A stretch of 38,100 bases of DNA from Gemmatimonadales bacterium (lineage in GTDB: Bacteria > Gemmatimonadota > Gemmatimonadetes > Gemmatimonadales > GWC2-71-9). The translations under genes and the position numbers were made by a program. Location: positions 1-38,100 of the forward strand of contig JAICUF010000013.1 in NCBI GenBank assembly GCA_025935995.1. The letters run 5' to 3'. Positions 1 to 38,100 of the stretch are shown here, one piece after another; position 1 is the stretch's first letter; each line of letters begins with the position of its first letter. Under the pieces are notes generated by a model that was not told where the DNA came from, did no database searches, and saw only the letters and a program-made list of their open reading frames with translations.

Positions 1-1332
1 ATGGTCAAGAGCGCGCAGGACATCATCGGGACCCGGACGGCGGCCAAGGCGATCGAGGAGATCTTCAACGTCATCCACCCGGCGCCGACCAAGACCGCGC
101 TCAAGGACATCTTCACCGCCGAGTCGGCGTCGCAGTTCCTCGACCGGGTGGCCAACTTCTCGGCGCTGCTCTCCGAGGATGACACCTACGCCCAGGCGCT
201 CAAGAAGCTCGACGACGCGATCGCGAAGGCCGAAAAGACCCGCGACGAGGTGCTGGCCCAGCTCTACGAGAAGATCCGGCCGCTGGAGCGGAGCTACCGC
301 CAGCTCCATCTCTTCTTCGAGAACGCCGACGTGCGCGACGGCGTGCAGCGGCCGCCGGTCGAGTTCTTCATCTTCAACGCCGACACCAAGGCGATCACGA
401 AGGACGCCGACAGCTCCACGATCGTCGCCCTCGACGAGTTCATCCAGAGCCGGAACGACAGCTTCAACTTCCGGCAGTTCATCTGCAACCTCGTCGTGCC
501 GGGCTACGTCCCCGACAACGTGCGCAAGCGGCTCGAGGACATCGCCAACCAGTGGGGCATGCTGCTGATCGGCGACCTCAAGGACGAGCAGAGCTTCCGC
601 TCCCTGAGCGACCAGTTCCGCACCGACGGCGGCGCGTACGAGTTCCTCAAGCGTCCCGAGGACAAGGCCGCGGCCGACGTCGTCGTGGCGGGCTACGTGA
701 AGCTCCGCGACAAGCACTGGTTCGAGAAGGCCGACGGCGACGCCGACGACGCCGACCTCTTCGCGCCGGCGTCGATGCTCTTCGCCGGCTCGCTCGCGCG
801 CACCGACCGCTCGACCGGCGGCGGCATCGCGCAGGGGCCGGTGGGGATGATCTTCGGCAAGATCCGCGGGGTCGAGAAGTCGCGCATCGAGCCGCGCATC
901 TCGCAGATGGAGCATCTGTCGATGGAGCGGCAGATCGTCACCATCATCCGGAACGAGGACAACGATCTCTGCTTCGTGGGCAGCCGCTCGCAGGCGGAGG
1001 ACCCGAAGGGCGTGCTCAAGTTCTTCACCTCGTACCGCGTGCTCCGCTACCTCGAGCGCCGGATCGCCGTCTACCTGCGCCGCGTGGCGGAGCAGCGCCT
1101 CACGCGCGATCTCGTGAAGGAGCAGGTGCGGAACCCGATCGAGGACTTCCTCGAGGACGAGAAGAAGAAGGGCACCATCTACAACTACACCCTCGACATC
1201 GACATGGACGAGGACAAGTTCGCTCAGGGGGTGCTCGACATCGGCCTCGAGGTGCTGCCGGTGGGACCGGCGGAGACGTTCAACCTGAAGATCGATACCC
1301 CGAAGTTCAACAGCGCCAAGGAAGCGAAGTGA
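1..1332 (+). CDS. tssC: T6SS contractile sheath large subunit TssC (VipB-like)
   Basis: This is the large subunit of the T6SS sheath, which polymerises with TssB around the Hcp tube in the cytoplasm and contracts to fire it. At 443 residues it is shorter than proteobacterial TssC (about 490) and closer to the Bacteroidetes-type (DUF5458) form. Visible features are an early helical segment with I-R-P-L-E-R-S-Y-R-Q-L-H-L-F-F around residues 93-107, matching the LEGSWRGL-like segment of TssC, and a C-terminal sheath core with F-T-S-Y-R-V-L-R-Y-L-E-R-R near residues 342-354. The assignment rests on these features plus the Hcp, VgrG, TssK and ClpV genes that follow. The reading frame opens at the first base of the window, so the true start and any upstream TssB cannot be checked. 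A phage or eCIS tail sheath is the alternative, but TssK and ClpV argue for T6SS. Confidence 0.8.
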   Translation: MVKSAQDIIGTRTAAKAIEEIFNVIHPAPTKTALKDIFTAESASQFLDRVANFSALLSEDDTYAQALKKLDDAIAKAEKTRDEVLAQLYEKIRPLERSYRQLHLFFENADVRDGVQRPPVEFFIFNADTKAITKDADSSTIVALDEFIQSRNDSFNFRQFICNLVVPGYVPDNVRKRLEDIANQWGMLLIGDLKDEQSFRSLSDQFRTDGGAYEFLKRPEDKAAADVVVAGYVKLRDKHWFEKADGDADDADLFAPASMLFAGSLARTDRSTGGGIAQGPVGMIFGKIRGVEKSRIEPRISQMEHLSMERQIVTIIRNEDNDLCFVGSRSQAEDPKGVLKFFTSYRVLRYLERRIAVYLRRVAEQRLTRDLVKEQVRNPIEDFLEDEKKKGTIYNYTLDIDMDEDKFAQGVLDIGLEVLPVGPAETFNLKIDTPKFNSAKEAK

Positions 1333-1634
1333 CCGACCAGGAGCCGGAGGAGACACCCGACCTCCGGCACACCGAGCATGAGCAGCGCGACGTGCGGGTG
1401 ACGCGCGACCTGTCGGGCGGGGGCCACCTCGCCCGGGGCGACCGGACCCGCATGTCGCGCCTCAATTTCAGCGCCCGCGCGCGCCCGGCGGATCCGGGCG
1501 AGCGCGACCGCACCTTCGCCGAGCGCGACGCGGCATCGGTCGAGGTCCCGCCGCCGCCCCCGGAACCGGCCGCGCCGGATCCGGCGGCCGACCCGTCACT
1601 CATGCAGCGGGTGGGCAGGCTCTTCGGGCTCTAG
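1329..1634 (+). CDS. Small charged, proline-rich protein in T6SS operon, function unknown
   Basis: This encodes 101 residues, starting at a GTG that overlaps the tssC stop (GTGA). I do not recognise a family. The N-terminal two thirds are hydrophilic and rich in Arg, Asp and Glu, followed by an acidic/proline stretch (V-E-V-P-P-P-P-P-E-P near residues 72-81) and a short amphipathic tail, S-L-M-Q-R-V-G-R-L-F-G-L. There is no signal peptide or membrane span. The tight coupling between sheath and tube genes suggests a T6SS-specific accessory role, such as a sheath or tube adaptor. That role is inferred only from position. A disordered linker with a C-terminal docking helix is one possible architecture. 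Confidence 0.55.
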   Translation: MTDQEPEETPDLRHTEHEQRDVRVTRDLSGGGHLARGDRTRMSRLNFSARARPADPGERDRTFAERDAASVEVPPPPPEPAAPDPAADPSLMQRVGRLFGL

Positions 1635-1655
1635 GCGCGTCCGCCGCGACGCGCC
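1634..1655 (+). promoter_or_regulatory. Perfect 8-bp hairpin just upstream of hcp
   Basis: GGCGCGTC at 1634-1641 pairs exactly with GACGCGCC at 1648-1655 around a six-base loop. It begins at the last base of the upstream stop codon and ends about 27 bases before the hcp start. No T-run follows, so it is unlikely to be a simple intrinsic terminator. A processing or mRNA-stabilising hairpin protecting hcp mRNA is plausible, because Hcp is needed in great excess over other T6SS parts. Confidence 0.35.
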
Positions 1656-1682
1656 GTACATCACCGGACGAGGGAGGGCTCC

Positions 1683-2162
1683 ATGGCAGGCGCCACGTAC
1701 AAGCGGGTGATGCTGGAGATCGACGGGGTCAAGTTCTTCCCGGTCGAAGCGAAATACACGCTCAACCGGCAGGCCAACAACGTGGGGCGAAGGGTCGGCG
1801 AGTCGCTCGTGGGCCGGGCGTACGCGTGGGTGGACGCCGCGCAGATCGACAACATCAGCCAGAACAACCAGGTCGAGCTCTGGAAGATGGCCACCGAGAG
1901 CAAGGACCCGCTCCACAAGGTGTCGATCACCTACTACCTCGACGACAGCGACAAGGTGCTGAGCAACATCGAGTTCATGGGGTGGATCTCGGTCTTCCAG
2001 TACACCAACCCCAAGATCTCCAACGTGCCCGGGACCGGCGGCACCATCGGCACCGCCGACGCCGCGGCGACCGGCACGCTCAGCTTCGCGAACCTGCTCT
2101 ACCTCGAGCTGGCCGTGGTCCTCGACGAGGCGAACGTCACGAAGCACAAGTTCACCAAGTAG
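1683..2162 (+). CDS. hcp: T6SS tube protein Hcp (TssD)
   Basis: Hcp forms stacked hexameric rings that make the T6SS inner tube and are exported with VgrG. The 159-residue length fits the family. The sequence has the expected beta-rich pattern: a first strand Y-K-R-V-M-L-E-I-D-G-V, a mid-protein amphipathic segment and later strands such as H-K-V-S-I-T-Y-Y-L. There is a Gly/Thr/Ala-rich insertion near residues 115-135 (P-G-T-G-G-T-I-G-T). The ATG is preceded by a strong Shine-Dalgarno, GAGGGAGG, about six bases upstream, consistent with high expression. This is the strongest ribosome-binding site in the T6SS operon. The gene lies between the small proline-rich gene and tssE. Confidence 0.85.
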   Translation: MAGATYKRVMLEIDGVKFFPVEAKYTLNRQANNVGRRVGESLVGRAYAWVDAAQIDNISQNNQVELWKMATESKDPLHKVSITYYLDDSDKVLSNIEFMGWISVFQYTNPKISNVPGTGGTIGTADAAATGTLSFANLLYLELAVVLDEANVTKHKFTK

Positions 2163-2165
2163 GCG

Positions 2166-2531
2166 ATGCCGCCCGTCCGCACCATCGGCTTGCCGCTCCG
2201 GGTCACGCCCGACGGGCAGCTCGAGCGATCCGAGGGTGCGACGGCGGTGCTGCGGCTCATCCAGGCCATGGTGGCCACCACCGCCGGCAGCTGGCCCCAC
2301 GCGCGGTGGTTCGGACTGCACGAGCGATTCCTCGCGATCAACGCCGACGTCGAGGATCAGGCCGGGCTGGCGGATGCCATGAACGACGCGCTCACCCGGC
2401 TCGGCGTCGACTGGGCCCGGGTGCGCCAGGTGCGGAGCGTCCGCGGCCCGGCCTTCGGAGAGCGCCGCTTCGACGTCGTCCTCGCCGTGGGCGACGAGGG
2501 CCAGCCCGTCTCCGCCTCCATCACTCCCTGA
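2166..2531 (+). CDS. tssE: T6SS baseplate wedge TssE (gp25-like)
   Basis: This 121-residue protein belongs to the GPW/gp25 baseplate family. It would sit at the sheath-baseplate junction and start sheath polymerisation. It shows the N-terminal L-P-L-R-V-T-P-D-G start, an A-V-L-R-L-I-Q-A-M helix and a later helix-rich half ending in strands (R-F-D-V-V-L-A-V). The gene starts three bases after the hcp stop with no obvious Shine-Dalgarno, suggesting translational coupling. Identification rests mainly on size, fold pattern and position before vgrG. It is the least certain of the core T6SS assignments. Confidence 0.65.
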   Translation: MPPVRTIGLPLRVTPDGQLERSEGATAVLRLIQAMVATTAGSWPHARWFGLHERFLAINADVEDQAGLADAMNDALTRLGVDWARVRQVRSVRGPAFGERRFDVVLAVGDEGQPVSASITP

Positions 2532-2562
2532 GTTCCACCGGCCCGCCGAGGAGATTCCCCGC

Positions 2563-4485
2563 ATGGGCGTTCTGATCACGGCGAGCCTGGGCGGCGGCCG
2601 GCTGACCCTGCAGAATCGCGAGATCGAGCACCTCGAGATCACTTCGAAGCTCGGCGAGCCGCACCGCTGCCTCCTGCGCTTCGACCTCGACACCAATCAC
2701 CCGGAAAACCTGCAGGACTTCCACGGTCAGCTCGCCGTCGAGATCGCCGATGACAGCATCCTGGGCGGCGCGAAGGCGGTGCTCTTCGAGGGGCTCATGA
2801 CGGGCGGGACCCAGGACCACCAGCTCGCGGGCGGCGGCTCCCGCTTCGAGGTCCGCGCCGCCAGCCCGCTGCTGCTGGCGATGGAGCGCCATCAGTCGGC
2901 GACGGTCCGCTCGACGACCTGGGACGAGGCCGCCTCGCTGCTCCATCTGTCGGTCATCGGGCCGAAGCGCTTCCAGGTCCCGTCTCTCGGGTACCGCATG
3001 TTCGGCGAATCGCGGCTCGAGTTCATCCGCCGCCTGGCGGACGACGCTGGCTATTTCGTCGTCGAGCGGGACGGCGTGGTGCAGCTGCGGTCGGAATTCG
3101 ACGATGCCGCGCGCCAGCCACTGACGTGGGGCCGCGAACTCCTTGCGTTGCGGGCGCGGAGCGAGCTCGCCAATCACACCTGGCGGGGCGGCGTGTACGA
3201 ACAGCGCGTCAAGGCCGATTTCCGCTTCCGCATGCAGCGGAAGGAGCCGGTGGTGACCGGCGCCCTCAAGCTGACCGAGGCGGTGCGGCAGGCCGCGCCG
3301 ACCTATGCCGACCAGACGGAGCCGAATCTGCTCATGTCCACCTCGCGGGCGCCGTTCCGCGACGTGTTCAGGGACGCGCTGCAGCGGGAGAGTGAGCGGA
3401 CCCTGGGCGCGTCCGTCGTCGTCGAGGGCGAGTCGCGGGACTTCCGCCTCCGTCTCGGATCCACGGTGCAGCTCAACGATGCGCCGGGCTTCCCCCTGCC
3501 GGGATCGACCGGCGTGTTCGGCCTGGTCGAGCTGGTGCACGTGTGGGACGCGAGTGAATACCGCAATCGGTTCACCGGCAGCCCGTGGAAGAATTTCAGC
3601 AACGCCGCGCGGCCGCCGCTGCGACCTGCACCCGGTCCGTTCCTCGCGGAAGTGCTGCCGACCGAGCCCGGCATCCTGGCGGAGGGCGCAGTCAAGGTCC
3701 GGATGGCGCACATGGACGTGGACGACGAAAATCACTTCCTCTACGCCAGGCTGGTCACCCCGTTCGCGGGCAACCAGCGCGGGATCATCTTCGTTCCGGA
3801 GCCCGGCGACGAGGTGCTGGTATTCTTCGACCAGGGGGATCCCGAACACCCGGTCTGCCTCGGCAGTCTCTGGAACGGCAAGGACCAGTGCCCCGGAATC
3901 GAGCCCAAGCAGATCGTCACCAAGAGCGGCAACGTCCTGGCGTTCCATGACGACGGCTGGATCGAGCTGTACACGCCGGAGGGGAAGTGCATGCTGCAGC
4001 TCTCCGACAAGGACGGGAAGACCCGCGTGACCCTCCACTCCGAAGGCGACCTCCTCCTCGAGGCCCGGGGCCAGATCCAGCTGCGTGCCGCCTCCCTCCA
4101 CGAGGCGATCGGCGGCGGAGTGATGCGCGACATCGGGGGCGACGAGACGGTGAAGGTCGGCGGGCAGATGAACCATTCGTCGAGCGGGATGATGACGCAT
4201 GAATCCGAGGCGGGCGCGTCGTACGAGGGCTGCGGCTCGGTGCTGGAGCTGATGCCGGGACAGGGTCGTCTCACCGCGGCGACCAGCATCGTCGAGGGTG
4301 ACGTCATGGCGGTGGTGTCGGGCGCCTCGGTGCAGCTCAACCCGCCGGTCGTGCCGCCCAAGATTCCCGTGATTCCCGTGCCCAAGCACCTCCCCGGCCA
4401 GCTGGGCAGCTCGTGGGGGAAACGGGCGGTGCCGGAGCCCACCGCCCGCTTCGAGAGCGACCAGGACCCGCCCCCCGACGCCTGA
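2563..4485 (+). CDS. vgrG: T6SS spike protein VgrG (TssI)
   Basis: This 640-residue protein is the T6SS spike, a trimer that caps the Hcp tube and carries effectors. Residues 1 to about 340 form the gp27-like base, with F-I-R-R-L-A-D-D-A-G-Y-F near residues 160-171. Residues about 370-445 are a gp5 OB-fold, including V-K-V-R-M-A, G-I-I-F-V-P-E-P-G-D-E-V and P-V-C-L-G-S-L-W-N-G. A beta-helical needle of short repeated segments follows. The last 50 residues are proline-rich and basic/acidic (P-P-K-I-P-V-I-P-V-P-K) and are too short for an evolved effector domain. No PAAR gene or clear effector/immunity pair follows. A GAGGAG Shine-Dalgarno lies nine bases before the ATG. Confidence 0.9.
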   Translation: MGVLITASLGGGRLTLQNREIEHLEITSKLGEPHRCLLRFDLDTNHPENLQDFHGQLAVEIADDSILGGAKAVLFEGLMTGGTQDHQLAGGGSRFEVRAASPLLLAMERHQSATVRSTTWDEAASLLHLSVIGPKRFQVPSLGYRMFGESRLEFIRRLADDAGYFVVERDGVVQLRSEFDDAARQPLTWGRELLALRARSELANHTWRGGVYEQRVKADFRFRMQRKEPVVTGALKLTEAVRQAAPTYADQTEPNLLMSTSRAPFRDVFRDALQRESERTLGASVVVEGESRDFRLRLGSTVQLNDAPGFPLPGSTGVFGLVELVHVWDASEYRNRFTGSPWKNFSNAARPPLRPAPGPFLAEVLPTEPGILAEGAVKVRMAHMDVDDENHFLYARLVTPFAGNQRGIIFVPEPGDEVLVFFDQGDPEHPVCLGSLWNGKDQCPGIEPKQIVTKSGNVLAFHDDGWIELYTPEGKCMLQLSDKDGKTRVTLHSEGDLLLEARGQIQLRAASLHEAIGGGVMRDIGGDETVKVGGQMNHSSSGMMTHESEAGASYEGCGSVLELMPGQGRLTAATSIVEGDVMAVVSGASVQLNPPVVPPKIPVIPVPKHLPGQLGSSWGKRAVPEPTARFESDQDPPPDA

Positions 4486-4486
4486 C

Positions 4487-6199
4487 ATGGCCAGCACGCC
4501 GTCGGTCCTGGGCTCCGCCGCGCGCGATGCGGGCGAGATCGCCGCCGAGCTCCGGCGGGAGTTCGACGTGGCCCTGCAGCAGCGCTACGGCACGCAGGCC
4601 CAGGCCGATCCCGTCCTCGCGACCCTCTTTCACGCCTTTGCCACGCAGATCGGCCGGCTCTACCAGGAGGCGGAATACGCCTTCCCCCTCGGCGTGCTCG
4701 ACGATCTGCTCGCCGGCCTCGGCATGCCGGCCCGGCTCGCGCAGCCCGCGCAGACGGTGGTTGCGCTCACCGGCATCACCCGCCGCGAGCGGCTCGCGCT
4801 CGACACGGAGTTCATCGGGACCGCTCGCTCCGGCGAGCGCTTCGCCTTCGTCCCCGACGATTCCATCGAGCTCGCTCCGACCGAGCTCCGCTTCGCCGCC
4901 ATCTACGAGAGCGGGCGCCTCACGACCATTTCGGGGGCGCGCCCGGTCAAGGGCGGCGCCTTCACCATGCCCTCCACGGCCGCGCTTGCCCTGGGTGCCG
5001 CGCCACCCGCCCTCTGGATCGCGCTCGATGCCGACGCGCCACACCTCGGCGGCCTCGGCATGATGCTCGACACGCTGCCGCTGGGTGGCCCGGTGGCGCG
5101 CTCGCTCGAGCTGAGCCCGTGGCACCTGCTCGACGCCGCCGGCGCCGTGACGGAAGCAGGCACACTGCGCGCCCGGCGCGGCCGGGGCGGGGTCCGGCGG
5201 CTGCAGTGGCTCGATGACATGTCGGCGTCTGACACCGACGATCCGATGGCGCGGGTGGTGAATCTCGCGGCCGGCCCCTACGGCGAGCAGGTGTTCATCT
5301 TTCCGCCCGTGCCGGAGGACCGGCGCTGGCGCGGCACCCTGCCGCGCGTCCTCGCTCCCGCCATCCCGGCTCTGCTGCCCCCCGACCAGGCCCGGGGACT
5401 CGCCCAGCCGCTCGCATGGCTGCACGTTCCGCTCGCACCGGGGACGCCGGCGGTGGCGAGCTCGGTGCAGCGGATCGCGCTGAACGCCGTCACGGCGTCG
5501 AACATGGAGGTCGTGGCCGAGCAGGTGCCGTTCGACCGTATGGGAACGGTGGTGACCCTCGAACCCGAGGGTCGCAAGGGACGGTTCCTGATGGGCGTCC
5601 TCAGCGTCACCGGCGAGCGGGGCTCCGCGTATGCCGCCGACAGCGCACTCGATGCCCCGCTCGGCGCGGGCCGCTGGCGCTACCGCGAGCGGCGGCTCGA
5701 TCTCCGCCCGGCGCAGGATCCCGCCGGCCGCCTCGACACCTACGCCATGGTCCGGCTCCTCTACTGCGACGGCGAGAGCGCCAACGGGATCGATCCGGGC
5801 GGGGTCCGCCAGCTCGGCTCGCCGCTCGGGAACGTGACCGCCAAGGTTTCGAATCTGGTGCCGAGCCGCGCGGGCGCCGCGCCACCCGAGTATCCGCCCG
5901 CGCGGCTGCGCTTCGCCGAGCTGGTGCGCACCCGCGAGCGCGTGGTGACGGCGGCCGATGCCGAGATCGCCGTGCGCGCCTTCGAGCCGCGGGTTGCGGC
6001 CGTGGCGGTGACGCCGGTGACGTCGGTCGAGGGCGGTCGCGCGCGGCAGGGTCAGCACGTCGCGGTGTCGGTCCGGCCGGCGGATTTCGCGGATCCGGAA
6101 GCGGAGCTGCCGCGACTCGGCGCCCAGCTCGAGCGGCACCTCCGGGAGCGCGCCGTCCTGGGGTTCAACCTGAGCGTGAGCGTCACCGCCGATGGCTGA
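4487..6199 (+). CDS. tssF: T6SS baseplate protein TssF (VasA-like)
   Basis: TssF forms the baseplate wedge with TssG and TssE and links it to TssK. The 570-residue length and position match the family. Early residues show the helical pattern L-R-R-E-F-D-V-A-L and a run of hydrophobic helices, with D-L-L-A-G-L-G-M-P near residues 73-81. The centre contains R-V-V-N-L-A-A-G-P-Y-G-E. The C-terminal domain resembles gpJ-like wedge proteins, and the end F-N-L-S-V-S-V corresponds to the last beta strands. The start is one base after the vgrG stop and the end overlaps tssG by eight bases. Divergence from proteobacterial TssF is high, so the call leans partly on gene order. Confidence 0.75.
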   Translation: MASTPSVLGSAARDAGEIAAELRREFDVALQQRYGTQAQADPVLATLFHAFATQIGRLYQEAEYAFPLGVLDDLLAGLGMPARLAQPAQTVVALTGITRRERLALDTEFIGTARSGERFAFVPDDSIELAPTELRFAAIYESGRLTTISGARPVKGGAFTMPSTAALALGAAPPALWIALDADAPHLGGLGMMLDTLPLGGPVARSLELSPWHLLDAAGAVTEAGTLRARRGRGGVRRLQWLDDMSASDTDDPMARVVNLAAGPYGEQVFIFPPVPEDRRWRGTLPRVLAPAIPALLPPDQARGLAQPLAWLHVPLAPGTPAVASSVQRIALNAVTASNMEVVAEQVPFDRMGTVVTLEPEGRKGRFLMGVLSVTGERGSAYAADSALDAPLGAGRWRYRERRLDLRPAQDPAGRLDTYAMVRLLYCDGESANGIDPGGVRQLGSPLGNVTAKVSNLVPSRAGAAPPEYPPARLRFAELVRTRERVVTAADAEIAVRAFEPRVAAVAVTPVTSVEGGRARQGQHVAVSVRPADFADPEAELPRLGAQLERHLRERAVLGFNLSVSVTADG

Positions 6200-7109
6200 C
6201 ACGCCCGTCATCATGCCCGATCTGGCCGGTGTGCGCCGGACCGCGCGGCACCGCGTCGACTCGGCCCTGCTCACGCTGCTGCGCCTCGGCGTGGATTTCG
6301 GCCGCATCGTGCTGGAGGCCGCCGGTCCGGGCGAATCCGCCGGCGCGGTCGTCGCCCAGGATCCGCCGCCGGGCACCGCACTGACACCGGTGTCGCGGAT
6401 CGCGCTTCGGGTCGGCGGCAGCGGCGGCCTCGACCTGATGCCGTTCCCCCTCCGGGACGAGAGCGACACCGAGTTCCGCGTCGACCGGCTCTTCGCCATC
6501 TTCGACAACCCGGCCCTCAAGCTCGGCTTCTTCCTGCGGCAGGGCGGGGCCTATCTCGCGCTGCACCCCGATGAGCCGCTTACGGCCCGTCGCTGGCTCG
6601 AGGATCTCTTCTCGGTGTCGGCGGAGCCCTGGCCGGCGGAGCGGTGGCACCCGCTGGCCCGCCTCATTCCGCGGCTGCACGCGCTGGGCGGCACCGCGGC
6701 GGCGGTCCGGGTCGCCATGCGCGCGATGTTCGATCTGCCGGTGGCGCAGGTGCGCGTCCGCCGTCGAATGGTGCCGGTCGCGGCGCCGGCCGTGATGCGC
6801 CTGGGCACGCGGAACGGGCGGCTCGGTTACGACGCGATGCTCGGCGGCGGGATCGTCGGCGACGCGCACCTGGAGATCACCTACGGCCCGCTCTCGCTTC
6901 CCGAGTGGCGTCGGCACGGGACGCCGGCGGCCGCGCGCGAGCGCGAGGCGCTCTTTCCCTACATCCTTCCCGCCCAGCTGTCGGCCGTGACCGAACGGTG
7001 GCAGGTGGGCGACGCGGCGGCCGGCACGCGGCTCGACGCCGCCGCGAGCCCCGCGCTGCTGGGCGTCAATGCGTATCTGGGTGCGATTCCCGTCAGGAGA
7101 GCTGCGTGA
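6192..7109 (+). CDS. tssG: PASTA-domain fusion of T6SS baseplate protein TssG
   Basis: This protein has 305 residues and two parts. Residues about 7-75 form a PASTA domain: M-P-D-L-A-G-V at the start, then G-A-V-V-A-Q-D-P-P-P-G-T-A-L and a closing strand R-I-A-L-R-V-G-G. Residues about 80-305 are TssG-like, with P-F-P-L-R-D-E, a central R-L-H-A-L-G-G-T, and a C-terminal R-L-G-T-R-N-G-R-L-G followed by Y-G-P-L-S-L. PASTA domains usually bind peptidoglycan or beta-lactams outside the cell in Ser/Thr kinases and penicillin-binding proteins, whereas TssG is cytoplasmic. The fusion is therefore unexpected. The remaining TssG part is shorter than usual (about 225 versus about 330 residues). The gene overlaps tssF by eight bases and tssK by four. 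Confidence 0.75.
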   Translation: MADTPVIMPDLAGVRRTARHRVDSALLTLLRLGVDFGRIVLEAAGPGESAGAVVAQDPPPGTALTPVSRIALRVGGSGGLDLMPFPLRDESDTEFRVDRLFAIFDNPALKLGFFLRQGGAYLALHPDEPLTARRWLEDLFSVSAEPWPAERWHPLARLIPRLHALGGTAAAVRVAMRAMFDLPVAQVRVRRRMVPVAAPAVMRLGTRNGRLGYDAMLGGGIVGDAHLEITYGPLSLPEWRRHGTPAAAREREALFPYILPAQLSAVTERWQVGDAAAGTRLDAAASPALLGVNAYLGAIPVRRAA

Positions 7110-8713
7110 CGAGCGACGAAAGCGGAATGCGGTCGGTCAACTGGATCTCGGGCATGCTGCTCACCCCCGACCACTTCAGCGCACAGGACCGCTACATCGA
7201 GGGAGCGTTCGGCTGGCTCCTGCGGCACGCGGTCCCGGCGACGGGGCTGCTCGGCGGCGGCGTCCGGCTCGAGGCGGCCGAACGCGGGCTCGCGGCCTAC
7301 GATCCGCGGCTCGAGGTGAGCGATGACGGCCGGCTCGTCACCGTGACGGTGCTGCAGGCGCGGGGCATCACCGCCGGCGGCGAGCCGGTGGACGTCGCGT
7401 CCGGCACGGCCGTGCGCGGCGAGACGCCCAAGGCGGAGCTCGCCGGCGCGCGTGAGGTCTACGTGTATCTGCTCCGCACCGGTGAGCGGGAAGAGGATCC
7501 TGCGTCCGTCGGCGCCGATCCCGCCAACCCGGTGATGGCCGCCTTTCGCCGCCCGAAGTACGAAGTGCGGTTCGGCGTGCCGGCCGACCAGCTCGAGCAT
7601 GCGCTCGTCGTCGGGCGCCTCCGCCGCGCGAGCGAATCGCTCGGGTTCGAGCGGGACAGCCAGTTCATCCCGGCGTGCGCCACCATGATGGCGCACAGCG
7701 AGCTGTTCGCCGGCTGGTCGCGGCTCCAGTCGGACCTCAACTACCTCACCGGGCAATTCGCCGAGCTGCACCGTGCCGTCGCACGCTATGCCGAGCAGGT
7801 CGGACGGCGCGGCGTCGACAGCCGGGGCGACCTCGATGTGCTCGCCTTCACCGAGCGAGCCGTGCTCGCGCTGGACGCGTGCGCGGCCGAGACGGCCGAT
7901 CCGGCGATCGCGCCCGCCCGGTTCTTCGACCAGATCGACCGCCTCGGCCGCCGCGTGGCGCTGGCGCTCGACCTGAGCAGCGCGACCCAGGCCTACTTCC
8001 AGACCCTCACCGGCGCGGACGCGGGATACGGCGATCTGCTCGAGGAGGAGCGCGGCGTGCTCGCGGCCCGGCGCGACGCCGGCGCCCGCGACGACCTTCG
8101 GCTCGCGCTCAGCCGCGCCGGCGACACGCTCCAGCGGATTCGCCGACTGGTCGAGGCGCTCGAGGGCAAGTACGTGGACTATCGCGTCAACCGCTCGGTG
8201 GACGCCGTCCGTTTCCTCCTCGATCGCCAGGGGGAGCAGTTCTACGTGGCGGTGGCGACGCCCGGTCACCCGCAGCGCGAGGGCGACCTGCTCACCTTCG
8301 TCTTCAGCCAGCTCGCGCTGGCGGGCCGCCACGAGTACCGGCTCGTCCTGCTGGGCGATCCGCAGGGCACCTCCGGCTGGCAGGTCGGCGACGAGCTGAA
8401 CGTCGACCTCCGGGTGAACAGCGAGGCCGGACCCGGCCGGCCGATCTCGCGCGCGGTGCCCTGCGAGATCCCCGGCCAGCGCAACTTCGGCGTCAACTTC
8501 GAGACCCCGCCCGATGTCGCCACCATCGCGGGGCTGAGCGTGCAGGTGCAGCCGGCGCATCGGGTGCGCGGCGCCGTGCTTTTCCAGCGGAAGCTCGGGC
8601 TCGTGGCGGAGGCGCCGACACCACCGTCGCCGTCCCCGGCGCCCCGTCCGGCGGAGGCTCACCCGACGCCGGCGGCGATGCCCAAGATCACCATCCGCAA
8701 GCCAACCGCCTGA
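7106..8713 (+). CDS. tssK: T6SS baseplate connector TssK
   Basis: TssK trimers connect the baseplate wedges to the membrane complex. Starting at a GTG that overlaps the tssG stop (GTGA) gives 535 residues. A GGAGA Shine-Dalgarno lies about five bases upstream. The hallmark N-terminal motif [12 protein letters not shown], typical of TssK, is at residues 13-24. The middle has long helices ([21 protein letters not shown]). The end is a Pro/Ala/Thr-rich linker followed by P-K-I-T-I-R-K. It is longer than the typical 445 residues, mainly through an expanded N-terminal region and this tail. TssK's C-terminal domain normally contacts TssL/TssM, so the tail could be adapted to a different membrane partner. 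Confidence 0.85.
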
Positions 8714-8738
8714 CGCCACCGGCGACGGAGCGATCGTC

Positions 8739-11444
8739 ATGGACCTGAACCGGCTCTCGATGGACCTCACCGCGGCGCTCGAGGAGTCCCGGCGCGCGGC
8801 CTCCCGCAGTGGCGCGGCCTACATCCGGCCGCGGCACCTGATGAGCGTGATGCTCGAGCCGGCCGGAGCGCTCGGACGGCTCGCGGGATCGCTCGGACTC
8901 GATGCCGCGATGGCCCGGCGCTTCGTCGACGGGGTCACCGACACCGATAACGAAGGGAAGCTGGTGCCGGGCCAGCAGCCGATCGCGAGCCGCGCGCTCC
9001 GCGATCTCCTCGACCGCGCCACCGCGCTGGTGGACCGCCGCGGTGCTCGCACGATCTCGCCGATCGATGTCGCGCTCGCGGCGGTGGAATCGCCGGGGCT
9101 GCCGGTGGGACGGGCGCTGATCGATGCCGGCTGGTCGCCGGAGCGGCTGGGGACGGCGGCGGAGAGCCCGGTCGTGAACCAGCCGGCGGAGGAGACCGCG
9201 GCCCCGGCGCCCGAGGGGCAGGGCAGCCAGCTCGAGCGCTTCTGTCGCGACCTCACGCAGGCCGCGCGCGAAGGCAAGCTCTCGCCCGTGATCGGACGGG
9301 ACGCCGAGCTCCGGAGCGTCCTGCAGACGCTACTCCGGAAGTCGAAGAACAATCCCGTCCTCGTGGGCGATCCGGGCACCGGCAAGACCGCGGTCGTGGA
9401 GGCGCTCGCGCAGCGGATCGCCGCCGGCGACGTCCCCGAGTCGCTCCGGAACGCGCGGGTGCTGGCCCTCGATCTTACCGGCCTCGTGGCCGGCGCCAAG
9501 TATCGGGGCGAGTTCGAGGAGCGGATCAAGGCCGTGGTGGACGAGGTGCGCGCGGCGGACGACGTCATCCTCTTCCTCGACGAGCTGCATACGCTGGTCG
9601 GCGCGGGCGGAAGCGCCGGCGGCATGGACGCCGCCAACATCCTCAAGCCGCCGCTCGCCCGCGGCGAGCTTCGCTGCGTCGGCGCCACCACGCACGACGA
9701 GTACCGCGAGTACATCGAGAAGGACGGCGCCCTCGCGCGGCGCTTCGAGAAGGTGATCGTGGACGAGCCGGACGACGAGACGGTGCTGATGATGCTCCGC
9801 GGGGTGAAGCCGCGCTTCGAGACGCATCACGGCGTCCGCATCGTCGAGGACGCCCTGCAGGCGACGGTGAAGCTCGCGCGGCGCCACCTGCGCGACCGCT
9901 TCTTCCCCGACAAGGCCTTCGACGTGCTCGACGAGGCCGCCGCGCGGCTTCGGATGCAGCACGAGTCGAAGCCCGACGCGATCGACTCGCTCGAGCGCGA
10001 GCTCATCCGCCTCGAGGGCCGGCGCCAGGCGCTCGAGGCCGCGGGCCGGAAGGCCGACGATCTAGCCGCCACGGCGAAGGAGATCGGCGCGAAGCAGGCG
10101 GAGCTCGACCGGCTCATGGCGCGGTGGACGGCGGAGAAGGACGTCTCGGAGGGGCTGCAGCAAACCCGCGCGGCCCTCGCGGCGAAGACCGCCGAGCTCG
10201 CCGCCGCCGAGGCCGCGGGCGACGTGGCGCGGGTAGCGGGGCTCCGGCATGTGGAGATCGAGGGACTCACACGGGAGGAGGCACAGCTCGTTGCGCGGCT
10301 CGAGAAGCTCAAGGCCGACGGGCTCATGGTGCCGCAGGAAGTCGGGCCGTCGGACATCGCCGACGTGGTCGCGCGTCGCGCCCGCGTGCCCGTCGCCCGC
10401 ATGATGGAGACCGAGCGCGACCGCCTCCTCAAGCTGGAGGAGCGGCTGGCCGAGCGCGTGATCGGGCAGGGCGAGGCGGTGGATACGCTGGCGGAAGCCG
10501 CGCGCCGGATGCGGGCCGATCTCCGGAAGAAGCGGAAGCCGGCGTCGTTCCTCTTCGTCGGCCCCACCGGCGTCGGCAAGACGGAGCTGGCCAAGGCGCT
10601 GGCCGGTGCCCTCTTCGACGACGAGGCCGCGCTCATCCGCATCGACATGGCGGAGTACAAGGACGCGGGTTCGGTGTCGGGGCTGATCGGCTCGCGTCCC
10701 GGACTGGTGGGATCCGAGCAGGGCGGCTTCCTCACCGAGCAGGTCCGGCGGAACCCCAACTCGGTCGTGCTCTTCGACGAGATCGAAAAGGCGCACCCCG
10801 AGGTGATCGACATCCTCCTCGGCGTGCTCGACGAGGGCCGGCTCACCGACGCGAAGGGCCGGTTCACCGACTTCACCAACACGATCATCCTGCTGACCTC
10901 GAATCTCGGCGTGAAGGAGGCGGTGGCGGCGACGGACGACCTCGAGGCGCGGCGCGAGATCATCCTCAAGGTGGTGCAGGCGACGCTGCGGCCCGAGCTC
11001 TTCAACCGCCTGAGCGGCGTCATCCCCTTCAACTCGCTCGCGGTGGACACGCTCCGGACGATCGTGCGGATTCACCTGCGCGGCATCTCGGCGCAGATCG
11101 CCGAGCAGCACCAGGCCTCGCTCGAGGCGGACGACGCGGCCGTCGCACTCCTCGCCGAGCGGGCGTACGATCCCGCCTACGGCGCGCGGCCGGTCGAGCG
11201 CACCATCGACCGGATGGTGCTCTCCGATCTCTCGCGGCTCATCATCGGAGGGACGGTCCAGCCCGGGAATCTCGTCCTGCTCACGCTCGACGGCGAGGAG
11301 GTCGCGATTCTGGTGGGCGAGCCCGCCGAGGTCCGGGAGGAAGCAGCTCGGATGCGGGAGGCCCGGGCAGCGGCGTCCGCCGCCGCGGCGACGCCGGGTA
11401 CGGCGCCGACCTCCGACGCCCCCGCGGTCGGAGCCCCTGCATGA
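8739..11444 (+). CDS. clpV: T6SS AAA+ disassembly ATPase ClpV (TssH)
   Basis: ClpV unfolds contracted sheath so that TssB/TssC can be recycled. This 901-residue Hsp100 protein has a Clp N-domain (about residues 1-145), a Pro/Glu/Ala linker and a first AAA+ module with Walker A G-D-P-G-T-G-K-T at 210-217 and Walker [10 protein letters not shown] coiled-coil middle region (about 410-520) follows, then a second AAA+ module with Walker A G-P-T-G-V-G-K-T at about 608-615 and Walker B V-L-F-D-E-I-E-K, and a C-terminal D2-small domain. The last 30 residues are an Ala/Pro/Thr-rich tail. Chaperone ClpB is the close paralogue, but location directly after tssK makes the T6SS form far more likely. The stop overlaps the next ATG by four bases. 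Confidence 0.9.
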
Positions 11445-12385
11445 GAGGTGGCGCGCTGCTGCTGGTCCTCGCGCTATCGCGCGCCGCGGCGGCGCAGGAT
11501 ACGACCGCCGCGCCGGCGCCGGCCGGTGCGCAGGGCGCGGCGGCCCAGCGGGATGTGGAGAGGAACAAGGTGGTGCAGTTCTGCCAGCAGGTGGACATCA
11601 CGGCGCCGCCCACCATCGAAGGCGCGCGTGACCGCACCGACTGCTGGAAGCGTCTCCAGCTTCAGGGGATGGGTGACGCGCTGGTGGATGCGAAGTACCA
11701 GGCCGCCGTCGCCGACTTCGATCAGGCCACGCAGAAGGACTCCACGCGCCGGGCCAGCGATTCGAGCGCCGCGGCGATCAACAATCGCATGCTCGTCGCC
11801 CAGCGGGCCATCCAGGCGCGCAACCTCGACGACGCCGAGAGCGCGGTGAACGACGTGCTCTCGATCCAGCCCGACAACCAGCGCGCCCTCGTGCTGAGCG
11901 ACCGGATCACGGCGCTCAAGCGCGCGCGCCAGCTCAAGATCACCCTCTTCGCCGTCGGCGCCGCCGTGCTCGCGCTCGGTGCGGGGCTCGGCATCGTCGC
12001 GAAGAAGCTGGGGAAGAAGCACACCGAGAAGGCGGCGCAGGAGAAGGTCGCCGCCGCCGAGCGGAAGGCGATGCTCAAGATCGTGGACGGGGTGGGCCGC
12101 GGGAAGGTCTACACCATCGAGGCGCCGCTCTTCCGGATCGGCGCCGCCAGCTCCGACAAGGCCGAGGAGAAGAACGACCTCGTGCTGAGCGATTCAGCCG
12201 CGGCGATCTCGCGCTATCACTGCTCGATCATCCGTCGCGACGGGCGGTTCTTTCTCATCGATTCCAGCCTCAACGGCACCCGCCTCAACGACGCGCCGCT
12301 CGACCGGGGCGAGCACCACGCGCTGCGCGACGGCGACGAGCTCACGGTCGCGGGAGTGAGCCGGCTCAAGTTCCTCGAGATGTAG
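11441..12385 (+). CDS. Signal peptide-periplasmic-TM-FHA protein, T6SS-associated
   Basis: This protein has 314 residues. A signal peptide (residues 1-19, ending A-A-A-A-Q) is followed by a helical, TPR-like periplasmic region. Two cysteines (C48 and C68) could form a disulfide. A single membrane span lies at about 166-188, then a Lys/Glu/Ala coiled stretch, then an FHA domain at about 211-312. The FHA phosphothreonine-binding residues are visible as S-R-Y-H (257-260) and N-G-T (279-281). The topology puts FHA in the cytoplasm and the N-terminal part in the periplasm. FHA proteins recruit phosphorylated partners in Pseudomonas T6SS (Fha1/PpkA), but no kinase gene lies in this window. Its ATGA overlap with clpV ties it to the operon. 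A structural anchor or phospho-switch is inferred, not shown. Confidence 0.8.
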
Positions 12386-13558
12386 CCCGACGGTCCAGCG
12401 GTCGCGCCGGTTGGCGAAGCGGTCGATGTGGAGGTGAAGCCCGGTGCCCGCCCGGTCGAGCAACCCCGCCCGCGTCGCCGCCGCGATCTGCCGCCGGAGG
12501 ATCGTGTCCTGCGAGAAATCCTTCACCCGGATGCCGCGCGAGCGGCACTCCGCTACGACGAATGCCACCTCCTCCGGTGTCATCGTCCGGCTCCTGAGGT
12601 CGAGCGCTCCGCCCGCCCCATAGAGCGAGAGGTGCTCCGCGTGGTCCCGCCCCGTCACCTCGATCCCCGACCCGAACCGCTGCTCGAATCCCGCCGACAC
12701 CTCGGCAAAGGCCGCCGCGAACTGCTCGGGCGTGAGCGACGCCTGCCGGAGCCGGTCGGGCGCCAGGGTGGCCCGCGCCGAGGCGTAGGCCGGCGGAACG
12801 GTGAGCCGCCGGTTCCGGTAGATCGCCGCAACCGAGGCCTCCAGCGCCTCGATGCGCGGCTTGATCGCCGGATGATCGCGGTAGCGGCTCAGGGCGAGCG
12901 TGTTGACCCCCCGGGCAAACTCGCCGGCGGCCACGTCCGCGAGCCCGAGCTCGAGCAGCGTGTTGCCCCGCTCGACGTGGTCGTACGCGGCCACCATGAG
13001 GCTGTCCACCTCCCTCCCCTGCTCGTCGGTCAGCACGCCACCCGTCCGATCGGCCCGGAAGAGGCCGAAGCCGATCGCGGCGATGGCGCCGGCGACCAGC
13101 AGGACGGCCAGCGAGGCGACGATGATGAGCGCCACGGGCCGGCGCCGGCGCGGCCCCGGGAGTCGCGAGGCGCGCTTCCGCCGCCGGGGCGCAGGCGGCG
13201 CCGGAGCTGCGGGTGGCGTTTCCGCCGCCTCGCCGCTCCCGAAGCGATAGCGGTAGCCCGGCGCCACCTCGATCACGTCCCCGTCGGCCAGGCGCTCGGT
13301 GTGCGCGAGCGGCACGCCGTTGAGCGACGCGGCCCCGCGCCCGGGCGTGAGCCACCACCCGTCTTCCCGCTCGGTGAGGGCCACGTGCCGCTCGGCCACG
13401 CCGGGCAGGAAGAGCTGCAGCGTCGCGTCGGGCGCGCTGCCGATCCACGCGGGCGAGCGGTCGAGCGCGATGGGCACGCCGCGCGTCGGCGCGACGGGAA
13501 TGAGCGAGGGCGTCGGCATCGTGGCCTTGTCGGCTGGGCTGCATGAACTATCCTCCAT
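12194..13558 (-). CDS. FHA-TM-periplasmic D-Ala-D-Ala peptidase-like (M15) protein
   Basis: This is 454 residues from an ATG with AAAGGAGG three bases upstream. The ATG at 13519 (M-P-T-P-S) is an alternative start. A cytoplasmic FHA-like domain (about 28-106, with R-H-V-A-L and S-L-N-G-V) is followed by a Pro/Arg-rich linker, a membrane span (about 142-166), and a helical periplasmic part. The last recognisable part is Hedgehog/M15 peptidase-like: E-H-L-S-L-Y-G-A-G-G-A-L-D (308-320), then G-T-G-L-H-L-H-I-D (371-379), resembling the Zn-ligand HxxGxAxD and H-x-H motifs. The spacing of the first His to Asp is longer than in the standard motif, so catalytic status is uncertain. Residues about 390-454 overlap antisense to the plus-strand FHA gene. 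It is divergent from the hydroxyproline operon. Confidence 0.7.
   Translation of the reverse strand: MEDSSCSPADKATMPTPSLIPVAPTRGVPIALDRSPAWIGSAPDATLQLFLPGVAERHVALTEREDGWWLTPGRGAASLNGVPLAHTERLADGDVIEVAPGYRYRFGSGEAAETPPAAPAPPAPRRRKRASRLPGPRRRRPVALIIVASLAVLLVAGAIAAIGFGLFRADRTGGVLTDEQGREVDSLMVAAYDHVERGNTLLELGLADVAAGEFARGVNTLALSRYRDHPAIKPRIEALEASVAAIYRNRRLTVPPAYASARATLAPDRLRQASLTPEQFAAAFAEVSAGFEQRFGSGIEVTGRDHAEHLSLYGAGGALDLRSRTMTPEEVAFVVAECRSRGIRVKDFSQDTILRRQIAAATRAGLLDRAGTGLHLHIDRFANRRDRWTVGLHLEELEPAHSRDRELVAVAQRVVLAPVERRVVEAGAVEAGIDEKEPPVATDDRAVIARDRRG
13527..13554 (+). promoter_or_regulatory. Putative sigma-70-type promoter for hydroxyproline operon
   Basis: TTGTCG at 13527-13532 is followed by a 16-base spacer and TATCCT at 13549-13554. 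The predicted transcription start is near 13561, about 25 bases before the M24 peptidase ATG. The -10 form resembles the CTATCTT of the tRNA-His promoter. It lies within the coding start of the divergent FHA-M15 gene, so transcription in the two directions could interfere. Confidence 0.4.
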
Positions 13559-13585
13559 GAACCTCCTTTCCGCGAGTCCCTCAGC

Positions 13586-14878
13586 ATGACCGAGATGAAC
13601 CGCCGCCGGTTCGGCGGCTGGCTGGCCGCCGCCGTCGGCGCGGGCGCACTGGCCCCCGGCCGGCTCTTCGCCGCCAGCCCTCCCGGCGATCCCGATCCGT
13701 GCGATCTGCCCGCCCACCTCCGCGGGCTCAAGCCGATGACGGAGGGCGTCGCGCCGATCTCACCGGCCGAGCGCCTCGCGCGGCTGGAGCAGGCGCGACG
13801 CCTCATGCGGGAGAGCGGCATCGCCGCGGTCGTGCTGGAGCCGGGCTCGTCGCTCTACTACTTCACCGGCGTGCGCTGGGGACAGTCGGAGCGGACCTTT
13901 GCCGCCGTCGTGCCCGCGACGGGAGATCTCGCCTGGGTCTGCCCCGCCTTCGAGGAGGCGCGTGCGCGCGAGCTGATTCCGGCGGGCGGGGAGGTGCGCG
14001 TCTGGCAGGAGGACGAGAGCCCCTTCCGCCTGATCGCCGGCATCCTCAAGGACCGCGGTGTCGCGACCGGCAAGGTCGGGATCGAGGAGAACCTGCGGTT
14101 CTTCATCCTCGACAACCTCCGGCGCGAGGCGCCCGCGCTCGAATACGTGAGCGCCGACCCGGTCACCGCCGGCTGCCGCATGATCAAGTCGCCGGCCGAG
14201 CTGGCGCTGATGCAGCGGGCGGCGGACATCACCATCGCCGCCTTCCGTGCCACCTTCCCGATCCTGCACGAGGGCATGACGCAGTACGACGTGAGCGGCC
14301 AGATGAGCGCCGCGCTCACCCACCTCGGCGGCCAGGAGCCGTGGGTGCTGGTGGGGCTCGGCGAGTATTCGGCCTTCCCGCACGGCAGCATCAAGCCGCA
14401 GCGGCTGCGCCAGGGCGACGTCGTGCTCATCGACGCGGGCTGCAGCTTCCAGGCGTATCAGGCCGACATCACGCGCACCAGCGTCCTGGGGAAGCCCACC
14501 GCGCGGCAGACCCGGATATGGAACCTCGAACGGAAGGCGCAGGACGCCGCCTTCGCCGCCGCGCGGCCGGGCGCCACCTGCGAGTCGGTGGATGCGGCGG
14601 CACGGAAGGTCATCGCCGACGCGGGATTCGGCCCGGGCTACAAGGTGCCGGGCCTCCCGCACCGGACCGGACACGGCATCGGGCTGGACGGCCACGAATG
14701 GACCTACCTGGTCCGCGGCAACCAGACGAAGCTCCGCCCGGGGATGTGCTTCAGCGACGAGCCCACGATCGTGATCTACGGCGAGTTCGGCATTCGCCTC
14801 GAGGACTGCATGTACATCACCGACGACGGCGCCCGCTTCTTCTCGCGGCAGAGCGAGTCGATCACCCGGCCGGTCTGA
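13586..14878 (+). CDS. Tat-exported M24 family Xaa-Pro peptidase
   Basis: This 430-residue M24 (pita-bread) metallopeptidase cleaves peptides with Pro or Hyp, typically X-Pro dipeptides. The first residues carry a Tat-like signal, N-R-R-R-F-G-G (5-11), then a hydrophobic segment ending near residue 30. The five metal ligands are present: D283 (L-I-D-A-G), D294 (Q-A-D-I-T-R), H363 (R-T-G-H-G-I-G), E392 (S-D-E-P-T) and E406 (R-L-E-D). The N-terminal creatinase-like domain spans about 60-200. It heads an operon for hydroxyproline breakdown, so release of Hyp from exported or imported collagen-type peptides is the likely role. The start codon has no clear Shine-Dalgarno. ATG at 13595 is an alternative. 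A specific substrate cannot be read from sequence. Confidence 0.85.
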   Translation: MTEMNRRRFGGWLAAAVGAGALAPGRLFAASPPGDPDPCDLPAHLRGLKPMTEGVAPISPAERLARLEQARRLMRESGIAAVVLEPGSSLYYFTGVRWGQSERTFAAVVPATGDLAWVCPAFEEARARELIPAGGEVRVWQEDESPFRLIAGILKDRGVATGKVGIEENLRFFILDNLRREAPALEYVSADPVTAGCRMIKSPAELALMQRAADITIAAFRATFPILHEGMTQYDVSGQMSAALTHLGGQEPWVLVGLGEYSAFPHGSIKPQRLRQGDVVLIDAGCSFQAYQADITRTSVLGKPTARQTRIWNLERKAQDAAFAAARPGATCESVDAAARKVIADAGFGPGYKVPGLPHRTGHGIGLDGHEWTYLVRGNQTKLRPGMCFSDEPTIVIYGEFGIRLEDCMYITDDGARFFSRQSESITRPV

Positions 14879-14880
14879 TC

Positions 14881-16320
14881 ATGGCGAACCTCCTCCGGAG
14901 CTACGTCGGCGGGGCCTTCATCGCGACCGCGGGCGACCCCTTCGACGATCTGAACCCTTCCGACGCCGACGACATCGTCGCGCGCGTGCCCGCGGGGAAT
15001 GCCGACGACGCGGCGGCCGCGGTGCGCGCGGCCGCGCAGGCGCTGCCCGCCTGGCGCGACCTGCCGGGCCCGGCCCGGGCGGAACATCTCCATCGCTGGG
15101 GCGAGGTGATCGGCTCGCGCGCCGAAGAGCTGGCGCAGGCCATGGCCCGCGAGGTGGGCAAGCCGCTCGGCGAGGCGCGGGGAGAAGTCGCCCGCTGCAG
15201 CGTGATCCTCCGCTACTACGCCGGCGAGGCGGTGCGCGCGATCGGCGAGGTCGTCCCGGCGCAGGCGGCCGGCGTGCTCCAGTTCACGCTCCGCGACCCG
15301 CTCGGCGTCGTGGCGCTCATCACGCCGTGGAATTTCCCGCTCGCGATCCCGCTCTGGAAGGCGGCGCCGGCGCTCGCCTTCGGGAACACGGTGGTGCTCA
15401 AGCCGGCGGAGCAATCGTCGCACCTGGCCATCCTCCTCGCGGAGACGGCCGAGGCGGCGGGGCTTCCGGCCGGCGCCTTCAACGTGGTGGCCGGCGCCGG
15501 CGGCACCGTGGGTGACGCGCTCATCCGGCACCCGGATGTCCGCGCGGTCAGCTTCACCGGCTCGACCACCGTCGGCGCGCGCGTGGCACAGGTGTGCGCC
15601 GAGCGAAACGTGCGATACCAGACGGAGATGGGGGGCAAGAACGTCGCGATCGTTCTGGCCGACGCCGACCTCGACCTTGCGGCTCGCCTCACCGCCGCCG
15701 GCGCGATGCGCTACGCGGGGCAGAAGTGCACCGCGACGAGCCGCGTGGTGGTCGCGCGATCGGTCGAGGACCGGTTCCTCGCGAAGCTCGGGGCACAGGT
15801 GAATGCGCTCTCGCTCGGACCGGTGACCGACGCCGCGAGCGCCGTGGGTCCGCTGATCAGCAGCGACGCGCGGGACCGCGTCCGCGCGGCACTGGCCGCG
15901 GCCGGGGGCGAGCGCCTGGCCGGCGGGGATGCCCCGTCCGATGCGCGCTTCGCCCGCGGCTTCTTCGTCACCCCGGCGATCGTGCGGGGGGTCGACCCCG
16001 ACGCCGCGCTCGCGCAGGACGAGCTCTTCGGCCCCGTCCTCGCGAGCTTCACCGCGGCCGATCTCGACGAAGCGGTGGCGCTCGCCAATCGCTCGCGGTA
16101 CGGCCTGAGTGCCACCCTCTTCACGCGGGATCTGCCCTCCGCGCTGGCGTATATCCGGCGGATCCACGCGGGCCTCGTCCGCGTCAACGGCGACACCACG
16201 GGCGTCGATCCCCACGCGCCGTTCGGCGGGATGAAGGCATCGAGCTCCGGCAGCCGGGAGCAGGGTTCGGCCGCGCGCGAGTTCTACACCGAGATCCGCA
16301 CGGTGCAGGTGGTGGGGTGA
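14881..16320 (+). CDS. Alpha-ketoglutarate semialdehyde dehydrogenase (ALDH family)
   Basis: This 479-residue NAD(P)-dependent aldehyde dehydrogenase contains all the key catalytic residues: N151 in T-P-W-N-F-P, E249 in E-M-G-G-K-N, and the nucleophile C283 in G-Q-K-C-T-A-T. Operon context places it at the last step of hydroxyproline catabolism, oxidising 2,5-dioxopentanoate (alpha-ketoglutarate semialdehyde) to alpha-ketoglutarate. The start is two bases after the upstream stop, and its stop overlaps the next start by four bases. ALDH substrate cannot be told from motifs alone. The specificity comes from neighbours, and related semialdehydes would be possible. Confidence 0.88.
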   Translation: MANLLRSYVGGAFIATAGDPFDDLNPSDADDIVARVPAGNADDAAAAVRAAAQALPAWRDLPGPARAEHLHRWGEVIGSRAEELAQAMAREVGKPLGEARGEVARCSVILRYYAGEAVRAIGEVVPAQAAGVLQFTLRDPLGVVALITPWNFPLAIPLWKAAPALAFGNTVVLKPAEQSSHLAILLAETAEAAGLPAGAFNVVAGAGGTVGDALIRHPDVRAVSFTGSTTVGARVAQVCAERNVRYQTEMGGKNVAIVLADADLDLAARLTAAGAMRYAGQKCTATSRVVVARSVEDRFLAKLGAQVNALSLGPVTDAASAVGPLISSDARDRVRAALAAAGGERLAGGDAPSDARFARGFFVTPAIVRGVDPDAALAQDELFGPVLASFTAADLDEAVALANRSRYGLSATLFTRDLPSALAYIRRIHAGLVRVNGDTTGVDPHAPFGGMKASSSGSREQGSAAREFYTEIRTVQVVG

Positions 16321-17270
16321 CGGCGTATCCCGCCTGCATCCGCGTGGTGGATTCCCACACCGAGGGCGAGCCGACGCGCGTCGTCGTCGAGGGCTGGCCC
16401 GAGCCCGCCGGCGCGACCATGGCCGAGCGTCGCGAGGACCTGCGGCAGCGGTTCGACCATCTCCGGAGCGCGGTCGTCTGCGAGCCGCGCGGGCACGACG
16501 CCCTCGTCGGCGCCCTCCTCACGACGCCGGTGCATTCCGGATCGGCCGCCGGCGTCATTTTCTTCAACAACGTCGGCTGCCTCGGCATGTGCGGGCACGG
16601 ACTCATCGGCGTGGTGCGCACGCTGGAGCACCTGGGCCGGCTCGAGCCCGGCGCCGTCGCGATCGACACGCCCGTCGGAACGGTATCCGCGGAGCTGGAT
16701 GCCGACGGCACCGTGACGGTCCGGAACGTGGCCGCCCGCTGCCACGCGCGCGGCGTGCCGGTGGACGTGCCCGGTGTCGGCACCGTGACCGGCGATGTCG
16801 CCTACGGCGGCAACTGGTTCTTCATCAGCGAGATGGAGGGGCTGCCGCTCGACCTGGCCAACCAGTTCGAGCTGACGCGGGTGACGCGCGCCATCCTCGC
16901 CGCGCTCCGCGCCCAGGGGATCACGGGCGAGGCCGGCGCGGAGATCGATCACGTCGAGCTGTCCGGCCCTCCCACCCGCGCCGACGCCGACAGCCGGAAC
17001 TTCGTGCTCTGCCCGGGCGGCGCGTGGGACCGGTCTCCCTGCGGCACCGGCACCTCCGCCCGGATGGCCGCGCTGCATGCGGCCGGGCAGCTGCCGGCCG
17101 GCCGGCGCTGGCGCCAGGAGAGCATCACCGGAAGCGTCTTCACCGGGTGGCTCGAGGACGCCGGCGACGATCTCGTTCCCCACATTCAGGGACACGCCTG
17201 GATCACGGGCGAAGCCGTGCTGCGCTTCGATCCGGCCGATCCGTTCCGGAGCGGGTTCACCGCGGGCTGA
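16317..17270 (+). CDS. 4-Hydroxyproline 2-epimerase (proline racemase family)
   Basis: This 317-residue cofactor-independent enzyme of the proline racemase family interconverts trans-4-hydroxy-L-proline and cis-4-hydroxy-D-proline. Both catalytic cysteines are present: C92 in G-M-C-G-H-G and C242 in D-R-S-P-C-G-T-G-T-S. That excludes the trans-3-hydroxyproline dehydratase subgroup, which has Thr at the second site. It starts at a GTG overlapping the ALDH stop (GTGA). Neighbouring D-hydroxyproline dehydrogenase and deaminase genes support a hydroxyproline rather than proline substrate. Homologues in Pseudomonas are called LhpA. Confidence 0.9.
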   Translation: MTAYPACIRVVDSHTEGEPTRVVVEGWPEPAGATMAERREDLRQRFDHLRSAVVCEPRGHDALVGALLTTPVHSGSAAGVIFFNNVGCLGMCGHGLIGVVRTLEHLGRLEPGAVAIDTPVGTVSAELDADGTVTVRNVAARCHARGVPVDVPGVGTVTGDVAYGGNWFFISEMEGLPLDLANQFELTRVTRAILAALRAQGITGEAGAEIDHVELSGPPTRADADSRNFVLCPGGAWDRSPCGTGTSARMAALHAAGQLPAGRRWRQESITGSVFTGWLEDAGDDLVPHIQGHAWITGEAVLRFDPADPFRSGFTAG

Positions 17271-18397
17271 TGTCTCGACCCGACGCGATCGTTGTCGGCG
17301 GCGGGATCGTCGGCGCTGCCTGCGCGCGCGAGCTGGCGATGGCGGGGCTCGGCGTCACACTGGTCGAGGCGGAGTTCGTCGGCGGCGGGGCCACGGCCGC
17401 GGGGATGGGTCACATCGTCGTGATGGATGACTCGCCCCCACAGTTCGGCCTCACCGCGCTGTCGCGCGCGCTGCTCGACGAGCTCGCGCCCGCGCTGCCC
17501 GCCGCCGTCGAGCGCGACCGCTGCGGCACGCTCTGGGTGGCCGAGGATGAGGACCAGCTTGTCGCGGCGCGGCTCAAGGCCGCGGCCTACGGCGACGCGA
17601 AGGTCGAGGCCTCCGTCGTCGACGGCGCCGAGCTGCCGCGGCTCGAGCCCGGGCTTCGTCCGGGGCTCGCCGGCGGCCTTCTCGTCCCCGGCGACGGCGT
17701 CGTCTATCCGCCGGCCCTCGCGCGCTGGCTTGCGGAGGATGCGCGGCGGCTCGGTGCCGCAATCCGCGAAGGCGAGCCGGTCACGGCGCTCGACGGGCGC
17801 TCGGTCATGACCGCGCGCGGCCGGATCGACGCCGCCCTGGTCGTGAATGCGGCCGGCGCCGCCGCGCCGATCCTGACGCACGGACTTCCGATCGTTCCCC
17901 GCCGCGGCCATCTCGTCATCACCGACCGTCATCCGGGCTTCTGCCGCCATCAGGTGCTCGAGCTCGGCTATCTCAAGAGCGCGCATTCATCGACCGGCGC
18001 CTCCGTCGCCTTCAACGTGCAGCCGCGGATGACGGGACAGGTGCTGATCGGATCGTCGCGCGAGCTGGTCGGCTGGAACCGCACGCCGAATCGCGCGCTG
18101 CTCGGCCGGATGCTGCGCCGCGCGGCCGACTTCATGCCGGCGCTCGCGGGTCTCTCCGCCATCCGGAGCTGGATCGGCTTCCGGCCCGCCACGCCCGACA
18201 ACCTGCCCCTGATCGGACCCTCGAGCCGGATCGACGGCCTCTGGATCGCGGCCGGACACGAGGGGCTGGGCATTACGACCGCGCTCGGGACCGCGCGCCT
18301 GCTGGGCGACCTGATCCTGGGACGCGCTCCCTCGCTCGATCCGGTTCCGTTCACGCCCGACCGGAGCGGCGAACCCGCGGCCGCGGTCCATGCCTGA
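17270..18397 (+). CDS. D-hydroxyproline dehydrogenase, FAD (DAO-family) subunit
   Basis: This 375-residue protein is a glycine/D-amino-acid oxidase family flavoprotein. It has an N-terminal Rossmann motif, V-V-G-G-G-I-V-G-A (residues about 8-16), an acidic end V-E-A-E, and the C-terminal family segment G-L-W-I-A-A-G-H-E-G-L-G-I near the end. The start TGATG overlaps the epimerase stop. With the next two genes it forms the three-subunit D-hydroxyproline dehydrogenase type known from Pseudomonas aeruginosa (FAD, FMN/FAD and 2Fe-2S subunits). It oxidises cis-4-hydroxy-D-proline to 1-pyrroline-4-hydroxy-2-carboxylate. Adjacent coupling to a ferredoxin-like subunit argues against a lone oxidase. 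Confidence 0.85.
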   Translation: MSRPDAIVVGGGIVGAACARELAMAGLGVTLVEAEFVGGGATAAGMGHIVVMDDSPPQFGLTALSRALLDELAPALPAAVERDRCGTLWVAEDEDQLVAARLKAAAYGDAKVEASVVDGAELPRLEPGLRPGLAGGLLVPGDGVVYPPALARWLAEDARRLGAAIREGEPVTALDGRSVMTARGRIDAALVVNAAGAAAPILTHGLPIVPRRGHLVITDRHPGFCRHQVLELGYLKSAHSSTGASVAFNVQPRMTGQVLIGSSRELVGWNRTPNRALLGRMLRRAADFMPALAGLSAIRSWIGFRPATPDNLPLIGPSSRIDGLWIAAGHEGLGITTALGTARLLGDLILGRAPSLDPVPFTPDRSGEPAAAVHA

Positions 18398-18638
18398 GCT
18401 CGTCGAGTTTACCGTGGACGGCGTCACCTGTCGGGCGGCCCCCGGCACCTCGCTCGCGGCCGCCATGCTCGATGCGGGGGTGACCGCGTTCCGCCGTTCC
18501 CGTACCGGCGAGCCGCGCGGCCCCGTGTGCGGCATGGGGATCTGCTTCGAGTGCCGAGTGGCGATCGACGGCATCGCGCATCGCCGCGCATGCCTCGAGC
18601 CGGTGCGCGCGGGGATGACGGTTCGGACCGGTGAGTGA
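18390..18638 (+). CDS. D-hydroxyproline dehydrogenase small [2Fe-2S] subunit
   Basis: This 82-residue ferredoxin-like protein corresponds to the gamma subunit of the heteromeric D-hydroxyproline dehydrogenase (the HcnA/SoxD-like small subunit family). Its cysteines lie in C-G-M-G-I-C-F-E-C (residues about 47-55) and in R-R-A-C, the usual arrangement of a plant-type [2Fe-2S] cluster, with another Cys near the N-terminus. It overlaps the FAD subunit by eight bases and the alpha subunit by eight. A function outside this complex is unlikely. Confidence 0.88.
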   Translation: MPELVEFTVDGVTCRAAPGTSLAAAMLDAGVTAFRRSRTGEPRGPVCGMGICFECRVAIDGIAHRRACLEPVRAGMTVRTGE

Positions 18639-19902
18639 CGCGTCCGTCCTCGAGACCGACGTCGCGATCGTCGGAGCCGGTCCTGCCGGAATCGCCGCCG
18701 CGGTGGCCGCCCGCGCCGAGGGCGCGCGGACGCTGCTCCTCGATTCGGCGCCGAGGCCCGGAGGACAGATCTGGCGACACCGCGATCCGGCTCAGCTTCC
18801 CGCGTCCGGCCGCCGGTGGATCGAGCGGCTGTCAGGATCCGGCGCGGAGTGGATTCACTCCGCCAATGCGATCGATCTCCCCGCGCCCGGCGTCCTCATC
18901 GCCGAGCGCGAGGGGAGAGCATTCACCATCCGCTGGCGCTCACTCGTCATCGCGACCGGCGCCACGGAGCGCCTCCTCCCGTTTCCCGGATGGACCCTTC
19001 CGAATGTGTTCGGCGTCGGCGGCCTGCAGGCGCTGCTCAAGGCCGGCGCGAGCGTGGCGGCCAGGCGCGTGATCGTGGCCGGGTCGGGGCCGCTCCTCCT
19101 GCCGGTGGCGTCGTCGCTCGCGGCTGCCGGCGCCACGATCCGGCTCGTGGCGGAGCAGGCGCCGGCGCTCCGCGTGTACCGCTTCGCGGGCGCGCTCTGG
19201 TCCGACCCCGTACGGCTGGCACAGGCGGCCCGATACCGGGCCGGATTCCGTCGGGCGCGCTATCGCTGCGGCACCTGGATCGTCCGGGTCGATCCGGTCG
19301 GAAGCGCGCTGAGCGTCACGCTCACCGATGGCCGCCGCATCTGGACCGACCGGACGGATCTCGTGGCGGTCGGCTATGGGCTGGTGCCGGACGTACGTCT
19401 GGCGCGGCTCGCCGGGTGCAGCATCGCCTCCGGGTGCGTGGCCGTCGACCGGTCGCAGCGCACCAGCGTCCCCAGCGTCTTCTGCGCCGGCGAGCCGACC
19501 GGCATCGCCGGCGCGGACTCGGCCGTAGCGCAGGGACGCCTGGCCGGTGCGGCCGCCGCCGGTGCCCGCCGCACGGGCGGGGCCGCGTCGCGCGCCAGGC
19601 GTTTCGCGGCCCGGCTCGATCGGGCCTTCGCGCTCCGTCCCGACTTGCGCGCCCTTCCCGATCCCGCCACCATCGTCTGTCGCTGCGAGGACGTGTCGCT
19701 GGGCGAGATAGGTGAAGGGTGGAGCGCGCGGCAGATCAAGCTCTACACGCGCGCCGGCATGGGGCCCTGCCAGGGCCGCGTCTGTCAGCCGGCCCTCGAA
19801 TTCCTGCGTCGAACCGGCGCCGATGCCGTGCGCCTGCCGCTCTTTCCAGCTCCAGTCGGCCTGCTGGCCGACCACGCCAACCGGGACGAGGGAGACTCGT
19901 GA
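18631..19902 (+). CDS. D-hydroxyproline dehydrogenase, NAD/FAD-binding alpha subunit
   Basis: This 423-residue pyridine-nucleotide-disulfide oxidoreductase family protein starts at a GTG inside the preceding gene's end. The N-terminal dinucleotide-binding motif is V-A-I-V-G-A-G-P-A-G (11-20). A second Rossmann motif is V-A-G-S-G-P near the centre. The C-terminus has a BFD-like [2Fe-2S] domain with C350, C352, C380 and C385 (V-C-R-C and P-C-Q-G-R-V-C). This architecture matches the alpha subunit of opine/D-hydroxyproline dehydrogenases, where it relays electrons from the substrate-oxidising subunit. Final electron acceptor is not evident from sequence. Confidence 0.87.
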   Translation: MSDASVLETDVAIVGAGPAGIAAAVAARAEGARTLLLDSAPRPGGQIWRHRDPAQLPASGRRWIERLSGSGAEWIHSANAIDLPAPGVLIAEREGRAFTIRWRSLVIATGATERLLPFPGWTLPNVFGVGGLQALLKAGASVAARRVIVAGSGPLLLPVASSLAAAGATIRLVAEQAPALRVYRFAGALWSDPVRLAQAARYRAGFRRARYRCGTWIVRVDPVGSALSVTLTDGRRIWTDRTDLVAVGYGLVPDVRLARLAGCSIASGCVAVDRSQRTSVPSVFCAGEPTGIAGADSAVAQGRLAGAAAAGARRTGGAASRARRFAARLDRAFALRPDLRALPDPATIVCRCEDVSLGEIGEGWSARQIKLYTRAGMGPCQGRVCQPALEFLRRTGADAVRLPLFPAPVGLLADHANRDEGDS

Positions 19903-20804
19903 TGCAGCAGCAAGACTGGGCCGGCGTCCTTCCCGCCATCACCACGCCGTTCGGCAGCGACGGCGAAATCGACGCGCCCGCGCTCGCCGCCCACGTCGTG
20001 TGGCTCGCGGACGCCGGCTGCCGGGGCATCGTGGCGCTCGGCTCGCTCGGCGAAGGCGCCACGCTGCGGGCCGACGAGAAGGTGCGGGTCCTGCAGATCT
20101 GCCGGGAAGCGCTGAGCGGACGGGTGCCGCTCATCGCGGGCATCAGCGGGCTCTCCACCGAGGAGTGCGTGTCGCTCGCGCGCGCCTCGGAGCGCGTCGG
20201 CTGCGCCGGCCTCATGGTGCTCCCGCCGTACGTCTACCGCGGCGACTGGCCCGAGACGGAGGCGCACCTCTCCGCGGTGCTCGGCGCCACGTCGCTGTCC
20301 TGCATGCTCTACAACAACCCGATCGCGTACGGCACCGACCTTCTGGCCGATGACGTCGCACGACTGGCCGACCGGCACCGGAACGTGCACGCGGTGAAGG
20401 AATCCAGCGGCGACGTCCGGCGGATCACCGCGCTCCGGTCGGCGCTGGGCAATCGCCTGCAGCTGTTCGCGGGCCTCGACGACATGATCGTGGAAGCGGT
20501 AGCGATGGGGGCCCATGGATGGGTCGCGGGGCTGGTGAACGCGCTGCCGGTCGAGTCGGTCCGCCTGTTCGAGCTCGCCCGCGCCGGGCGAGCCGAGGAG
20601 GCCCGACGCCTCTACGACTGGTTCCTCCCGCTCCTCCGATTCGACACCGTGCCGAAATTCGTGCAGCTCATCAAGCTGGCGCAGGCGGAGGTGGGGAAGG
20701 GGAGCGAGCGGGTGCGCCCGCCGCGTCTCGCCCTGCCGGCGGCGGAGCGGGCCGAGGCGGTCACCGTGCTCCATCGCCAGCTCGCGGTGCGGCCGCTGCT
20801 CTAG
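19902..20804 (+). CDS. DapA-family 1-pyrroline-4-hydroxy-2-carboxylate deaminase
   Basis: This 300-residue TIM-barrel protein is of the DapA/N-acetylneuraminate lyase superfamily. The Schiff-base lysine is K166 (A-V-K-E-S-S-G-D), and the Tyr of Y-N-N-P is at 137. A GAGGGAG Shine-Dalgarno precedes the ATG. In the hydroxyproline pathway this family converts 1-pyrroline-4-hydroxy-2-carboxylate to alpha-ketoglutarate semialdehyde, releasing ammonia, and its position after the dehydrogenase subunits supports that. True lysine-pathway DapA is unlikely in this context. The stop lies one base from the end of the convergent esterase gene. Confidence 0.87.
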   Translation: MQQQDWAGVLPAITTPFGSDGEIDAPALAAHVVWLADAGCRGIVALGSLGEGATLRADEKVRVLQICREALSGRVPLIAGISGLSTEECVSLARASERVGCAGLMVLPPYVYRGDWPETEAHLSAVLGATSLSCMLYNNPIAYGTDLLADDVARLADRHRNVHAVKESSGDVRRITALRSALGNRLQLFAGLDDMIVEAVAMGAHGWVAGLVNALPVESVRLFELARAGRAEEARRLYDWFLPLLRFDTVPKFVQLIKLAQAEVGKGSERVRPPRLALPAAERAEAVTVLHRQLAVRPLL

Positions 20805-20805
20805 G

Positions 20806-22149
20806 TCAGAGCCCGGTCGGGTAGGTCGCCTCCGGCTCTCCCGTTTCCCAGGTCGCGGTGCGCTCGAGCGGGACCAGCGCCCCGGTCTCGTCGAAGTGCA
20901 ACATGAAATCGAACTGGTGGGGCAGCACCGACTCGAAGTAATGGCTCCAGCGCTCCGTCTCCGGCCTGTAGACCACGCCGATGGCGCGCTGCAGCCGAGG
21001 CTCCGAGAGCTCCCGGACCGCCGCGCCCCGGCGCCGCAGGTCGAGCATGAACGCCGGGACGTCGGCGTCGTGGAAGATCCGCTCGTAGCTTTCGGCCAGC
21101 CCCGGGCGCACGCGCTTCCGCTCCGCCGGCTCGTCCCAGTCGTTCGCGGCGGTGACGCTGCCGCGGAAGGTGCTGAAGCCGACGAGCGCCGCATCCCGCC
21201 CGTGCGCCTCCCGGATCAGCTGCCCCAGGTTGAGCTCGCCGCGCGATCCCATCTCGGTCGCCCGCGCGTCGCCCAGATGGGAGTTGTGCGCCCACACGAC
21301 GATGCGCGCGTCGGCACCCCGGCGCCTCGTGAGGTGCTGCCGGAGCGCGTCGAAGGTCTCCGCCATGTGCCGGTCGCGCAGGTTCCATGAGGAGACCCGT
21401 CCCCGGAACATCGAGCGGTAGTATTCCTCCGCGTTCTGCACCAGCCGCGCGTTCTGCTCGGCGAAGAAGCGCTCGTCGTCGGCCTCGCCGCCGGGAGCGT
21501 GACGCCGGGTGCGCTGCAGCTCCACCAGCTGCGCCACCGCCTTCTCCTCGCAGGGCTCGGCGGCTCCGATCGCCGCGGCGTAGCCGTAGGCCTGGCTGTC
21601 CTGCTGGAAATGCTCGAAGCAGGCGTAGCGCTGGCGGGCTCGCGCCGCCGCCTCCGGGTCCACGCGGTCGAGGTAGCCGAGGACGGCCTCGATGGATGTG
21701 AAGAGACTGTAGAGGTCGAGGCCGTAGAAGCCCGCGACGTCCCGGCCGCGGCCCGGCCCGAGCGCATCGTTCCGCTCGCGGAGCCAGGCGACGAACTCGA
21801 GCACGTCCTGGTTGCGCCACATCCAGTGCGGGAAACGGCGGAAATCGTCGAGCGATTCCTCCGCCGAGTCGTCGGTGAGGGCCCGGACGAAGCGGTTGAC
21901 GCGGTACGCATCGGGCCAGTCCGCCTCGACGGCTACGGCCGTGAAGCCGCGCTCCTCGATCAGCCGCCGCGTGATCCGCGCTCGCTCGCGATAGAACTCG
22001 TGCGTGCCGTGCGACGCCTCGCCGATGAGCACGCAGCGTGCGTCACCGATGCGGTCGAGGAGGGCGTCGTAGTCGTTTCCGGCACCGGTGAGGGGAATGG
22101 CCTCCTCCCGGACGGCGCGCGCGGCGCTGGTCGTGTCGGTCGTCTGCAT
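20806..22149 (-). CDS. Erythromycin esterase family protein
   Basis: This 447-residue cytoplasmic protein has the family motifs L-I-G-E-A-S-H-G-T-H-E-F (residues 41-52, with the catalytic-type His 47 and Glu 44), A-V-E-A-D-W-P (73-79), and W-A-H-N-S-H-L near residue 283. Characterised members open the macrolide lactone ring, but many environmental homologues are untested, so resistance cannot be claimed. The gene has a GAAGG Shine-Dalgarno nine bases upstream and converges with the hydroxyproline operon with a single base between stops. The 134-base region upstream is shared with a divergent membrane-protein operon. Confidence 0.85.
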   Translation of the reverse strand: MQTTDTTSAARAVREEAIPLTGAGNDYDALLDRIGDARCVLIGEASHGTHEFYRERARITRRLIEERGFTAVAVEADWPDAYRVNRFVRALTDDSAEESLDDFRRFPHWMWRNQDVLEFVAWLRERNDALGPGRGRDVAGFYGLDLYSLFTSIEAVLGYLDRVDPEAAARARQRYACFEHFQQDSQAYGYAAAIGAAEPCEEKAVAQLVELQRTRRHAPGGEADDERFFAEQNARLVQNAEEYYRSMFRGRVSSWNLRDRHMAETFDALRQHLTRRRGADARIVVWAHNSHLGDARATEMGSRGELNLGQLIREAHGRDAALVGFSTFRGSVTAANDWDEPAERKRVRPGLAESYERIFHDADVPAFMLDLRRRGAAVRELSEPRLQRAIGVVYRPETERWSHYFESVLPHQFDFMLHFDETGALVPLERTATWETGEPEATYPTGL

Positions 22150-22225
22150 GGTCTGCCGCCTTCCCGCGGAAGGCTGATCAATAGGCCGCGCGCACGCCCA
22201 TCACGGTGAGCCCGGTCACAGGCGC

Positions 22226-22255
22226 TTGCGGCCGCGCCGGCATCGCTCCTAGAAT
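22226..22255 (+). promoter_or_regulatory. Putative sigma-70-type promoter upstream of small membrane protein
   Basis: TTGCGG at 22226-22231, an 18-base spacer, and TAGAAT at 22250-22255 (five of six match TATAAT). A start of transcription near 22262 would leave about a 22-base leader before the ATG at 22284. This favours that ATG over the upstream ATG at 22254. Confidence 0.4.
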
Positions 22256-22283
22256 GGCTCAGCACTCTCTCCCCGGGCCTCTC

Positions 22284-22694
22284 ATGCGCCGCCTGCCGGC
22301 ATCTCGCGTCAGCGTCATCGCGGTCATCGCCACCGTCGTGCTCGTGGGCCTCGCCGTGTGGGCGGTCAGCTCGCGGGGCCGGCCGGCCTTTGCCGTCTAC
22401 GACACGCTGCCCGGCCCGGTGCGGCGGGATTCGCTCGGAACTGCGCGCATCGCGGATAGCGTGCGTCCGGAAGCGGCGACGCCGGCCCCCGCGCGGCCCC
22501 GCCGGCGCGCGAGCGTGCCCGCCGCTCCGACTGCCGCGCTCGGCGCCGACACCAGCGTCCGCGACGCCGCCAGTGCCCCCGACTCGGCCAGTGCCCCCGA
22601 CTCCGCCGCCCCGCGGCCGCATCGCTCCGACAACTACGGCGGCTACAGCGGCTACGGGTCGCGGGAGCGTCGCGGCGACACGCATGCGCGGTGA
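22284..22694 (+). CDS. Small N-terminally anchored Ala/Pro/Ser-rich protein
   Basis: This 136-residue protein starts with a basic segment and a strong hydrophobic span (S-V-I-A-V-I-A-T-V-V-L-V-G-L, about residues 9-29). The rest is low-complexity, rich in Ala, Pro, Arg, Ser and Asp, with a duplicated A-P-D-S-A motif, ending in a Tyr/Gly-rich section (N-Y-G-G-Y-S-G-Y). No family is recognised. It overlaps the next gene by 11 bases. The ATG at 22284 is chosen because a promoter-like TAGAAT overlaps the upstream ATG at 22254. A periplasmic spacer or envelope-associated role is only a guess. Confidence 0.6.
   Translation: MRRLPASRVSVIAVIATVVLVGLAVWAVSSRGRPAFAVYDTLPGPVRRDSLGTARIADSVRPEAATPAPARPRRRASVPAAPTAALGADTSVRDAASAPDSASAPDSAAPRPHRSDNYGGYSGYGSRERRGDTHAR
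22569..22604 (+). repeat. Tandem 18-bp duplication
   Basis: Two adjacent 18-base units (22569-22586 and 22587-22604) match at 17 of 18 positions. In frame, each encodes A-S-A-P-D-S. It lies in the low-complexity part of the small membrane protein and most likely arose by slippage. Confidence 0.7.
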
Positions 22695-24126
22695 CCGCGG
22701 CTGGTTCCTCCTTTTCCTCCTCACGTTCGGGTGGTTCAGTCAGGGCGGCTTCGCCAATTCGAACGCGCGCTTCGATCTCGCGCTCTCGATCGCGATGGGT
22801 CACCGCTACGACATCGATCGCCTTGCCTTCAACACGATCGACCGCGTCAGGATCGGCGGCCACTTCTATTCGGAGAAGGCGCCGGGCACGGCCTATCTCG
22901 CACTGCCGGTCGCGGTAGCCGCGTCCGCCGTGCTCGATCTCGACCGGCTCGAGCGCCGGCCGGAGATCGCCGACCGGCTGCTGCACCTCGCGACCGCCCT
23001 CAGCGCCGGGCTCCTCTCGGCGCTCGCGGCGGTGGCGTTCCGCCGGCTCCTCTCACGGCTCGATCCTCTGCGGTCGCGACGCTCGGCCTGGCTGCTCACG
23101 GCGGCGATCTTTCTCGGAACTCCGCTCTTCGTCTATTCGACCGCGCTGTTCGGCCACGCCATCGCGGCGGCCTGGCTCACGATCGGAGCATGGAGCGGCT
23201 ACGAGGCCGGCCGCTCGCACGAGCCGCGCCGCGGGCTCGCCGTCCTGGCCGCTCTCGCACTGGGCCTCGCCGTCCTGACCGAGTATCCCGCCGTCATTCC
23301 CGCCGCCGCGATCGCCGCCGGCCTCCTTGCGGTCGCGCGGCGCCCCGCGCGGCTCCTCGTGGGCGCGCCCGCCGGCCTCGTGCCGCTCGCCCTCCTCATG
23401 ATCCATCAGAACGCAGCCTACGGCTCGCCCTTCGCCGTGGGCTACGGACGCCTGGCCGGTACCCAGTTCGGAACGCGCATGTCGGAGGGATTCTTCGGCA
23501 TCACGCTCCCCGATGGCGGAGCAGCCGCCCAGCTGCTCTTCGGGACGTACCGCGGGCTCTTCGTGTACGCGCCGATCGTCGTCCCGGCGGTGGTGGCCTT
23601 CGCCTTCTGGCCTCGGCCGCTTCGGCGCCGGTTCGCGCCCGCGCTTCTCGCAGGCACCGGCGCCCTCTGGCTCGTGATCGCGAGCTACGCCTACTGGCAG
23701 GGCGGGCCCGCATTCGGTCCGCGCCACCTCGTTCCCGCGATCCCGCTGCTCGGCCTCGGCCTCGCGTGGTGGCCGGACCGTCCGGCGTGGAATCGTGCGA
23801 TCGCAGCCGTCGCGGCCCTCTCCGTCGCCGTCAATCTGATCGGCACGGCCACCACTCCGTTCGTGAGCGAGTTCATTCCTGATCCGATCGTGAGCGTCTA
23901 TCCGCGCCTCGCGGCGGAGGGCGCGGTGTCGATCAATCCGGTGTCGTTCCTGACGCCCGCCGCGGACGTCGACGACCGCTGGACCCACCTGGAGCGGTTT
24001 CCGCGTGCCACGCTCAATCTGGGGGAGCGGTTCGGGCTCCACGGGTGGGCCTCGGTGCTGCCGCTCCTCCTGCTCTGGGGGTTCGCGATCGTCCGGCCTG
24101 CGGCGGGGCGCCCGCGGGCCCCGTGA
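22684..24126 (+). CDS. Polytopic membrane protein, GT-C glycosyltransferase-like
   Basis: This 480-residue protein has about ten hydrophobic spans. An N-terminal loop contains Y-S-E-K-A-P-G-T-A-Y (about residues 60-69), and a later loop contains Y-W-Q-G-G-P-A-F-G-P-R-H-L. These correspond to motifs of PMT/ArnT-like GT-C glycosyltransferases (YSEKxPG and WxGGxxxGPRyL). Such enzymes use polyprenyl-phosphate sugars on the outer face of the membrane, but donor and acceptor are unknown here. It starts at an ATG 11 bases inside the upstream gene. No other envelope-sugar genes are nearby. Confidence 0.65.
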   Translation: MRGDRGWFLLFLLTFGWFSQGGFANSNARFDLALSIAMGHRYDIDRLAFNTIDRVRIGGHFYSEKAPGTAYLALPVAVAASAVLDLDRLERRPEIADRLLHLATALSAGLLSALAAVAFRRLLSRLDPLRSRRSAWLLTAAIFLGTPLFVYSTALFGHAIAAAWLTIGAWSGYEAGRSHEPRRGLAVLAALALGLAVLTEYPAVIPAAAIAAGLLAVARRPARLLVGAPAGLVPLALLMIHQNAAYGSPFAVGYGRLAGTQFGTRMSEGFFGITLPDGGAAAQLLFGTYRGLFVYAPIVVPAVVAFAFWPRPLRRRFAPALLAGTGALWLVIASYAYWQGGPAFGPRHLVPAIPLLGLGLAWWPDRPAWNRAIAAVAALSVAVNLIGTATTPFVSEFIPDPIVSVYPRLAAEGAVSINPVSFLTPAADVDDRWTHLERFPRATLNLGERFGLHGWASVLPLLLLWGFAIVRPAAGRPRAP

Positions 24127-24218
24127 CCTGAGACACAGGCAGAATCCCCGGCGGTTGCCAGATTGGGACACGAAGGCGCGTCATGTGGTCCCTGTTCTCT
24201 CGATCCCGGAGGTTCGTC

Positions 24219-24455
24219 GTGCGCAAGCTGACAGCGGTGTTGGCCCTCACGGCGCTTGTCGCCGCCGGCGCCTGCAAGAAGACGGGCGAAGGGGAGTACG
24301 AAGTGCAGAAGCCGGTCGTCGGTACCCAGACGGACACGGTGCACACGCCGACGGTCGACGTGGGGACCACGAAGGACACGATCACTGTCCCCAAGGTCAC
24401 GACGGAGAAGAAGGAAGTCACCGTGCCCACGGTGGACGTGGACAAGCCGAAGTAG
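24219..24455 (+). CDS. Small putative lipoprotein with Thr/Val repeats
   Basis: This starts at a GTG with GGAGG six bases upstream and encodes 78 residues. An in-frame ATG at 24183 would add 12. A short positive N-terminus precedes a hydrophobic segment and a lipobox-like L-V-A-A-G-A-C, so residue C19 or so would be the lipidated cysteine, although Ala at -3 is weak. The mature part has alternating Thr, Val, Asp and Lys with repeated T-V-P/T-V-D-V elements (for example H-T-P-T-V-D-V and T-V-P-T-V-D-V-D). No known family is recognised. A terminator-like hairpin follows. Confidence 0.7.
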   Translation: MRKLTAVLALTALVAAGACKKTGEGEYEVQKPVVGTQTDTVHTPTVDVGTTKDTITVPKVTTEKKEVTVPTVDVDKPK

Positions 24456-24476
24456 GCCGCGACTGACCTCGCGGCG

Positions 24477-24514
24477 GATGGGGCATGGCGCACTCCCTGG
24501 CGTCATGCCCCATC
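24477..24514 (+). terminator. Long hairpin, likely terminator after lipoprotein gene
   Basis: GATGGGGCATG at 24477-24487 pairs perfectly with CATGCCCCATC at 24504-24514. The stem extends four more pairs inside (one G-U) around the loop ACTCCCTG. Only a weak T-containing tail (GTCTTGG) follows, so termination efficiency is uncertain. It lies 33 bases before the histidine-kinase start, which leaves little room for a separate promoter after it. Confidence 0.6.
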
Positions 24515-24546
24515 GTCTTGGCGATCCCCCGGGCGGAGGTTCCCCG

Positions 24547-26961
24547 ATGCGTTTCCGCGGCCCCGCCATAGCTCTCCAGGTCGGAGGCCCGCTGCTCACC
24601 CTGGCAGCCGTGGTCACCTGCGACATCCTCACGCGGCGCGGCGTCGGGCTACCGGTGCCGATGGTGCTGCTCCTCGCGACCGTCGTGGTATCCGGTGTCG
24701 TGGGCGGCCTCCGGCCGGCGATCACGAGCGTCGTTCTCGTCCTGCTCTACAGCCTGCACTTCTTCTCGATCCCGGGGTCGCCCCTCCGGTACAGTGCCGA
24801 CGGCCTCTGGCATCTCGGCCTGGTCTTTCTCGCCGTTCCGCTCACCGCGCTGCCGGTCGGCGCGCTCCGCCAGCGCGAGCTCGATCGCGCGACCCTGCCC
24901 GCCGCTCCAGCTCCGGCCGCCGCGGACGACCGCACGGAGCTCCCCCAGGGGTCCGTCGGCACCGTCGCGTCAGCGGCCGCGCGCCATGCCGCCAACACCC
25001 TCGCCGACTGGGCGACCGTCCGCGTGCTCGACGGGCTGGGCGGGCTCCGCTGCGTGGCCGCCGCGCACCGCCTGGCGGTGCGTGATCCCGTCGCCCGGCA
25101 GCTGGTCGGGCGCGGGGCGCGCGAGGCCTCGGGCCGGGCCACGGCGGCCGGGGTGTGGGGCGGCCCGTCGCCGTGTCTCATGGACGTGAGCGGGACGACG
25201 CTCCGTGAGCTGGCGGACGGTGAGGAGCGGGCGGCCTACGACGCGCTCGCGCCCGCCAGGATCCTCACGGTGCCGTTGCGCGCGCGCGGGCGCGCGCTCG
25301 GGCTGCTCGAGCTGGGCGCGGCCGACGCTGCTCTGCTGACCGAAGCGTCGCTGCCCGCCGCCCAGCGCTTCGCCGACCGCCTGGCCGACGCACTCGACGC
25401 CGCCACCGCCGCCGCCCAGGCGGAGGAAGCCGAGCGGCGCTATCGTACGCTGTTCGAGAGTCATCCCAATCCGATGTGGATCTTCGACACCGAGACGCTG
25501 GGCTTCCTCGACGTGAACGACGCGGCCGTGCGCCACTACGGCTACAGCCGCGCCGAATTTCTCGGCATGACCATCATGGAAGTCCTGCCGGACGACGATG
25601 CCCCCGCGCCGGTCCGCTCGGCCGAGCGCCGCTCGTCGCAGCGCGAGGGGGTGGCGCTCGCGCGGCATCAGAAGAAGGACGGCTCCCTGCTCGACGTCGA
25701 GATCGTCTCCCACTCCCTGACCTTCGCGGGCCGGCCGGCGCGCATCGTCCTCGTGACCGACGTCTCGGACCGCGCTCGCGTGCGCGGGGCGCTCCATGAG
25801 CGCGATGAGCAGCTCCGCCGCGCGCAGCGGCTCGATGCCGCCGCGCGGCTCGCGAGCGGCGTCGCGCACGACTTCAACAACGTGCTCACGGCGATCCACG
25901 GCTACAGCGACCTCCTGCTCCGCGAGTTCGACGGCAGCGACCCGCGCACCGCCGATCTGCAGGAGATCCGCCGCGCCGCCGACCGCGGCGCCGTGCTGAC
26001 GCGCCAGCTCCTCGCCTTCGGGCACCGCCCGTCGTCGCGTCCGGAGTCGCTCGATCTGAACGGGGTGATCCGCGGGCTCGAGTCGCTCCTTCAGCGCCTC
26101 GTCGGCGCCGACGTGCAGCTGGAGACCGTGCTCGCGCCGGAGATCGGCCACATCCGCGCCGATCCGGGGCACATCGAGCAGGTCATCATCAACCTCGTGC
26201 TGAACGCGCGCGACGCGCTGGGCGCCGGCGGGACGCTCACGATCGAGACCAGCGAGCGCCACCTGGCCTCGCCGCCGCGCGCGCCCGGCAGCCGACCGGG
26301 GCCGTACGTGGTGCTCGCGGTGACCGACAGCGGCAGCGGGATGGACGAGGAGACGAAGGCGCGGCTCTTCGAGCCCTTCTTCACCACGAAGCAGGCGGCC
26401 CAGGGCGCGGGACTCGGACTCGCGATCGTGCACGGCATCGTCAAGAGCAGCGGCGGGACGATCCGGGTCTCGAGCGAGCCCGGGGCGGGCACGTCGGTGC
26501 GGCTCTTCTTCCCGCGCGTGGAGGAGGCCGAGCCCGCGGCCGTGACGCCGGAGGAGACGAGCCGCGGCGCCGAGACGATTCTGCTGGTGGAGGACGAGGA
26601 GCCCGTGCGGGCGGTGATCCGGAAGATGCTCACCGCCAACGGCTACGCGGTGCTCGAGGCCCGTCACGGCCGCGACGCCCTCCTCGTGGCGGAGCGCCAC
26701 CGCGGGGCGATCCATCTCGTGATCACCGATGTGGTGATGCCGGAGATGGGCGGCCGGGAGCTGGCCGAGCGGCTCCGGGCGCGGTACCCGTCGCTCCGGG
26801 TGCTCTACATCTCGGGGTACACCAGTGACGAGGTCGTCGGCAAGGGCGTGAACGGCTGCGCCTTCGTGGCCAAGCCGTTCACGTCCGACCTCCTGCTGAG
26901 GAGCGTACGCGAGACGCTGGAGGAGCCCGCCGCACCAGTCGCGGCAGGCGAGACCGCCTGA
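24547..26961 (+). CDS. Hybrid histidine kinase: DUF4118-like TM, GAF, PAS, HisKA, HATPase, REC
   Basis: This encodes 804 residues from an ATG with GGAGG seven bases upstream. Three or so membrane spans (about 8-108) resemble the KdpD-type DUF4118 module, then a GAF-like region (about 135-285) and a PAS domain (about 295-410) precede the kinase. The phosphoacceptor is H441 (V-A-H-D-F-N-N). The ATPase has N-boxes (N-L-V-L-N-A-R-D at about 549-556), D-S-G-S-G-M and G-A-G-L-G-L-A. A C-terminal receiver domain has D728 (V-I-T-D-V-V-M-P). The output partner is not adjacent. It may be the last gene of the block and its stop lies two bases from the convergent anti-sigma gene's end. Confidence 0.9.
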   Translation: MRFRGPAIALQVGGPLLTLAAVVTCDILTRRGVGLPVPMVLLLATVVVSGVVGGLRPAITSVVLVLLYSLHFFSIPGSPLRYSADGLWHLGLVFLAVPLTALPVGALRQRELDRATLPAAPAPAAADDRTELPQGSVGTVASAAARHAANTLADWATVRVLDGLGGLRCVAAAHRLAVRDPVARQLVGRGAREASGRATAAGVWGGPSPCLMDVSGTTLRELADGEERAAYDALAPARILTVPLRARGRALGLLELGAADAALLTEASLPAAQRFADRLADALDAATAAAQAEEAERRYRTLFESHPNPMWIFDTETLGFLDVNDAAVRHYGYSRAEFLGMTIMEVLPDDDAPAPVRSAERRSSQREGVALARHQKKDGSLLDVEIVSHSLTFAGRPARIVLVTDVSDRARVRGALHERDEQLRRAQRLDAAARLASGVAHDFNNVLTAIHGYSDLLLREFDGSDPRTADLQEIRRAADRGAVLTRQLLAFGHRPSSRPESLDLNGVIRGLESLLQRLVGADVQLETVLAPEIGHIRADPGHIEQVIINLVLNARDALGAGGTLTIETSERHLASPPRAPGSRPGPYVVLAVTDSGSGMDEETKARLFEPFFTTKQAAQGAGLGLAIVHGIVKSSGGTIRVSSEPGAGTSVRLFFPRVEEAEPAAVTPEETSRGAETILLVEDEEPVRAVIRKMLTANGYAVLEARHGRDALLVAERHRGAIHLVITDVVMPEMGGRELAERLRARYPSLRVLYISGYTSDEVVGKGVNGCAFVAKPFTSDLLLRSVRETLEEPAAPVAAGETA

Positions 26962-26963
26962 TC

Positions 26964-28151
26964 CTACCGAAGCCGCTGCGCCAGCGCCTGCGCTGAATCC
27001 GGCGGGACACTGCCGTTGAGGAAGAGCTGGACGTCGCCCTTCACGATCCCGCCCGCCCGCCGCGGCCCGCCGGGGCCCACCCGCTGCTGATCGAGATAGA
27101 ACGGCTGCCCGTTCGCATCCTGGTAGACGGCGCGAACCACATTGCGCGAGGGGTCCGCTCCGGGAACGAGCCGGCCCGGGATGAGGCCCACGAGCCGCGG
27201 CCGGAGCCCGTCGATCGCGTGGAGCGGCGCCCCCAGCTCACGCTTCGCGTCGTCGAGCCCGATGCGCGAGGTGATCTGCGCCTGGACGTCGAGCGTCGGC
27301 GGCGAGGCGGGCGCCGGCGCCCGGAACGAGGTCACGCTCTCGCGCGCGTTGTCCGCGGACCCGACGTCGGGCGCGGCGGCCGTGCGATCCGGGCGCGGCG
27401 CGGCCCTCTGGAGCGTCGGCTCCGCCGCCGCCGCGTTCGACGCCAGCGATTTGCCGAGGGGCGCGGGCTCGATCTGCCGCTCACGTCGCGTGGCCGCGGC
27501 CAGCTGCGTGGCGGTGTCCCTCGGCTGGGTCCGCGTGGTGCTGTCGCGGCCGGCGGTCCGCGAGCTGTCCCGCGCGGTGTCACGCGATGCCCTGGCCGAG
27601 CTGTCGGCGCGTGCCGCGTCGAGCGCCGCAGCGCTGAGCGGCGGCCGGCTGGCCAGCGCGGCCTGCGCGTGCGCCTCGGCGATCGAATCGGCCGACGGCG
27701 GCGCCGCGCTCGTTTCAGGGAGCGCGGTGAGCGGCGGGAGCGCTGCCTGCGGGGGAATGTCGTCGCCCCGGCCACGCAGGAGGAAATATCCGCCTCCCCC
27801 GAGCACGAGCAGCAGGACCGCCGCCCAGAGCCCGCCACGCGGCTGAGTACGCCGCCAGTGTGGAGTCTGCGGTGCGCTCGGCATCAGCACGACGGGCGCG
27901 CCGGCGCCCACGTTCGCGGCGGGAGGCGCCGGAATCGGCTCCATGCCGTCGAAGCCCTCGTTCAGCTCCGCCCGCGTGTCATCCAGCGATGCGATCACGC
28001 GATCGGTCTCGGCCGCGAGCTCCCGCGCTTCCTGATAGAGGCGCTGGCACTCATCGCATTCGGCGATGTGCCGCCTGACGGTCTCGGCTTCCTCCGCACC
28101 GAGCTCGCCGTCGATCAGCTCGTGGATCACCCCTTCGTCAAGATGCAGCAT
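26964..28151 (-). CDS. Zinc-finger anti-sigma factor with long periplasmic domain
   Basis: This encodes 395 residues from an ATG with AGGAG five bases upstream, and it overlaps the sigma gene by 14 bases. The N-terminal zinc-binding anti-sigma motif is H28, C32, C35 (H-I-A-E-C-D-E-C), a ZAS-type sigma-sequestering domain. A single membrane span lies at about 107-125. The periplasmic part starts with a low-complexity stretch of Ala/Arg/Asp/Ser/Thr (about residues 160-240), then a conserved-looking domain with Y-Q-D-A-N-G-Q-P-F-Y. Cytoplasmic sigma binding with an extracytoplasmic sensor is the standard model. What it senses is unknown. Confidence 0.85.
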   Translation of the reverse strand: MLHLDEGVIHELIDGELGAEEAETVRRHIAECDECQRLYQEARELAAETDRVIASLDDTRAELNEGFDGMEPIPAPPAANVGAGAPVVLMPSAPQTPHWRRTQPRGGLWAAVLLLVLGGGGYFLLRGRGDDIPPQAALPPLTALPETSAAPPSADSIAEAHAQAALASRPPLSAAALDAARADSSARASRDTARDSSRTAGRDSTTRTQPRDTATQLAAATRRERQIEPAPLGKSLASNAAAAEPTLQRAAPRPDRTAAAPDVGSADNARESVTSFRAPAPASPPTLDVQAQITSRIGLDDAKRELGAPLHAIDGLRPRLVGLIPGRLVPGADPSRNVVRAVYQDANGQPFYLDQQRVGPGGPRRAGGIVKGDVQLFLNGSVPPDSAQALAQRLR

Positions 28152-28631
28152 CGGCACTCCTTCCCTGCAGGCGGTACGCCTCCACCAGACGGCGGCGCGC
28201 CCGCGCCAGCGTCGTTCCGATCGCCCCGCGCGACATCCCGAGCGTGGCCGCGATCTCCTCGTAATTGAATCCCTCGGCCTTGAGCAGCAGCGCCTCGCGG
28301 TCGCGCTCGTTCAGCGTGGCGAGCGCGCGCTGCACGGCAAGCCGGCCCTCATCGCGCTCGAACGCCTCGTCCGGCGCCGGCATCGCATCCGGCCCCTCCG
28401 CCCTCAGGAGCTGAAGGCGGCGGCCCTGGCGCACCGAGCGGCGGCCATCCTCGCGCACCAGGTTGAGCGCCACCGCGAAGAGCCACGGACGCGGATTGGT
28501 CGGCGGCGCGGCGACCGCGCGCGCGAACGTCTCCTGCGCGATGTCTTCCGCGCGGTCGCGGTCGCCGGTGCGGCGATACACCATCCGCACCAGCGACGCG
28601 TGATACAGCGTGAACAGCTCCGCGATATCGG

Positions 28632-28635
<4 letters not shown>
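28138..28635 (-). CDS. ECF RNA polymerase sigma factor
   Basis: This 165-residue sigma factor has region 2 motifs (Y-R-R-T-G-D-R-D-R-A-E-D-I-A-Q-E-T-F at about residues 20-37) and region 4 (about 105-155), with L-K-A-E-G-F-N-Y-E-E-I-A and a helix-turn-helix M-S-R-G-A-I-G-T-T-L. It starts within the stop of the VIT/vWA gene (ATGA) and overlaps the anti-sigma gene. Cognate control by the neighbouring anti-sigma is expected from the family and overlap. The controlled promoters are not identified. Confidence 0.92.
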
Positions 28636-32061
<3,426 letters not shown>

Positions 32062-32070
32062 GGAGGCGGC

Positions 32071-33264
32071 ATGCCGATCTATAACACTATGGGCTCGATT
32101 CCCCGGAAGCGGCACATCGCCTTCCGGAAGCCCGACGGCGGGATCTACGCCGAGGAGCTGATGGGGCACGAGGGATTCACGGGCACCTCGTCGCTGCTCT
32201 ATCACGTGCACCCGCCCACGACGGTGAAGTCGGTGCGCCGGGTGAAGGAGCTCAAGTACGAGGCCGATCCCGATCAGACGCTCAGGCACCGCCACTTCCG
32301 CACCTCGCAGGTGAAGAAGGGCGGGAGCCCCACCCTCGACCGGACGCCGCTCCTGTTCAATCAGGACATCGCGATGCTCTACGTCGAGCCCGACGAGAAC
32401 GACGCGCACTTCTACCGCAACGCCCAGGCCGACGAGCTGATCTACGTCGCCAAGGGCCGCGGTGTGCTCGAGACCGTCTTCGGCGACCTGCCCTACGGCG
32501 AGGGCGATTACCTCGTCATCCACCGCGGCATCCTGCACCGCTACAAGATGGACCTCGGCGCCGAGTCCACGAAGATGCTCGTGATGGAAAGCCGCGGCCA
32601 CGTGCGCTGGCCCAAGCGGTACCGGAACGAGTTCGGCCAGCTCATCGAGGGCGCGCCCTACAGCGAGCGCGACATCCGCCGGCCCACCCAGCTCCGCACG
32701 CACGATGAGATGGGCGATTTCCCGATCCTCGTGAAGCAGTACGACGGGCTCAACGAGATCACCCTCGACCACCATCCGCTCGACGTCGTCGGCTGGGACG
32801 GCTACTTCTACCCGTGGGCCTTCAACATCATGGACTTCGAGCCGATCGTCGGCCGCGTCCATCAGCCGCCGCCGGTGCACCAGACCTTCCAGGGCGACGG
32901 CTTCGTCGTCTGCAGCTTCTGCCCGCGGCCGTATGATTTTCACCCCGAGGCGATCCCCGCGCCCTACAACCACAGCAACGTGGATTCGGACGAGGTGCTC
33001 TACTACGCGTCCAGCGAGTTCATGAGCCGGAAGGGGATCGAGTTCGGCAGCATCACCCATCATCCCGACGGCATTCCGCACGGCCCGCATCCGGGGCGCG
33101 CGGAGGCCAGTATCGGCGCCAAGTACACCGACGAGCTCGCCGTGATGATGGACAGCTTCCGGCCGCTCAAGGTCGCGAAGCCGGCCCTCGCCATCGAGGA
33201 CAAGAAGTACCACCTGTCGTGGCTCGACGCGCAGCACGCGCAGTTCAACCCGCCCACCAGCTGA
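32071..33264 (+). CDS. hmgA: Homogentisate 1,2-dioxygenase
   Basis: This 397-residue cupin dioxygenase opens homogentisate to maleylacetoacetate. The sequence shows the family pattern, with Y-N-H-S-N-V-D-S-D-E-V and H-H-P-D-G-I-P-H-G-P-H-P-G near the C-terminal half, where the iron ligands sit. It is shorter than the human-type enzyme (about 445) and belongs to the shorter bacterial form. An AAGGAGG Shine-Dalgarno precedes the ATG. It follows hpd and precedes the acetoacetyl-CoA synthetase start by one base. Confidence 0.9.
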   Translation: MPIYNTMGSIPRKRHIAFRKPDGGIYAEELMGHEGFTGTSSLLYHVHPPTTVKSVRRVKELKYEADPDQTLRHRHFRTSQVKKGGSPTLDRTPLLFNQDIAMLYVEPDENDAHFYRNAQADELIYVAKGRGVLETVFGDLPYGEGDYLVIHRGILHRYKMDLGAESTKMLVMESRGHVRWPKRYRNEFGQLIEGAPYSERDIRRPTQLRTHDEMGDFPILVKQYDGLNEITLDHHPLDVVGWDGYFYPWAFNIMDFEPIVGRVHQPPPVHQTFQGDGFVVCSFCPRPYDFHPEAIPAPYNHSNVDSDEVLYYASSEFMSRKGIEFGSITHHPDGIPHGPHPGRAEASIGAKYTDELAVMMDSFRPLKVAKPALAIEDKKYHLSWLDAQHAQFNPPTS

Positions 33265-33265
33265 G

Positions 33266-35248
33266 GTGACCGGGGAAGGGACGTCCGACGTCCCGCTCTG
33301 GGTCCCCTCGCCGGAGCGCGTGGCGCGGGCCAACCTGACGCGCTTCCTCGATACCGTCCGCGCCGACGGCATCGCCGCACCGGACTATGACGCGCTCTGG
33401 CGCTGGTCGGTGGAGGATCCCGCGGCCTTCTGGCCTGCCGTCTGGCGCTTCACCGGCATGATCGGCGATCCCGGCGAGGAGGCCGTCGCCGGGCTCGATC
33501 GCATGGCGCCGCCGGATCCGGTGGTCGGCCCCCGCTGGTTTCCCACCGGCCGCCTCAACTTCGCCGAAAATCTCCTCCGCCACCGCGGCGACGCCACGGC
33601 GATCTCGTTCAGCAACGAATCCGGTCATCAGCGCACCCTGAGCCGGGACCGTCTCCGAGCCGACGTGGCTGCGTTTGCGGCGGCGCTCCGCGAGGCGGGC
33701 ATCGGCGCGGGGGATCGCGTCGCCGGGTTTCTTCCCAACCTTCCCGAAACGGTCATCGCCATGCTCGCCGCGGCGAGCCTCGGCGCGGTCTGGTCGTCGT
33801 GCTCGCCCGACTTCGGCACACCGGGCGTGCTCGACCGCTTCGGCCAGATCCGGCCACGGATCCTCGTCGCGGCCGACGGCTACCACTATGCCGGCAAGCG
33901 GATCGACTGCCTGCAGCGCATCCGCGAGATTCGCGCGGCGATGCCGGGCATCGAGCAGGTCGTCGTGACGCCGTATCTCGGCCCAGAGCCGGACCTGGCC
34001 GGGAGTCCGGGCGCCCTGACCTGGACCGAGTTCACCGCGCCTCATCAGGGAGCCGCGCCGGCCTTTGCGCAGCTGCCGTTCGACCACCCGCTCTACATCA
34101 TGTACAGCTCCGGCACCACCGGGCTCCCCAAGTGCATGGTGCACGGCGCGGGCGGGACGCTGCTCCAGCATCTCAAGGAGCTCATCCTTCACACCGACCT
34201 GACGCCAGCCGACCGCATCTTCTACTTCACCACCTGCGGGTGGATGATGTGGAACTGGCTGGTCTCGAGTCTGGCGGTCGGCGCGGGCGTGGTGCTCTAC
34301 GACGGCGCGCCGCTCTACCCGCGTCCGGACAGCCTCTGGGAAATGGCGGAACGCGAGCGCGTCACCGTGTTCGGAACCAGCGCCCGTTTTCTCGCCGCAT
34401 CGGAGAAGGAGGGGGTCAGGCCGGCGGGTGATCGCAGCCTGGGCGCGCTTCGCGCGATCCTGTCGACGGGAAGCCCGCTCGCCGGCCACAGCTACGACTA
34501 CGTCTACACGCACGTCAAGCCCGACGTGCACCTCGCGAGCATCAGCGGCGGCACCGACATCATTTCCTGCTTCGCGCTCGGCAATCCCATCGGCCCGGTC
34601 TGGCGCGGCGAGCTGCAGACCCGCGGACTCGGCATGGCGGTACACGTGTTCGATGGCGGCGGGACGGCCGTCGCCGGCGAGCCCGGCGAGCTGGTGTGCG
34701 CGCGGCCTTTTCCGAGCATGCCGGTCGCGTTCTGGGCCGACCCCGACGCGAGCCGCTACCGCGCCGCCTATTTCGAGCGCTTCCCCGACGTCTGGACCCA
34801 CGGCGACTGGGCCGAGCTGACCGAGCACAACGGGCTCGTGATCTACGGCCGGAGCGACGCGACGCTCAACCCCGGCGGCGTCCGCATCGGCACCGCGGAG
34901 ATCTACCGGCAGGTCGAGCAGCTGCCCGAGATCCTCGAGAGCATCGTCGTCGCGCAGGAGTGGGAGGAGGACGTCCGCATCGTGCTGTTCGTCCGCCTGC
35001 GCGCGGGGCTCGCGCTCGACGACGCGCTCACCGACCGGATCCGCCGCCAGATCCGGGAGCATGCGAGCCCGCACCACGTGCCGCGCCGGATCGTCGCGGT
35101 CGCCGACATCCCGCGCACGATCAGCGGCAAGATCACCGAGCTTGCCGTGCGCGAGGTGATTCACGGCCGGCCGGTGCGGAATGCCGACGCGCTCGCCAAC
35201 CCCGGTGCACTCGACCTTTTCCGCGACCTTCCGGAGCTCCGCACATGA
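33266..35248 (+). CDS. Acetoacetyl-CoA synthetase (acetoacetate-CoA ligase)
   Basis: This 660-residue adenylate-forming enzyme activates acetoacetate to acetoacetyl-CoA. The P-loop is Y-S-S-G-T-T-G-L-P-K (about residues 277-286). The segment Y-F-T-T-C-G-W-M-M-W follows, and the A8 hinge D-A-T-L-N-P-G-G-V-R-I-G with the late catalytic lysine motif T-I-S-G-K-I-T are near the end. The start is a GTG one base after the hmgA stop. Acetoacetate is the end product of tyrosine and homogentisate breakdown, so the enzyme completes that flow. Its stop overlaps the next ATG by four bases. Confidence 0.9.
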   Translation: MTGEGTSDVPLWVPSPERVARANLTRFLDTVRADGIAAPDYDALWRWSVEDPAAFWPAVWRFTGMIGDPGEEAVAGLDRMAPPDPVVGPRWFPTGRLNFAENLLRHRGDATAISFSNESGHQRTLSRDRLRADVAAFAAALREAGIGAGDRVAGFLPNLPETVIAMLAAASLGAVWSSCSPDFGTPGVLDRFGQIRPRILVAADGYHYAGKRIDCLQRIREIRAAMPGIEQVVVTPYLGPEPDLAGSPGALTWTEFTAPHQGAAPAFAQLPFDHPLYIMYSSGTTGLPKCMVHGAGGTLLQHLKELILHTDLTPADRIFYFTTCGWMMWNWLVSSLAVGAGVVLYDGAPLYPRPDSLWEMAERERVTVFGTSARFLAASEKEGVRPAGDRSLGALRAILSTGSPLAGHSYDYVYTHVKPDVHLASISGGTDIISCFALGNPIGPVWRGELQTRGLGMAVHVFDGGGTAVAGEPGELVCARPFPSMPVAFWADPDASRYRAAYFERFPDVWTHGDWAELTEHNGLVIYGRSDATLNPGGVRIGTAEIYRQVEQLPEILESIVVAQEWEEDVRIVLFVRLRAGLALDDALTDRIRRQIREHASPHHVPRRIVAVADIPRTISGKITELAVREVIHGRPVRNADALANPGALDLFRDLPELRT

Positions 35249-36381
35249 CCCGCGCCACCGGCCTCCTTGCCTGCCTGCTCGCCGTCACCCCCGCGCTCGC
35301 CGCGCAGGGCGCCCCCCGCATGCGCGCCCGCGATCTCGGCGTCGCGCCGGGCGTGCTCGAGCCCGGGCCGAAGAACGCCATCACCGACGTCGCCGGCGTC
35401 CGCGTCGGCCAGTCGACGATGATCGTCGGCGACTCGGTGCGGACGGGCGTCACCGCCATCCTGCCGCACGGCGGGAACGCCTTCCTCGACCGGGTCCCGG
35501 CGGCCGTCGTCGTCGGCAACGGCTTCGGGAAGCTGCTCGGCTCGACGCAGGTGAACGAGCTCGGCGAGCTCGAGACGCCGATCCTCCTCACCTGCACCCT
35601 CTGCGTGTGGCGCGCGGCGGACGCGCTGGTCGGCTGGATGCTCGAGCAGCCGGGGATGGAGCGGGTCCGCTCGATCAATCCGCTCGTGGCCGAGACGAAT
35701 GACGGGCTCCTGAATGCGATCCGCTCGCGGCCGATCGGCGCGGACCAGGTGCGCGCGGCCCTGGCGGCAGCGGATACCGGCACCGTCGCCGAGGGAAGCG
35801 TCGGCGCCGGGGCGGGGACGGTGGCCTTCGGCTGGAAGGGCGGCATCGGGACGTCGTCGCGGCATCTGGGCGAGCGGTACGGCGGCTGGACCGTCGGCGT
35901 CCTGGTGCAGACCAACTTCGGCGGCGTGCTGCAGGTGATGGGCGCGCCCGTCGGCGAGGCGCTCGGCTGGCCCAGGACCAACGGCATCACGATGCCGAGC
36001 GGCGACGGATCGATCATCATGGTGGTGGCCACCGACGCGCCGGTCTCCGATCGGAACCTGCGCCGGATCGCATCGCGCGCCCTGATGGGACTCGGGCGCA
36101 CCGGCTCGACCGCCTCCAACGGCTCGGGCGACTACGTCATCGCCTTTTCCACGGCGCGGGAGGTGCGCCGGGCGGCCGACGCGCATCGCCTGACAACGAC
36201 CGAGCTCTCGAACGACGACATGTCTCCGCTCTTCGGCGCCGTCGTCGAGGCGACGGAAGAGGCGATCTACAACTCGCTCTTCATGGCCACGACCGTCTCC
36301 TCGCGGGGCGCCACGGTGCAGGCGATTCCGCTCGATCGCGTGCGCGAGATCCTCCGGAAGTATCACGTGGGGGAGCGGTGA
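35245..36381 (+). CDS. Exported P1-family (DmpA-type) aminopeptidase
   Basis: This 378-residue N-terminal nucleophile hydrolase has a signal peptide (about 1-20, ending A-L-A-A-Q). The family nucleophile is S256, preceded by G255 (S-G-D-G-S-I-I), where self-cleavage gives the two active chains. Further family motifs are G-L-G-R-T-G-S and N-G-S-G-D-Y. DmpA releases N-terminal amino acids, D-amino acids or beta-peptides, and the exact specificity here is unknown. The ATGA overlap with the acetoacetyl-CoA synthetase gene suggests co-transcription, perhaps feeding amino acids to the cell. Confidence 0.88.
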   Translation: MTRATGLLACLLAVTPALAAQGAPRMRARDLGVAPGVLEPGPKNAITDVAGVRVGQSTMIVGDSVRTGVTAILPHGGNAFLDRVPAAVVVGNGFGKLLGSTQVNELGELETPILLTCTLCVWRAADALVGWMLEQPGMERVRSINPLVAETNDGLLNAIRSRPIGADQVRAALAAADTGTVAEGSVGAGAGTVAFGWKGGIGTSSRHLGERYGGWTVGVLVQTNFGGVLQVMGAPVGEALGWPRTNGITMPSGDGSIIMVVATDAPVSDRNLRRIASRALMGLGRTGSTASNGSGDYVIAFSTAREVRRAADAHRLTTTELSNDDMSPLFGAVVEATEEAIYNSLFMATTVSSRGATVQAIPLDRVREILRKYHVGER

Positions 36382-37262
36382 GGCGAGGCGCCGCCCTGCC
36401 TCGTCTCAAGCTCGTTGCCGCGGCGCTCCTCTTCTCGACGGGAGGCGCGGCCATCAAGGCCACGACGCTCACCGGCTGGCAGGTGGCCTGCTTCCGCTCG
36501 GGCGTCGCCGCGGTGGCCGTCTTCCTCCTCGCCCGCGAAGCCCGGCGCGGCTGGAGCTGGCGCGCGCTCCTCGTCGGCGTCGCCTACGCCGCGACCCTCA
36601 TTCTCTTCGTCACCGCCAACAAGCTCACCACGTCGGCCAACACGATCTTCCTCCAGGCCACCGCACCGCTCTACATGGTGGTACTGAGTCCGTGGCTGCT
36701 CGGGGAAAAGCTTCGCCGCGAGGATCTGCTCGTCATGGCGGCCGTCGCCGCGGGGCTCGCGCTCGTCCTGGCGGGCCACGACGCGCCAGTAGCGACCGCG
36801 CCGGACCCCGCGCGCGGCAACGTCCTCGCGGCGATGAGCGGACTCACCTGGGCGCTCACTGTCTGCGGCCTCCGCTGGGTGGGCGACGAGACGAAGGGCG
36901 GCTCCGCCGTCCCATCCGTGGTCGCGGGCAACGCGATCGCGTTCCTGGCCGCGCTGCCGTTTGCGCTGCCGCTCGGTTCCTCGCGCACCGTGGACTGGGC
37001 CGTGATCGGTTACCTCGGCGTCTTCCAGATCGGCGTCGCCTACCTCCTCGTGACCAGCGGGCTTCGCCAGGTGACCGCGATCGAGGCATCCATCCTGCTG
37101 CTGGTCGAGCCGGCGCTCAATCCGTTCTTCGCCTGGCTGGTGCACGGCGAGAAGCCGAGCGCCTTCGCGATCGCCGGCGGGCTCGTCATCCTCGGCGCGA
37201 CGACCGTCCGGACCTGGATCGACACCCGACGCCCCCTCGAGCCGGCCGGAGCCGTGCCATGA
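36378..37262 (+). CDS. DMT-superfamily (EamA) transporter
   Basis: This 294-residue protein has about ten hydrophobic spans arranged as two EamA halves. The GTG start lies inside the upstream stop (GTGA). Typical EamA features include L-F-S-T-G-G-A-A-I-K near residue 18 and the second half with V-E-P-A-L-N-P-F-F-A. These transporters export or import amino acids and other small metabolites, and the substrate cannot be deduced. Overlap with the peptidase upstream and the aminotransferase-like gene downstream suggests a shared amino-acid or peptide theme. Confidence 0.85.
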   Translation: MRRGAALPRLKLVAAALLFSTGGAAIKATTLTGWQVACFRSGVAAVAVFLLAREARRGWSWRALLVGVAYAATLILFVTANKLTTSANTIFLQATAPLYMVVLSPWLLGEKLRREDLLVMAAVAAGLALVLAGHDAPVATAPDPARGNVLAAMSGLTWALTVCGLRWVGDETKGGSAVPSVVAGNAIAFLAALPFALPLGSSRTVDWAVIGYLGVFQIGVAYLLVTSGLRQVTAIEASILLLVEPALNPFFAWLVHGEKPSAFAIAGGLVILGATTVRTWIDTRRPLEPAGAVP

Positions 37263-37897
37263 GGCGACATGTCGCCCTCATCGAGACCGTGCGCGTGAAG
37301 GACGGAGTCGCGCCGCTCTGGGGACATCACCTCGCGCGGCTCTATGCGTCGTGCATCGCCGTCGGCGTGAGCCCGCCGCGCGAGCTGCCGGTGCCGGAGC
37401 GCGGCCCCGACCGGGTCGTGCGGCTCGGCGTGTCGTCGGCCGGCGTGGAGCAGAGGGAGCGGGAGCCCGGGAGCACGGAGCCGGTCCGGCTCGTCACGAG
37501 CGTGAGCCGCCACGAGCCGTATCCGCACAAGACGACCGAGCGGCGGCAGTTCGACGACGCGCTCGCGGAGGCCCGCGCGGCCGGGGCCGACGATGCGATA
37601 CTCGCGACCGCCGCGGGGTGGGCGGCCGAGACGGCGATCTGGGGGCTCTACTGGTGGGAGGGCGGGCAGCTCGTCGCGCCGCCGCTCGCATTCGGCGTGC
37701 TCGACAGCGTGGCCCGGCGCCGGCTGGCCGAGCTGGTGCCGATCGCGGATGGGCGGGCCCGGGCGGACGAGCTGGCGGACCGCGGACTGTTCGTCGCCAA
37801 TGCCGCCCGCGGCATCGTCAACGTCGCTTCCGTCGACGGCCGCGCCGTGCGATTCAGAGAGGAAACCGCATCGCTCGCACGCACGTTTTGGGGTTGA
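37259..37897 (+). CDS. Short class IV aminotransferase-like (PabC-type) protein
   Basis: This 212-residue PLP-fold IV protein starts with an ATG overlapping the transporter stop (ATGA). It shows the family start I-E-T-V-R-V-K-D-G-V (8-17), H-L-A-R-L at 24-28, the PLP-binding K91 (P-H-K-T-T-E-R) and E124 in A-A-E-T-A-I-W-G. It is shorter than typical PabC or branched-chain aminotransferase members (about 270-300). The region between residues 35 and 75 is compressed. 4-amino-4-deoxychorismate lyase is the closest fit by motifs, but no pabA or pabB lies nearby. The stop overlaps the tRNA promoter. Confidence 0.75.
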   Translation: MRRHVALIETVRVKDGVAPLWGHHLARLYASCIAVGVSPPRELPVPERGPDRVVRLGVSSAGVEQREREPGSTEPVRLVTSVSRHEPYPHKTTERRQFDDALAEARAAGADDAILATAAGWAAETAIWGLYWWEGGQLVAPPLAFGVLDSVARRRLAELVPIADGRARADELADRGLFVANAARGIVNVASVDGRAVRFREETASLARTFWG

Positions 37898-37922
37898 CCC
37901 TCCCCCGGCCGCGGGCTATCTT
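37894..37922 (+). promoter_or_regulatory. Strong sigma-70-type promoter for tRNA-His
   Basis: TTGACC at 37894-37899, an exact 17-base spacer, and TATCTT at 37917-37922. The -35 contains the stop codon TGA of the preceding gene. The predicted start is near 37929, about 28 bases before the mature tRNA. It is the best-matched promoter in the window. Confidence 0.7.
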
Positions 37923-37956
37923 GCCGCCCTCGGCGGAGCCGGGACAGACGCCCGTG

Positions 37957-38030
37957 GTGGTTGTAGCTCAATTGGTTAGAGCGCCGGACTGTGGCTCCGG
38001 AGGTTGCGGGTTCAATTCCCGTCAGCCACC
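37957..38030 (+). tRNA. tRNA-His (anticodon GTG)
   Basis: The 74-base cloverleaf has acceptor arms GTGGTTG and CAGCCAC pairing over seven bases, D-arm GCTC/GAGC, anticodon stem CCGGA/TCCGG with loop CTGTGGC (GTG anticodon), and a T-loop TTCAATT. Discriminator C73 is at 38030. The base at 37956 is G, able to serve as the tRNA-His-specific G-1 opposite C73. CCA is not encoded. A short palindrome CCCTCGAGGG follows and might mark the transcript end. Confidence 0.95.
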
Positions 38031-38100
38031 CCTCCCTCGAGGGGCCCGCATCGATCATCAGCTTGCGTCTGCGGCACGCTTCATGGACGGTCCCTTCGTG

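Follow-up and report, generated by a model that had tools for sequence, protein, structure and literature searches.

The PASTA-tssG gene and its T6SS locus

The analyzed stretch of DNA, referred to here as the window, has a length of 38,100 nucleotides and represents an entire contig (C75) of a Gemmatimonadota MAG. It carries a T6SS locus with the following genes:

1..1332, + strand: TssC large sheath subunit, start at the contig start (Pfam TssC, E 6e-21)
1683..2162, + strand: probable Hcp/TssD tube protein, 159 aa, assigned by position and sequence pattern, without library match
2166..2531, + strand: probable TssE / gp25-like sheath initiator, 121 aa, assigned by position and sequence pattern, without library match
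2563..4485, + strand: VgrG spike (Phage_base_V, E 1e-16; VgrG models)
4487..6199, + strand: putative TssF, assigned by position, size and synteny, without library match
6192..7109, + strand: PASTA-TssG fusion protein, 305 aa, ATG start; wedge subunit of the T6SS baseplate, N-terminal domain exchanged
7106..8713, + strand: TssK (TIGR03353, E 2e-11)
8739..11444, + strand: ClpV/TssH (TIGR03346, 899 bits; TIGR03345, 707 bits)
11448..12385, start approximate, + strand: TagH-like FHA protein with one TM segment (FHA E 3e-13 in ORF 10124-12385)
12194..13717, - strand: FHA/SctD-like protein with one TM segment (FHA E 1e-5; SctD E 3e-7; synteny, conserved in the island)

The order tssB, tssC, Hcp-like gene, TssE-like gene, vgrG, tssF, PASTA-tssG, tssK, clpV and FHA-TM gene is conserved, with the Hcp-like gene being retained in eight loci, and beyond the FHA-TM gene a Ser/Thr kinase (in several genomes) and a divergently oriented gene for an FHA/SctD-like TM protein are found. 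A homologue of the FHA-TM protein yielded a TagH match, and the FHA-TM protein is a candidate for a membrane-associated partner of the system. The TssC of the window also showed a weak match to the pyocin sheath (E 8e-4), and its T6SS ATPase scored clearly higher with ClpB models (899 bits) than with ClpV1 (707 bits). Further downstream (20806-22149, - strand) lies a T6SS-unrelated gene with a strong match to the erythromycin esterase family (PF05139, E 3e-134).

The last 123 bp of contig C36 (genome G000) agree with positions 1-123 of the window at all but one base. The two contigs therefore probably lie side by side with tssC extending across the join, and C36 probably carries the upstream neighborhood (locus L101). 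Near the T6SS island, this locus encodes a Ser/Thr kinase with an N-terminal zinc ribbon, a TM segment and Big_2 Ig-like domains (L101:1-2661, - strand); the kinases in the T6SS islands of four other genomes (G057, G028, G265 and G339) are without PASTA. L101 also contains a gene for a PAAR protein with a carboxypeptidase-regulatory-like and a C-terminal peptidoglycan-binding domain (L101:10255-11391), followed by one for an OmpA plus peptidoglycan-binding protein (L101:11381-12715), and this pair might possibly represent a spike tip or cargo.

Exchange of the TssG N-terminal domain for a PASTA domain

PASTA domains are normally known from cell-wall-sensing proteins, the family includes ligand-binding members, and the fold consists of a single helix that packs against a sheet of three strands. 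Their location is usually extracytoplasmic, although this is not strictly defining. The fusion ORF lies between tssF, with whose 3' end it shares 8 bp, and tssK. It opens with MADTPVIMPDLAGV and further on carries GAVVAQDPPPGT and RIALRVGG, with the domains of the protein arranged as follows:

6213..6419, + strand: PASTA domain, aa 8-76, from MPDL through the two later motifs given above (Pfam PF03793, HHalign, dN/dS)
6468..7085, + strand: TssG stem and C-terminal core, aa 93-298, corresponding to canonical TssG profile positions 94-305 (HHalign, Pfam PF06996)
6801..6845, + strand: TssG foot 1, LG repeats L204-G205, L211-G212 and L217-G218; TssK-binding loop by alignment
7032..7082, + strand: TssG foot 2, aa 281-297, with L281, L290-G291 and L296-G297; by alignment

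The first-pass annotation had read the first 75 or so residues as a PASTA domain, and profile comparisons bore this out. Both PASTA and TssG were matched by Pfam in all 16 full-length homologues (E<=0.1; best PASTA E 1.9e-6), and the alignment of aa 1-80 with 15 genuine Gemmatimonadota PASTA repeats by HHalign reached a probability of 95.8 (E 7e-9). For the window protein itself the Pfam PASTA match (aa 8-75, 22.9 bits, E 8e-5) was just below the cut-off of 23.2 bits, and it exceeded this value (26.1 bits) when the reading frames of the whole genome were searched; TssG was matched at aa 162-296 (29.1 bits, E 7.5e-7). In genome searches the fusion was one of few PASTA matches per genome, lying above the cut-off in 13 of 16 cases, and in six genomes with canonical TssG only, no PASTA match fell on TssG. 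A divergent TssG N-terminus that merely resembles PASTA was ruled out by HHalign controls, in which aa 1-80 showed no relation to the canonical TssG N-terminus (probability 0.2) and the canonical TssG N-terminus did not match PASTA (probability 0.2). AlphaFold models, built from a three-sequence alignment, were weak for both the full-length protein (pLDDT 37) and the PASTA part (mean pLDDT 55.6), so that the PASTA assignment rests on sequence profiles. The weak PASTA-only model had the element order of a PASTA domain (H16-31, E38-43, E52-55, E70-74), while comparison of the weak models with PDB folds (Foldseek, VIA) gave no significant match and no PASTA chain; CI2 and BTB entries in these lists were noise with Z values of at most 2.3.

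The same annotation had PASTA directly followed by TssG. The fusion as such was confirmed, but a complete TssG was not, as TssG is present only from about profile position 94. When the 16 fusions were aligned with 29 canonical TssG proteins, aa 93-298 paired with positions 94-305 (HHalign probability 95.4, E 1.9e-8), while the first 92 residues remained unaligned on either side. The canonical N-terminal domain (profile 1-93) is absent from the fusions (HHalign probability 0.2). In a separate TssG search, canonical TssG was found in more than 50 genomes and nearly all of these proteins spanned profile positions 1-5 to 303, whereas the profile match of PASTA-type TssG started only at about position 102. 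As judged by these alignments, the PASTA domain replaces the N-terminal domain of TssG and is not an addition to a complete TssG.

A full-length homologue was found in 16 of 395 Gemmatimonadota genomes including the window, the other 15 sharing 38-72% identity with it and belonging to genome families f1, f2 and f6. The TssC of the PASTA-type T6SS occurred in 19 of the 395 genomes; since the contigs of the three genomes without fusion end before tssG, the fusion is present in 16 of 16 testable genomes. The PASTA-type T6SS is patchily distributed among these soil bacteria, and some genomes lack it although others of their genus have it. Several matches were rejected, namely those of f7 genomes (L019, L021 and L024-L026), which were first taken as fusions and turned out to be ordinary three-repeat PASTA membrane proteins, those of f5 genomes (frames of 1014 aa), which were unrelated, and a weak TssG match in G188 without T6SS neighborhood; G056 likewise showed a weak TssG match. 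Beyond the phylum, searches of plasmids and viral contigs and a single scan of genome contigs, which reached close relatives only, retrieved just two Gemmatimonadota, and among the mostly open-access papers of a literature search none relevantly paired PASTA with TssG or a T6SS baseplate. Salmonella SPI-21 contains a separate PASTA ORF, which its authors list as not linked to the T6SS.

That two genes were artificially joined by a frameshift, a wrong start or misassembly has a negligible probability: nothing was found in favor of such an artefact, the same fusion occurs with uninterrupted frames in 16 genomes of three families, and the 8-bp overlap with tssF is of the operon type. The objection raised with the first-pass annotation, that related TssG genes might lack the segment or that a frameshift or misassembly might account for it, does not apply, as the relatives carry the PASTA segment.

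Conservation of the exchanged domain was evident from residues M8, P9, D10, R16, R19, A25, L29, G47, G51, Q56, P58, G61, R69 and L72, which are invariant in the 16 homologues, and from a tryptophan at position 48 in 12 of the 16. Mean identity was 0.51 in the PASTA segment and 0.41-0.46 in the TssG parts outside the feet, and dN/dS was about 0.05-0.15 for the PASTA part and equally low for the TssG part; at the sequence level, the PASTA domain is as conserved as the TssG core and under purifying selection. In a tree based on a short alignment, the TssG PASTA domains formed one clade (100/97) apart from the other PASTA repeats that these genomes encode. The TssG PASTA has one origin, a single such domain having replaced the N-terminal 92 or so residues of TssG once, in an ancestor shared by the lineage. 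Such a domain might do no more than improve solubility or act as a spacer, with no specific partner, which would suit a single domain of ordinary size. However, the invariant M8-P9-D10, R16, R19 and R69, the prevalent W48 and the low dN/dS make this unlikely.

Both TssK-binding feet are kept in the fusion. Foot 1 (LGTRNGRLGYDAMLG) and foot 2 (RLDAAASPALLGVNAYLG) obey the LG-repeat rule established for the TssK-binding loops of TssG (PMC8406304), and the TssK encoded by the next gene has an N-terminal pocket of W13, L19 and F24 within a 14-residue stretch, spaced as W8/L14/F19 in EAEC TssK and kept in the window and three relatives fitting the search pattern. Since both the feet and the pocket are retained, TssK most likely docks normally via the two feet.

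Cellular location and the membrane complex

Only a few residues separate the start codon from the PASTA domain, so that there is no room for a signal peptide, and hydropathy analysis showed no TM segment in the fusion protein. TssG was found experimentally to be a baseplate subunit that is soluble and cytoplasmic (PMC4604203). In the absence of a TM segment and with TssG residing in the cytoplasm, peptidoglycan should be out of reach, which makes recognition of the wall or of beta-lactams unlikely. These results speak against the cell-wall recognition module that had been considered for the baseplate. The family does include ligand binders, and Ser/Thr kinases and FHA proteins share the same islands, but binding of peptidoglycan or of a muropeptide- or beta-lactam-like ligand as a means of wall recognition or sensing appears very improbable for a domain that is predicted to have no access to peptidoglycan.

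The membrane complex of the PASTA-type T6SS appears to differ from that of canonical systems. In 13 draft genomes with only the PASTA-type T6SS, among them that of the window (G000), neither TssL (DotU, PF09850) nor TssM (IcmF, PF06761 and PF06744) was found above cut-off, with a single sub-threshold DotU match in G324 (14 bits), whereas of six Gemmatimonadota genomes with only a canonical T6SS, all contained DotU and five contained IcmF; E. coli and canonical Gemmatimonadota served as positive controls. As the genomes are drafts, the absence of TssL and TssM rests on 13 agreeing genomes. TssJ (PF12790) was matched in 0 of 22 genomes, canonical ones among them, and provides no contrast between the lineages, and an NCBIfam search of ten neighbor proteins gave no match to TssN, TssO, TssP, TssQ or TssR. 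Three genomes (G265, G286 and G369) carry both T6SS lineages.

Near the island a conserved multi-TM protein is encoded, which in several genomes is adjoined by a VWA protein with TM segments. The multi-TM protein (about 380 aa), upstream of tssB, is without Pfam or NCBIfam match and often lies beside the VWA-TM protein:

Upstream of tssB, multi-TM/VWA region: L106:17344-18489 and 18489-19769; L101:6861-7958; L110; L102; L112

Both proteins are candidates for an alternative membrane complex. Bacteroidota T6SSiii likewise has no TssJLM and relies on TssNQOPR, of which TssR contains a VWA domain (PMC10781749). The unusual membrane anchor suggested by the first-pass annotation is compatible with our data because TssL and TssM were undetectable in the 13 PASTA-type-only genomes.

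PASTA might then dock the baseplate to a replacement anchor, the TssG-TssM contact having been taken over with an FHA-TM, VWA-TM or multi-TM protein of the island. Besides the undetected TssL and TssM, the conserved TM proteins flanking the operon and the recruitment of TssG to the inner membrane by TssM in EAEC (PMC4604203) are in favor of such docking. In contrast, the N-terminal helices of EAEC TssG lie in the sheath-facing stem, and it is the head of TssK that attaches to the membrane complex (PMC6300606); in T6SSiii contact with the membrane complex was shown via TssK-TssN (PMC10781749). We regard this docking as the main rival of a PASTA function at the stem, and as possible though rather doubtful. 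The broader proposal of a new Gemmatimonadota T6SS lineage in which TssL and TssM were lost, conserved VWA, multi-TM and FHA proteins make up the anchor and the baseplate docks via the TssG PASTA domain is more tentative still.

Likely role of the PASTA domain and comparison with known systems

With peptidoglycan out of reach, a role in protein contact is the simplest reading, and reuse of the PASTA fold for this purpose, as suggested earlier, is compatible with the data. In EAEC, TssG residues 122-177 and two TssF N-termini form the stem, which touches TssC and for which a TssE contact is expected, while the TssG part before these residues was not resolved in the structure (PMC6300606). In the fusion, PASTA lies immediately ahead of these stem helices, which bundle with the two TssF N-termini and are turned towards TssE and the first TssC ring; clipping the stem would therefore be the likeliest job of the domain. 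We consider it about an even chance (probability around 0.5) that the exchanged PASTA domain mediates protein contacts inside the cell, at the TssF2-TssG stem, which is the likeliest of the roles considered. The domain would remain cytoplasmic and serve as a structural module clipping the wedge stem (TssF2-TssG) to TssE, TssC or Hcp, and might be held at the wedge bundle like the LysM-fold gp53-type protein in phage baseplates, while TssK would still dock through the two LG-repeat feet. In phage A-1(L) the wedge bundle encircles a LysM domain, and the LysM-fold wedge protein has been termed universally conserved in contractile phage baseplates (PMC10966104, PMC10811340). TssG of EAEC binds TssC, Hcp and TssE, but it also binds the cytoplasmic loop of TssM, so that its N-terminal part could just as well serve the membrane side (PMC4604203). 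The AlphaFold models, weak (pLDDT 37 and 56) and without PDB fold match, likewise limit the case for a clip at the stem.

With this exchange, a domain of a T6SS core component was swapped naturally, which makes the role of the TssG N-terminal region testable; of the solved wedge, this region is the part that is understood least. The fusion shares with canonical TssG (EAEC T6SSi; PF06996, PDB 6N38) the stem and C-terminal core, both LG-repeat feet, the tssF-tssG order and the TssK pocket, but differs from it in carrying PASTA in place of the first 92 or so residues; canonical Gemmatimonadota TssG proteins score about 270-360 bits compared to 29 for the fusion. With the PASTA domains of PBPs, PknB/StkP kinases and the Gemmatimonadota three-repeat membrane protein it has in common the sequence family with the G-x-V-x-x-Q-x-P-x-x-G pattern and, in a weak model, the predicted helix-strand-strand-strand order. 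In contrast to these, the TssG PASTA is single-copy, N-terminal, predicted to be cytoplasmic, fused to a baseplate protein and placed in a clade of its own.

The use of a wall-associated domain in the cytoplasm parallels LysM in phage baseplates. In the LysM-fold wedge protein (T4 gp53, pyocin PA0627, C-terminus of the Pvc/Afp hub) a fold known from peptidoglycan binding serves as a structural piece at the wedge bundle, and it also occurs fused to different baseplate proteins, as PASTA does here. However, the two fold families are unrelated, and we propose an analogy and not homology.

At the level of the whole system, the PASTA-type lineage represents a T6SS without detectable TssL and TssM outside Bacteroidota, which raises the question of its anchoring. 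Similar to Bacteroidota T6SSiii, it combines the lack of TssL and TssM with TssK, TssF, TssG, a ClpV-type ATPase and an island-associated VWA protein, but it belongs to another phylum, has PASTA in TssG and showed no TssN-TssR match among the neighbors searched. T6SSi, in contrast, has the TssL/TssM membrane complex that was undetected in the PASTA-type lineage. T6SSiv and eCIS lack TssJLM and have a Phage/Afp-type sheath. The TssC of the window fits Pfam TssC (E 6e-21) and only weakly the pyocin sheath (E 8e-4), and TssB, TssK and ClpV are present in the PASTA-type system.

Follow-up and report, generated by a model that had tools for sequence, protein, structure and literature searches.

In Bacteroidota, the T6SSiii lacks TssJLM and has five other proteins, including TssN, with five transmembrane (TM) segments and an EccD-like domain, TssR, which carries a vWA domain, and single-TM proteins (PMC10781749). 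In Acinetobacter, TagX, which consists of TM segments and a VanY-type domain, is needed for the T6SS (PMC5061870). In Agrobacterium, Fha is reported to read phosphorylated TssL (PMC3953482).

The window analysed in this study is a stretch of 38,100 nucleotides from a Gemmatimonadales bacterium (contig JAICUF010000013.1, positions 1 to 38,100). It carries a T6SS locus and, beside it, a gene for a protein with an FHA-like domain, a TM helix and a likely M15-like domain on one chain, called FHA-M15 here. We suggest, with a probability of roughly 0.6, that FHA-M15, which accompanies this T6SS in some soil bacteria of the Gemmatimonadota, belongs to an alternative T6SS membrane complex replacing TssJLM and is its subunit that faces the peptidoglycan. 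To our knowledge, envelope anchoring and wall passage of T6SSs without TssJLM are known only for Bacteroidota, and a description of such a T6SS in Gemmatimonadota was not found in the open-access literature, judged by title and abstract.

The T6SS locus

The T6SS genes of the window lie on the plus strand. Family matches were obtained for the TssC sheath subunit (PF17541, 1-1332), VgrG (2563-4485), TssG (6192-7109), TssK (7106-8713; TIGR03353, E 2e-11) and a ClpV/ClpB-type AAA+ unfoldase (8739-11444). Hcp (1683-2162) and a TssE/gp25-like protein (2166-2531) were assigned by position only, and TssF (4487-6199) by its place in the operon order, as these three gave no family match. This gene content confirms the T6SS neighbourhood that the sequence-only reading had described for FHA-M15, which is transcribed against the T6SS operon in most loci. 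In the same genome, tssB and the first 41 codons of the window's tssC (L156 10526-10648, equivalent to window 1-123) lie at the end of contig C36, with PAAR, LysM, vWA and multi-TM genes upstream of tssB. The window opens with these same 41 codons, which points to a single T6SS locus broken in assembly, the window being its other half.

Some other features of this region were also recorded. A small conserved protein of ~100 residues, with no family match, is encoded between tssC and hcp (window 1329-1634, plus strand; L032 13579-13896). Residues 8-75 of TssG gave a PASTA-like match that narrowly missed the cut-off (E 8e-5). PASTA domains are normally wall-facing, and one in a cytoplasmic baseplate protein is odd. 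The unfoldase scored 899 bits as ClpB and 707 bits as ClpV. Beside the T6SS, at 13586-20804 on the plus strand, there is an operon that resembles hydroxyproline catabolism by the opening residues of its products, of which the M24 protein alone was checked; its genes encode an M24 peptidase, an aldehyde dehydrogenase, a proline-racemase-like protein, FAD oxidases and a DHDPS-like protein.

The FHA-M15 gene and its topology

The protein had been placed at 12194-13558 in the sequence-only reading. The minus-strand open reading frame from 13558 or 13519 to 12194 is a real gene, as indicated by the ORF calls and by homologues at 39-87% identity in several genera, but both of its limits needed revision. 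The ATG at 13519 is more likely to be the start than the ATG at 13558. At the other end, no protein conservation is seen beyond the motif RWTV near 12383, where many homologues have a stop codon, and the last ~62 codons (12194-12382, minus strand) form a read-through tail that runs antisense to the convergently oriented FHA gene 11441-12385 at its 3′ end and is not conserved as protein. The conserved extent is thus 12383-13519 on the minus strand, the strand of all FHA-M15 features given below.

Of 100 other genomes in the same family, 11 contained a match, which in two cases spanned the FHA region only; homologues also occur outside it, in further families and orders of the class. All 15 named contigs with a homologue belong to Gemmatimonadota. 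The domain order, consisting of an FHA-like domain, a basic linker, one TM helix, a helical region and a C-terminal domain of 125 residues, is conserved in 19 Gemmatimonadota homologues. The one-chain architecture noticed earlier, an FHA-like domain joined through the membrane to a periplasmic M15-like domain, was recovered by PF00498 for the first part, by hydropathy and charge for the membrane span, and by the structure model, Foldseek and profile comparison for the last part.

FHA-M15 has one hydrophobic segment (13073-13129; KD 2.92), with a net charge of +10 before it and -2 after it, and all ten aligned homologues likewise have a surplus of positive charges ahead of the TM helix. The charge distribution therefore indicates that the FHA-like domain is inside and the C-terminus outside. 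The periplasmic helical region (12758-13057) has three long helices in the AF2 model. When the whole periplasmic region was submitted to Foldseek against the PDB, only TPR-like helical noise was returned.

The C-terminal domain and its putative metal site

The AlphaFold model of the isolated C-terminal domain (12383-12757) had a pLDDT of 84.8 and a pTM of 0.76. Foldseek against predicted viral proteins returned mostly Peptidase M15A, Hedgehog-like and endolysin peptidase domains at the top, with probabilities of 0.89-0.99 and E-values of only 0.03-0.06, while the PDB gave no confident match, the L-Ala-D-Glu peptidase ChiX appearing only at rank 50 (E 3.5). The M15/Hedgehog-like fold expected from the letters of the sequence is thus supported by structure prediction and the viral search. 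No M15 match was obtained for this domain in Pfam, NCBIfam or the PDB up to E 10, and no relatives were found by sequence in Pfam, NCBIfam, PHROGs, the PDB, phages or viral contigs. Profile comparison by hhalign with six phage M15A-like proteins and E. coli MepK scored 29.5, in the right register over GxAxD and spanning 29-58 columns. This score exceeds all 600 shuffles: 300 column shuffles reached at most 22.4, and 300 eight-column block shuffles at most 29.3. The block shuffles were beaten only narrowly, and we regard the domain, from structure search and profile comparison, as likely but not proven to be M15-like. A comparison with Gemmatimonadota M15_3 proteins that carry large insertions was rejected, since it gave a wrong register and a probability of 1.4%.

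The residues His293, Glu295, His296, Tyr300, Asp307, His362, His364 and Asp366 are invariant in 19 of 19 aligned homologues. The aspartate of the A-L-D motif and the H-L-H-x-D residues pointed out by the sequence-only reading are thus kept throughout, and none of these homologues loses the His or Asp. In joint MAFFT alignments His296 (12632-12634), the proposed first metal ligand, aligns with the zinc His through an insertion of four residues, and Asp307 (12599-12601), the proposed second ligand, meets the Asp; the first His stands at H-x10-D in all three modes. His364, the proposed third ligand in His362-Leu-His364 (12428-12436; H375/H377 of the earlier numbering), meets the last M15 His in two of three modes, the third placing a gap differently just before His364. 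Of the expected zinc ligands, the Asp and the C-terminal His are invariant; the canonical H-x6-D is replaced by H-x10-D, and the invariant Tyr300 (12620-12622) occupies the zinc His position of the ungapped M15 alignment. The invariant residues argue for a preserved site which, given the H-x10-D spacing, may serve either catalysis or binding.

The FHA-like domain

The FHA region (13265-13444) is matched by PF00498 at E 9.8e-6, over the curated cut-off, and this match is found in nine of ten FHA-M15 members. Among NCBIfam models, the FHA-TM part scores best with SctD/YscD (TIGR02500; residues 12-141, E 2e-7), though below the curated cut-off. This model matches four of ten members, and the Fha/TagH model TIGR03354 matches weakly in three of ten. 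In the alignment FHA-M15 shows IGS, AERH and no NGT, whereas other FHA proteins of the same genome show GR, SRxH and NGT. The T6SS-linked copies lack the phosphothreonine-contacting R, S and N.

Absence of TssM and the envelope module

The genomes surveyed were mostly MAGs. TssM (TIGR03348) was detected in none of seven genomes with the FHA-M15 type of T6SS versus 10 of 11 other TssK-bearing Gemmatimonadota (Fisher 2.5e-4), these 11 being the ones tested among 14 diverged-TssK genomes found. The models PF06761 (IcmF-related), PF06744 (IcmF_C) and DotU gave no accepted match in T6SS genomes with FHA-M15; TssL was looked for with PF09850 alone, in seven genomes, and this search had no positive control from the phylum. 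Two genomes gave weak DotU matches (E 0.3-0.7), but these sit on the TM helix of the FHA-M15 gene and were discarded as TM similarity rather than TssL.

FHA-M15 is present in eight of 150 Gemmatimonadota genomes, a multi-TM protein is present in exactly the same eight (chance about 2e-13), and seven of the eight have the type-specific TssK. The eighth, G001, carries tssB, tssC, hcp, vWA and multi-TM genes of the same T6SS type on another contig, so that its FHA-M15 gene, alone on contig C158, does not make a case for an often solitary gene. The co-occurrence with T6SS across Gemmatimonadota that had been anticipated was found as a tight link in these 150 genomes; a prediction lacking the M15/Hedgehog fold, homologues deprived of the His and Asp residues, or homologues routinely away from T6SS genes were not encountered. 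One genome, G019, has two short TssK-like matches (C276) and neither TssM nor FHA-M15, and its system is possibly a third kind or a fragment.

In the window, the partner gene FHA2 (11441-12385, plus strand) encodes a protein with a probable signal at its start, a periplasmic part, a TM segment and a C-terminal cytoplasmic FHA domain that retains SRxH and NGT, as judged by alignment and hydropathy. In many relatives a Ser/Thr kinase gene (PF00069, E 4e-28) follows FHA2. The vWA protein has a PF00092 match and a C-terminal TM segment, and the multi-TM protein shows between three and six hydrophobic segments when a simple hydropathy rule is applied; to our eye, its N-terminal part looks ubiquitin-like. 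Neither protein matched the Tss envelope families in Pfam at E 10. A second block of FHA-M15, FHA2, vWA and multi-TM genes, mostly also with a SEL1-repeat gene and a kinase and without sheath, tube or baseplate genes, occurs in G035 (L031 14762-19976), G073 (L029/L030) and G186 (L117), and partly in G097. The recurrence of this sheath-free block suggests that the four proteins work as a unit.

Discussion

We propose that FHA-M15 is an envelope subunit of a T6SS without TssM, and probably also without TssJ and TssL. The degenerate, SctD-like FHA domain in the cytoplasm would dock on the baseplate side, on a putative partner there, and the TM helix and helical stretch would carry the M15A-like domain to the peptidoglycan. 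Together with FHA2, the vWA-TM protein and the multi-TM protein, it may form the anchor in place of TssJLM. Points that weigh against this proposal are the transcription of FHA-M15 opposite to the operon in most loci, the non-canonical spacing of the metal motif, the PDB search that gave no confident match, and a genome set made up mostly of MAGs. At the wall, the M15-like domain would either cut peptides locally and let the complex through, for which we see about even odds, or hold the peptidoglycan without cutting, which appears rather less probable. A wider reading, which we put slightly below even odds, is that this is a further, Gemmatimonadota type of T6SS with its own membrane complex of multi-TM, vWA-TM, FHA2 and FHA-TM-M15 proteins, one subunit of which joins a T3SS-ring-like cytoplasmic domain to a peptidoglycan enzyme and both anchors the machine and opens the wall.

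The sequence-only reading had compared the protein with the peptidase TagX of the Acinetobacter T6SS. FHA-M15 might be an active M15 endopeptidase, bound to the membrane, whose sole task is to open the wall, the FHA domain merely localising it and other, unrecognised proteins forming the anchor. The M15A-like fold found by Foldseek and the invariance of H296, D307, H362 and H364 in all 19 homologues would fit, and TagX itself is a T6SS-required protein of TM segments and a VanY-type domain (PMC5061870). Against it speak the H-x10-D spacing, the lack of a Glu/Asp at three residues ahead of the final His, the resemblance of the FHA-TM part to a ring-forming structural protein, and the recurrence of FHA-M15 in a block with other envelope genes. 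As the host T6SS has no detectable TssM (0/7 genomes), FHA-M15 is better read as a part of the membrane complex than as an add-on of the TagX type, which we consider unlikely.

That reading had also offered gating of wall opening by phosphorylation. Since the FHA-like domain lacks the phosphothreonine contacts and scores best against the T3SS ring protein SctD/YscD, phospho-gating on the same chain seems unlikely, and the full scheme, in which a neighbouring kinase makes the phosphothreonine that this domain binds, the binding then activating or positioning the peptidase, is highly improbable. The kinase gene that adjoins the FHA-M15/FHA2 pair in many relatives, and the phosphorylated TssL reportedly read by Fha in Agrobacterium (PMC3953482), would be in its favour, but the pair has no kinase gene beside it in the window, and it is FHA2 that keeps SRxH and NGT. 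If phosphorylation matters at all, FHA2 would be the better candidate reader. FHA-M15 could also be a pseudo-enzyme sensor or an immunity-type protein that travels with T6SS loci and has no role in the machine. Its convergent orientation, the variable C-terminal tails and the extra copies per genome are what such a protein might show, but its shared occurrence with core and envelope genes across the 150 genomes and residues invariant over several families and orders make this hardly credible. If FHA-M15 is indeed a membrane-complex subunit, Gemmatimonadota would have solved the problem independently a second time, by an anchor subunit that contains a wall-enzyme-like domain and a T3SS-inner-ring-like part. 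This would illustrate the exchange of bases among contractile machines and connect anchoring to the opening of the wall.

Comparison with known systems

The canonical T6SSi differs from the Gemmatimonadota system in having TssM in its membrane complex. Fha/TagH is likewise an FHA protein of a T6SS locus, but FHA-M15 spans the membrane, carries a periplasmic enzyme-like domain and has lost the phosphothreonine site. TagX shares with FHA-M15 the membrane anchor, a periplasmic domain resembling the M15 clan and the link to T6SS; however, it is of the VanY type (Pfam13539), for which FHA-M15 gave no match in the Pfam search (PF13539), has no reported FHA domain and works beside a canonical membrane complex. 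With Peptidase M15A of phage endolysins and MepK, FHA-M15 has in common the fold and the GxAxD and HxD motifs, and it differs by the four-residue insertion (H-x10-D) and an extra helix before the last His.

SctD/YscD/PrgH of the T3SS has a similar plan, with a degenerate cytoplasmic FHA domain, one TM helix and a C-terminal periplasmic part. FHA-M15, which goes with a T6SS rather than a T3SS, has a helical and M15-like region instead of ring-building (BON-like) domains, and YscD_ppl_3rd gave one weak match in a single member. The TssNQOPR system has no TssJLM, as is probable for that of Gemmatimonadota, and like it combines a multi-TM protein (TssN), a vWA protein (TssR) and single-TM proteins whose periplasmic parts are helical. 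FHA and M15-like domains are not reported there; the likeness lies in the layout, and we regard the two complexes as analogous.
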